64,000 nt of DNA from Apostichopus japonicus (lineage: Eukaryota > Echinodermata > Holothuroidea > Aspidochirotida > Stichopodidae), in contig NC_092576.1 of NCBI RefSeq assembly GCF_037975245.1, positions 26,177,611 to 26,241,610 on the forward strand, given 5' to 3'. Both the position numbers and the translations under genes were made by a program. The notes beneath the pieces were generated by a model. That model worked only from the letters and a program-made list of their open reading frames with translations. It was not told the DNA's origin and did no database searches. Positions 1 through 64,000 of this stretch are shown in pieces; the first letter of the stretch is position 1, and every line of letters begins with the position of its first letter.

Positions 1-1748
1 ATAACTCTAGGCCATTCAAACTAGAGTTGGGTTTCTCCAACCCCAGCTTTATATAACTTTTGAATAATATGATACAACTTTTGCAAGTATTGTACATAGG
101 ACTACAGTGGTAATACTAGTTCTATTCTATAGCCTTTGAACTACAAAGGCTAGAATAATAGGACTAGTACAACAACTAGGCCTACTGTACTTGCTGCTAG
201 ACCTACCACATATTATTAAATAGCCTACACAGGATCGATTAAAAGTGCCTTACCTAGTCTAAAGCCTAGGCTAAAATTCATGTCAAAGTTCTCGACAGGG
301 TATGGTACATACTCGTCGTGAATAGCTGTATACCACTGAAAATGCTGCCTATTAATAACCCATTGATATAAGGCCTAAACTCACGAGCTTATTTGACCGT
401 GTGTTTGTCTCTAGCTTAGACACGTTAGGCCTACTAACTGTGTAACATAAATCTGATCGCGTACAAAAGCCTAGCCAGACTTTAGAGGCCCAACGTGACC
501 TAGAATAATTCAGCTTGACTCGCTGATTTAAGCAGGAAAGTTACTACATGCGACACACAACGTATGTAGACTGTATCCTTTCAGTACGCCTAATCTATGT
601 CAAACCGAAATGCGTACTCGCATGTTTGAATGTATCACAGATTATGCAAAATTCACTACTGTTCTCGGTAAAAAAATAACCTTTAAACTGGCCTAACACA
701 GTACCAGCACAACACTGAAGTACGTCAATGTGGGAGATGCACGCAAGGTACGTGCAAAATGCGATCTGCTTTGAAAAGAAATGGAACTGACCAGAGCACG
801 CTTCGATATTTCGGCTACATTTCTGTCAAACGAACCATTGGATTCGTAATCTATGTTGAAACGAGTTATGCTATAGTCGAAAATATGGTCATCTATTTTT
901 ACTTATTGGGCTCAGTACGTGAACTGACTGTAAACAGTTCAACACAAGTGAATATGCTAAAACTGTAGTAATGTTCTACCTTGAAGTGTTTCACCAAACA
1001 TGCAGATATATATACATATGAAAAAATCTAGGCAGCCAACTGAGCACAGTTCATTTTTTTCAAAAAGAATTGGGACAAACTGCCTAAAAGGCATACACCA
1101 TTTTTTCCTTCTAGAAGTACGACTTTCCCGTTTAAGGGTTGTAATTTGTAGCCGCTTTCAGCCACCCTTGACTGTGGAATGGGACTTGCCTTAATGTGAA
1201 AAGTTCCCTCCTGCACTCACACCTTGAAAAATAACATTCATAGAAACAGTATTGCTTGCAAAGGTTGTAAAGTTAAAACTCCCCTTTATTTAACGAATAA
1301 TTTGGCACTCAACAAATGCTAACTGAATTTCTGTTACTAAACTATACATTTTAACATTCGAAACCATAAGATAAAGAAGCTAAAATAGTGAAGAAAGGCT
1401 TATTTAAAATGGACATGGTATAAATACATATATGATGCATTACACTTATTACTTATCTAATAGACTGAAGGATACTGGTGAACAATTTGCAATTGGGATT
1501 TGGTTTTCAACAAGTAATACAGAAACAAGGCAAATTTTTGAAACAACTTCACACAATCATTTTAAGCATTGTAATCAGGTGTCCCTTTTTGTGTATCGGT
1601 TCCTTCTCTCCAATAGGGTCTTTGATGGGGACTTAATTGTCCTTCCTGATCCTTTTTTCAACAAAACTAAACTAAACATTCACCACCTAATCTATACTGT
1701 ATGTACTGTAACTGTTCCAAACTTGGTTTATCTCCCTGATAGCTCATC
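1..1748. other. No supported gene; flank of the first DNA transposon
   Basis: AT-rich sequence with frequent TAGGCCTA-like words. Open frames here are short and resemble no family I know. It may hold the 5' flank and left end of the transposon whose transposase starts at 1749, but I could not pair an inverted terminal repeat with the right side. Confidence 0.5.
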
Positions 1749-3782
1749 ATGGATCATGGTCCACAATCATATCGCACCAAGAGAAGAAAAATCAATGATG
1801 AAGTGTTAAACTACATACAACCAATATCAGATGAATCTTGCGGGCAAAATAATTTCTCTGGACCAATAGATAACACCAGGAAGGACAATGATAAATCTTT
1901 ACATATCAAGGAAAAAAGGAGCCAACTGCAGCAGTTGCACCAACTGGAACAGTTGTCTGAAAATGATGTTGCTGATGGTGTTGACAGTGATTTGTTCCAG
2001 ACCTTTCACTCAGATGTTGATGAACTATATTCTGACTTAGATGGTGAAATTGATGGAAGTGATGAAATAAATTCCACACTGAAAATTGAGCTTGGGCAAT
2101 GGGCCTCAAAGTATAATATTTCTCATGCTTCACTCTCTGAGCTCCTTGTCATTCTTCAAAATGACCATCCTGACCTTCCAAAAGACCCTAGAACTTTACT
2201 AGGCACGCAAACCAAAGTGGACACAACAATTGTCTCAGGAGGTGAATATTACCATGTTGGGATTGAGAATGGAATTACCTCTATTCTGAACTCAAGACAA
2301 AAGTCCCTAAGTAGTAAATACAAAACAATAACGTTGCATGTAAACATTGATGGTTTACCTCTATTCAAAAGCTCAAACTCGCAGTTTTGGCCCATATTAG
2401 GTATGATCACTGCATGTGAGAGAAAGTGTCCTTTTGTGATTGGCTTGTAGTATGGGAAATGGAAACCAACTGATTTGGAATTTTTGAATGAATTTGTAGC
2501 AGACTACCAAAATGTTGAGCAAAATGGTATTTAAGTTCAGGGAGAAAAGCTTACAGTGGTTATGACAGCAATCATATGTGATGCCCCTGCAAGAGCCATG
2601 GTCAAAAACATCAAGGGTCATAGTGGCTACTCCGGCTGTGAAAGATGTGTTCAGAGAGGCGTGTACATCAACAAAGTAACTTTCCCAGAAACAGAAGCAG
2701 ATCATCGCACTGACCAGTCATTTAGAAATATGCTAGATGAAAATCATCATCTAGGGGAAACTCCACTATCCCAACTTTCTTTGGGTATGGTATCCAACTT
2801 CCCTTTAGACTACATGCACCTAGTATGTTTGGGAGTGACACGCAGACTGGTAAAGCTTTGGTTGAAAGGTCCACTAAAGACAAGACAGAGCCCTCAACTT
2901 ATCAGAGAAATTTCTGCAAAATTGCAATCGTTGAATGGTGCTCTACCACGTGAATTTGCTCGCCAACCTCGATCTCTGAATGAGTTTGAACGGTGGAAAG
3001 CCACAGAGCTTCGGCAATTTCTTTTGTACACCGGTCCAGTTGTTCTTTACAGAATCATTCCAAAGCCATTTTATGAAAATTTCATGCTTTTATCTGTTGC
3101 TATGTTTATATATTTGAGTCCATTCAACTGTAGCAGTTACTCTCAGCTTGGTCACCAGTTAATTGTTACTTTCATCAAGCACTATGCAACTCTCTATGGC
3201 AATGACATGATTACATACAATGTACATGGACTTGTGCATTTGAAAGAGGATGTACAACAATATGGTGCATTGGACAATGTATCCTGTTTCCCTTTCGAAA
3301 GTTATTTGGGACAGATAAAAAGAATGGTTAGGAATGCAAATTACCCCTTACAACAAGTTATTCGACGTCTTTCTGAAAACCATGTAGCATTTCCTACTAA
3401 AAGCAAAGAACTTTTTGAGCAGCCCCACAATGGTGGACAGATTCCTGAGACCATGGTAACTTCCTCACAATACAAAGTACTCAACCTTCAAGATTGCACT
3501 ATCAAAATATCTATGGGGGACAACTGTGTTAAAATTGGTGAAGAAATTGTTCTTGCCAGAAACTTCTTTGTCAGCGATGGCAGCAAGTTCATCTTATATG
3601 AAAAGTTTTGTCACAAAGAAAAATTTTTCACATATCCACTGGATTCCACCAAACTTGGCATATTCAAGATCAAATTACTCAGTGGGAAACTAGAGTATGC
3701 TCCAATCTCAAGTATCCTGGAAAAATATGTCCTTATTCCTCGGAAGAAAAGCTTTGTGGTAGTGCCACTCCTCCATTTTTGA
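1749..3782 (+). pseudogene. DUF4218-type DNA transposon transposase, two in-frame stops
   Basis: A single frame of about 677 codons running from ATG 1749 to TGA at 3780-3782, interrupted by TAG at 2448-2450 and TAA at 2532-2534; coding similarity continues in the same frame across both stops. Visible family marks are a cysteine-bearing stretch GYSGCERC near 2630, DYMHLVCLGVTRRL near 2810, and the block NVHGLVHLKEDV...FPFESYLGQIKRMVR near 3220-3330. From memory, these belong to the transposases of animal elements related to the Tnp2/DUF4218 group, often placed near EnSpm/CACTA. No other indels are evident, so the copy is young or was recently disabled. The DUF4806-type gene starts 54 bp downstream on the same strand, the usual partner arrangement. 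A selenocysteine or readthrough reading is unlikely because two different stops are present. Confidence 0.8.
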
Positions 3783-3836
3783 ATTTGTACCGTACCTGAT
3801 CATGGCTATTCATTATCATCATTACTGTCTTTCAGC

Positions 3837-6800
3837 ATGTCTGATACTCAAACTTTCTTGGTTGTTGCCTTTGCTGGTGAAGACGGTGTAGGAGTCATTC
3901 CATCGCAATGGAGAACTGGCGAAAGAGAATGCTTCTGGCCACCATATAAATCTTCTACAAGGTTTGAGAAGGCAGTCAAGTCAGTGGAAGCCCCGCAAGC
4001 ATCTTGGACGAGACATACCATTCGGGTTCTGTCAACAACAGGTATTGTAAACACAATTAATTCAAATGAAAGTGTAAAATGATTTGCAATAACAATGTTT
4101 CTTTCAATAACATTATGCTTTGTGGTTACTTTGATGGATCAAGGTGCTACAAAGACCACAGTATCTCACTGTATAGTGTTGTAAATCTCCACGACGTAAA
4201 TGTTGAAACTGAGAAAAGTGTATCTTTCTGTACATGTGTGTTCTGTACGAGATTAAAACCTTTCATTTACAGATAGGACCATACCACTGTATAGTGTACA
4301 GTAGTTTACTAGTTCATCACAAATGCCCACTATCAAGATTTTTTTCAATTGTTTCATTTCTTCAGGTTCCTATGCACGGGCAATGATCTTATTGACAAGG
4401 GCTGAGGAGACTTCAGACTTAGCTACTGAAAATGAAGATGAGAGGCCATCAAAGCGCAGGAAGTTGTAAGTGTCCAATATATAAATATGCTAATGTTCGA
4501 TTTAAATATACCAAGCAAAACTGCTACAAAAATAAATGCAGGTTATACTGTACATTCCAAAATTACCATCACTGATCTTTCTCATAGAGATGCTGACAGT
4601 GAACATACAGTACAGTCTCACTCAAACAACTTAAACCAAAAGTGCCATCCTTACTGACTTAACAGGTATGAAACTCAGAAAGTTCAGTAATCAGCTTAAA
4701 TCATATCGGACATAAAAATCCCATATGTTCAAATCAGACACAATACTCTCAACATGGATGTTATGGTAAAGGCAATATCTGTGATGTACTTACTCAATGT
4801 CTATTTCCTTTTCATACTCATAGGCAAAATCGCCGGTATGTGTCTTCCTCTGACGACACAGAAGAAGAAGTTGAGAATTTCACCCTGCCTCCACCGATTC
4901 AGCCATTGGTTCCCCTCACAACGCCATTGACCTCCAATATAAATCCTCAATCACAGAGGCAAAATTTTCCTGATGCTGTCGTATCACCAATAAGTGCAAG
5001 GCACTCTACCGGGTCTACCCAGTCACTAGCAGGGTCCAGTCGGAACATATCTCCCATGTCAACCCCAGATTTGATTGTTAATGGTGTGTAGTACCGTAAA
5101 TTTAAACAAAGCATTGTACATGATCTGCATTTGTAAAGGTTCAAGTACTGCTATAATGCACATATCTTTGACCTGCTGACCAAGCCTTGGTGACTGGTAA
5201 TGTGGCAACCATGCAAACTATTACTCCAGTTACTGTTTACTAAGGCTAAATATTTCTCTTTTTTTCTTAATTACTGTACATCTGTGCCAGGGAATGCAAT
5301 GTATATACAGTACCAGTCTGCTATTCTCACATTGCACTTCCACTTCAAAGTGACTACTTTTAACATCTGATGTTGCTTTTACGAAACTTTCTCTGATTTT
5401 GTCTCTTAACAGCAACTCAGAAGAAGATCCTTATGATTTTGGCAGAAATAAAAGCTGAAGTAAGGGACCTGAAGCGCCAAACAGTTGCAAATTCCCATTT
5501 AATTCAATCCCTTAAGACCTCCCATTTGGATTTGGAGGAACTGGCAGATGATGTAAACTTGCCCCTTTCATCTGTTCCACTTCTGACAGCTCTGGATGAA
5601 CTTGCCCGGACTGATTTTAATGTGGAGAAACGTTTGGTAATTGCCCATACTTTGTCCTATGTAAGAAGGAAAAATACATACACTATATATAAATAAATAG
5701 GTTGTACTGTATGAAATAAGAACTCACCACTTACTAATATAGCTTAGCAAATAACGAGTGTGCGTCAATTATGAAGTATTTAGCAGACTCGTCAACTCTC
5801 CCTGTTTCAAATGGAAGCCTACTAAAGAAACCCTGTAGAAAGCGAAGTCTGCTGCTGCAAACTACAACAAGAAACACTGATTGGAAGATTCTCTCACTGT
5901 ATTGCATAAGTAGACTAGGGCCTATACTTATTTAAGAGTATTTATATCATTTCAGTTGAAAATGACCAACCTCCCGATTTTCCCCTTGTGCTCCCTATTT
6001 TTTGCCCATGAAAAATGTTATTCTCCCTATTTTGGGGTCAAACAGGTTGACAGGTCTGATTTAGTAAACCTTGTCAATTGAGCTACATTAGCCTAGTCAT
6101 TTACCGAACCTTCCACTATACAGTACTATTGAAAAATCTATACTACAGTAATACATACCTTATCAATGGTAGAACCTTGAAAATTGTAGTGCCTGCACAG
6201 TAAAGTAATCGTTACTCGATAGTAACGGCATGACTTCTTGCATTGTTTTTGCGAAGTCATAGAAGTAGTTGTTGTCGTTGTACGTATAGACATTTTTTTA
6301 CAACAGGTATTCAAAGTTGGACAGTTCACGATATAATTTGGAGCAATATTACTTTAGACGAATACAGGATGTGGAATAAGCTATTGATTTATGGTAGATT
6401 GTTGTATCACTCACTGTCTCGTGCACGTTTCTGGTGTAAAATAAGCATGCTGGAAAAAACGTCAAGTTGAAGCTAGTTGGAGCATAACGCAGTCCTCAGA
6501 AAATTCTGGCTTCCATGAAGACTCAAAGATTCACAACTGTTTTCTTCCAGATTTTGACACTGTCGTCAGTAGGTGGGCAGATCTTGCCTGTAGCAGTAAG
6601 GAGGATGCTGCAGGAATTGATCCAAAATAATGTAGCCAAATGCATTAATTGGACTGGTGAAGGGGAGAAGTTGGCATTTAAGGACCTGTTCCTTCGAAAA
6701 GTTTTAGAAAGTTCGTACAATTTATTGAATATTTGCTTACTTTACATTATGTACGCCTTACTTTTTGCAAAGCTATTTTCCCGTATCTATTTGCTTTATT

Positions 6801-7451
6801 GTAACGAGAACGTCCCCGGCATTGCTTTCGATTGATAACGGACAGATCCACGGCCAAGAAAAAATCAGTAGACAAGCACTTAGGCCTATTATGATATGCA
6901 TATTAGATAAGGCTATTAGTTGATAATTGTATACCAAGATATCTTCGGCAGAGACTTAATTCATATGTGCTTCACCTTCAATACTAAGATTATAGCATGC
7001 TATAATTTGGGGCTAATACAGAATACCCTAAAGCCCGCAAATGAACTGACGAACGTGCTCCGGTACGTGGGAGCTGCAACATGGGGCGCGAAACTCGTGG
7101 CTCACACACTCAGAAAAACTACCTGGAATTTGCTGGTTTCATGGTTGGAGTTCATATTAAAAGGACGAAGTTCCCTTTTCTCTAAAATATACACAAACGA
7201 TGTATTATTATGAAGAACTTACCTGCATGTTCTTTCAATGTAAGGAACTAAAAGGTTTCTTTTTGTCTTTCTTCTTTTTTTTAACTGTAGAAGCTATAAG
7301 GAAGAACCAACCAACTTCCAACTCCACTGCAGTGGAAATACAAAGGGAATTTGTAAAGTTCTTTAAAGGAGCCTCTGATAGAGAGGGGGGACGTAAGGCA
7401 AGACAACAACGCCACTTCGACGTTCAGTTTGGTTCTGAACAGGAGGAATAA
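3837..7451 (+). CDS. DUF4806-type accessory protein of a DNA transposon, six exons
   Basis: Exons 3837-4041, 4366-4465, 4824-5083, 5413-5636, 6551-6710 and 7291-7451 have AG acceptors, GT donors and matching phases (1,2,1,0,1). Together they give 1110 nt, 369 codons plus TAA. An AG just before the ATG (3834-3835) suggests a spliced leader exon upstream. The N-terminus (AFAGEDGVGVIPSQW, then CFWPPYKSSTRFEKAVK) is the domain typical of this family. Residues about 90-190 are polar, S/P-rich linker with a basic SKRRKL. The C-terminal DUF4806 part spans exons 4-6 (LKRQTVANSHLI, LSSVGGQILPVAVRRML, FFKGASDREGGRKARQQ). The donor after exon 5 (GTTCGT) is weak. Biochemical function is unknown; families like it travel with DUF4218-type transposases. 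The open frame contrasts with the broken transposase next to it. Confidence 0.78.
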
Positions 7452-7477
7452 CCTTTCGTTATAGCTGTATCCTTCGG

Positions 7478-7547
7478 CAGTTTAATATATCTGCAGAAAT
7501 AAAAGCCATGTATACATGGCTTTTATTTCTGCATATATATTAAACTG
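7478..7547. repeat. 70-bp near-perfect palindrome with poly(A) signals on both strands
   Basis: Two 35-bp arms meet without a spacer between 7512 and 7513 and differ at one position. Each arm carries GAAATAAAAGCC, so AATAAA occurs on both strands. It begins 26 bp after the stop codon of the DUF4806-type gene and is a plausible 3'-end signal for it. It could also be the remains of two inverted element ends. Confidence 0.85.
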
Positions 7548-8825
7548 TTACACTTACATTGTTACACTCTTCATAATTTTCTTGTATTGCAGAATCTACT
7601 ATGTTCCTCACGTCAGTTACAGCCATGGATTCACTTCATGCAATTGAAATCTCAATTTGTGCAGTTTAATTGTTACGATATATGCAAATGCATGCCTACC
7701 AATATGGTCATATATTTTGGCTCATCCTTTTGGTAGTATTTTACATATTTAACCACCAGTCAAGACTTATCACCAGTACGTCCAATTATTGCATATACTG
7801 TATCTCTCCCCTATGATACTTTTTGTAAGAATATTTGGTTGTTATACTGAGTTTTCCCTCAAGAGAAATACTCTTCAGTCGTAGTATTGTTTAATTACAT
7901 GTGTATTTAACGAAACTCTAGCTCATAATGAGATGTAAAGGCCAACAATGCGAGGTACGGAATGATCATGATATTCCGAGCAAAGGGTTCAAGTTCTCCA
8001 AAGTCCCTGATATTAATGCCCTGGTATAAAAAATAACAAATTGGTGTCCCTGTATTACCAAATAAGTGGTGGCCGGGGGGGGGGGGGGTACGGCAGGGAG
8101 GGTGAAACGTTCCGTTTGTAAAAACATGTTTTCTCATATCATATCAATGCGGTTGCAAAGTCAACATATAATGTACTGATTTTGCTTTATTCTTGTTCAA
8201 ACAGCTTTGTGATGGTCCACAGTATAATTAAGCAAAAAATGGAGGGAACGCCGACTGCGCATTGTTCCTTTCTACACTGTTTCTATTTCGGCGCACTGTG
8301 GGCTTCTTCATTAGATATTATGATGGCAAGTGTTTTGATAAATTTGCTTCACTCTTTTGCTTCATTCTGTGGCTTTATCAAATAATTAAAGTTAATTGTT
8401 CATAAATGGCTAAAACATCTGGTAATTAAAGGAAAATGCATTAAATTAATAAATTGTGACAATGTTATTTCAATGCTCCTTGTCTTATGTTTTTATTAAA
8501 ATTTTGGTTTCACTTAACTGTCGTTATATCTGGAATACAAACTTCTAAAAGTTTTGTTGTCCCCTACAGTGTTTCTGGATATTCAATTAATAAAACTTTT
8601 CGAAAATGTCCCACTTAAATCTACACACATTCAGTGACTAGTTTCCAGCTGGAAATGTAATGCGAATTCCATATTTCATCAACCGTCACAATTTTTGAAA
8701 ATAATCTATTTGACTATTACAGCGGGGTCTCAGTATAAATATAAAGTATAAATGGAAGAAAAAAATAATCGAAAGACATCAGCATACCACCGACAATACA
8801 CTCAGTATACGACTGTGGACGAGCC
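7548..8825. other. AT-rich stretch without recognisable genes
   Basis: No frame here resembles a known protein. It contains a 14-base G run at 8075-8088. Probably the 3' flank of the first transposon; its right end was not located. Confidence 0.5.
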
Positions 8826-9078
8826 TCGAATTGCGGGCGGTCCAGCGGCGTGCCACCCCAGGGCTGCTGATTTGCCGTCGGCCAGCCGCCGGCGGGCCTG
8901 CTTTGAGCCGCCGGCGGGCCGGCCTTGAGCCGCCGGCGGCCCGCCGGTGGCCCGGCGGCGTTTACGCCCGCGGTCCGCCGACTTGCCGTCTGCCAGATCT
9001 ACGGCGGCCCGCCGTCGGGCCGACTTCGGTGCCGAAGCCGGGCCGCCGTCGGGCCGACTTCGGCTTGCTTGCTGGGAA
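8826..9078. other. GC-rich low-complexity block
   Basis: About 250 bp of very GC-rich sequence built from variants of CCGGCGGGCC and GCCGTCGGGCCGACTTC, sharply different from the AT-rich sequence to the left. It abuts the broken 3' side of a Tx1-like LINE copy. Frames stay open on both strands because of base composition, not coding. Origin unknown. Confidence 0.7.
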
Positions 9079-10146
9079 ACTTCACCTCCGCGCACAGCTT
9101 GGAGAATTTTTCTCTTCGACGCCGTGCGCGGGTCACGCAATACTGAATTGCGTAGCGTTTGATGCGCAACTTGACATCATCCCACCATTGGGATGTAGAA
9201 GCAAAGGCCGGCTTCAATGTTTGCCAACCTTTGTACCTGGTCTCGAAACCCTGGCGGAACTCTGCCTCGCCAAGAATCCGACAGTTAAGCTTCCATAGGC
9301 CCCGCCCGATCGGGAAAATGGAAGGCAAAACAAAACGTGCTACTACAGTGTCGTGGTCAGAGAGCGGACAGCTGAGCGTCTCGCAACCCCAAAAAGTAAA
9401 ACTTACGGGCGCATACACTCGATCTATCCTGGAGGCATCTTCTCCGTTAGGACTCACCCACGTATACACCGTACTACACGGGTGCATATGCCTCCAGACA
9501 TCGGCTAAAAGGTGTGCCGAAGTGAATATGTCCAATTCTGTCATCCCAGCGTCAGGACAAGCAGACACAGAAGCCCCGAGTCTGTCAAGACCCGAGTCTG
9601 GGACACAGTCTCCGACCATGACACATGGTGCACTACCAGGAACAAAGGAAGGCAGCGTGTTAAAAAATTTAGCAGAAGGCCGATTGGGAGCATACACATT
9701 GCAAAGGGAGATGTTACCCTGTGGATACTTGAAGAATGCAAACCAATCGGCCCTCGTGATCCGTCTCAACCCTAATGGCACAACCCGCCTGACGAGGTGA
9801 CAGAAGGATGACAGTGCAACAGGATGAAGACGAACCAAACGAAGCATGCAGCCCACCACCCCACTCATAAGCCCATAGAGGGACATCTTCTTCCAAAATA
9901 TGTGTTTCTTGCAGGCAAACGCAGTCGACCTCCATTGAAATACAATATTGGAAAATGCGACTGCGCTTGCGATGATCCCTCATGCCATTCACGTTGAAAG
10001 TGGCAACTGCCGACGACGATTCTGTAAGCTTCAAGCGCGCTCTAGACGACATATCGTCGTCCGAGTCGTCACTTGAGGCCGACCTTTTTAGAGAGGGTTC
10101 CCCCATCTCGTCGTACCAGCTCGTCCCAGTGGCACGTTTCGGCTCG
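9079..10146 (-). mobile_element. Tx1-like LINE fragment (copy 1): end of ORF1 and endonuclease part of ORF2
   Basis: Closely matches 13083-14200 and 58590-59700. On the minus strand it runs from the ORF1 C-terminus (GTSWYDEMGEPSLKRS) into the apurinic-type endonuclease domain (VATFNVNGMRDH, QETHI, SRIDRVYAP, SDHDTVV). About 40 bp covering the ORF1 stop and ORF2 start are missing, so the two frames are fused, and several small deletions break the endonuclease frame. It stops at the codon for VKF and joins the GC-rich block. Loss of the 3' part is unusual for a LINE and suggests a later deletion or rearrangement. Its 5' end touches the CR1/L2-like fragment. Confidence 0.85.
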
Positions 10147-10149
10147 AGA

Positions 10150-10282
10150 CAAGACGTATTCGCGGTGACATGATTGAGGTTTTTAAAATTATTAAAGGAT
10201 TTGAGGACATTCAAGCCAGCGATTTCTTTATAGTCAGTGACACTGTTACGAGAGGCCATCCTTTCAAGATTTACAAACAGCA
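10150..10282 (+). pseudogene. CR1/L2-like LINE, C-terminal reverse transcriptase ORF, left part
   Basis: Encodes RIRGDMIEVFKIIKGF followed by DFFIVSDTVTRGHPFKIYKQ, the characteristic region after the thumb of CR1/L2/jockey-group ORF2 proteins. The frame stops at the ACAAACAGCA duplication (10273-10282) and resumes in frame at 43260. Everything upstream of this piece is missing. Confidence 0.75.
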
Positions 10283-10489
10283 AAAAACATGTTTGACGGA
10301 ATAGATGTAATGTGGTTTTTGCCAGTTGGGGAAATTTGCCAGTTGGCAGGCAGTCCTGGAGGCGGTGAAGTCTGACATTCCCCTTCAAATTGAAGGCGAT
10401 TTTCGCCGTTTATCTGGGGCTGCCCTTTTTGGACGCTGGTGTGCTGGGGATGGGTTTTTCGTTTCGCTGCGTGCGGGTCGTCCTTTTGT

Positions 10490-13400
10490 GCTTTTTACGT
10501 GACCCGCCATGCGGGATACAAAACGTCACGGCCAAACGGCACTACCGAACCATCCCATTCTGACAAAGGAAACTAAGGTCTAGCGAGCCAAAAAAACATA
10601 CGCCCGCCGACCTGCAGAGACAAAACGCCCAACCCCCTCCCCACTCAAACATTCAAAAACGTACAGAAGGACGACCCGTACGCAGCGAAACGAAAAACCC
10701 CTCCCCAGCACACCAGCGTCCAAAAAAGGCAGCCCCAGATAAACGGCGAAAATCGCCTTCAATCTGAAGGCGAATGTCAGACTTCACCGCCTCCAGGACT
10801 GCCTGCCAACTGGCCAAATTCCCCCTAAAAACCAAATTACATCTATTCCGCCAAACATGTTTTTTTACAATAGAGCAAACAAAAATGATGCGGTGCAACA
10901 CAGCTACCGAACAAACTGGAGGGTCTACCCCATATAAAATAAAGCCCTGCCCTACCGACCATGAACGGTCTCCCGTAACACGGTCGGTCCAGGTCTGGAA
11001 CCACTCCCATAAGTTGACTACAAAGTAACAATGCCAAAAAACATGAGCAGTACTCTCTAAGCTGTCACAGCCGGTCCTAGGGCACAGTCCATCACCCAAT
11101 CGCCAATGATATCTTTTTAGGTTGGTCACCAAGGCACCGTGTGCAACTCTCCATGCAAGATCACGGAGCCTGCAACCATTCAGCCTTGAATGCACCGAAC
11201 GCCATACTTCTGCAGAATGACGTCCCTGGACAAAAGTTGCATTCAAGGCCTTATCCCTCAACGAACTGTGAACGAGGGCCGGCTGTGACAGGTCAACAGG
11301 GGGCAACTCAATCAGCGCGGAGCAGATGACACGCACCGCCCTGTTTGGAGTACTACTATGCGGTTCTCTGTTGCTAAACAGCGCCGGGACCCATCGACGC
11401 AGGTGCAAACCGCCCCAAAAACGTACAAAATATGAACAAGGCAACCCTGGGTCAGTTACCGCTACAAACAACTGCTTAAATAACAAAAAGGTCAATTTAC
11501 TTCCCAGATGAACCACCCCTAGTCCCCCCTTCTCCAGTTTTTGGTACAATACCGCCCTCTTGACAAGCTCTGTACCACCGGACCATATGAATGAAAAAAT
11601 CGCCCTCTCCAACCGTACCAGGACGCGACGCGGAATAGGATACACCGCGCCAGGGTACCACAAGATGGGCGAAACGAAACGATTAATAACAGTGACTTTC
11701 CCCAAGATCGAAAGCCAGCGGGTGCCAAAGGTTTCGAGTCTGCTCTGAAATACCTCAGCCCTCTCGTTCCAGGTGACATCACAAGGTGCATCGTAGCCGA
11801 ACCATATACCATTAATTTTGATATTCTGATCCGACCACGACGCACCGAATGGTAAGTTTCTGTATCTCCAGCTACCAAGACGAAGGCCCTTTGTCTTTTC
11901 TGGATTCAACTTCGCCCCGGTAGCTCTCTCAAAAATAGATAGATCCTGCGAGAGTGCGCGAAAGGAGCCGAGACTCGAAACAATACATGTCACGTCATCT
12001 GCATATTGAGCGCATTTCACTTTGGCACCCCCTGGCACAACGAATGGAACAAGTTTGGAGTCCCTTTCCAAAAGACGAGAGAGGGACTCGCTAAACAAAA
12101 CATAAAGTAATGGAGACAGAGGGCACCCCTGGCGCACCCCCCTCTCTACGTTAAAAACCTCCGAACAAAACCCATTTACGATAACAGAACTGAAACTTTG
12201 TTCATACAAAACATACAAAACATTACGAAAATTTGGGTGCAACTGAAACGTCTCCAATACATTCATTAAAAAACCGCGATCCACCATGTCAAAGGCCTTC
12301 TGCTGGTCCAGAGACACCAATGCACATGGCAGATCACGCTCAATAACAAAGTCGGTCAAGTCGCGCATCAACCACAAGTTCTGCTGGATGCAATGACCCT
12401 TCACTGCACAAGTCTGGTGATCACCAACAAGATGCGGCATAGCCAGTGCAAGGCGGTTGCACAAGGCCTTAGCCAGCAACTTGTAGTCCACATTTAACAA
12501 GGTGATCGGACGCTTGGTATGGGGATCCAAGGGGTCCCCAGACTTTGGCAGCAAAGTAATCATGCCCAGACGTTGACTTTCGTTTAACAGTCCGTTTTGG
12601 AAGGCGTCTTCGAAGACGGCTCTGATGTCGGGTCCTATTATTGCCCAGAAGGTTCGGTAGAACTCCCTCGGAAGCCCGTCCGAACCCGGGGACTTGCCAT
12701 TCTTCATCTTCGAAAGCGCCTTCCAAAGCTCAACAGTGGTTATTTCGCCCCCCAAAATATCATTGACATCGTGGGGAACGGTTTTTGAGATTCCCCTCAA
12801 TAAATCGGCCTGTGCCGACAAGTCGACATTGCCACGCGTAAACAAACTCGAATAGTACTCTTTATATACGCGGACAATGCCGTGAGGGTCACTAACCACG
12901 GTCCCATCAGTAGCGCGTACAGACGGGACGCGTCTGTCACCTGCCGATGAGCTAACGGACTGGTAAAACCTCAGTGAAGGGCGCTCCTCGGCTTCCACCG
13001 CTTCGACACGGGCCCTGACGCGGGCACCGTGGTACTTTTCATCGAGATAAGTCTGCAAAGCGATGACAGCCAAAGGGTCGCCAAACTTCACCTCCGCGCA
13101 CAGCTTCGAGAATTCTTCTCTTCGACGCCGTGCGCGGGTCACGCAATACTGAATTGCGTAGCGTTTGATGCGCAACTTGACCTCATCCCACCATTGGGAT
13201 GTAGAAGCAAAGGCCGGCTTCAATGTTTGCCATCCTTTGTACCTGGTCTCGAAACCCTGGCGGAACTCTGCCTCGCCAAGAATCCGACAGTTAAGCTTCC
13301 ATAGGCCCCGCCCGATGGGGAAAATGGAAGGCAAAACAAAACGTGCTACTACAGTGTCATGGTCAGAGAGCGGACAGCTGAGCGTCTCGCAACCCGAAAA

Positions 13401-14195
13401 TGTAAAACTTACGGGCGCATACACTCGATCTATCCTGGAGGCATCTTCTCCGTTAGGCCTCACCCACGTATACACCGTACTACACGGGTGCATATGCCTC
13501 CAGACATCGGCTAAAAGGTGTGCCGAAGTGAATCTGTCCAATTCTGTGATCCCAGCGTCGGGACTTGCAGACACAGAAGTTCCGAGTCTGTCAAGACCCG
13601 AGTCTGGGACACAGTTAAAGTCTCCGACCATGACACACGGCGCACTACCAGGAACAAAGGAAGGCAGCGTGTTAAAAAAATCTCGTCTAGCAGAAGGCCG
13701 ATTGGGAGCATACACATTGCAAATGGCGATGTTACCCTGTGGATACTTGAATAGAATGCAAACCAATCGGCCCTCGTGATCCGTCTCCACCCTAGTGGCA
13801 CAACCCGCCTGACGAGCTGACAGAAGGATGACAGTGCCACAGGATGAAGACGAACCAAACGAAGCATGCAGCTCACCACCCCACTCATAAGCCCATAGAG
13901 GGACATCTTCTTCCAAAATATGTGTTTCTTGCAGGCAAACGCAGTCGACCTCCATTGATTTACAATATTGGAAAATGCGACTGCGCTTGCGATGATCCCT
14001 CATGCCATTCACGTTCAAAGTGGCAACTGAGAATGTATGGGCCATGAGAGGGCAATGGGGCAAAACTACGCCGACGACGATTCTGTAAGCTTCAAGCGCG
14101 CTCTAGACGACATATCGTCGTCCGAGTCGTCACTTGAGGCCGACCTTTTTAGAGAGGGTTCCCCCATCTCCTCGTACCAGCTCGTCCCAGTGGCA
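10490..14195 (-). mobile_element. Tx1-like LINE (copy 2), 5'-truncated in ORF1, intact ORF2
   Basis: 3706 bp flanked by 11-bp duplications CGTCCTTTTGT (10479-10489 and 14196-14206) inside the plus-strand copy of the same family. On the minus strand it begins in the last ~45 codons of ORF1, has a complete ORF2 and a 163-bp 3' UTR ending in a stem-loop and CACGTAAAAAGC. No poly(A) tail is present. High identity with copies 1 and 3 shows recent activity of the family. Confidence 0.92.
10653..14045 (-). CDS. LINE ORF2: endonuclease / reverse transcriptase, 1130 aa
   Basis: Start chosen at ATG 14045-14043 (MAHTFSVATLNVNG), 20 bp after the ORF1 stop as in copy 3. Residues 1-240 are an APE-type endonuclease with E40, GDFN 141-144, SRIDRVY near 203-209 and SDHD 227-230. 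Reverse transcriptase spans roughly 445-720, with GSDGLPREFY, SLDQQKAFD (D580), GVRQGCPLSPLL and the YADD box at 681-684. A C-terminal zinc-binding segment (CPRTGC...HVFWHC) lies near residue 1020. Domain order, the zinc-binding C-terminus and an ORF1 with zinc knuckles place it with the Tx1/L1 group. The frame has no stop or shift, so the enzyme could be functional, although ORF1 of this copy is truncated. Confidence 0.93.
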   Translation of the reverse strand: MAHTFSVATLNVNGMRDHRKRSRIFQYCKSMEVDCVCLQETHILEEDVPLWAYEWGGELHASFGSSSSCGTVILLSARQAGCATRVETDHEGRLVCILFKYPQGNIAICNVYAPNRPSARRDFFNTLPSFVPGSAPCVMVGDFNCVPDSGLDRLGTSVSASPDAGITELDRFTSAHLLADVWRHMHPCSTVYTWVRPNGEDASRIDRVYAPVSFTFSGCETLSCPLSDHDTVVARFVLPSIFPIGRGLWKLNCRILGEAEFRQGFETRYKGWQTLKPAFASTSQWWDEVKLRIKRYAIQYCVTRARRRREEFSKLCAEVKFGDPLAVIALQTYLDEKYHGARVRARVEAVEAEERPSLRFYQSVSSSAGDRRVPSVRATDGTVVSDPHGIVRVYKEYYSSLFTRGNVDLSAQADLLRGISKTVPHDVNDILGGEITTVELWKALSKMKNGKSPGSDGLPREFYRTFWAIIGPDIRAVFEDAFQNGLLNESQRLGMITLLPKSGDPLDPHTKRPITLLNVDYKLLAKALCNRLALAMPHLVGDHQTCAVKGHCIQQNLWLMRDLTDFVIERDLPCALVSLDQQKAFDMVDRGFLMNVLETFQLHPNFRNVLYVLYEQSFSSVIVNGFCSEVFNVERGVRQGCPLSPLLYVLFSESLSRLLERDSKLVPFVVPGGAKVKCAQYADDVTCIVSSLGSFRALSQDLSIFERATGAKLNPEKTKGLRLGSWRYRNLPFGASWSDQNIKINGIWFGYDAPCDVTWNERAEVFQSRLETFGTRWLSILGKVTVINRFVSPILWYPGAVYPIPRRVLVRLERAIFSFIWSGGTELVKRAVLYQKLEKGGLGVVHLGSKLTFLLFKQLFVAVTDPGLPCSYFVRFWGGLHLRRWVPALFSNREPHSSTPNRAVRVICSALIELPPVDLSQPALVHSSLRDKALNATFVQGRHSAEVWRSVHSRLNGCRLRDLAWRVAHGALVTNLKRYHWRLGDGLCPRTGCDSLESTAHVFWHCYFVVNLWEWFQTWTDRVTGDRSWSVGQGFILYGVDPPVCSVAVLHRIIFVCSIVKKHVWRNRCNLVFRGNLASWQAVLEAVKSDIRLQIEGDFRRLSGAAFFGRWCAGEGFFVSLRTGRPSVRF

Positions 14196-14258
14196 CGTCC
14201 TTTTGTAGTTTTTTTAATGTTTGAGTGGGGGGGGGGGGTTGGGCGTTTTGTCTCTGCA

Positions 14259-14676
14259 TATCAATTCCTCACGCGTTTTTCTGTGCAACACCAGTGCCGC
14301 AGCGAAATAGCGGTCCCTGGATTACGTTGAGTTCTCATTAGACTCTCTTTTTACAAAACTATTAAAACCACTTAACTACATCCGTTTATTTTCTATCAAG
14401 CGGCATTCTACTCGTTTGCTTGTTCTCATTCAGTCAAGCTATTTTTAAAGTCGTATGAGCATATCAATTCCTGCATATCAATTCCTCACGCGTTTTTCTG
14501 TGCAACACCAGTGCCGCAGCGAAATAGCGGTCCCTGGATTACGTTGAGTTCTCATTAGACTCTCTTTTTACAAAACTATTAAAACCACTTAACTACATCC
14601 GTTTATTTTCTATCAAGCGGCATTCTACTCGTTTGCTTGTTCTCATTCAGTCAAGCTATTTTTAAAGTCGTATGAG
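14259..14676 (+). repeat. 201-bp direct duplication of the transposon left end
   Basis: 14259-14459 and 14476-14676 appear identical, separated by 16 bp that contain one more start-like TATCAATTCCT. The second unit is also preceded by TGCA, so the true terminus is ambiguous by one unit. Confidence 0.9.
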
Positions 14677-16221
14677 TGCTCATCTCGGACGGACAGACAC
14701 ATTAAAGAAGCAGACTTTAAAACTCTGCTCCACTTTTCTCTCCTATGTCCGAAGCATAGTAATTTTTATGCTGAGACGCACTGCAATTGTTCCTTGTTTA
14801 CACATGTCACAAGGTCTCTTAAAGTAAACCAATCAACTTATATCAAACGGCATACGAAAGAAAATAATTTATTCTGTCGTAAGAGCTGAAAATTAATTTG
14901 ATTGGTTAATTCTTCACGTCGGACATGGAGTATGTAAATCTAGGCTTCTAGTTCAGATGTTAACCAAATCACTGACGTTGAGTGCAGTGTACTATATACG
15001 TATTATCATATACACCGCGTACGTACGTACATGCGATAATTCACAATATTTCGACAGCAGAGCTGAGTTCTGACACCATTTTCACCTTATTATTGTCTTT
15101 TGGAAGGATAGAAAACATGCCAGAAATTTCAGAAATGATATTATCAAAGGTATGTCATAATTCTAAGTCATTTTAACGTGAAAACGTTGTAAAAAAGAAC
15201 GTTTTAAAATCGTAGGTAAAATTCGTTTGAATCTGAGTAGTGTAGGCCCGCATATGCCTTTGGCCGATCCAATTCGAAGAGAAGGGAAGTCAACAACCCC
15301 TAGGTCAGTGCCTACAAATTCAATGCAAACGTCGATCCTATCCAGTTAGGCAACGGCCAAAGGCTAGCTAATGTTATAGCCTGTATTACTAATACATGTA
15401 GGCCTATTACAAATTGTATATGCCCTAGGCTACAGGTTAAATGGTTGTGGCCATTGATTCGGATGCCACGTAGGGTTTAGTGTTTGTGACTTTTCCACGA
15501 TAAACAGGGTTGGGGTTAGCAGACAGGGTTAGGGCTAGAGAACATATGTGGTAGGTTTAGGGAACATGGTTAGGGGACAGGGTTCGGTGTAGGAGACGTG
15601 GTTAAGGTGTATTTACCCGGCAGCTGGTCCACCCTATATTGGTATTTACTGATTTTGCAAATTGCATTGCATTGAGTTTTGTGCAGTTTTAGGTGTAACT
15701 ATGTCAATTACATGTCCCATTCTGATTGCTAGACAATTCATCTAGTAACAGATAATTATAGAGTATCAATTTGTGTCACCTTCGTGACGCTATGGTGCGT
15801 TATTTAACACAAGTTGAAGAGGTTGTGGTGTGCAGAAATTAGCATGAATTTTACGATGCACATCAGTCAATGACAGACTCTGCCGAGGTTGAAAGCGTGG
15901 GACATGCAATTGACAAGGTCATAATAATGGTATATTTAGGCAAACAATAGCTGGAAAATCTTACACCCATCCCTTCAGGACCAGATCCCAATCATCCTTG
16001 TCTATATGTGGTTCCAGTTTTCCATTTCAATTATAGGCTGATGACTCAGAAAAATATTCACCCCTCTCCCCACTTATTGCCCTCTCAGGTTTCCAATGTT
16101 GACGCAGCTATTTTTTTAATATCAATGATAATATATCCAGGCTATAACCATCCACTTCTCCAGAACTTCTTATAAAGTGTAAACAAGTATTTTTATTTAC
16201 TCTCTAACCACCAGGTGGAAA
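14677..16221. other. 5' region of the zinc-knuckle transposon
   Basis: A weak candidate exon lies at 15117-15149 (MPEISEMILSK, donor GTATGT). A stretch at 15480-15610 has scattered GGGTTAGGG-like words, too irregular to be telomeric. Nothing else recognised. Confidence 0.4.
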
Positions 16222-19194
16222 ATGAATCTCCGCAAAAGATCCCAACGTGATTATTTACGGCTCCATAATGGTACTGACATTCCAGATTTGAGGAAACAGA
16301 GAGCTACCTACACCTGGTCAACCAAAAAACTGTACAAAGTAGAAATACTTCAGACAAGACTTGATGGTGACTCTGAGGAGGTTAAAGTTACATACCCTGG
16401 CTGGAGCAAGGCTTTTGATGAATGGCGGAAGGTCCGTGATATTGTTGAGACCCCACTAGAAGCTGTCAGTGGTAACAGTGAGGAGTTTTTCAAATTTTCT
16501 TTTTTGACATCAATAAAAGAAAGAATTCGCTCATGTCGAAAAGAAGACAGTGAGGTTACTTTAACTATCCCCATACAAAAACAGGTATTTGATTCATTTG
16601 TGGCAGCGGAATATTTTTCTTCTTCGGTAGCAAAAGGCAAAACCATTTTCCATTTTGCAAATGAACAAGTTGCAAAATCTGCATTCTCCAAGGGATGGTG
16701 GTTTAGAATTTTGAATGAAGCTGGTGATTTTTCTTCCATTGATCTGAACACGTTTCAGTTACACATGAAAGAAAAACGGTGTCTAGAACAGTATTCGCTA
16801 AATGGAAACTTACAACTATATCACCGTGGTTTCCAAGCAGTGGTGCGGTTTGTAATAGTGCAAGGAAATAGACAAGAACACCATCTGCTACAGTAACATG
16901 TGTGGACTTGGTTGTAGAACCTCTCTTATCTGGTATGCATTTGTGTTATGATCATGTAGCAGTCACAGAATTCCAGAGCAACTACAGTATCCGTTTCAAA
17001 ATGGCACTTCTCATGCAAACAGTTGTGTTCATAGTTGTTTTCACATTAGTTTGTGCTGGTCAACCTGGTGATAAAAACTGGTATATTAGCGTCAACACTC
17101 ATAAGCTTTATAAGCTAGTTGAGGAGGGGAACTTCAAGTACTATGACCCAAGAGGTACTGAAGAGGTGTTGAAGCAAATCCTGACTGCTCACAGAATTTC
17201 AGAAGAATTTGTTGATATGGATGCTTCATTGAAGCGGTTGAAAAGCAAGATTGTACATATGTACCGGCAGTTTAAGAAACAATCGCATAAAGGTGGAAAT
17301 TCCAAGAAGATGTTGCTAGAACAGTGGACAGGTGAATTCTATAGGCTACACATTGGTGACTTGAAGCGTAAGTATGATTTTGAACTAGAGGAACAGAGAA
17401 AGCGCCGAAAAATTGCGGAGGAAAAAGTGAGGATAAAATCACACCAAATTCATGAATTAAAAAAGAAGCATCGAGCACTGAAAATCTTTGCAAGCCGCCT
17501 CATTAGCAAGAAGTACTTAGGAGGAACTCAGAAAAGGAAGAAAACTTCCTACAGCAAATCGTGGATTAGACATCAGAAAAAGGTCTTGTCAGATAACATG
17601 AAGGACACTGTTTGTTATATGAAGCAGTTTGGAGTTGAGCCAGTTTCGCTTGTTGCTAAAGATGAATATGGAAACACAGTACAAATGGAATTTTTAAAAC
17701 CAAGAGCCAAACAGGAAATGAGTATCGATGAAGTGTTGTACCGTAAAGATCGGCATCTCATATCAGATTTTGCATACAAAGAGTTTACACACCTTTCCCC
17801 AGACCTACCTTCTCTCAAACGAGTTAAAAAACGTGCTGTAGAATTGAATTCAAATTTCCATATTCACTATCTCTCAAATTCACAAGGTGTGTATGAGACT
17901 CTTGAGGGAAAGTTAAATTGGCTCATATCTCAGTTGATGGTCAAAGGAAGAATTGCTAGGGAAGAACTTACTTCCAAATCACATCAAAGTCAAGGTATCT
18001 GGTGATGGGACATGTATTGGCAAGAGGTACCATGTGGTTAACATGACATGTTCTTTACTACTGGCTGATGGAAACCTTTCTGGTAATCATGTTCTATATA
18101 TACTTGAAATTCAAGAAAAGTATGAGTCTCTTAAGTGTGCTTTAAATCGCCTTGTAATAGATTGTTCTCAACTATCCACAATTACTGTCAAAGGTAAAAC
18201 CTACACTCTAGAGTATTTACTGGTAACTGATTTGAAGTTCCTGAACATAATACTTGGACTTAAAGCATGCAGTGCCAAATACTCATGTTCTTGGTGTGTT
18301 TGCCCATCAACTGAAAGATGGAATATGGATTTAAAGTGGTCACAGTCAGATTCAATTGAGGGGGCAAGAACAATATCTGAAATAAACAAATTCTGTAAAC
18401 AAAAGGACAAGTTTGGTTGTATTAACCCACCTATTTTCCAGTCAATTCCAATTGTTAACTGTTTACCTGATACACTTCATTTATTTTTGCGAATATCAGA
18501 TCAGTTAACTAATCAAGTCATATCAGAACTTCGTCGAAGAGACAACCTTGCCAAAAATTCCAGACAATTTGACCGAAGTAAGTCGAAGAACATTGCTTTG
18601 TTTGAAGACTTTGTCCACAGCCTAGGTATCAAGTGGAATTTTTATGTTGATAAAAGCTCAGGCTTAATCAAATGCAGAGACTTCACTGGACCTGAACATG
18701 AAAGGATCCAAAACAAACTTGATTTGGACAAAATCTTAGTGGGACACCCTAAATTGTCAGGTATAAAATCATTATGGGCCAAGTTCACATGCATAATGAA
18801 TATGTTGAAATCCTTCAAAAACTTGTACGTGTCAGTCATGGCAGAGCAATGCAAGGCATGGGTAGATTTGTACTCAAGAGTTTACCAAGCCAAAGACGTA
18901 ACACCCTACATGCACGTGTTAGCTTTCCATGTTCCTGAGGCAATCAAGCTTCATGGAAATATTCATACATTTTCCCAACAGGGAATGGAAAAAATGAACG
19001 ATTTCATAACGTCTTGGTATTTCCGATCTTCCAATCATAAATCAAATTCTTTGGAACAAATTATGTGGAAACAGAACCGCATTGAATATTTAGATACAAC
19101 ATGTCAAAGAAAACTCAAGTTTTCAGTTACTTGTGGAAAATGCCTTAAAACGGGGCATAACAAACGAACTTGTTTGTCTGTCCCCGACGAGTAG
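16222..19194 (+). pseudogene. Zinc-knuckle DDE-like transposase, two frameshifts
   Basis: Three overlapping or adjoining frames (16222-16896, 16902-18005, 17953-19194) form one protein of about 990 residues; frame changes fall near 16830 and 17950. The N-terminus has a tudor-knot/chromo-like segment (YKVEILQTRL...YPGWSKAFDEW). The middle is a charged, coiled-coil-rich region (near 17380-17500). The C-terminal half has SGDGTCIGKRYHVV, LPDTLHLFLRISDQL, SQQGMEKMND and a final CCHC knuckle CGKCLKTGHNKRTC. The D, D/H and E in the last three blocks are candidates for an RNase H-like active site; that is inference. The same family occurs broken at 46532-50641. I know it as uncharacterised proteins in several marine animals but cannot name the superfamily. 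Confidence 0.75.
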
Positions 19195-19212
19195 TTAACA
19201 TATAGCCAGTCG

Positions 19213-19290
19213 ATCAGGCATGATGGTCAAGTGGTGACAGTATTGCTATTGGTCTCTAGGTCCAGAGTTCGGTCCTCATAAGTACCATAA
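19213..19290 (+). mobile_element. Possible tRNA-derived SINE head
   Basis: TGATGGTCAAGTGGTGAC resembles an A box and AGAGTTCGGTCCTC a B box at tRNA-like spacing. Tail and duplications were not found, and the match is weaker than for the SINE at 47395-47787. Confidence 0.35.
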
Positions 19291-21013
19291 CTGTGGTGGG
19301 TCATCAGTGCAGTGCGCTCTCTTAATTGGACTGATAGACCTTGGCAGTCTGATAACGGCTCCGAAAAACTGAGTGTGTTGCTGGTCATGCATGGTCATTC
19401 AGTGACTTTTTTAAAATGAGTGATTTTTCATATTTTTGTATTTGCAACAGTTTACCATATATAGTTAATGTACTTTTGCAATGTAGGGTTTTGCAGACAA
19501 AATTTGAGGGTCCAAAATCTTATAAAAGGACTAGGAGTGACATATTCACAGTGTCTTGTTATGTAGAATGGAAAGAACCCTCCACTAGCCATTTGTCTGG
19601 TTTGATGACACGACTTCATTGTTTCGCTCATTTTTGCGAGTTTTAGATATATCTTTGTTTACAGTGTTCACATTACCAGATTTTAAGATTGTTTGACTTT
19701 TGAATAGTGTAACTGTTATGCTTCCATGTAACTGAAAAAGGCTTTCTTACAAATAAAATGACCTAGTCAGGTCTTTGCAAATGAATAAAATGTTTTCATT
19801 CACATTAAAGCACCTTCATTTTGAAGGTAAGGATTGGACACTACGTAATATGCATGGACTGCAGATATGGGTCCCGGGGAGGGACCCATACTTCTTCTGG
19901 TATGGGTATTCATACCATAACATTTTTCCATTTTCTTAAACATATTGGGCCGTTCAAGTGTTAATTATCCAGTTCCTGATATGGGGTAATAGGGAATATT
20001 CTCCAGATTGAGCTACATTAAATTGTGATTTTGGTTCAGATTTTTTTGCAATGTACAACCTTGCTTATAAGGCTAACTCCAATTAGCTTAAATTATTCCT
20101 AATTTGAACTGTTAGTTTCTACTAAAATAAACAATGATTATCAATTCATAAAATATTCCTAATTCCAACTGTTAGTTTCTGCTAAAATAAACAATGATTA
20201 CCAATTCATGTGTGGGTGTCTTGTCCTTATTGCATTCATTTTGCATGCGAATTGCTTTTATCCATATTATTCCAACACCTAATCATAGTTTACAGGGTAC
20301 AGTAGCCTAAACACTGTATATCTAAGCCCTACATAAAGGCCTAGTATAGCCTATATAATCAACAGTAGACCTCGTATTACTCAGCTATAAAGCACAACCT
20401 CTATTTTTTATTAATAGGACAGATTAATGAACAACACAATTACTACGGACATTGTTTTTCAAATATTTTTATAACATCGTCAAAATATTGTTTGCAACGT
20501 AATTCTCGGTGATTTGCGTAAGGTTGAACCTTGAATTGCGCTTTTAAGTAATCATTGCTTATACAATTATGCGCATGTGGATGCCAGGTATCATCATTCG
20601 CGAAATAAACATTTAATTATCTGCAGGCTGGCAAAAGATAGACGTTAGGCCTACTTGAAATTCTACTGAGAACTGAATGTCTGCTACATGAACATACATC
20701 TAATAAATAGTATAAATATTTTGTTTATAAATAAAGATGAGCTCGTTGAAAAAATAATAGGCTACACTCAACTATATTAGGTATTATGCGTTTGTTATTT
20801 AGTAATAATGCAGTATATACATACAGTATAGTCATAGTAGCATGGGGCGACCGAAGTTCGTTGATCTTGAACATACACAGTGCATATTATGTACGTAAAG
20901 GCGGCGTTTAATGTACCACACGAACTTCTGTGCACTCACTATACGTTGCATTGTGCATGCGTTAATTCACCCCCTCTTAGATCAATCGATCAGTCCATCC
21001 GGTATTCTCTCAC
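19291..21013. other. Non-coding part of the zinc-knuckle transposon
   Basis: Holds two short hairpins (19866-19890, 10-bp stem TATGGGTCCC with a 5-nt loop; 19898-19917, 7-bp stem) and a 60-bp tandem duplication at 20095-20209. The last ten bases (21004-21013) are the left MULE target duplication. No coding signal. Confidence 0.55.
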
Positions 21014-21046
21014 GGTTCTCACTCAATCTTTGGGGTTTCGTTGACA
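21014..21046 (+). repeat. MULE left terminal inverted repeat
   Basis: Starts GGTTCTCACTCAATC; its reverse complement is at 42985-43017 with no mismatch. Confidence 0.95.
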
Positions 21047-21072
21047 TAACGTGAAAGGGTGACGTAGCATTG

Positions 21073-21105
21073 CATGTGACGTCATGTACATGGTGACGTC
21101 ACATG
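21073..21105. promoter_or_regulatory. Paired CRE-like sites in the MULE left subterminal region
   Basis: 12-bp arms CATGTGACGTCA and TGACGTCACATG face each other across 9 bp; each holds the CREB/ATF octamer TGACGTCA. A further TGACGTCA lies at 42948-42955 near the other end. A role in element transcription or transposase binding is inference. Confidence 0.5.
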
Positions 21106-21994
21106 CCAAAAGTTCCTAATACGACAATCTATCAAACTTGGGTAGCGCGGGAAATTTTGGGTTTGTCCGGTGTGTATTACACACTACCCCTATATACGTT
21201 CATGATACATTCGAAGTTAAGCTATATTTGGACGGGATAATATCTTGATTCTGAACCAAAATTGACTGGACACAAAATGGTGGAAGTGAACTGCGACAGA
21301 AGTTTTCCTCCTGGTAAAGAATGAAGAAATTTAGGTTAACTTCTTTAGGGTTATGTTCAATATACAGTACTAGAAAAACAGGGCACCAAAGAGCCGAGTA
21401 TTTTATCAATTTGTACACGACATTGTAGCCCGCGGCCCTTACTGAAAACCACTGTAAAGTAGGCTATTTATTGCTAACAAGCTACCAACATATAGGCATA
21501 TAACGATGATTTTGTTACAGAATTGATAGAAAGCAATGATTTCTGTTGAGTAACTTAATCTAACTATTTTAAGTCATGGGGTAGCTATAATTGGGCATAG
21601 CCTATACTTAAACTTTAAAGAATAAAAAACCCTGATCAATTAGACTGGGTACTTATGTTGTCATGGCATGTATGGGCTAGTCTGCTACTTGGCTGCCCAG
21701 CACTGGCATGCACCAATATATTTTTAATACAGAATGAGTAGCATTATGGGAGCAAAATATGTAGATCAGGACATGTATAATTTAAGGTGGAAGAGCACAT
21801 GTAGAGAGGGTTGCATGGATGCAAGGCATTCCAACATAGTCTCCCTCCCCCGTTCGACCAAATTTACACATCCAGATTTTAACTGGCATCATAAAGTACC
21901 AAGGATAAATTCTGCACCCAAACTACCCCACAGGCTACAAGGTTTTAAGATTTTATTCATAACGTAATTTAACCTTATCTTTCATACAATTCAG

Positions 21995-24900
21995 ATGCCC
22001 ATCCCAAAGAATGGCTACCTCCATTTTTTCAAATGAAGACTATGGGCGATGGTTTTGTGAGTGGTGTAGTAAATTCCAAAGATGAGTTACAACAATTACT
22101 GAAGTGTCATAGTCGAGTAACGTTGACATCATATGCAAAATGGTGAGAAAACAATTCAATAATTAAGACATAACACCACTACCGTAAAGGTAAGTTTCTA
22201 ATACCTCTATTGTCAGAGCTGTAAAATTGTGCCCTAACTCACATTCCCATCTAGATTTTTCTACAATGACTAAGAAAATGTGTTTGAAATTTAAGTAAAT
22301 GCCTCACATGATTATTCAATCAATCAATGATTTTGTAGCTGCATGGACAGCAATAACATGCTTCTACAATTGATACTGACATTGATAAATCATGCATTTA
22401 AGCAATCACATATAGCCAAAATGATTTGGTATTTAAGTCACCCTCAAGTATTAAATTGGCATAATAGTTTTCTAAAATATATACCTTTTTTAGATGGACC
22501 TCATAGGCCTACATAATTATGCTATATTATGCACAATAGGGTTGATCTGTACCATAAACCATATGTAGGCACATCTAATTGCCATCCACTGATCTTAATT
22601 ATTAAAAACAAAATCATCATCTATGGCTCTTTAAGATCCCCCCACTGTAACTTTATTAGTCCAACTATATGTACAGCATGCTATCATTGAGAAATGTTTG
22701 TGACTATACAATCGATTTTCTCAGTTAGAAAATGTCATCTGACCTTGACATGTTTCTGCTGCTCCCTCATATACAGGGGTTTTGTTGTACAGACTATTCT
22801 AAGCAAAGCATGGGAACCTAAAATATTATGTTGGTTTGAACTAATACATTGTGGTTTGATGATGATATGTCTGCAGCCAGTGACATTGATTAACTTTTGA
22901 TTGATTATTTGTACATATGGTACATGCTATTTCAAGCTTTATAACTCTTAACTGTTTTCATATCCTATTTATAAATATTCTGGAATTTTTAATAAACTTC
23001 AAACTTGAAACAATTAACCTTTCAAATACAGAAATTAATCTTCTTAGAAATCCAGCATTGGTCCATAATTCACCTCATACATCCATTTATGCCATACTAT
23101 TTACCCTCATTCACTTTCCTTACAGGGCAGATGACAAAAACAGCAAAAGAAAGAAAGCTGCCAGGAACCGAATCCTGTGGAAAATTGAAGATATTGATGA
23201 CAACATACCACTGCAAGTAACAAGCAGGGAAATATTGAACTGCCAATATGGGAAACCACCAAAACCAACGAAAAATCCAACAGTGAAGGTTGGTCTGGAA
23301 ACTGTTACCAATATAATGCAAAGTTATGAAAGTTTTCCCCAAAACTGCAATCTTTGACTTTAAATATCAAACAATGTCAGTATGTTGTTAATTGTTGCTA
23401 TTTATAATAAAAAAAGAAGCCCAAAGTAAAACATGCAAGGACTGTTAAATTATAAGAAGGTAGTTTGTCAACAGTTTCCATTCTTTCATTGGTTCTTGGA
23501 CATTGAGATCGAAGATAAAAGAACCCCCCTAAAAAACAAAAACAAACTTAAGATCAAATGAAAACCAGGTAATATATGGAATATATTGTCTTGCAAGAAA
23601 AGCAAGAATATATGTTTTGACAAAGTAATACAACCAAAATTTGAAATAGGTGGTGGGGTAGAGATAGCACTAACGACGATTTAATTGGCAGCTAAACATA
23701 CAGGTCCTGGCTGTTGCAGTATGCAAACTAAAATATATATGTCAACTATAGCTATCTGAAAATTTAGTAGAATGCACAATTGCATATTAAGGTTAAGGTG
23801 AAACTTATTAGCACCAGAGTTCACAAGGTACAGTGCACATTGTGCATACTGATTGAGACCAGAAAAGAGAAGTCAATCAGCTAGACATTATCACCACATT
23901 GAGATATATAATAGAGCAGGCATAATATTTTACATCCTGCTGATCTGCAAATTTCACTTTCTTAACATCAAATTAAACCAAACAGCTGTTTGTTTCATCA
24001 TACCAATTTTGATCAAATCAAACAAGAGCGACATTTGATTGCCTGCTCTCAGCAAGTAAGTAACAACAACATCATCAAAAAAATAAGTTCTGCAATAAAC
24101 GTTGAGCACCAACATAACCATGCAGTGTGTTTGTTGCCTTACAAATAAAATAAGAGCCAGTTTTGTCAAGTCTCATTTTTTGTCAACTTGCTACCTAACA
24201 AAGCACTCACTCATCTAAAAAGGTAATGTGTTCTGGTGCAGCCTTAGCGAAGGGATTCTTGGGGCAAATATAAGCCATCATTTGTAAGCATTCAAAGCTT
24301 TAATGAAGCCATCATTTTAGGTTTCTGAGCAAATTTATGCTAGCATTAAGGCTGCAGAGCGAATGCATTTTTAAAGCTTCAAAGTGAATACTTATATGCA
24401 AATTTAAGCCATCAAAGCCTTAGCTAATTTAAATTTTTAGGCTCTGGTGCAGCCTTAGCAAAGGCATTCTTGGGGCAAATATAAGCCATCATTTATAAGC
24501 ATTCGAAGCTTTAATGCATTAATGTTTGGTAAGGTAATGTGTTCCATGTGAGGAACATATCATAAGCTCATGTTTATCTGAGGAATTTCCTATCATATAT
24601 CATATGAATTCTTCACCCCTATGTTATGTTTGAAAGTATAAACCGGTATCCCCCCCCCCCCTCCTCCCACCACTTCAATGACTCCTTTTACTATATATGT
24701 TTTATTTCTTTTACTTTCAACAGATCTCAGATCACAATTATGGCCAACCAAGCCGAAAGAGATTCCATGTACAGAAAAGCCGGAAAGTTGGATGTCCATC
24801 TAAAGTCTACATAAGACACATCACAAGGTATGTGATAATGTCATGTTTACAAGGCTTTCACAATTTGACGTGTTGTCTTGAAACAACCTTTGGCCCCCAC

Positions 24901-27900
24901 CAAAATCGATAGGCTTCTCTTACTCAATGTTATACACATTCATACCCAGTATGAAATCTACCCTAGGTTCCAGTATTGAGATATCACGTTTACAAGTTTT
25001 TTAACAATTGACCTCTGATGAATGCAAATGACCTTTGACCTCATCAAAAACAATAGGCCTGTTGCACTCAGTGTGGTTTTTCCAAACACAAATATGAGGT
25101 CTGCCTATGCTTCCCTTCTTGTGATATTTTGTATACAAGGTTTCCACAATTTAACCCATGGTGACATTAAATGACCTTTATCTCTACCAAATACAATAGG
25201 CTTCTTGTACTTAATGTGGTACTTCTACACACCAAATATGAAGTGCTCTGACCTTCCCTTCTTGAGATATCATGTTTACAAGATGGGCTTCCCAAACACA
25301 CACACTCGCGAATACACATACACCATCATAATTGCAAAGGTTACGATTATCATCGAAACCTAAAACAATGGCAGAATGTATGTTGGGGTGCTGCTTTATG
25401 TGAGCAATTTAGTGGGTATTTGTAACTTATTACAAAAATAGAAATTGAGACAAATCCATTAAAATCTTGTCAGCTGGCTCATCAACCACTAGTACAAGGT
25501 CCCTGTCAGGTGGCCTGTTAACTCCAGGTCCCCCATTTCTCGACTATCAACCTCACAGTCTTGCTAAATCAAATAATTATTTTTCAGCTCTTATCTCCAT
25601 TTGATGACCTAATTCTTACTCAGTTGATGAATTCATGACTGTGAGGGTTGCTCGCAGTTAAAAATGAAACACAATGTGTGCTTATTTATAATCAAAACCT
25701 GTTTGTTAAGGCTAGAATGACCCTCCAGAATTTGCATGGCTGGCCTTTCCCTCTTTGAGGCTCTCTTTAGAGAGATTAAGTTAGTGCCTGCTTTATAGTT
25801 GCCTGTTCTCATTAGGTTGGTATGCATGGCGGTCTCTCTTTTCAGACTACTTTGAAATCTCTTCAAAACTCCATGGCTTCAAAATTTGTCTTCCAGATAC
25901 AATGCATTCAAACTGTCAAAAACTGCTGGCCAAAGAGAAAAACAGAAGACAATGGAAAAACTACACCAGTCGATTCGCTCCAAAGAGGCTGATACCAATC
26001 CAGAGCAGATAATCCATGTCAAACTACCATTGCACCAATCCCATAAAAATCACAAAGTGTCCACTGAAAGTGGTTTTTCCAAACCAATTGATGCAGCTGT
26101 AAGGGACAAAATACATGAATATGTCTCATTAGGTATCACATCAGTGCCATTAATTAAGCGAGTTCTTAAAACATTTGTGGAGTCGGAACTATGCCCAGCA
26201 AATCAGGTTAAGCCAACATCAAATGACAGAGCATATTTTCCAAGCTGCCATTCCATCCAAAACCATGTGCATCATGCATTAGTTGCAGGTAGATTTTCTG
26301 GACTGGACCAAGAAAACCTGGAAAATAAAGTTGCTGATTGGAAAGCAAAAGAAAAGTCATCAAACTTCTTCCTTCGGAAATGCACGAGCGAGGAAAGTCA
26401 TGAACAAGCGTCAAAACCTATCAGAGAGGCACAAATTTTAACAGAAAGATGTTTTCCCCTAACTGATGACAACGATTTAGATGATAATAGTGATGAGCCA
26501 TATGTAAGGAAAAACACTTTCCTCTTCATACACCAGACAGTGCAACAGAAGATGCTACTAGAGAGATATGGAGAACTAGTACTGCTTGATGCCACGTACC
26601 GTACAACTAAATATGCCCTCCCCTTATTCTTAATGGTTGTAAGGACAAATGTAGGGTATACACCTGTTGCAACATTTATCTGTGAGAGTGAGACGACTGC
26701 ACATATTGCAGAGGCCCTTTCAATCATCAAGGAGTGGAACCTTCAGTGGAAACCTCAATTTTTTATGATTGACTATTCTGAAACAGAGTATCAGGCCCTT
26801 CAAGATGTGTTTCCAGAGGCTCACAAGTATGTTTGCAGCTTTCACAGAGAGCAAGCTTGGATCCGCTGGTGCAGGGAAGGTGGGTTTCAATCTAACTTTT
26901 ATCATCAAATACAGGCACTAGACTGCAACACAAACCTACTTATCAACTTTCTACTAGTATGTACCCACTCTGTTCTAGAATTGGTCATGTCATAAATGGT
27001 GAGAGCAATACTAGTTGGCTTTATCATTTCCAGCATTGTTTACCACATACTATCAGTATGTAAATAAGACTGTTTTGGGCTATAGGTTAACACTGAAGGA
27101 TTCCACAGCTTTGATAGTTCATTTTCGATTTGAACCAGCTGGCACTTTCACAGAACCTAAGTTAAGTAGAAGGCTACTTCTTTGTTGTTTCCCACACCAA
27201 TTTAACACTAATCATGAAACATTTTTTTTATTCCACAGGAAAAAACCAACTAACCACTGACAACCAACACCATCTCTTGAAAATGCTGAGGGATATTGCA
27301 ACAGCAAAAGAAAAAGAAAAATGTGACAAAGGTATTCACATTTTGCGTTCAAGCAAGTTGTACTCCTCAAACATCAGAGTGAAAACATACACTGAGACTA
27401 GATGGCTTGGCATATGTCAGGTATGTTATTGCTTCATCATAAAATTAATGCAATACTTACAAAATGAGATCCAGCTATTTGCTTTCCTTCTTACTTGTGA
27501 TTTATAGCTCCCAAGAATCATTCACAAAAATAATCATTCCATTTAAGATATTACATAATAACTGTAAGGTTGTATCAATTTTTGCCCAAACTTTTATTCA
27601 CATAACTGGTACATACAAGATATTTGCTATGAATCAACTAATATAAATATAAGAACATTGTCTTTCTAGTTATACTCGTGTCATACATTGACATGCATGT
27701 AGGATGACTAGTTTTAATTAGGACATTGTTACAATAAAACAAAATTTGTGCATTGTCAGTAACTCTATATTCACTATCTAATTTATGTATTCCCTGTTAG
27801 ATAAATTGGATGCCACATAGGTACGGCCTTACAGTAACTATACATTGCGTTAATTACCTTTCCTGATAATTATTCATACAGATAACATGTATGCTCAAGT

Positions 27901-30900
27901 GTTCAGTGTCTTCAAAGGTTCTACTGTAGCTAAGGCTTACAAGTAAATGACTGAAACAGTGTTTGATTGATAATGATTTCAGTTGAACTTTTAATATCTA
28001 ACTACTTTGAAGTTTAAATCAAGCCAGCTCGAATTCAATGCTTGCTAGTTCTGCTACACTTGGTACTACTCGAAACCCCAGTACAATTACAGGAAAGTAC
28101 AGTCCAGTTTTGTGATACTTTTAATAGTCTATCCACTTCATATGAATTTAACTTCTGTGAACTCTGTACTGTAAGTTGCATATGATCTAACAACAAGCAC
28201 TTAGTGGTAAAACTGTCAACAATAGTAACAATGAAATGAGGAGAATTGCAATTTCATGAAAGACACAGTAAATGTTCACATTTCAGAACAGTTTAAGGAT
28301 GACCATTACCCATTTACTTAACAGCGATGGTGCAGAGCATATGCACTGCCTGGCTTCAATGTGTCAGTCACCACAAACAATGGAGTAGAAGCACTTAACA
28401 GAACACTGAAGCAGTTCTACCTAAAGCTGACAACTACAAACACTGTCTCTTCATTGGCTGAAACTCTGGTGTTGGACTTCATACCAGATCAACTGATGTC
28501 CTACACAAGAAAAAACTATGCCTTCAGTAGCCAGTACAAGGCATACAACCCTCAAGTGCCAGCATTTTTGCATGATCGACCCAGAGCCTTTGTTAAGCAC
28601 TGCATGACAAAGATAAGTGCGGCCACTCACTACAAATCAAAGGATGTCCAAAAGGTTGGTGAAAATATTTTTCAGGTGAAAAGTGAAAATTCCTTACAAA
28701 ATACATGGTATGAAGTGTTCCTTGGGGACTCAAAATCGTTCCCCAAATGTCAATGTGCTGCATTTATGGAGAACTTCATGCCATGCAAACATCTCTTTGC
28801 AATATTTGCACACAGTGATGCCACCTGGAACAGCCTGAGTCCACTGTATAAAAACAGTGCATATTTTAACCTGGACTTGAGTTTTCTTTCAAAGGAAGTT
28901 CAGTTCAAATCTTGCCTAAGAGATGATCAAGAAGTTGGTACTGGGAGCCCTGTCCAACAGGAAGATGAGACAGACGTCAGTGGTGAAGAAGCCAGTACCT
29001 GCAATCGGTATATCCATTCTACCCAGAAGTGCCTCAGAGAAAAACTGAAGGTTTTGCAGGATCTCTCTTTTCTCTCCTCTGATGTTGATGTCATGTCAAA
29101 TGTCATCTCCCAACTCACACTGGCATGTGCTGAACTGGAACAGACCATACCGAGAGAAAACCAGTTGCCTCTACACCAGTCGGGCAAGAAATCAGCCCTT
29201 CGTCCACTGCCTCAAAGAAAGAAAAAGATGAAAAAGGCAAAACAGTCAAAGATGACACACAGAACAGGTATAATTGATAACTTTAGAAATAGATATGGTG
29301 TTAGTTTAACCTAAGGTAGCATCACCTGATATGATCATGGACGGCAGACAATTGTTGTAAAAATAAGTTTCTGTCATCATTCACAAACCAGAAAGTCAAT
29401 TGAGTAATTGCTTCCTTGCATATGTGTGATGCAACTTTGGATAAAACTTCTGTTACTCACCAGAAATGTCCAATGTCATACAATGGTTTGACAGTAACTA
29501 TTGATGAGTACCTACACATTGAAGAGGCCGAATTTCAAACCAACTTTCATTTCTTCAGTGCTGAAGTTTACATTTTTCAGATCATTTGCTTTAGAAAGTC
29601 ACCTGACATGACTTTAACCTCCATACCAAGGATGAAGTTGTAGCAACTGTTACTGGTTGAAATAACCTGTTTAAACAGTTTCCTCACTTTGTCTTCAGAA
29701 GACCTCAAGTGATTGTTATTTGCCATGGTAAACAGTAGGAGTCATCGACTTTCCCATCTTGATATATGGTATTTACAATATTTACAGACTATCACCTCAG
29801 TTGACATCAAATTACCTTTGACCTCCCAGAAAAATAGGCATCATCTGCTCACCAAGGGCTAGCTAAATACAAACTTTGATGTTAAAAAGGAGTTTCCCAA
29901 GTTCTTCAGACACTGCATTTACAAAATTTTCAGACTTTGAGCTCAGTTCACCTCAAATGACCTTTGACACCCCTTGAAAACCTATGGAAATGATATTCTC
30001 ATGGATACCTACAAAGCAAATTGAACATCAAGCGACTATCTTCTAGAGATATTGGACATAAGAAGTCTTCAGTCTTTTGCCTCTGTTGACCCTTAAGTGA
30101 CCATGAAAACATGATGCTCACTAAGGGCTACTTATATACCAAGTATGCTTGCATACACACACCATCGCAATCACATAGATACCTTTAGCCCTAGTAATTT
30201 GTAGAAAAGTATAATTGCTTTGAGATTCCTTGGTAATATGAAAGCAGAAATCATTTTCTCACTACTGAATTGTAGAGCAATAATGTTGTGAAGCGCATGG
30301 TCATTAGTTTAGCAATATTAATTGGTTTCTGCCTATTCATGGATTGATAAATACAAAGTCATATTTTGTTACCTTTGCTTGACCCATGTTAAACTTTGAC
30401 CACCATTTGATCCACTACTAGGAATAATTTACACTCACAATCATGACTATGAAGGTTCCGATTTCTAATTGAAACCAATAATTTACCAATATCCCAGCAA
30501 TATTTTTGCTGCTTTGTGTTTAAAATGTGCAATATTTCACCTGTCTTTATATGCAAACATGATCAAGTAGACATAAATGCTATCCTTTATCTACCAACAG
30601 ACCCACCGCCCAAAAAGAGGGTACATTTCGAAGCAACAGGCAGTGGTGACAAATCCAGTGGTGAGAAAATCCTGAAATGATAATTACTTTTTAAGTATCA
30701 AAACAAATACTGTTTTGTGTTTATAATGTGCAACATTTAACCCACCTGTATCTTGAAGCATGATATCTAAAAGACATTAATGCTATCCTTTATCTACCAA
30801 CAGACCCACCGCCCAAAAAGAGGGTACATTTCGAAGCAACAGGCAGTGGTGACAAATCCAGTGGTGAGAAAATCCTGAAATGATAATTACTTTTTAAGTA

Positions 30901-33900
30901 TCAAAACAAATACTGTTTTGTGTTTATAATGTGCAACATTTAACCCACCTGTATCTTGAAGCATGATATCTAAAAGACATAAATGCTATCCTTTATCTAT
31001 CAACAGACCCACCGCCCAAAAAGAGGGTACATTTCTTAGCAACTTGCAGTGGTGACAAATCCAGTGGTGAGAAAATCCTGAAATGATAACTACTTTTTAA
31101 GTATCAAAACAAATACTGTTTTGTGTTCATAATGTGCAACATTTAACCCACCTGTATCTTGAAGCATGATATCTAAAAGACATTAATGCTATCCTTTATC
31201 TACCAACAGACCCACCGCCCAAAAAGAGGGTACATTTCGAAGCAACAGGCAGTGGTGACAAATCCAGTGGTGAGAAAATCCTGAAATGATAACTACTTTT
31301 TAAGTATCAAAACAAATACTGTTTTGTGTTCATAATGTGCAACATTTAACCCACCTGTATCTTGAAGCATGATATCTAAAAGACATAAATGCTATCCTTT
31401 ATCTATCAACAGACCCACCGCCCAAAAAGAGGGTACATTTCTTAGCAACTTGCAGTGGTGACAAATCCAGTGGTGAGAAAATCCTGAAATGAGAACTACT
31501 TTTTAAGTATCAAAACAAATACTGTTTTGTGTTCATAATGTGCAACATTTAACCCACCTGTATCTTGAAGCATGATATCTAAAAGACATTAATGCTATCC
31601 TTTATCTACCAACAGACCCACCGCCCAAAAAGAGGGTACATTTCGAAGCAACAGGCAGTGGTGACAAATCCAGTGGTGAGAAAATCCTGAAATGATAACT
31701 ACTTTTTAAGTATCAAAACAAATACTGTTTTGTGTTCATAATGTGCAACATTTAACCCACCTGTATCTTGAAGCATGATATCTAAAAGACATTAATGCTA
31801 TCCTTTTTCTACCAACAGACCCATCCCTCTCCCCCCCCCCCCCCTAAATTATCATTGTGCTTCAGCTTCACTATGACATATATTTGCAGGAAACTTGTCA
31901 CATCAAGGACTTTTCTCATTTGAAATATAATGGCCTTTGAATGGTAGAAGCTACCATGTTCAACTACTTAATGTGAAGACGACAGTATATACTAAAATAA
32001 AGTATAGCACTGGACATTGCTGCACCATTAACCTACAAATTATGTCAATCCTCAGAGACAGACCAACTCTTACAAGAATTAAAACAATCTGAGACGACCA
32101 ACCTCAAAAGGATTCACAGGGAGCAACGTTACCATGTGTGTGGGGAAGTGTTGGAATACGATGATTTCAAAAGCCTTATCTACCCAAACTGGCTTAATGA
32201 CAAGGTAACACTTTCGTTTTACATTTTAAAAATATGAATAGTTTGCCATCAGCTGATGTTGGAAACCAATCCCATATACACACTCTTCACTACTTTGCTT
32301 TCGGTTATTTCAACAATAGATCAGTACAATTTTGCACATACATCTAATTTTTGCTTGTAGCAGCAAGATGTCCACTTTATTCAACCTATAAATGGTATTA
32401 GCTATAATGGTATTAGCTCCTAATTCAACGCTTATGCCTGCCCGCTTACAGTAGCTCAGGACACAAGTCTTAGCAATAAAGTTTGAGCGTCGAACCCACA
32501 AGAAAAACTATGCCAAGGCCAGCTAGCAGCAAGGTGAACTATCTATGGGATGCCAACATTGTAAATTTTCACTTTATCACAGCAGCTAAAACGAATGTGT
32601 GATTCCATGGTCCAAAATAGTCCAACACTAACAGCTAACAATGTGGCCATATTCAGCTGTCCCATTTTTAACCAAAATGTTGCCCATATTGGCTTGGAAT
32701 GGACTAGCCCATGTGACTGAGGAGCCTAGTAAACAACTTTTGTTCAGAATGATTTGTGTTGTGACAGATACATACTGTACGTGCAAAAAATGGCAACATC
32801 TCTGTCTGGTGAAATAAAGTAATATTCTGGCTCAAGACCCTGATTTATACACTAAGCTATACTGAAAGTGACCCTCAGACAAATCTGAGTTGCTTGACTC
32901 ACTTCAAGAAGTATGTCCAGTTAACCTGAATTGCATCTAATCTTTTATAAAATGAATATATTTGTATTTTGCAGGTAATGAATGCATACCTCTCTGTACT
33001 ACGTTCACAATGTAATACAAGTGATAACAACCACGTCTTCATCATCCCATCGTATCTGGCAGTTTTATGGGATGCTGGGAGATTTAACACATGGATGATG
33101 CGAGAGGTGATTCTTTTTGCATTTCTTTACCCCTTTGCCTGCTTTCCATTTTTCGGACAGTAAGATGTATTCGTTAAATGGATAAGTGCTCTGCTATGTT
33201 ATTCCTTGCAATGCTCTCCTAAAGCAGCGTTTCTCTATAGGTTGCAATGCATGCAAACTATTAAAACACAGTATATTCTTATTATGCATCCTCTCTATGA
33301 AGTTTCCTCTTACAACAATAAACTGGTAAGGCTGGAACCTTATGAGTATATTCCCACCTGCTGAACTGATGTAAGGTACTGTACCTAATAATGCTTTTTG
33401 TCCATTTCTTTCTACCAATTAGATAAATCTGGTCATGTTTAAATGGATCTTCATGCCCATTAACATCACTAACAACCATTGGATTCTCTTGGCGGCCAAT
33501 GTTCCACAGATGTCTGTGTCAATTCTTGACTCAATGGACACTGGAAAGGGTCTATCCTATGTAGGAAAATGGAAGTAAGTATTGAGCTGGTTTTGTAACT
33601 TGTTTTTAGAACGTGTAAATTTCAAACTCAATAAAATTAATCCAAGAGAGCCTGTAGTACTGTTTCCTCCAAACAAAGGCAGCATATTTGAGACTCAAAA
33701 AATGTTAAATATCTGCAATTACAACCTTTCAGGAAGTTCATGCATAATCGCTCAAGGCTAGTTGGAGAGTTTGATGGAGAATGGAAGACTGGACATTTGA
33801 TGTCAGCCCAACAGAAAGATGGGAACTCATGTGGGCCTTTTGTATTAATGGTGAGTATATCCAATAGAGGTTCTACCAATTTACAAACTCATTTAAAGAA

Positions 33901-34466
33901 AGAAAAAAATTCTCCAAATTGTTCTCACACATGAAGCATGAACACAGAAAAAGATGACTGAATGTCCCAGTGAAGTATACAGTACGTCTTTCAGCGTGGT
34001 AATAAAGCAGTTTAAGAATTTTGACAATATTTGAAAATCTGGCATTGTTTGAGCCAATACAGTATACATTAAAGAATTATGGTATATCTTATTGTGATAG
34101 AATTCATCTGTTAACTTTGAAGAGATAAAAAAAAAGAAATATGCTGTATTACCATTGTGCCATATTTCAATGATTTTCTTACAGAATGCTTTAGCTTTGA
34201 CTAGAGACATCCTTTTAGAAAGTCTCACACATGAGCATGTACTGCTGATGAGGACGTATGTCTTCACCATACTTAAGAAGAACGCGGTGAAACCACCAGG
34301 CCAGAGGAAAAAGTGTGACATGCCTGGTTGTCTTCAGCCTGAAATGCCTGCAATGTGGGTAGCATGTGATGTATGTGGAAGATGGTGTCATTTCCTTTGT
34401 GTGGGAATGAAGAAAAAACCCATGCAAGAGTACTTGTGTCCCATATGCATAGCTCAATATAGATAG
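21995..34466 (+). CDS. MULE transposase fused to ULP1-type protease and PHD finger
   Basis: Exons with consistent phases: 21995-22142, 23126-23288, 24724-24827, 25897-26879, 27239-27420, 28325-29267, six 60-nt exons at 30601, 30804, 31007, 31210, 31413 and 31616, then 32056-32204, 32975-33106, 33423-33574, 33733-33850 and 34185-34466 (TAG). They sum to about 1238 codons with no stop. The first exon is missing, since 21995 starts inside a codon; a 5' exon near 21.7 kb is possible. Order: N-terminal DNA-binding-like part (QKSRKVGCPSKVYIRHI), DDE core, SWIM zinc finger, repeated PPPKKRVHF linker, cysteine protease, PHD finger. ULP1 domains are known in some plant MULEs; a SUMO or ubiquitin-like substrate here is inference. 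The unbroken frame suggests recent activity. Confidence 0.82.
24235..24515 (+). repeat. Local direct duplication in a MULE intron
   Basis: About 75 bp beginning CTGGTGCAGCCTTAGC at 24235 recur at 24444 with few changes; the spacer has related AAGCTT-rich words. Confidence 0.7.
24838..25290 (+). repeat. Dispersed ~143-bp repeat, three tandem units
   Basis: Units share TTTACAAGGTTTTCACAATTT, ATGACCTTTGACCTC and AATAGGCTTCTT. The middle unit holds a perfect TGACCTTTGACCT (25029-25041). A related piece lies inverted at 55900-56130 and a diverged one at 29740-30190. Confidence 0.7.
25897..26879 (+). CDS. MULE transposase DDE-core exon
   Basis: Ends with the core of a MULE transposase: first Asp in ELVLLDATYRTTKYALP, second Asp in FFMIDYSETEYQAL, and the C-x2-H signature CSFHREQAW. 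The third acidic residue is in the exon from 28325 (TTNNGVEALNRTLK). Upstream residues RDKIHEYVSLGITSVPLIKR are typical of ZSWIM-like MULE proteins. Donor GGGAAG|GTGGGT joins in phase to the acceptor at 27239. Confidence 0.88.
28325..29267 (+). CDS. Exon with catalytic Glu and SWIM zinc finger
   Basis: Begins RWCRAYALPGFNVSVTTNNGVE, giving the third catalytic residue. A SWIM finger (CxC...CxH) is formed by PKCQCAAFMENFMPCKHLF near 28745-28800. The tail is Ser/Gln-rich and ends in a strongly basic segment (QRKKKMKKAKQSK), a likely nuclear localisation signal. It ends in phase 1, matching the repeated exons. Confidence 0.85.
29740..30190 (+). repeat. Diverged copy of the ~143-bp dispersed repeat
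   Basis: Several units with ACCTTTGAC cores and a CACACACCATCGCAATCACA end, as at 25290-25330. Lies in the intron before the repeated exons. Confidence 0.5.
30541..31836 (+). repeat. 203-bp exon-intron tandem array (six exons plus a remnant)
   Basis: Each unit has a pyrimidine-rich acceptor ACCAACAG or TATCAACAG, a 60-nt exon and donor GTGAGAAA. Exon starts are 30601, 30804, 31007, 31210, 31413 and 31616, exactly 203 bp apart. A seventh acceptor at 31818 leads into a truncated exon and a C run. Exons are phase 1-1, so any number can be included without a frame change. Standard exons encode PPPKKRVHFEATGSG; the third and fifth read RVHFLATCSG, and these alternate as a 406-bp dimer. Confidence 0.93.
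32056..33850 (+). CDS. ULP1/C48-like cysteine protease exons
   Basis: Exons 32056-32204, 32975-33106, 33423-33574 and 33733-33850. Family features in order: PNWLNDKVMNAYLSVL (substrate-cleft start), catalytic His in TNNHWILLAA, Asp in SILDSMD, Gln and Cys in SAQQKDGNSCGPFVLM. All four residues expected for a ULP1/SENP-type peptidase are present. Role for the element is unknown; processing of the fused protein or deconjugation of SUMO-like modifiers are possibilities. Confidence 0.85.
34185..34466 (+). CDS. Terminal PHD-finger exon
   Basis: About 93 residues ending in a C4HC3-like zinc finger: CDMPGC, WVACDVCGRWCHFLC, EYLCPIC. PHD fingers commonly bind histone H3 tails, which could direct integration or expression; this is inference. 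The stop TAG overlaps the duplication of the element inserted next. Confidence 0.85.
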   Translation, partial: NALALTRDILLESLTHEHVLLMRTYVFTILKKNAVKPPGQRKKCDMPGCLQPEMPAMWVACDVCGRWCHFLCVGMKKKPMQEYLCPICIAQYR

Positions 34467-34470
34467 TATG

Positions 34471-35630
34471 GAAGCAGGACACTTCGCCCAACAACCATTT
34501 CGCACAACTGCCATTTCGCCCAACCAGCCTGGTCATTTCGCCCAACCAGCCTGGTCATTTCGCCCAACCAGCCTGGTCATTTCGCCCAACCAGCCTGGTC
34601 ATTTTGCCCAACCAGCCTGGTCATTTCGCCCAACCTTGATTAAATATGATATTTCAAAACGTTCAGGAATTGTAAACTTTACAGGATACGAACCGAATAT
34701 TAAGGAAACTTGAGAATTGATCAGTGTGTTAGGGGTTTAAGGTTTGATAGTAAACGTTCGAATATTAAGGAATATTAAGGAAACTTGAAGTCCTGTACTA
34801 GTTGTATAACTTTAGTAAGGAAACGTTCGGGAATTTTTAACGTTACAGGATACGAACCGAATATTAAGAAATCTTGAGGACGGATCAGTGTTTTAGGGGT
34901 TAGGTTTGATAGGTTTGATGTAGTAAACGTTCGGGAATTGTTAACGTTACGGGATACGAACCGAGTATTAAGGAAACTTGAATCGTGGTTAAATGGATTA
35001 CATATGTGATTACATATGTGGTTACATATGTGGTTACATATGTGGTTACATATGTGGTTACATTGATAAAGTGGTTACATTGATTAAATATAGTAATTCC
35101 ATATTACGGACGGGTTTTATATATATATTTTTTTCAATTTAATAGGGAAACGTTCGGGAATTTTTAGTCAGTAGGATGGATCAGAGTTTTAGGGGTTAGG
35201 TTGGCTAGGTTTTTATGAAGACCGATTCCCCTGTGTTTGTATAATAATATAACTTCCATTGTATGCGTAAACGCCTAAAGTAGTGTAATCCTCCCATTAT
35301 ACCCGAAATAACTGCTCAGACTCCGATCGATATCGAGCGGACCTCACTTTTTATTTACCTATTACGAAGTAACCTAACCCAAAATAAATCAAATTGAACT
35401 AGTGGAATAGAAAAAGTAATATTATTCTGACTGAATATTAGCAAAAATAAGGTTGGGTGAAATGACCAACACGGTTGGGCGAAATGACCATGCTGGTTGG
35501 GCAAAATGACTATGATATGGTTGGGCGAAATTACTATGCTGGTTGGGCGAAATGACCCGGCTGGTTGGGCGAAATGACCAGGCTACAGTAGTTTGGCAAA
35601 ATGGTTGTTGGGCGAAGTGACTAGAAAGCG
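34471..35630. mobile_element. Non-autonomous element with hAT-like 8-bp duplications
   Basis: Flanked by ATAGTATG at 34463-34470 and 35631-35638. Both sides carry inverted arms: left CACTTCGCCCAACAACCATTT (34480 on) then about six 22-bp units of TTTCGCCCAACCAGCCTGGT; right the reverse complement arrangement to 35619. The interior has diverged repeats around AAACGTTCGGGAATT and a 12-bp repeat TGGTTACATATG (34985-35065). No coding frame. Confidence 0.7.
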
Positions 35631-35639
35631 ATAGTATGA

Positions 35640-36039
35640 TACTACCATCAAAGAAAATATGTTCATGTTATGAAAGTGCTCCTCACAGAACTGAACACTA
35701 TTGAATTCCCCACATATAGGACACAAGTACAGATTTTCAGCAGAAAGTTATACTGGAGTTCACACCTCCAGCTGTAGAGCTGGAGGCTTATCACTCTTGT
35801 GTACACAAATTGCATGGCCAGGCAAGACCACTGTTTATTATGCTTGGAAAACTTCAGAGTTGGCTTCTTTGCAGATTGCTTAAATATCACGTTACTGTTT
35901 AAAAGAAAGATCATCTTCTTAGAAAAATAAGACTCATAGGCAGGAATCAGCGACTTTTTTGTGTTTTTTTTTAATAAAATGTTTATCATTAGATGCAAGA
36001 CTGCACAATTTGAATCATGTATCTAGTGGTCTAGTTATT
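35640..36039. other. Unassigned MULE 3' sequence
   Basis: AT-rich spacer between the small inserted element and the satellite; no repeat unit or coding signal seen. Confidence 0.5.
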
Positions 36040-39000
36040 ACCAAGATTTGTCTTGGGCTTCATGTACAGTACTTTAAAAATCTTGTAATAAATGGCCTAC
36101 AGTATTGAATTCATGTCAGACCATCACCTGCATGCTAATGTTGAGGTTTAACTAAAAATGTTGACGAGACCCCAAATATTTGTCTTGGAGCTTCATGTAC
36201 ATGAAAGATCTGGAATTATATTGCCTATTAAATTCATATTTAAGCTCATCACCCTAAAAAAAAATGTATTAAAGGTTGTTGGCTAGACCCCAAATATTTG
36301 TCTTGGGGCTTCATGTACATTAAAGATCTGGATTTATATTGTCAATTAAATTCATATAAGCTCATCACCCATAAAAAAGTGTATTAAAGGTTGTTGACGA
36401 GACCCCAAATATTTGTCTTGGGGCTTCATGTACATGAAAGATCTGAAATTATATTGCCTATTAAATTCATATTTAAGCTTATCACCCATAAAAAAGTGTA
36501 TTAAAGGTTGTTGATGAGACCCCAAATATTTGTCTTGGGGCTTCATGTACATGAAAGATCTGAAATTATATTGCCTATTAAATTCATATTTAAGCTTATC
36601 ACCCATAAAAAAGTGTATTAAAGGTTGTTGACGAGACCCCAAATATTTGTCTTGGGGCTTCATGTACATTAAAGATCTGAAATTATATTGCCTATTAAAT
36701 TCATATAAGACCATTACCCATAGAGAAGTGTATTAAAGGTTGTTGACGAGACCCCAAATATTTGTCTTGGGGCTTCATGGACATTAAAGATCTGGATTTA
36801 TATTGTCAATTAAATTCATATAAGCTCATCACCAATAAAAAAGTGTATTAAAGGTTGTTGACGAGACCCCAAATATTTGTCTTCCAAGGGGCTTCATGTA
36901 CATTAAAGATCTGAAATTATATTGTCAATTAAATTCATATAAGCTCATCACCAATAAAAAAGTGTATTAAAGGTTGTTGACGAGACCCCAAATATTTGTC
37001 TTCCAAGGGGCTTCATGTACATTAAAGATCTGAAATTATATTGCCTATTAAATTCATATTTAAGCTCATCACCCATAGAGAAGTGTATTAAAGGTTGTTG
37101 ACGAGACCCCAAATATTTGTCTTGGGGCTTCATGGACATTAAAGATCTGGAATTATATTGCCTATTAAATTCATATAAGCTCATCACCCTAAAAAACTGT
37201 ATTAAAGGTTGTTGACGAGACCCCAAATATTTGTCTTGGGGCTTCATGTACATGAAAGATCTGAAATTATATTGCCTATTAAATTCATATTTAAGCTTAT
37301 CACCCATAAAAAAGTGTATTAAAGGTTGTTGACGAGACCCCAAATATTTGTCTTGGGGCTTCATGTACATTAAAGATCTGAAATTATATTGCCTATTAAA
37401 TTCATATAAGACCATTACCCATAGAGAAGTGTATTAAAGGTTGTTGACGAGACCCCAAATATTTGTCTTGGGGCTTCATGGACATTAAAGATCTGGATAT
37501 ATATTGTCAATTAAATTCATATAAGCTCATCACCAATAAAAAAGTGTATTAAAGGTTGTTGACGAGACCCCAAATATTTGTCTTCCAAGGGGCTTCATGT
37601 ACATTAAAGATCTGAAATTATATTGTCAATTAAATTCATATAAGCTCATCACCAATAAAAAAGTGTATTAAAGGTTGTTGACGAGACCCCAAATATTTGT
37701 CTTCCAAGGGGCTTCATGTACATGAAAGATCTGAAATTATATTGCCTATTAAATTCATATTTAAGCTTATCACCCATAAAAAAAGTGTATTAAAGGTTGT
37801 TGACGAGACCCCAAATATTTGTCTTGGGGCTTCATGTACATTAAAGATCTGGAATTATATTGCCTATTAAATTCATATAAGCTCATCACCCATAAAAACT
37901 GTATTAAAGGTTGTTGATGAGACCCCAAATATTTGTCTTGGGGCTTCATGTACATGAAAGATCTGAAATTATATTGCCTATTAAATTCATATTTAAGCTT
38001 ATCACCCATAAAAAAGTGTATTAAAGGTTGTTGACGAGACCCCAAATATTTGTCTTGGGGCTTCATGTACATTAAAGATCTGAAATTATATTGCCTATTA
38101 AATTCATATAAGACCATTACCCATAGAGAAGTGTATTAAAGGTTGTTGACGAGACCCCAAATATTTGTCTTGGGGCTTCATGGACATTAAAGATCTGGAT
38201 TTATATTGTCAATTAAATTCATATAAGCTCATCACCAATAAAAAAGTGTATTAAAGGTTGTTGACGAGACCCCAAATATTTGTCTTCCAAGGGGCTTCAT
38301 GTACATTAAAGATCTGAAATTATATTGTCAATTAAATTCATATAAGCTCATCACCAATAAAAAAGTGTATTAAAGGTTGTTGACGAGACCCCAAATATTT
38401 GTCTTCCAAGGGGCTTCATGTACATTAAAGATCTGAAATTATATTGCCTATTAAATTCATATTTAAGCTCATCACCCATAGAGAAGTGTATCAAAGGTTG
38501 TTGACGAGACCCCAAATATTTGTCTTGGGGCTTCATGGACATTAAAGATCTGGAATTATATTGCCTATTAAATTCATATAAGCTCATCACCCTAAAAAAC
38601 TGTATTAAAGGTTGTTGACGAGACCCCAAATATTTGTCTTGGGGCTTCATGTACATGAAAGATCTGAAATTATATTGCCTATTAAATTCATATTTAAGCT
38701 TATCACCCATAAAAAAGTGTATTAAAGGTTGTTGACGAGACCCCAAATATTTGTCTTGGGGCTTCATGTACATTAAAGATCTGAAATTATATTGCCTATT
38801 AAATTCATATAAGACCATTACCCATAGAGAAGTGTATTAAAGGTTGTTGACGAGACCCCAAATATTTGTCTTGGGGCTTCATGGACATTAAAGATCTGGA
38901 TTTATATTGTCAATTAAATTCATATAAGCTCATCACCAATAAAAAAGTGTATTAAAGGTTGTTGACGAGACCCCAAATATTTGTCTTCCAAGGGGCTTCA

Positions 39001-42000
39001 TGTACAGTAAAGATCTGAAATTATATTGTCAATTAAATTCATATAAGCTCATCACCAATAAAAAAGTGTATTAAAGGTTGTTGACGAGACCCCAAATATT
39101 TGTCTTCCAAGGGGCTTCATGTACATTAAAGATCTGAAATTATATTGCCTATTAAATTCATATTTAAGCTCATCACCCATAGAGAAGTGTATTAAAGGTT
39201 GTTGACGAGACCCCAAATATTTGTCTTGGGGCTTCATGGACATTAAAGATCTGGAATTATATTGCCTATTAAATTCATATAAGCTCATCACCCTAAAAAA
39301 CTGTATTAAAGGTTTTTGACGAGACCCCAAATATTTGTCTTGGGGCTTCATGTACATGAAAGATCTGAAATTATATTGCCTATTAAATTCATATTTAAGC
39401 TTATCACCCATAATAAAGTGTATTAAAGGTTGTTGATGAGACCCCAAATATTTGTCTTGGGGCTTCATGTACATGAAAGATCTGAAATTATATTGCCTAT
39501 TAAATTCATATAAGACCATTACCCATAGAGAAGTGTATTAAAGGTTGTTGACGAGACCACAAATATTTGTCTTGGGGCTTCATGTACATGAAAGATCTGA
39601 AATTATATTGCCTATTAAATTCATATTTAAGCTTATCACCCATAAAAAAGTGTATTAAAGGTTGTTGATGAGACCCCAAATATTTGTCTTGGGGCTTCAT
39701 GTACATGAAAGATCTGAAATTATATTGCCTATTAAATTCATATAAGACCATTACCCATAGAGAAGTGTATTAAAGGTTGTTGATGAGACCCCAAATATTT
39801 GTCTTGGGGCTTCATGTACATGAAAGATCTGAAATTATATTGCCTATTAAATTCATATAAGACCATTACCCATAGAGAAGTGTATTAAAGGTTGTTGATG
39901 AGACCCCAAATATTTGATTTGGGGCTTCATGTACATGAAAGATCTGAAATTATATTGCCTATTAAATTCATATTAGACCATTACCCATAGAGAAGTGTAT
40001 AAAAGGTTGTTGACGAAACCACAAATATTTGTCTTGGGGCTTCATGTACATGAAAGATCTGGAATTATATTGCCTACTAAATTCATATAAGCTCATCACC
40101 CTAAAAAAACTGTATGAAAGGTTGTTGACGAGACCCCAAATATTTGTCTTGGGGCTTCATGTACATGACAGATCTGAAATTATATTGCCTATTAAATTCA
40201 TATTTAAGCTTATCACCCATAAAAAAAGTGTATTAAAGGTTGTTGACGAGACCCCAAATATTTGTCTTGGGGCTTCATGTACATTAAAGATCTGGAATTA
40301 TATTGCCTATTAAATTCATATAAGCTCATCACCCATAAAAACTGTATTAAAGGTTGTTGATGAGACCCCAAATATTTGTCTTGGGGCTTTATGTACATGA
40401 AAGATCTGAAATTATATTGCCTATTAAATTCATATTTAAGCTTATCACCCATAAAAAAGTGTATTAAAGGTTGTTGACGAGACCCCAAATATTTGTCTTG
40501 GGGCTTCATGTACATTAAAGATCTGAAATTATATTGCCTATTAAATTCATATAAGACCATTACCCATAGAGAAGTGTATTAAAGGTTGTTGACGAGACCC
40601 CAAATATTTGTCTTGGGGCTTCATGGACATTAAAGATCTGGATTTATATTGTCAATTAAATTCATATAAGCTCATCACCAATAAAAAAGTGTATTAAAGG
40701 TTGTTGACGAGACCCCAAATATTTGTCTTCCAAGGGGCTTCATGTACATTAAAGATCTGAAATTATATTGTCAATTAAATTCATATAAGCTCATCACCAA
40801 TAAAGAAGTGTATTAAAGGTTGTTGACGAGACCCCAAATATTTGTCTTCCAAGGGGCTTCATGTACATTAAAGATCTGAAATTATATTGCCTATTAAATT
40901 CATATAAGCTCATCACCCTAAAAAACTGTATTAAAGGTTGTTGACGAGACCCCAAATATTTGTCTTGGGGCTTCATGTACATGAAAGATCTGAAATTATA
41001 TTGCCTATTAAATTCATATTTAAGCTTATCACCCATAAAAAAGTGTATTAAAGGTTGTTGATGAGACCCCAAATATTTGTCTTGGGGCTTCATGTACATG
41101 AAAGATCTGAAATTATATTGCCTATTAAATTCATATAAGACCATTACCCATAGAGAAGTGTATTAAAGGTTGTTGACGAGACCACAAATATTTGTCTTGG
41201 GGCTTCATGTACATGAAAGATCTGAAATTATATTGCCTATTAAATTCATATTTAAGCTTATCACCCATAAAAAAGTGTATTAAAGGTTGTTGATGAGACC
41301 CCAAATATTTGTCTTGGGGCTTCATGTACATGAAAGATCTGAAATTATATTGCCTATTAAATTCATATAAGACCATTACCCATAGAGAAGTGTATTAAAG
41401 GTTGTTGATGAGACCCCAAATATTTGTCTTGGGGCTTCATGTACATGAAAGATCTGAAATTATATTGCCTATTAAATTCATATTTAAGCTTATCACCCAT
41501 AAAAAAGTGTATTAAAGGTTGTTGACGAGACCCCAAATATTTGTCTTGGGGCTTCATGTACATGAAAGATCTGAAATTATATTGCCTATTAAATTCATAT
41601 AAGCTCATCACCCATAAAAACTGTATTAAAGGTTGTTGATGAGACCCCAAATATTTGTCTTGGGGCTTCATGTACATGAAAGATCTGAAATTATATTGTC
41701 TATTAAATTCATGAATATAAGACCATCAACCATAGAGAAGTGTATTAAAGGTTGTTGACGAGACCCCAAATATTTGTCTTGGGGCTTCATGTACATGAAA
41801 GATCTGGAATTATATTGTCTATTAAATTCATGAATATAAGACCATCAACCATAGAGAAGTGTATTAAAGGTTGTTGACGAGACCCCAAATATTTGTCTTG
41901 GGGCTTCATGTACATTAAAGATCTGGAATTTTAATGCCTATTAAATTCATATAAGCTCATCACCCACAAAAAAAGTGTATTAAAGGTTGTTGGCAAGACC

Positions 42001-42075
42001 CAAAATATTTGTCTTGGGGCTTCATGTACGTTAACAATCTTGAAATGTGTTGTTTTTTTGAATTTATATTTAGCC
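36040..42075 (+). repeat. ~117-bp satellite array with 701-bp higher-order period
   Basis: About 50 monomers sharing GACCCCAAATATTTGTCTTG and TTAAATTCATAT. Variant monomers (ACCATTACCCATAGAG; CTTCCAAGGGGC) recur every 701 bp from 36.7 to 39.5 kb, i.e. six monomers per higher unit; order is less regular from 39.7 to 42 kb. The outer monomers (36040 and 41990 on) are the most diverged. Since 117 is a multiple of three, long minus-strand frames appear; they are not genes. Confidence 0.95.
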
Positions 42076-42984
42076 CATTTCTGTCTATCCCTAAAATGGG
42101 AGTAAGATTTCAACAGGCAGTATTGATGGAAGACAAATTTACTGATATTAGAGCTGGACATAATTCATGTCTAAATTTCATAATAAATATCCTTTTGAAT
42201 AATGTACAGTACAGTAACCCCATAACCATAAATTACTGTATGCTGGTTTCACAGCATCAGAAGTTTTGCCTTTATTGCTTATAATATTATAACAGTGTTG
42301 AATATAAACTTCACATGTCATAAAAAACATCTTGCTTACTTCATTTGGATCTTACCTTTTATTTGTCACCTCCAACCCCCCCCCCCCCCCCGCGTCCCCA
42401 CTTTGTTTTCATGTATAAATGTATAAATATGAAAGTGCCGGACTGCACTTTGTCTCTTAAAGAAAGTCTTGCGAAGATTGAAACATCAGGCCCTGTAAAT
42501 GTTGTACAATATAAATGAGGGAATGACTCCAAATAGCCATGGTCATGCACCAAAGACTTTGAAATTCGGATGAAAACTGACCCTTTACCTAGACATATGT
42601 TGTGTGCTGTAAATGTAATGCGAGGATTGGCATTTTACTATACTACTGTAGTACTAGCCTGTAGTAGCAGCAGCACCCTGGTATAAGTTTCAGCTAGTCG
42701 AAAGTGTTCCAGCCAGGCTATAGCCCAAGGTCCCAAAACCTCCAATTTCAGTAGACAAGATCCCAAAGAAACTACCTTGTCAATCTTACCAGAGCGTAAA
42801 ATTCCACTTCTTATGGCCAGTCAAGTTTTTACCAGAATCGATCGTGCACTAAATCACAACGAACGGTGAGTGGTGGTTCCACTATTCTTGTATATATATA
42901 GCACTCAGTTCACATCCGAGCCCAGTCAAACGCGTCGTTGATTTATATGACGTCATACATACACTACGTCACTGGTGCAGCTGG
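42076..42984. other. MULE right subterminal region
   Basis: Holds a 16-base C run at 42376-42391 and TGACGTCA at 42948-42955. No coding signal. Confidence 0.5.
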
Positions 42985-43017
42985 TGTCAACGAAACCCCA
43001 AAGATTGAGTGAGAACC
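42985..43017 (-). repeat. MULE right terminal inverted repeat
   Basis: Reverse complement of 21014-21046, ending GAGTGAGAACC, followed by the target duplication ATTCTCTCAC. Confidence 0.95.
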
Positions 43018-43259
43018 ATTCTCTCACAGAGCTGCGTGACTCTACGTTCAGCAGCGACGAGTTCTACTTAAGTCCCATTGCCGGTATTTTCGTGTGTTTT
43101 TAATTGTCAAATTTGAAGAAAAGAAATTGATATGCAGGTCGGCGGGCGTGTGTTTTTTGGGCTCGCTTGACCTGAGTTTCGTTTGTCAGAATGGGATGGT
43201 TCGGTAGTGCCGTTTGGCCGTGACGTTTTGTATCCCGCATGGCGGGTCACGTAAAAAGC

Positions 43260-43429
43260 ACAAACAGCACTGTAGGCTGAATATTAGAGAGTTCTTTTTG
43301 TCACAACGAGTAATTGACATTTGGAATGGCCTTCCAGCCAGAGCTCTATTAGCCAGCACTGTCAACGTTTTTAAGAGCCAGCTCGACAAATTCCTGAGAA
43401 GTAATGTGGGAGCTCATATGAGCCGTTAA
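43260..43429 (+). pseudogene. CR1/L2-like LINE ORF, C-terminal end, right part
   Basis: Continues in frame from 10282: HCRLNIREFFLSQRVIDIWN, then LPARALLASTVNVFKSQLDKF and a TAA at 43427-43429. This is the typical C-terminus of CR1/L2-group reverse transcriptases (FFSxRVVxxWNxLP). The join across 33 kb shows no lost residue. The LINE 3' UTR follows; its end was not found. Confidence 0.82.
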
Positions 43430-44649
43430 GGCTCCCTGCTCCGTCATCCTCCGCCTTTCACCTGCTGAGAAGTGGAGGGTACAGGTAAATACGCATTTGG
43501 TACTTTGGCGGGAAGGGGTCGTAAAATAAAATAATGTTTTATCATAGTGTATTTAAGCGTTGCTTGGGTGACACTGAAATTGTTGTGTTGCTGTTATTCC
43601 CGATCGTTGTTTATTTTGTTGTCTGTCAGGTGTGGCGGAGTGTGGTAAGCAGTAGTTTCTGCACAGATGGAGTCAATATTCAGACATTATTACATTATTA
43701 CCGTGCGTCATGTTAGTTTTTATCACTGAATTTTCTTCTATTGAGTTTGTTTCCACCAAACAACTTTTACTATTGTTTTCAAATACTTTGTTTATGTTTG
43801 TTTACCTCGTTAAGTAACATTTGAATTTTAAGTTTGTTCTTGCATACGTCAACGTTCACTTTGCGGGTTATGCACTTGATAGGTATTCCGTTGTTTCAAT
43901 GTATGAGGTATTCCATTTTGATTTAGTTTACACATTTATTTCATGTTTTAGATGGTAAGAAATGCGAGGACGCATTTGTATCTTGGGTGGGAAGAGTTTT
44001 ACGAGAAAACAACCTAATTTTCTCGTGTGTACGTATTTTCTATTTACCTTTATAAAATGTTACTTATGTGAAGCGTATTCTAGTTATTATTATTGTGAAG
44101 CGTATTCTAGCTATTATTATTATTATGACGTCACCCATGGCTCGCGCATTGGTGGTTTGCGCTGTGGTGTGGCGGGATATAAATCACGAGCTATTAGAAG
44201 CGTATCTTTTGTTTTAAATGATTCGGGGTTGGAAGACAGCCAAACTGGTTCAAATTGGTTGAGTGTCCATTTGCATATGCTCATCTGCATATCAGGTTGG
44301 CACTCAACCAATCAAGAGTTTGGTGAGGGGTGAGTTACAAGTTTACACCAATCGGGTTCAAAGGCAGAGCGTGTGCCCGGTGCAACGCGTCTTAATTTGT
44401 TATTTTGGAATCAGGGGTTTAAGTGTTTCATAAAGATATATCGAGGAGTTGAAGTTTATCATCCGAAGTCTACGGACGTAGAACAGCAGGCTCCGTAATT
44501 TATATTTTCGTCTGTAGTCTCCGGGCTCTTTACATTTTAATTATCTTAAGTTACAGTTTTATTCAGAATCTTGTCTTGGGGACCTAGATTATGTTTGGCT
44601 TGTGCAGAGAATCGAGTAATGCACTCTGCAGCTCCGCTGCGTAACTGCT
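43430..44649. other. LINE 3' flank and unassigned sequence
   Basis: No protein-like frame. Contains a repeat of GTGAAGCGTATTCTAG (44067 and 44095) and a perfect 12-bp inverted pair ATTGGTTGAGTG / CACTCAACCAAT (44256-44267, 44302-44313) enclosing an ATTTGCAT octamer. Confidence 0.45.
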
Positions 44650-44812
44650 TGTGCTTTTTACGTGACCCGCCATGCGGGATACAAAACGTCACGGCCAAAC
44701 GGCACTACCGAACCATTCCATTCTGACAAACGAAACTCAGGTCTAGCGAGCCAAAAAAACATACGCCTGCCGACCTGCAGAGACAAAACGCCCAACCCCC
44801 CCCCCCCCGCCC
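44650..44812 (-). mobile_element. Tx1-like LINE 3' UTR, solo end (copy 4)
   Basis: Matches the 3' UTR of the copies at 10490 and 43137-43259 including the terminal stem-loop, 5'-truncated in the homopolymer (C on the plus strand). A severely truncated insertion. Confidence 0.85.
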
Positions 44813-46531
44813 TTGTTATTGTGTTTAGGTTTTATTGTATTACTTTCTGTATATATTATTGGTTTATTATGCTTTACGAAAGATGCACGGCAGGTACATT
44901 GTTTATCTAATTATACTTTTTAAACTCTTAATGCACTGTTAGTGTACTTCTTTTCAACGGTGTCCTCGAGTCTCTTTCTACAACCCCCTTCCTCAATTGC
45001 CAACTGGGTACTTCACCATACCACCGAAGCGGAAAGCGTTACAATACATAGGACCCTATCTTAGACGATACCACTGTTGAAAGACAATTCTATTCTCTTT
45101 CATAAAAATTAAATCGCAGATACATATTGAACAGTTGTCTCATTTCAAGTTTGGAGCCTTGTTTCTGGCCGGAGATGACGTATTTGTAACAGCCAATCAG
45201 CGGCCACCAGGGCGACCAGGGTATGACGAAGCTTTTCACCCGCTCGTTCGCTTCGGTTTCCGTTAGATAGCGGGATATAGAATCACTTAATATTACTAAA
45301 CCCAGTCCGTCCGAATGTCACTATTGAACGGATGTAACGCATATTCTCAACTCATATCATCAAGACATTTTCTTCAGAATGAAAAACAGGTATCAATGTG
45401 TTTCGGAATCATTTTAAGGGTCCGACCGTATTTCTTTCTGGTTATCATTCGAGTATGACGACAAGGTTAACGGTGCTTAGTACGTGACCTTATCCAAAGA
45501 CAGTACACAGCGCAACGTATATTGTTGCAATTCTTATGAATTGTAGCCTAACGGTAATATGCATACAGGCTAGGCCAGTAGTTCTAGCCTAGTATGAGTC
45601 GCAATAGGCAATGACATTGATAGCACTGGGATTCCCGTGATAGTGGTCCAAGTTATCGGATAAGGGATGGGAGGGGAAGAAGTGGGTATGATTGAATGAT
45701 AGGGTAGTATTTGGGCTGAGGGGGTGGGAATGGGTCTGGGCGGGTGGTGAGTGGGGCGTGTTGGGTCTAACTTAGTTCACGAACTGAACAGTCTGTTACG
45801 CAATGTTACACATACATCCACGAGGTGAAGGGTGGTACCGTAACATGCTAAAGTCGTGTTCAAGGACTAGACTCAAGCACACCCCCTCTCCCCACCCCTC
45901 CCACCCGCTCCACCGTTACCCCCACCCCATTACAAAAATAACAGGTACTCTAGTATTCGATAATGCCGACAAGTGTTTGATCCCACACATAACATTCCTC
46001 CCAGAAAGGGTATTTTTTTATTGGGGATTGGTGGACAGGGGTCCGGGCAGCATTCGCTGCACTGGTGGTCACCCGACAATTGACAAGGGGCAAGGAAAGC
46101 TTGACACTATATCGCGTATTCATTTCAATGTTTTCCCCCAATTTTCCCTGGCGAAATAGTAAAATTTACCATGACGTAGGTCGTTCCCCCGTTGGTAAGG
46201 ACCCACCCCCCCCCCTTGTTGTGGACAAATGGTGTATAGCAGGCCTTCTCAACTAGCTCGATTGAAGAGCAAATTCCTAGCAGGCCAGATAAAAAATAGT
46301 AGCTTCCTGTCTCAGCCCGCACACTTTTTTCGGCCGCATGAATTTTTTAGCGTCAAATTTACTGGAAATGACTTGTACGGTTATAATGTGTGTAGGCTAG
46401 TCCGCTAGTGTATGTTACAAGTGCCTGTGGCCCAGCTATACCATTATAATCAAGGACAACTGCTGTTCAAGTTAGATTTATTGTGGTTGGTATTTGGAAA
46501 TTGATATGAAGTTATTATTTAAATTTCAGAA
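44813..46531. other. No supported gene
   Basis: Short open frames only. C runs near 46202. May hold the left flank of the transposon whose gene begins at 46532, but no terminus was recognised. Confidence 0.45.
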
Positions 46532-47394
46532 ATGGAGAGGCCAAGGAAGCGACAGTGCACTCTCAAGGAAGCGTGCTATCATAAGAAGCTGCTCGATGGC
46601 AATGCGAAGCTCCAGTTGGGAAAGCCTAGGTCTACAAAACTATCCTGGAAGGAAGGAGATTTGTTTGGTATTGAGGTATGTATGTGCCACACTCGGCTAG
46701 ACCAATTTTTAAGTTTTTATACCGATTGCAGAATGCAACGTCCTTTCTGAAATTAAGGAAAAAATAATGGAGAGTCTGTTTGTTGTAATGTAGTGAAGTG
46801 TAACCCTATTTATGAGAAACGCCCTAACTTGAAATGGCGCATTCTTCAATTGTACCCATAGGTGACATAAACGGGGGAAGGGTGTAGATAGGGGGACCCG
46901 TCCTGCCCAAAATTTTGAAATTCTCAGTGGGGAACCCCAACCCCCCCCCCCATCCCCTAGAAAGTGAAAAACAATTTATGCGGAATTTTCAAGCTAGTCG
47001 GATTTTAACGAAACTTGGTTGGTGTGGACTACATTGGGTCCCGAGAAAAGTTGAGGTCTCACCGGAGGTCAAATTTGCATGATTTGTGCCATTTTTTAAT
47101 CTTCATCGGATTTGAAAGGAACATGGTGGGACTAGATTCAGTCCAGGCAGAAATGGGCTAGGGGTCATTTTGAGGCCTCTGTTCATCATTTGAGATCAGT
47201 TTATTCAAATCTTCAGAATTTGTCATATTCCAACATGACCTTGTGTTATTAAGCAGTAGCCTCTTTCTTAGCACCATGGCCTGGGAGTCTGACAGTAACG
47301 CCCTCTGATCGGGGTATATAGTTTTTGCACAGCAAAGACCTGTCTAGTTAGCGACTGGTGTTTTATTATTTATTTCAGATCTTAGAAGATGTAC

Positions 47395-47787
47395 ATAATA
47401 ATAATAATAATAATACACAGTTCTTATAAAGCGCAAATACACACTTAAGTCTCAGTGCGCTGATTATTATTAACCCCTGGTCATTGGTAACTTGTCACAC
47501 CCACACACCAAAGTGTGCACAATTCAATCAATCTCTCCTGGGGCACCACAGTGCACCACAACCACGTGTCCCCCGGGGGACTTCCCATAGGGTGCAGCCA
47601 CAAACCGGCGCACGCAACTATATTTACAAGTTACCTCGCAGGTCCCCATTTATACACCTGGGTGAAGAGAGGCAATGGAGATAAAGCGCCTTGCCCAAGG
47701 ACACAACGCAATGATCTGGCCAGGGCTCGAACCTGTAATCCTTAGATCACAAGTCCACTGCCTTAACCACTTGACCACAACGCCCTC
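47395..47787 (-). mobile_element. tRNA-derived SINE
   Basis: On the minus strand it starts GAGGGCGTTGTGGTCAAGTG with an A box (TGGTCAAGTGGTTAAGG) and a B box (GGTTCGAGCC, near 47723), followed by a ~310-bp body and an (ATT)n tail. Inserted in an exon of the second zinc-knuckle transposase. A functional tRNA gene is ruled out by the long body and tail. Confidence 0.88.
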
Positions 47788-50218
47788 CTATTCACCTATC
47801 CTGGATGGGATAAGCAGTTTGATCATTGGCTGCCAAAGACTGATGTAGTAGAGAAGATCCACAATCAAGACACTATATCACTTGGATCATTGCCAGAGAG
47901 GTCAGAGCTATTTACCTCCAAACTCAGACTAGATATTAAGCGGTAGCTTGTAGGGAGGCGTAAGGAAGATCCAAAGATTGTTATAGTACGGGACATCGAG
48001 AGAGACATTTATAAAGTGTGTTTTGCTAAGAATAGCTATTTCAACACCATTCTCGGGGAGTCCTGGGTGGAAAGGATAAATGGGAGGGAAGATTGCTGTT
48101 ATGTAGTCCCTGGAACTGCCACAGTATCACTACATCACCACAGGCCCCTAATAGAGTTTGACATTGCAGGTAGAGAGACACTTCTTGACGCTGGCTATTT
48201 CCTAAAATTCCAGTGTGTTAGAGGAGATGCCACTGAAGAAGAGGTCAAGTCAAATAACTGTCCATGGAAAGACTGAGACACTGCAACAAAGGCCCAGTTA
48301 CGCTGTATTGCACACTGGTCCTATGTATCAGTATGACATCTTGGGTTTTTATTGATGTTCCTACAAAACAGGTGACTGACACCATATCTGCAAAGAAATC
48401 ACAATTGTCATGTCAGGAGTTGTCAAAGGCTATATTTTATGAAATTTGCTTCAAGCAAAATGTATCCCTATCGTTTACTGAACGAATAGAGCCAGATACG
48501 CATAAAATCATCTAGATTGTATAGCAAAATGAAGCAAAGTTGGAAAGGGGGACATCAAAAAAACACGTTTGGATCTTGGCTGCAAAAAAATGACAAGTGG
48601 AACTTTAAGGTGAGGAATAATGAATTTGTAAACACTCATCTTGTTGAGAAAGTTAAACAACTTGAAACGAAACTAGGGGTATTGCAAACCGACTTGCAAG
48701 ATCAATGTAGCAAAGTGCGTAAGCTAACGTCATTGTGTCAAGAACTATCAAAGCGAATTGTTCTGAAATATATAGGAAAGACCTCCAGAAAACACAGTGG
48801 GTTGAAACCATATAGCAGGGCTCAAGTGTATCGCATAAACAAGAAGGTAAAAGATGACTGTAATGCGGCCTTATCATTCCTTGGTTTGCAAGGCTTGCAG
48901 GCATCGGGTACAGTTCAAAATGTTCTGAGCAAAAAAGAAGAGTATGTCTGCTTGGTAGATGAAGCCAAGCTTGGCCCAAACACTTCATTTCAAGTTCAAC
49001 AGGCAAACTTGCTGCTTTTATATTAAAGATAGATTTGCAATATCTGATTAAGCCTATAAAGCCCTCTCATCAGCAAGTTCTCTTCCCAGTATATATCAAA
49101 TTAAAACCAAACAGAGACAAATCAAAGAAAATGCAGTTCAAGTTATCCGTACTCAGTTCGTTTATGTCCGTTTTCAGAGAGATTTCATTCAAGTCCTCAA
49201 TGCGAGAATTGATCCCAATGCAATGTCCAGCAATGACAATTGTCTTATTGCAGTATTTCAAGAAAAAGAAGGGTACCAGGCAATCAAGGCTCATTTAGTC
49301 GATTTGCGCAGCCAAATACAACAGTACACAGAAGTAGTGGTTGGAGCATATTCATACAAGCTGTCATATTACCTACTACGTGGTGATTACAAATTTTTAC
49401 TCTGTCTTGGGCATTAATAGCGCATCATGCACATACTCCTGTATCTATTGCAAATGCCCATCACAAATGTATTTCTCATCACACTAGTCATATGAAATGC
49501 CTGACAAAAGTTACAAGTTCAGAACAATCAGTGAACTGGAGAATTGCGTCAAGTGCCCAAGACATCAAAGAAGAGGTTCAATTGTTCGAATCCACCAATA
49601 TTTCCATCAATCCCAATGTCAAGTGTTGTTGTGGATAATCTTCATCTGTTTTTGGGAATAACAGATATACTCATGAACTTGTTAATCTTGGATGCACGTA
49701 GATTAGATGCAATTGATAAATTGAATAAATTTGCTGAGTTCAATCCACAGAAATTTCTACATTGTCACGAATTAGAGAAATTCCTGAAAGAATCTTGAAT
49801 CGTTGGATTCAACTTCTATGTTAGGAAGGATTCTAAGAAGCTCAAGTGGCCTACATTAAATGGTCCCCAGAAACACAAGCTTTTTGCATGCATCAAAGTT
49901 GCTGAAATCCTTCCTGAATTAGGTGCAGATAAACTAACAAAAATCCAGTTTTTGTCGGATGAATTCTATGTTCTTGGATGTATCAAACTGAAATCAGCAA
50001 ATGGTATCTTCAGCAATGAATATGAAAGTAATATGAAAGTAATATGAAAGAATATGAAAGAAATGGCTCATTACATATTGTTCTGTCTACCAGAAACAGC
50101 ATGTCACACCATACATCCATATTCTTGTGGCTCATGTTCCTGAAGTGTTGCGGCAATTTGGATCAATTAGTCAGTTCACACAGCAAGGCTTAGAAAAGCT
50201 CAATGATTTGACAACAAA

Positions 50219-50407
50219 TCGCTTCTCGGCCTTTTGGCTAAGATCATGTGTAGTATCTGTTCCCTTCGGGAATGGTGATACACACCTGACGATGATCACA
50301 CAGTCACAGTCCCGATGCAAGGGGACTGGGGCTGAGAGCGGATCAGTCGTTTGGTAGTTTGGTTTTCGTGCCCAGGTTCTTTCCTGGGTGACTTTTTCTT
50401 AAAAAGT
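50219..50407 (+). mobile_element. U2 snRNA-headed SINE-like element
   Basis: The first 45 nt (counting the shared A at 50218) match U2 snRNA positions 1-45 with a single difference, including GTAGTA of the branch-site recognition region. Then follow an unrelated ~145-nt body with a UUCG-type hairpin (TCCCTTCGGGA) and a 3' hairpin CCCAGG-TTCTTT-CCTGGG. Flanked by perfect 16-bp duplications ATGATTTGACAACAAA (50203-50218 and 50408-50423). A real U2 gene is excluded because the rest of U2 is missing. Confidence 0.9.
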
Positions 50408-50641
50408 ATGATTTGACAACAAAGGCATATTTTAGATCGACAAACCATAAAAAAAATCCAGGCCTTGTCACAAATTATGGATAAACAGAATCGACTAGAG
50501 TACATGGACGGTTCACGAATTGACAACTTGATGCAAAACAGTAGGGTGACATGTAGTCGTTGTCATACAAGAGGTCACACTAAAAGAACATGTCATGGAA
50601 AACCTGAAATGAAAGGGAATGCTACCAGTTCTGAGCAATGA

Positions 50642-53600
50642 ATGTGTTCGGAATACAAATATTGAGCCGTGGTCTGGTTCTTCATTAATCAAGTTTTCTT
50701 AAGTGTTTATAAATATTCATAATTTGAGTAGTCCCAGTACAGAATGAACAAGGTCCAAGTGGAGTGAACTATTCATTTGAGCAGGGTTTTTTTTTCAACT
50801 GTGCTCAATTGGAGTAGCATTTCTCATACTGGGTGTTTAGTTAATATGTTGAACCTTGGCTGTAAGTGTTTTCAAGTGAATTGTTCCACTTATGCCTACC
50901 AATAGGACTGGATTCAACTAGAATCATCACCGAGGTGTGTTGCTATTTTTAGAATGTTAATACTGCTATACATGCGGTGTAGCAGATACAAAAACACTCA
51001 GATGTGTTTCTGCTTTCAGTGCACATACTAGAGCACCAATGGTGCAGAAGCTCATACGTATTTGAGCTTAAAAATGTAGGGCCTACAAAACTTTATGGTT
51101 AACCATAATTCAGATTTCACCAATTTTGGGTTCTTGAGGACAAATAGTCTACAGTAGGTTGAAAGACAATTATGAGCTCCCACTTGTTCCTCCTCTATAA
51201 ACCAGGCGGTTCTCAAATATCTAGTCTTGCATAGTTAAGTGACAGTGTTTAAGAGTTAATTTTAATTATAAAGTTATTTGCAGGCAGGAATGTACACTGT
51301 TAAGCAGGACTCTTAGCCAGTAATAGATTCCATTATTAGACCACACATGTATGGTTCTTAGGCAGTTTGGGTTAGGTTTATAACAAGTATTATCTAGTTC
51401 TTTTCAACAATAATAAAGGTCATCATAATGAGCCACCCAAGGCTTTTATACCAGTTAGGGAGACTGGATACAGATGTTATCACTGTGGAAACGAACTTGT
51501 GGCTTGGTATTGTGCTGCTAGGCAGGATTTCCAGGCAGTGGAGGGCATGGTTAGGCAGGGCATTGTCATTCAGGCAATGTTAGGCATGACTGCCATGTAG
51601 TTCTGTTAGGCACTGTTACTGTTAGGCACTGTACTGTTAGGCACATCTCATGCATTGTAGGCTTATATGGTATAAAATTGTTATATTGTACAGAGTGGCG
51701 ACATTGCACAATTAGCAGTAGTGGTAGGCAGAACTACAGGATTCAATGAGAGAGGGTATTACTTCTTACATTATTGTATTGATAATCTCAAATTTACTGT
51801 AGGGACTAAATGTTGACTACCGTATTTATCCTATTAAATACTCCAGGGGCGTATCATTTTCAAAAGCAAAAGGGGGCCCTATTAGGGGTCAATTTCTGTA
51901 CACCATAGATTAATACGCTGTAGACTTTTATTGGAGGATTTCTTGCTGGTCTGTATCTAATTTACCAGTAGGATTACTTCTATATTTTACAGGTAAGAAA
52001 GTGTATCTGTAATCAGGATATTTTGGGGAATTTGGGACAATTGATAGTTTATTAGAGCCAACTAAGGCCCTTTAAACTATTTAGGTACACATGTCATAGC
52101 TGTTATCTCTCCGGAATTGAACTTGCAACCTATCGGTTACTATCGTGAATATGTACTCAATTTGGAACTTCTTGATCATCATAGCTGTTAAGGTTCACGA
52201 GATATCGTGTCACATGTTTCTGTGACCTAATATGGTTCAGGCAAGGCAAATGAGAAAGTAGAAATCAGGAAATTGAGTATCTTTCTGAAAATATATTTAT
52301 AATCTGAAACAAGTGCTTTGGTTTGAAGAATGGAATAGTCTAAAAGTGAGATAAAGGTACTATAGTTGTGGAAATTTATATAACTTGTGTAAGTCGTCAA
52401 GGTAGATATCTAAAATAAAATTAAGAAACTGTTAAAATGGCAGGAAAACGACATACCCTGTGAATCTTTGGCATACCCTATAATATGTTTAAAAAATTAG
52501 TTGAAACTGGATACAAAACAATATGTTGAAAGTGCAATGAGGCTAGTAATGAATGTAAATAAAAAGTGTAAATATCGAAGCAAGGAAAATTAGATATTTG
52601 GAATCTATTCAGAAGTGGATGGCTGATTGGTATGTATTTCGTCTGTAAGCTGCACGATTGTCTTCCCTTGAATAGTGAATTTAAACAGTTTGTCTCCAAA
52701 ACTCTCAAGAAATACCCCCGTGACCCCAAGCAGTTAGTTTTGGAGTCACCAAAAATAAAACCCTGTAGACAAACAGAGGAACAAAACCATTCCTAATATT
52801 TGTTTTAAACATACGGTCAATTTATCGCAACTTATAAAGGACATTTTAACTCTCACTCCTTACGAGACACATTAACGTAAACATGATACAGCATTTCCTT
52901 TGCTTTCTAAAAATAATCTTACACATTTTTCACAATCAATTCTTTGCGCGACAAATTTAAGATCTGCCCTTGTTCCTCAAACAATTAAGGCTCTTATATA
53001 TTTAGTTTACTCTTCCCTTTTCTTTACAGGGAGTCCTCTACTTTGTTAAGCCATCTGAAGGTTTCTTAGAGGATTTCCTATCACATTGTATATATTCACG
53101 TGATACAACAAATAAATCAATCAATCAAATATAAATTCCATCCAATCTCAATAATAAACCAATTATGCGACAGTCTCAGCATTTCTACTAGGTATTCGAC
53201 CACTTTTAAGAATTTCGTTTCAATTCAAGCACTTTGGATCATACAGTTTACTTACAAATAAATTTACGAAATGATGACACTCTCTCATTTAATGTGGTCC
53301 TAGAATATACCAATTTTACATTAATACTTACAATACTCACAGATTATTGGGGGTCGCCTGCCCGTAATCTGGTTTACTATACAGCAAACTCCGCTTGTCA
53401 CAAACGAATAAAGCACGTGCGTCGAGAATATACGGTATTTTAGCGGCTTGTTCTCAATAACAAGTATACGCAAAATTGTCCTCATTGACAATATAATACT
53501 AACTCAATTTAAGACCTCATTGCCTTTTTATGAATATATAACTCCCGTTCTCAATAACGGAGAAACTACCTCTCTGCCCGACGTGATATCGTTACCAGAT

Positions 53601-53939
53601 GGAATCCAACTAACTAACTTTCCTGTACCCCACCCTAACATCAACTTTAAAAAAAACACGAATCTAATATGACGTAACGGCTCTTACAATTTGTAAGCAC
53701 AGGTATTCCGATATATCTCGGTGAAACATACCAACAATAAGGAGACGAGAAACCCGGAATTTAGTTACTCTTTATATGCGATACAGGTGCTCCAATGCAC
53801 ACAGTGAAGCATATCAATACCAGGAATTTTGCATCCACTTACGTGACATACGCAATTATGACTCAACCAGAATACACAATTTGGCTACAGGTCTTTCTAA
53901 CATCGAAGTCTTTGTCCTCACTTGGCACGACCTCACATT
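50642..53939. other. No supported gene
   Basis: AT-rich. A GGCAG/GTTAGGCACTG-rich stretch lies at 51480-51650. An (AATC)n-like run near 53108-53130 could be the 3' end of an unidentified LINE. Confidence 0.45.
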
Positions 53940-54800
53940 TCCCTTCTTATCCTTGGAAGTCGATTCGACCAATCCCATCAGCCAACTTTCTGCGTACAGA
54001 CTTATCAACAATCAGTACAATATCTCCAACCTGCACGTTTCGTCTTTGCCGTTGCCACGCTGCTGAAGAGTGACTATATACTCCCTTCTCCAACGGGACC
54101 AGAAAACGTCTACCAAGTACTGCGCTTGTCGCCATCGTTTTCTGGCATAAATGTCTTTCTGCTCGAAAACACCTGGAGAAGCCAACCATTTAGCTTGTGG
54201 ATTCATCAGCATATTTGGAGTCAGTGGTGTGAAATCATCGGGATCTGGTGATGTTGTCGTAAGAGGTCTGCTGTTCAAGATATTTTCAGCTTCACAAAAT
54301 ACTGTACTAAGTTGATCATCATCAACTGTACGAGGCTGCTCTTTCATAAGACTATAGGATCTTGCGAGTTGTTCTTATCATTCTTTCCCACACACCGCCA
54401 AAGTGGGAACCTGCCGGAGGGTTGAAGAACCACCCAATTCCTCCTGAACATAGTGTGCTTGTCATCCTCGTTTGGTCAACCTTCTCGAGCATTTGTTTCA
54501 GCTCCCTTTCAGACCCAACCAATTTAGTACCATTGTCAGATCTGATGCTCTTAATTGGGCCTCTTCTCGCCAGAAATCGTCTAATGGAATTGATGCATGC
54601 ATCAGTGTCCAAGGAATGGGCAACTTCCAAATGTACTGCTCTGGAGGAAAAGCAGGTGAAAATCACACCATAACGTTTCACTTCAGACCGCCCCCTACGC
54701 ACCATCAAGGGACCAAAATAGTCCATGCCACAGTGAGTAAAAGGTGATAATTCTGCTTCAACTCTGTTGCTTGGTAAATCTGCCATAGCAAAAGTCACTT
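53940..54800 (-). mobile_element. BEL/Pao LTR retrotransposon fossil (integrase region)
   Basis: The deduced protein matches the integrase part of BEL/Pao pol, with the typical HCGMDYFGPL, SRAVHLEVAHSLDTD, RSDNGT and ENILNSRPL signatures. Only the 3' portion of pol is present; LTRs, gag, protease and reverse transcriptase were not found nearby. It is broken, with a few breaks, and probably old. Confidence 0.88.
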
Positions 54801-55519
54801 AAAAGTGATTTGGACATAAATTAACTGCAAATATTCTTGCTTCAGAGACCAACAACCACAGAAGTTCTCACCAGATATAAATCATGTATCCCCTAGGGTG
54901 TGCCACTGTAATGTGAAGGAATTTTGATGATGAATATTTTGGTTCCAATTGCAACCATATTATGTACAATATCATGTTAGGTTTTAGCACTGCTGATAAT
55001 ATTCCATAATATTAAAGTTTGATGTGCTTTCTCATTATTATACAGTACGTGGAAATAACAAGGGAATCAAACACCACAAAAGCAGCTGGAAAGACTACTG
55101 AAGGTCAGCTTTCATTGAAGCGTTAAAGGAGAAGGGTAAGCAAAGTAATGCTAAGTATATTTATAATCAATTTTAGAAGACAAGAAAGGCTTTTGAAAAT
55201 AACACTTACCACCTCACCCCCCCCCCCAAATTCATATATTATATGGACCCCATTGCTCTGAAAAATGAAAAAGCTCCATAATGCCTGTAATTTCTTCAGC
55301 CTCTCCACCAGGATAGAGAACATTCACCAAAATCTGTTTGTGTACAATTGTCAGTTTTCCTTTCAAAGGGAGGGGGTGGGGGCACGGGCTCGCTTTGACT
55401 CATTATCCACCTCCATGACTTTCTGATATATGAAGTCTGTGGAGGCTATTACGCGCAGTATCTTCTTGTATCCAGGTTATATATGGTAAATTATTGCAAG
55501 TTATTTTCTTCTTTTGCAG
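54801..55519. other. Unassigned, probably 5' part of the Kolobok-like transposon
   Basis: No clear exon; a C run lies near 55217-55226. An upstream coding exon of the transposase gene may be hidden here. Confidence 0.4.
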
Positions 55520-57744
55520 CGTCTTTCAAATCGTGCATCATCATCTAGTAAAGAAATTGCTACACAAACTGATTTGGGACATTTAGTGTCATCATCTACT
55601 CAGACTGATTCACCTGAATACTTTGATGGTGAAGCCCAAGAACCCCCTGTTCAGACTGATGCTCTATTGTGCATCGGAGAAAGATGAAGAGATGGTGAGC
55701 AACATATCCATGTAGTCTTTTGCTTTATGGTTTAACATGCTCTGCATCAATATATTTTTTTCAAGGGGCTTGGTGGGAGGTGCGTTTGCCACATCACAAT
55801 TTAACTATTGCAACCAATTCTCGGGATCATTACATCGGTCTGGGTTGAGTACCGCAGTATGTAGCCAACACATTACCATGCCCATCCACTTTTGGTAAAC
55901 ATGATATCTCAAAAAGTAAAAATTGCTGTAACTTCAAAATTTTTGTTTCGATTAAAATTGTAAAGTTTCCAGTCATGCTGGCATGTGTGTGATGCTTAGC
56001 TTGTATACACTATAACTCAAGAAGGGAAGCTTTGACAAATCTCATATTTGGTATGGTGTACCACATTGAGTGCAAGAAGCCTATTGTGTTTGGTGGAGGT
56101 CAAAGGTCATTTGGGTTCAAATTGTTATATAAGTTGTTATATAGTTTGTCAATGTGATACATCTCAGAGAGTACATGTCAGTCAATTTATTTTTCTGTTT
56201 TCACAGGTCGTCACAGAGTGTGATACACATTTCTTGCAAACAGATGTGATTGAAGAGGAGAAGGTGGAGTAGAGAGTTGACGAAACTGCGGTAAATGTGG
56301 CTGAGCCTGCGGAGAAGCAGTCAAGTTCTTCACATGATGACTCTCACCCCAGTGATGTTTCGTACCACCTTGAAAGTGATGATTCATCTGAGGACAATGA
56401 GGAAAGGGAAGCCACAAAGGAAGAAAAGTGTGTTCATGGCAGAAAATTTATAGTGTATGAAGAAGCACTGGACATTTTGCTCCGTGCTAAGCTGTATTGT
56501 GTGAATGGCCACCAGCTGCTGATTTGGGATTCTCAACCAATGCTTGGCGGCACACCTGCTGGTAACTTGCTAGTCAGTGCAGCAATCCTGTTTAGCGGGA
56601 ATACCTTCCACAAAGTGGGGTAGTTTGCCTAGTGGCCTTACTTTCATAGGCAAATCAGCTTACTACAATTTTCAGAGGGATATCTTGAATACAGACTATC
56701 TGGAGAAGGAAGCTAAGTTTTCCAGGTTACAACGCTAAGTATTGCAACTACTCATTGATGGACACAGAGACTGAAAAAATATATGTTTCAGAACTTGTTC
56801 AGGTTACAGAAACTACAAGCTCAGTTGCAATGGAAAAGCTGGGGTTTCAGCGGTGTATGGAAAAGCTGAAAGCATGCAACGTAACTGTCGACTTGATTGC
56901 AACTGACAGGCACTGTGGGATCAGAGCTCTCATGAAGAAAGAGTATCCCAACATTGACCATCACTTTGATGTCTGGCATCTGTCAAAAACCCTCCAGAAG
57001 ACACTACTCGCCAAAAGTAAGACAAAGTCGTGTGAGCAGCCTGCAAGCTGGATCCAAGCAGTATCTAATCATCTATGGTGGTCAGCTCACACCTGTGACA
57101 AGGATCCAGAACTGCTTCTTGAGAAGTTCTCATCAGTAGTTTACCATACTGCTAACATTCACAGCTGGGACACATGCAACAAGTTTCACAGATGTGAACA
57201 TCCACCTATAAGGGAAGATGATGAGGTTGAGCCAGCATGGTTAAAACTAGATTCGCCAGCCCACAATGCTTTGAAGGATATCGTGATGGACAAGAGGCTG
57301 TTAAAGGATATTCGTTTCCTGAACAGGTCATGCCACACTGGCTCACAGGAGGTTTTTCATGGTGCCATGCTGAAGTACTGTCCAAAGCGCCAGGAGTTTG
57401 ACTTCCCAAATATGCTGGCCAGAACACAACTTGCCATCATTGACCACAATGAAAACAGTGGAAGACAGCAGGCGGTAGTAAGGAAAGGCCATAAGAAAGG
57501 CCAAAAGCGTTACAATGTCGTTTTCTCTAAGGCATCCAAAAAATGGGTTATTAAACCAATCTACGAAGCTAAGGAGTATAGCTTCATCTATGACCTCCTA
57601 ATGAATGCTGTGGCGATGAAGATTGGCCACCTCCATGTTTTGCCTCCGGTAAAAAAAGACCTGCCACAGAACATAGCTAGAGTACCGAAACCAAGCAAAG
57701 CAGAACTAGTAAATACTTTAAAGGCACGCTTCGGGAAATCTTAA
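55520..57744 (+). pseudogene. Kolobok-like DNA transposase, broken
   Basis: A first exon at 55520-55687 has the IATQTD...STQTD...PVQTD pattern typical of this family and ends in a stop. 56206-56623 encodes an acidic stretch and WDSQPMLGGTPAGNLLVSAAILFSG, with a stop at 56270. The last frame, 56755-57744 (329 codons), keeps LIATDRHCGIRALM, HHFDVWHLSKTL and HTGSQEVFHGAMLKYCPKRQ, candidate second and third catalytic regions. The segment normally holding a GDGxCDSPG block before GYNAKYCNYS is missing around 56720, so the first catalytic region is lost. The family name is from memory; a THAP domain, frequent in relatives, was not seen. Confidence 0.75.
55900..56130 (-). repeat. Inverted copy of the ~143-bp dispersed repeat
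   Basis: Contains AACTCAAGAAGGGAAG, AAGAAGCCTATTG and a perfect AGGTCAAAGGTCA (56097-56109). Lies in an intron-like part of the Kolobok-like pseudogene. Confidence 0.65.
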
Positions 57745-57904
57745 CTTTTTCTTCAGTGAAGCTGCCATCGGTTTCCCTGATTTGAACATGAGATAGGGGT
57801 TTTCCGGGGAAAGGGGTGGAGGGAGGGAGGGTAATTTCATATTTTATATTTTCCTTTTCATCTTTCTGAAGAACAATTGTTAGAGTGCAGGTGCAGTGCA
57901 GGTG

Positions 57905-59550
57905 CAGACTGCACAAGTCTGGAGATCACCCACAAGATGCGGCATAGCCAGTGCAAGGCGGTTGCACAAAGCCTTAGCCAGCAACTTGTAGTCCACATTT
58001 AACAAGGTGATCGGACGCTTGTTACGGGGATCCAAGGAGTCCCCAGACTTGGGCAGCAAAGTAATCATGCCCATACGTTGACTTTGGTTTAACAGTCCGT
58101 TTTGGAAGGCGTCCTCGAAGACGGCTCTGATGTCGGGTCCTATTATTGCCCAGAAGGTTCGGTAGAACTCCCTCGGAAGCCCGTCCGAACCCGGGGACTT
58201 GCCATTCTTCATCTTCGAAAGCGCCTTCCAAAGCTCAACAGTGGTTATTCCGCCCCCCAAAATATCATTGACATCGTGGGGAACGGTTTTTGAGATTCCC
58301 CTCAATAAATTAGCCTGTGCCGACAAGTCGACATTGCCACGCGTAAACAAACTCGAATAATACTCTTTATATACGCGGACAATGCCGTGAGGGTCACTAA
58401 CCACGGTCCCATCAGTAGCGCGCACAGACGGGACGCGTCTGTCACCTGCCGATGAGCTAACGGACTGGTAAAACCTCAGTGAAGGGCGCTCCTCGGCTTC
58501 CACCGCTTCGACACGGGCCCTGACGCGGGCACCGTGGTACTTTTCATCGAGATAAGTCTGCAAAGCGATGACAGCCGAAGGGTCGCCAAACTTCACCTCC
58601 GCGCACAGCTTCGAAAAATGTTCTCTTCGACGCCGTGCGCGGGTCACGCAATAATGAATTGCGTAGCGTTTGATGCGCAACTTGACATCATCCCACCATT
58701 GGGATGTAGAAGCAAAGGCCGGCTTCAATGTTTGCCATCCTTTGTACCTGGTCTCGAAACCCTGGCGGAACTCTGCCTCGCCAAGAATCCGACAGTTAAG
58801 CTTCCATAGGCCCCGCCCGATGGGGAAAATGGAAGGCAAAACAAAACGTGCTACCACAGTGTCATGGTCAGAGAGCGGACAGCTGAGCGTCTCGCAACCC
58901 GAAAATGTAAAACTTACGGGCGCATACACTCGATCTATCCTGGAGGCATCTTCTCCGTTAGGCCTCACCCACGTATACACCGTACTACACGGGTGCATAT
59001 GCCTCCAGACATCGGCTAAAAGGTGTGCCGAAGTGAATCTTTCCAATTCTGTGATCCCAGCGTCAGGACTAGCAGACACAGAAGCCCCGAGTCTGTCAAG
59101 ACCCGAGTCTGGGACACAGTTAAAGTCTCCGACCATGACACATGGTGCACTACCAGGAACAAAGGAAGGCAGCGTGTTAAAAAATTCTCGTCTAGCAGAA
59201 GGCCGATTGGGAGCATACACATTGCAGAGGGAGATGTTACCCTGTGGATACTTGAAAAGAATGCAAACCAATCGGCCCTCGTGATCCGTCTCCACCCTAG
59301 TGGCACAACCCGCCTGACGAGGTGACAGAAGGATGACAGTGCCACAGGATGAAGACGAACCAAACGAAGCATGCAGCCCACCACCCCACTCATAAGCCCA
59401 TAGAGGGACATCTTCTTCCAAAATATGTGTTTCTTGCAGGCAAACGCAGTCGACCTCCATTGAAATACAATATTGGAAAATGCGACTGCGCTTGCGATGA
59501 TCCCTCATGCCATTCACGTTCAAAGTGGCAACTGAAAATGTATGGGCCAT
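57905..59550 (-). pseudogene. LINE ORF2 of copy 3, C-terminally truncated
   Basis: ATG 59550-59548. The endonuclease domain looks complete (QETHI, GDFNCVPDSG, SRIDRVYAP, SDHDTVV); the reverse transcriptase is cut after GDLQTCAV, before the YADD box. The frame is open throughout. Could give endonuclease only. Confidence 0.88.
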
Positions 59551-59570
59551 GAGAGGGCAATGGGGCAAAA

Positions 59571-60713
59571 CTACGCCGACGACGATTCTGTAAGCTTCAA
59601 GCGCGCTCTAGACGACATATCGTCGTCCGAGTCGTCACTTGAGGCCGACCTTTTTAGAGAGGGTTCCCCCATCTCGTCGTACCAGCTCGTCCCAGTGGCA
59701 CGTTTTGGCTCGACGATCACCGAGCCCCCGGAGTCGCTGTCAGACAGAGCCTCCGGAGACCCGATGACCACCGAGTCCCCGGAGTCGCCGTCGGACAGAA
59801 CCTCCGGAGAATCGATGACCACCGATTCTCCGTCAGACAAAGCCTCCGGATCTGGCGATACCGGCGGCGGACTGGGGACGGAACTGGACGAGTTGATGGG
59901 GGAAGCTGGTGGAGACTTTCTCGGTGCGGGCACGGGGTTGGGGTCTGCAACGACGGGGGAGGGTGAACCAGGTGCAGGGGAGGGTAAAATCCCACCAGAT
60001 TCCCCCTCCTCTCGTGAAGTACTAGGTGCGTCGGAACTTGACTTACCCCCACTCTTAGTCCTAGAGACATAAGAGGAGGGACAAGCTCGAAAGACATGTC
60101 CCTCCTTCCCACATAGTGAACACACAACCTCGTTTGGGCAAGCGGTGCTATCATGCCCAAGACGAAGGCAGCGCCCACATTTCTTGTTTGGGCAGCCCTT
60201 GGCTTCGTGCCCGGTCTCCCCACACCTGAAGCAGGTACGGGGCTGACCGGGATACCGCACGTGGGCTTTATGCCCTGCTATAAACAGGAAGGAGGGAATG
60301 TCCTGTTTCAGGTCGATCCGAACCTGTCGGTGCCCGTTCAACACCCCAGGGGCTTGTGCATAGGAGCACATTTTGGCAGCCTTGACAGCCCCGAACCGAC
60401 CCAAAACCGTTGCGACAAGTTCCTGCCGCACCTCTAGTCCTACGTGGATGATAGTTACCCATACGGATCGCTCGTATGGAGTAACTGTCATCCCCTCGAC
60501 GTTACTCAGCAACGTGACCCCTTTCTGACGGGCCACGTCACTGGTAAAACGTAAATCGTACGTATTACGACCCTGGAGAGCTTGCAAAGCATCAACCTCT
60601 CCAGGCACAACAACACCCTTGCTCTTCAAAATACTAAAAACTTGCACCGGTGGAACAGCTTGTTCACCGGTGAACGACAACTTAACTATCCGAGAATCAC
60701 GGCGCGATACCAT
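59571..60713 (-). CDS. LINE ORF1 nucleic-acid-binding protein, 380 aa
   Basis: Start at ATG 60713-60711 (MVSRRDSRIVKLSF); the open frame extends upstream but with hydrophobic, leader-like translation. Residues 1-155 are a folded N-terminal part. Three CCHC knuckles (CFRCGETGHEAKGC, CGRCLRLGHDSTAC, CSLCGKEGHVFRAC) occupy about 161-211. The C-terminal half is Ser/Pro/acidic with three imperfect repeats around SVVIxSPEALSDGDS and ends KLTESSSA. It likely binds LINE RNA. The stop lies 20 bp before the ORF2 ATG in another frame, so ORF2 may be made by reinitiation. Confidence 0.9.
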   Translation of the reverse strand: MVSRRDSRIVKLSFTGEQAVPPVQVFSILKSKGVVVPGEVDALQALQGRNTYDLRFTSDVARQKGVTLLSNVEGMTVTPYERSVWVTIIHVGLEVRQELVATVLGRFGAVKAAKMCSYAQAPGVLNGHRQVRIDLKQDIPSFLFIAGHKAHVRYPGQPRTCFRCGETGHEAKGCPNKKCGRCLRLGHDSTACPNEVVCSLCGKEGHVFRACPSSYVSRTKSGGKSSSDAPSTSREEGESGGILPSPAPGSPSPVVADPNPVPAPRKSPPASPINSSSSVPSPPPVSPDPEALSDGESVVIDSPEVLSDGDSGDSVVIGSPEALSDSDSGGSVIVEPKRATGTSWYDEMGEPSLKRSASSDDSDDDMSSRARLKLTESSSA

Positions 60714-61299
60714 GATACCGAAGGTGGCTAGGCCACAGGGGAGTAACACAAAACAAACAAAAGACCGGATAGTGAAACAACAAACGATATACGAACTGAG
60801 GAAAACACACGAACACAAGCTATCACACCCGCCTGGCGGGAAGTATAGCACAGCACAGTACAAAAACAGCTGTAACAGATGAAGAGCGAGAGCGAAAACA
60901 CGTCCGCACTCCACGAAAGCCAACTGCCAACTGCCAACTGCCAAACTATAACAGATGGTCATAAGTGTTCTATTCAAGTGCATAAGCATAAACAAGAGTC
61001 GTTGGAAAAAGAGGGAGAGGGTCAGGAGATGGGGGAAGTGTGAATGCAACACGATTCAAGTCATAAAGAAGGCATTGAAAAAATCTCTGCCCCTCGCGCG
61101 TACGTATTTTATGATTTCGCGACCACCTAAGAAAGTGGAACACACGTGCCAAACTTATGTGTTGCCCAGGTGGTTAATGAGGGGTTCGTGTATCTCTGAA
61201 ACACTTGAGACTCTGTGTAATTTCTGGGGATAAACAAGTCATATTTTCGGTGGCTAACACTCAAATCAAATTCGGGGAATGAATTATTAAAAAAGACGG

Positions 61300-62370
61300 G
61301 TATTTTATTTTGGATTTTCTTTACAAATTAGGGTTGACGCCGAACATTACCACGGGCGGGAAAATTATGCAAATTGAACTGTCGAGTCAAAAGATTCGGT
61401 TTATCGATTCCCTTAATTCTATGCCAATCCCTGTGCTTTGGCAAAAACGTTTGGGATCGATGAGTTCAGGAAAGGCTATTTTCCACATTTGTTTAATACC
61501 GAGGCAAATCAAAACTATGTTGGCCCTTTGCCCTCTGCATCCTCCTTTTACACTCCAAATGCTATGTCGTTTGAAACGAGAAAGGAGTTTTTGGGTTGGT
61601 ATGAAAGTAAACTTCAGAAGAATGTCCCGTTTGACTTTCAAAGGGAAATAGTGTCATACTGTATCAGTGATATTAATATTTTGAGACGTTTATTTTTTCG
61701 TGAATTCTTCATGGAAATTACAAAGAAAGACTTGCGAAACTTTAAAACATCGCATGACGATAGCCTCCGCATGTAATATAGTGTTTAGCCGTTATTTTTT
61801 AAGCCTAATACAATTGCAGTCTTCCATCATGAAAAACAAAAGGAAATTCTTATGTATCGCTTCAATTGGTTACGGTACGAAAGTGTTAGGAGGAAAATAG
61901 GAGGAAAATATACATACAACATGCTCAGAATGAAGGGAAAAGGAAATGGGACCGTACTGGGTAGATGGGTTTGCTACGGAGGGTAATGTTATTTTTGAAT
62001 TTCAAGGGTGTGGTGGCACGGATGTCCGATATGCTTTGACGAGGACACAATACATCCGTATCATCAAATTACAATGGGGGAGCTCTACAATCGGACTGAA
62101 AAAGGAAAGCAATAATTTCGTGATGTTTATGCGGGTCATGTTTACATAGAAATGTGGGGGAACCGGTGGAATCAATTCAAACTAGCTGTCCCTCGACAAA
62201 ATGTGCATTGGACAGGTACCAAGAAACCTCGAGCCATTGAATCCTCGAGAAGCATTTTTCGGGGAAGAACCAATGGAGTCAATTTACTTCATGAAGTTCA
62301 AGGGGGTGAAAAAATCAAACATGTCGATTTTGGTTCTCTGTATCCGTACCCTTACTCAAATTCCATTTCT
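61300..62370 (+). mobile_element. Polinton/Maverick fossil, protein-primed DNA polymerase B fragment
   Basis: The translated sequence resembles Polinton polB from the exonuclease region (NYVGPLPSASSFYTPNAMS, ISDINILRR) to the first polymerase motif (DFGSLYPYP). It is broken with several breaks and no other Polinton gene (integrase, ATPase, protease, capsid) was seen nearby. Termini not found. It appears old. Confidence 0.82.
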
Positions 62371-62399
62371 GGTTTCATATCTGGCTATATCTGGATATA

Positions 62400-62925
62400 T
62401 AAAGACTTGATGGTCATATAAAGCCAGAAATACCTTCATATAATTGTAAACCAGATATCCATATAAAGTTTGATATGGCCATATAAAGCCAGATATATCT
62501 TGATATAATTGTTAGCCAGATATGTATATAAAGTTTGATATGGCCATATAAAGCCAGATATATATTGATATAATTTTAAACCAGATATCCATATAAAGTT
62601 TTATGTGGCCATAGAAAGCCTGTTATATCTTGATATAATTGTCAGATTTACATATGAAGTTTGACTTAGCCATATAAAGCCAGATACAACTTGATATATT
62701 GGTAATGCAGATCTCCATATAAACTTTGCTTTAGCCATATAAAGCCAGATATAACTTGATGAAATTGGTAATCCAGATATCCAAATAAAGTTTGATATAG
62801 TCATATAAAGCCTGAAATGCTTTGATAAAATGTAAGCCAGATACCCACGTTAAGGTTGTTATTGTCATATAAAGACAGATTCAACATGATATAAATGTTA
62901 TCCAGATACAAATATTGATACCATT
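62400..62925 (+). repeat. ~65-bp tandem repeat, eight units
   Basis: Units begin CATATAAAGCCAGATAT at 62415, 62480, 62545, 62610, 62671, 62736, 62802 and 62866. Diverged, AT-rich, and adjacent to the Polinton fossil. Confidence 0.9.
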
Positions 62926-63046
62926 CTAATGTCTCAATCTGATTTTTGATTTCTCAAGTCAATATACAGCTCTGCCATTATGCCTTTACTTCCACATGTA
63001 CGAATTATATCCGTATGTGTCTGGCAATTTTCCGACAATGACCTTG

Positions 63047-63998
63047 TTACCAAGTTCCATCCAGATTCCTAACACAAGTCAATTGTTCCATTTTACTCTT
63101 TGACTCTTGATGAATAAACTTCTGTAACGAAGAGTTCAGCAGGGTTTCAACAGCGTACCCTCGGTCATGGTCTTCAAAAAAGTATTGAACTTTACCAAGT
63201 TTCAACTGGGGCCCATCTTTGAAAAAAACTGTACTGTTGTTACGCTTGAGTTGCTGAGCCTCCCCCCTCTCTTCATACCTTCTGCTTTGAACCATTAATG
63301 AGCCAAATACTGCTCGTTTGAATACACAAACTTCATGGATAATCGGTGTTCCAATGTGCCTAAAAGCTGCTTCTGAGGCAGGGCCTTCAAGTACTTCCTT
63401 TGAACCTTTGTCTACAAAGGAAAGGTCAGCTGACAATCTCTCTTGAGTTCTACGTGTCTTTTATTGTAGCTGCTAAATGAAGTTCTTCCTCATCACCCTC
63501 TACCTGCTGCTTAAAATTCTTCAAATTTCTAGTGACTGCCAGTGCACCAACAACCTGAACAAGGGAAAATACGAAAAATCAGGTTAACAAATTTTTAGCA
63601 GGCAGCAAATATTATACATTATGTTTGCAATACTTAAGTATTTAAATGAGTACCCTACATTCTGGCAATTGACATTCATACCTATAAATGAGCAGCTTGT
63701 GTGCCATGTATCATTTTCTTCAATATCTGGTTGGTGTCCTCCAAAGAGAAGGAGAATGGACCCAAAGAGGCCCCCAACGCTGCACTGTCAAAGGATGCAC
63801 ATTGAAGGAGCAGTGCTCAGTCCCATACAGAGTTTGGACATCCTCCACAAATGAATCCAGCAAGTGCCTTGTGAGTTGGACATTTCTCTTACTAACTGAC
63901 CTCGATAGCAGTAGAAAAATGGAAATGGAAAGTACCATGAAATGTTGTAGGTAAGGAGTGGGCATTATCCCCTGGAGCACTGGTATAGGGTACCACAA
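63047..63998 (-). pseudogene. Second DUF4218-type transposase, C-terminal part
   Basis: Minus-strand segments: DSFVEDVQTLYGTEHCSFNVH and GPLWVHSPFSFEDTNQILKK (63990-63680, with a small frame change), VVGALAVTRNLKNFKQQV (about 63555-63475, after an intron), and LKRNNSTVFFKDG...GKVQYFFEDHD (63436-63047, another frame change between LAATIK and TQERLSADL). They parallel the end of the transposase at 1749-3782 but are not the same copy. The N-terminal part lies outside the window. Confidence 0.65.
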
Positions 63999-64000
63999 AA

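Follow-up and report, generated by a model that had tools for sequence, protein, structure and literature searches.

A published account states that Mutator transposons encode Ulp1 proteases in hydra, lancelet and plants, and one of its figures is labelled as an alignment of Ginger1 and Mutator transposases over their Ulp1 and PHD domains (PMC2836005). As Ulp1 in Mutator transposons is published there, the gene described here, which lies in a window of 64,000 nucleotides of Apostichopus japonicus DNA (the whole stretch that was analysed), is of a kind already known. Its likeness to the Mutator transposons with Ulp1 (and PHD) consists in the combination of a transposase with a Ulp1 protease. 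It differs in that terminal repeats were not found around the gene and in what separates the two domains, a row of nearly identical 60-nt candidate exons, whereas the part of PMC2836005 that concerns these elements, compared by description only, shows no exon array between transposase and Ulp1. A second system, Rehavkus, combines a PHD finger with a minisatellite near the 3' end, according to the part of PMC6446971 that describes it. Compared by this description, the present locus has a probable PHD finger and arrays of a 22-bp repeat 3' of the exon array. Here, however, the 22-bp arrays (34512-34635 and 35451-35584) face each other and constitute a separate fold-back element; a 14-base core of the 22-bp unit is matched 15 times in the window, never upstream of the gene.

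Rows of small exons are known from other kinds of genes. The micro-exon genes (MEG) of schistosomes contain series of small symmetric exons whose skipping leaves the frame intact; these exons are mostly unlike each other, and the products are secreted. The present locus also has short symmetric candidate exons, but a single exon recurs nearly unchanged, and it does so in a transposase gene. The kringle IV repeats of LPA are intragenic head-to-tail copies of exon plus intron, the number of which is variable. The head-to-tail arrangement of exon and intron is alike, but the exon here has 60 nt and would encode a linker, not a folded domain. Among the matches listed for literature on Ulp1/PHD Mutators and transposase exon duplication, and among those listed for tandem exon duplication, no such array appears in the titles and abstract openings, and literature joining ALS2CR8 with MULE yielded nothing; in each case, a description may exist in print.

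Joining exons by splice sites and phase yields an open spliced frame from the first recognisable exon to the stop codon of the last (Table 1), the product of which has 1,068 aa without the 60-nt cassettes and 1,188 aa with six of them, and whose translation is free of stops through all exons in both cases. The start of the gene was not found 5' of 23126. The gene is of the MULE type, with an ALS2CR8-like N-terminus, a transposase, a putative SWIM-like finger, a Ulp1 (C48) protease and a probable PHD finger. In the E3 region (25898-26956), Pfam matches are PF21056 (ZSWIM1-3 RNaseH-like) at 7.3e-18, PF15299 (ALS2CR8) at 1.2e-13 and PF10551 (MULE) at 5e-13, and both PF10551 and PF21056 exceed their curated cut-offs, indicating that a MULE / RNaseH-like transposase domain is present. 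The beginning of ALS2CR8, in the ORF over E1, is recognised weakly, at 0.0034, which is under the curated cut-off. The SWIM match in E5 (E = 0.093) likewise lies below its curated cut-off, with 12.7 bits against 19.6, and the cysteine/histidine spacing in this exon, judged by eye, resembles the SWIM pattern. On the 3' side of the array, Peptidase_C48 (PF02902) is found at 1.2e-18, and yeast Ulp1 (1euv) is the best solved relative (1.6e-12), with H, D and C aligned, which we take to be the His-Asp-Cys triad. The probable PHD finger, also 3' of the array, falls just under the Pfam cut-off (PF00628, 9.3e-05, 22.8 bits against 24), and matches to solved PHD fingers begin at 6.7e-05. There is thus a MULE-type transposase before the array and a Ulp1-type protease after it, the placement that an earlier note on this DNA had proposed and that the Pfam domains and the spliced frame bear out.

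Table 1. Exons, candidate cassette exons and related repeats of the MULE-type gene (positions in the window)
Feature	Position	Strand	Description
Exon E1	23126..23288	+	First recognisable exon, frame from 23127; ALS2CR8 profile positions 3-41, weak
Exon E2	24724..24827	+	Phase 0 to 2
Exon E3	25897..26879	+	C-terminal part of ALS2CR8; ZSWIM1-3 RNaseH-like / MULE transposase domain
Exon E4	27239..27420	+	Phase 1 to 0
Exon E5	28325..29267	+	Transposase end, putative SWIM-like zinc finger, C-terminal basic stretch; final phase 1
Left-edge repeat	30467..30563	+	Direct repeat, diverged, of intron sequence from the unit; borders the array on the left; 65 matches in 97 alignment columns, 7 gaps
Cassette exon A1 (candidate)	30601..30660	+	60 nt, phase 1-1, DPPPKKRVHFEATGSGDKSS
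Cassette exon A2 (candidate)	30804..30863	+	Same sequence as A1
Cassette exon A3 (candidate)	31007..31066	+	L/C variant, DPPPKKRVHFLATCSGDKSS
Cassette exon A4 (candidate)	31210..31269	+	Same sequence as A1
Cassette exon A5 (candidate)	31413..31472	+	L/C variant
Cassette exon A6 (candidate)	31616..31675	+	Same sequence as A1
Truncated seventh unit	31819..31847	+	Acceptor retained; 5 nt of the exon, then C-rich sequence with a stop in frame (DPSLSPPPP, then stop)
Exon E7	32056..32204	+	Starts in phase 1; beginning of Ulp1 part
Exon E8	32975..33106	+	Ulp1 protease
Exon E9	33423..33574	+	Ulp1 protease; aligned His and Asp of triad
Exon E10	33733..33850	+	Ulp1 protease; aligned Cys of triad
Exon E11	34185..34466	+	Ulp1 part ends, probable PHD finger; stop codon 34464-34466

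The array is head to tail. Tandem Repeats Finder places it at 30569-31823, with a period of 203, 6.2 copies, 97% matches and 0% indels, and a separate repeat finder returns a start-to-start spacing of 203 five times. It is made up of six 203-bp units and a truncated seventh, and the 60-nt candidate exon recurs at 30601+203k to 30660+203k, preceded by AG, followed by GT and open in phase 1-1 in 6/6 units. The exon on the 5' side ends in phase 1 (at 29267), the one on the 3' side likewise starts in phase 1 (at 32056), and the frame is kept with 0, 1 or 6 cassettes. The earlier description of a 60-nt exon in a repeated 203-bp unit, present six times plus a remnant and fitting the phases of its neighbours, was therefore accurate in both respects. 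Each cassette translates as DPPPKKRVHF, then E or L, AT, G or C, and SGDKSS, giving DPPPKKRVHFEATGSGDKSS in four units (1, 2, 4 and 6) and DPPPKKRVHFLATCSGDKSS in the other two (3 and 5); a two-unit cassette peptide has no match among solved structures. Two other natures of the array were considered and ruled out. It is not one long reading frame, the longest stop-free runs across 30501-31900 being 59 codons on the + strand and 36 on the - strand, and the unit is not a structured RNA, its fold being weaker than that of most shuffles (z 1.04; 168/200 at least as stable). Elsewhere in the window, a 115-bp satellite occupies 36159-42046.

Nine columns vary among the six units, 4/60 in the exon and 5/143 in the intron, so that per-base variation in the exon is no lower than in the intron. 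All four exon changes fall within a single 10-bp cluster immediately 3' of the KKRVHF motif, and three of them are non-synonymous: units 3 and 5 carry E to L (two changes), G to C and one silent change. No template for this clustered change was found elsewhere in the window, allowing up to 2 mismatches. In pairwise comparison there is no difference between units 4 and 6, one between 3 and 5, seven between 1 and 3, and two between 2 and 4, and the variant positions group the array into dimers, the last two of which are nearly identical, indicating that a 406-bp dimer was duplicated recently. The left-edge repeat aligns with the intron of the unit at a score of 65, which 0/200 shuffles reach (largest 54), and since it resembles this intron, diverged direct repeats appear to predate the last expansion, which suggests unequal exchange. 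Against this history stand a break in the alternation of unit types at the truncated seventh and a right flank in which no further repeat of the unit turned up (best score 21; 173/200 shuffles as high). No decayed older exon could be detected on the left side of the array (score 31; 138/200 shuffles as high). The array is thus very probably the outcome of recent tandem duplications of one small candidate exon.

The status of the cassette as an exon was evaluated in a simple scan with approximate splice-site matrices, which underlie all splice scores given here. Candidate pairs were AG-GT pairs with both site scores above 0 and a length of 24-400 nt (n = 293 in the interval). With a donor of 8.58 and acceptors of 8.18-8.40, the 60-nt cassettes attain combined scores of 16.98 or 16.76, the top of the 293 pairs. 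These top scores are common to 263-nt pairs from the same sites, which break the frame; of the 22 pairs among the 293 that preserve it, the 60-nt exons take the first six ranks. Use of another in-frame donor located 15 nt upstream would shorten the cassette to 45 nt and leave KKRVHF within it. When the array is reduced to one unit, a frame-compatible exon of equal score arises in 4/500 dinucleotide shuffles, and without the frame condition the cassette score is matched in 139/500. Real-sequence controls consisted of 55 equal-length blocks from the window, excluding the strand of the gene itself as well as satellite and array; one block attains the cassette score and the next five come within 0.5 of it, indicating that the splice signal is good, not unique. 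The best-scoring control block overlaps listed ORFs, and some controls may contain real exons. At 0.517, the cassette's G+C is exon-like, being attained by 70 of 6,194 overlapping 60-nt intron windows (1.13%; 1.15% with the initial exon ends, n = 6,084). Skipping of the array would join the donor at 29267 (3.69) to the acceptor at 32056 (3.09), the weakest of 9 donors and the weakest of 10 acceptors scored in the gene, other sites of which include the acceptors of E1 (11.87), E2 (9.76) and E5 (6.26) and the donor of E3 (10.51). Together, the splice scores, the G+C and the weak flanking sites point to a cassette that is probably a real exon; as window sequence elsewhere nears its splice score, this status is likely, not proven.

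The same features bear on the main alternative, in which the array is an intronic tandem repeat with a unit that is exon-like by chance, and transcripts splice 29267 directly to 32056. The frame survives such skipping, comparable exon-like scores are found at other places in the window, which also contains other tandem repeats such as the 115-bp satellite, and the exon and intron parts of the unit vary alike, a pattern that is also expected of an unused repeat. Against this, an equal-scoring compatible exon is rare among shuffles, the G+C of the cassette is that of an exon, and the cassette sites outscore the two sites that would have to be joined, each the weakest of its kind in the gene. We therefore regard an unused minisatellite as unlikely, though with an appreciable chance of being correct.

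The explanation that we favour, and hold to be reasonably probable, is that a frame-neutral linker exon has recently multiplied within a MULE-type Ulp1/PHD gene. The starting point would have been a single small exon, symmetric in phase 1-1, within the linker that connects transposase and protease. Unequal exchange, seeded by diverged direct repeats in the intron beside it, may have duplicated this exon, and a 406-bp dimer may then have multiplied to give six copies. Because each cassette has 60 nt in phase 1-1, any number of them could be included or skipped without a frameshift, and the expansion would be tolerated. The linker is basic and probably disordered, and would grow or shrink by 20 aa per unit, with the RVxF-like motif carried along passively with the exon.

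The truncated seventh unit invites a further possibility. Its acceptor scores 10.19, the highest in the array, where the six full units have 8.18-8.40, and its C-rich stretch, which includes a run of 14 C at 31831-31844, holds a stop in frame. Splicing to it would end the frame after nine codons and might act as a switch, yielding a transposase that lacks protease and PHD finger. A donorless, lone acceptor is, however, what truncation of a unit would simply leave behind, and such a switch seems to us extremely unlikely.

The cassette sequence also resembles a docking motif for protein phosphatase 1 (PP1). Three RVxF consensus patterns, including a loose and a strict one, are quoted in the part of PMC3792071 consulted, and KRVHF matches all three (loose and strict by script, the third by eye). 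The likeness to such a motif is known here from the sequence fit to the PMC3792071 patterns. The proposal that KKRVHF in each cassette fits a PP1 docking consensus thus holds for both the loose and the strict form. KKRVHF had further been placed next to PPPKK; both are present, but they form one overlapping stretch, PPPKKRVHF, and are not neighbours. This PPPKKR follows RKKKMKKAK, and a role as basic linker or in nuclear localisation is presumably equally compatible. Random 20-mers of the gene's composition contain the strict form in about 0.25% and the loose form in 2.6%; in the rest of the protein (1,068 aa) the loose form occurs twice and the strict form never, and window ORFs of at least 100 aa (12,921 aa) contain 24 loose and 3 strict matches. 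The match of KRVHF exceeds most chance matches, yet it was chosen post hoc, among many possible short motifs, and its copies are not independent.

If each cassette bound PP1, copy number or splicing would set how much PP1 is brought to the transposase-protease. Besides the fit to three consensuses and the absence of the strict form from the remainder of the protein, basic residues precede the motif and an acidic residue follows its F in 4/6 units (E, with L in units 3 and 5). The units are, however, recent copies of each other, so that there is one motif that was copied and not six independent observations, and the loose form recurs in the protein and in window ORFs. Since the exon varies at least as much as the intron and its changes are clustered, there is no sign of selection keeping the motif; as the changes form one cluster 3' of it, they are uninformative on such selection, which cannot be demonstrated. 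Among the matches listed for literature pairing RVxF with transposase, none concerns a transposon protein by title or abstract opening, and none of those listed for RVHF with PP1 is on protein phosphatase by title. The reading of the array as one for PP1 docking is not sustained, the repetition being attributable to recent duplication, and we consider PP1 docking by each cassette improbable. The more elaborate version, in which identical docking cassettes would tune a transposase-derived protein and unequal exchange together with exon skipping would set 0 to 6 PP1 sites, appears very improbable.

The array had also been placed inside a MULE. The gene is indeed MULE-type by its domains, but no terminal inverted repeats (TIRs) were found around it: within 20000-36200, no inverted repeat of at least 20 nt pairs the upstream with the downstream flank, and a comparison of 19501-23100 with the reverse complement of 34469-36160 gave a best local score of 25, equalled or exceeded in 40/50 shuffles. 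A mobile element and a domesticated gene can therefore not be told apart. MULE groups with no TIR appear in a table of PMC6446971, in the part of that source consulted. Relatives of the E3 and E5 regions were not found among viral contigs and prokaryote genomes, nor matches of the 27-base exon pattern among viral contigs or of the E5 region among phage records; animal genes are not expected in any of these collections, and the lack of relatives there consequently says little.

What the locus means depends on the fate of the cassettes. Should they be neither spliced in nor able to bind PP1, the array would be a young intronic repeat. If the motif binds PP1, a protein of mobile-element type would bring in a host phosphatase at several sites. 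Were the cassettes to enter the mRNA by splicing, the gene would be a compact example of the multiplication of one small symmetric exon inside a transposase gene, and would lend itself to studying the evolution of linker length and of splice-site competition among near-identical exons.

The fold-back element begins 13 bases past the stop codon of the MULE-type gene, the spliced frame that carries a transposase and a Ulp1 protease. The 22-bp unit that makes up its ends has a 14-base core, GGTTGGGCGAAATG, which is found 15 times in the window when up to two mismatches are allowed, against 0.34 matches expected.

In the LINE-type element, a single ORF encodes both an endonuclease and a reverse transcriptase (RVT_1, 3.5e-30), CCHC knuckles are present in an ORF, and a second stretch shows 97.8% identity across 1,796 bases. 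The U2 snRNA match spans only 84 bases, against a model of 192 positions, suggesting from its length that it is a shortened copy.

Other features of the window
Feature	Position	Basis
LINE-type element	10653-14102, 57880-59607, 59571-61055 (- strand)	ORF content and sequence likeness
ORF near that at 17938-19194	16183-16896	Tudor-knot match, 0.0098, weak
ORF, candidate RAG1 match	17938-19194	RAG1 recombinase profile match, 0.022, weak, sub-threshold
Fold-back element, ~1.1 kb	34480-35619	Ends are two facing arrays of a 22-bp unit
Satellite, 115 bp x ~50 copies	36159-42046	
U2 snRNA match	50218-50301	53.3 bits, above the gathering score of 46
Transposase-like ORF, distinct from that of the MULE-type gene	56689-57744	MULE match, 1.6e-04, sub-threshold
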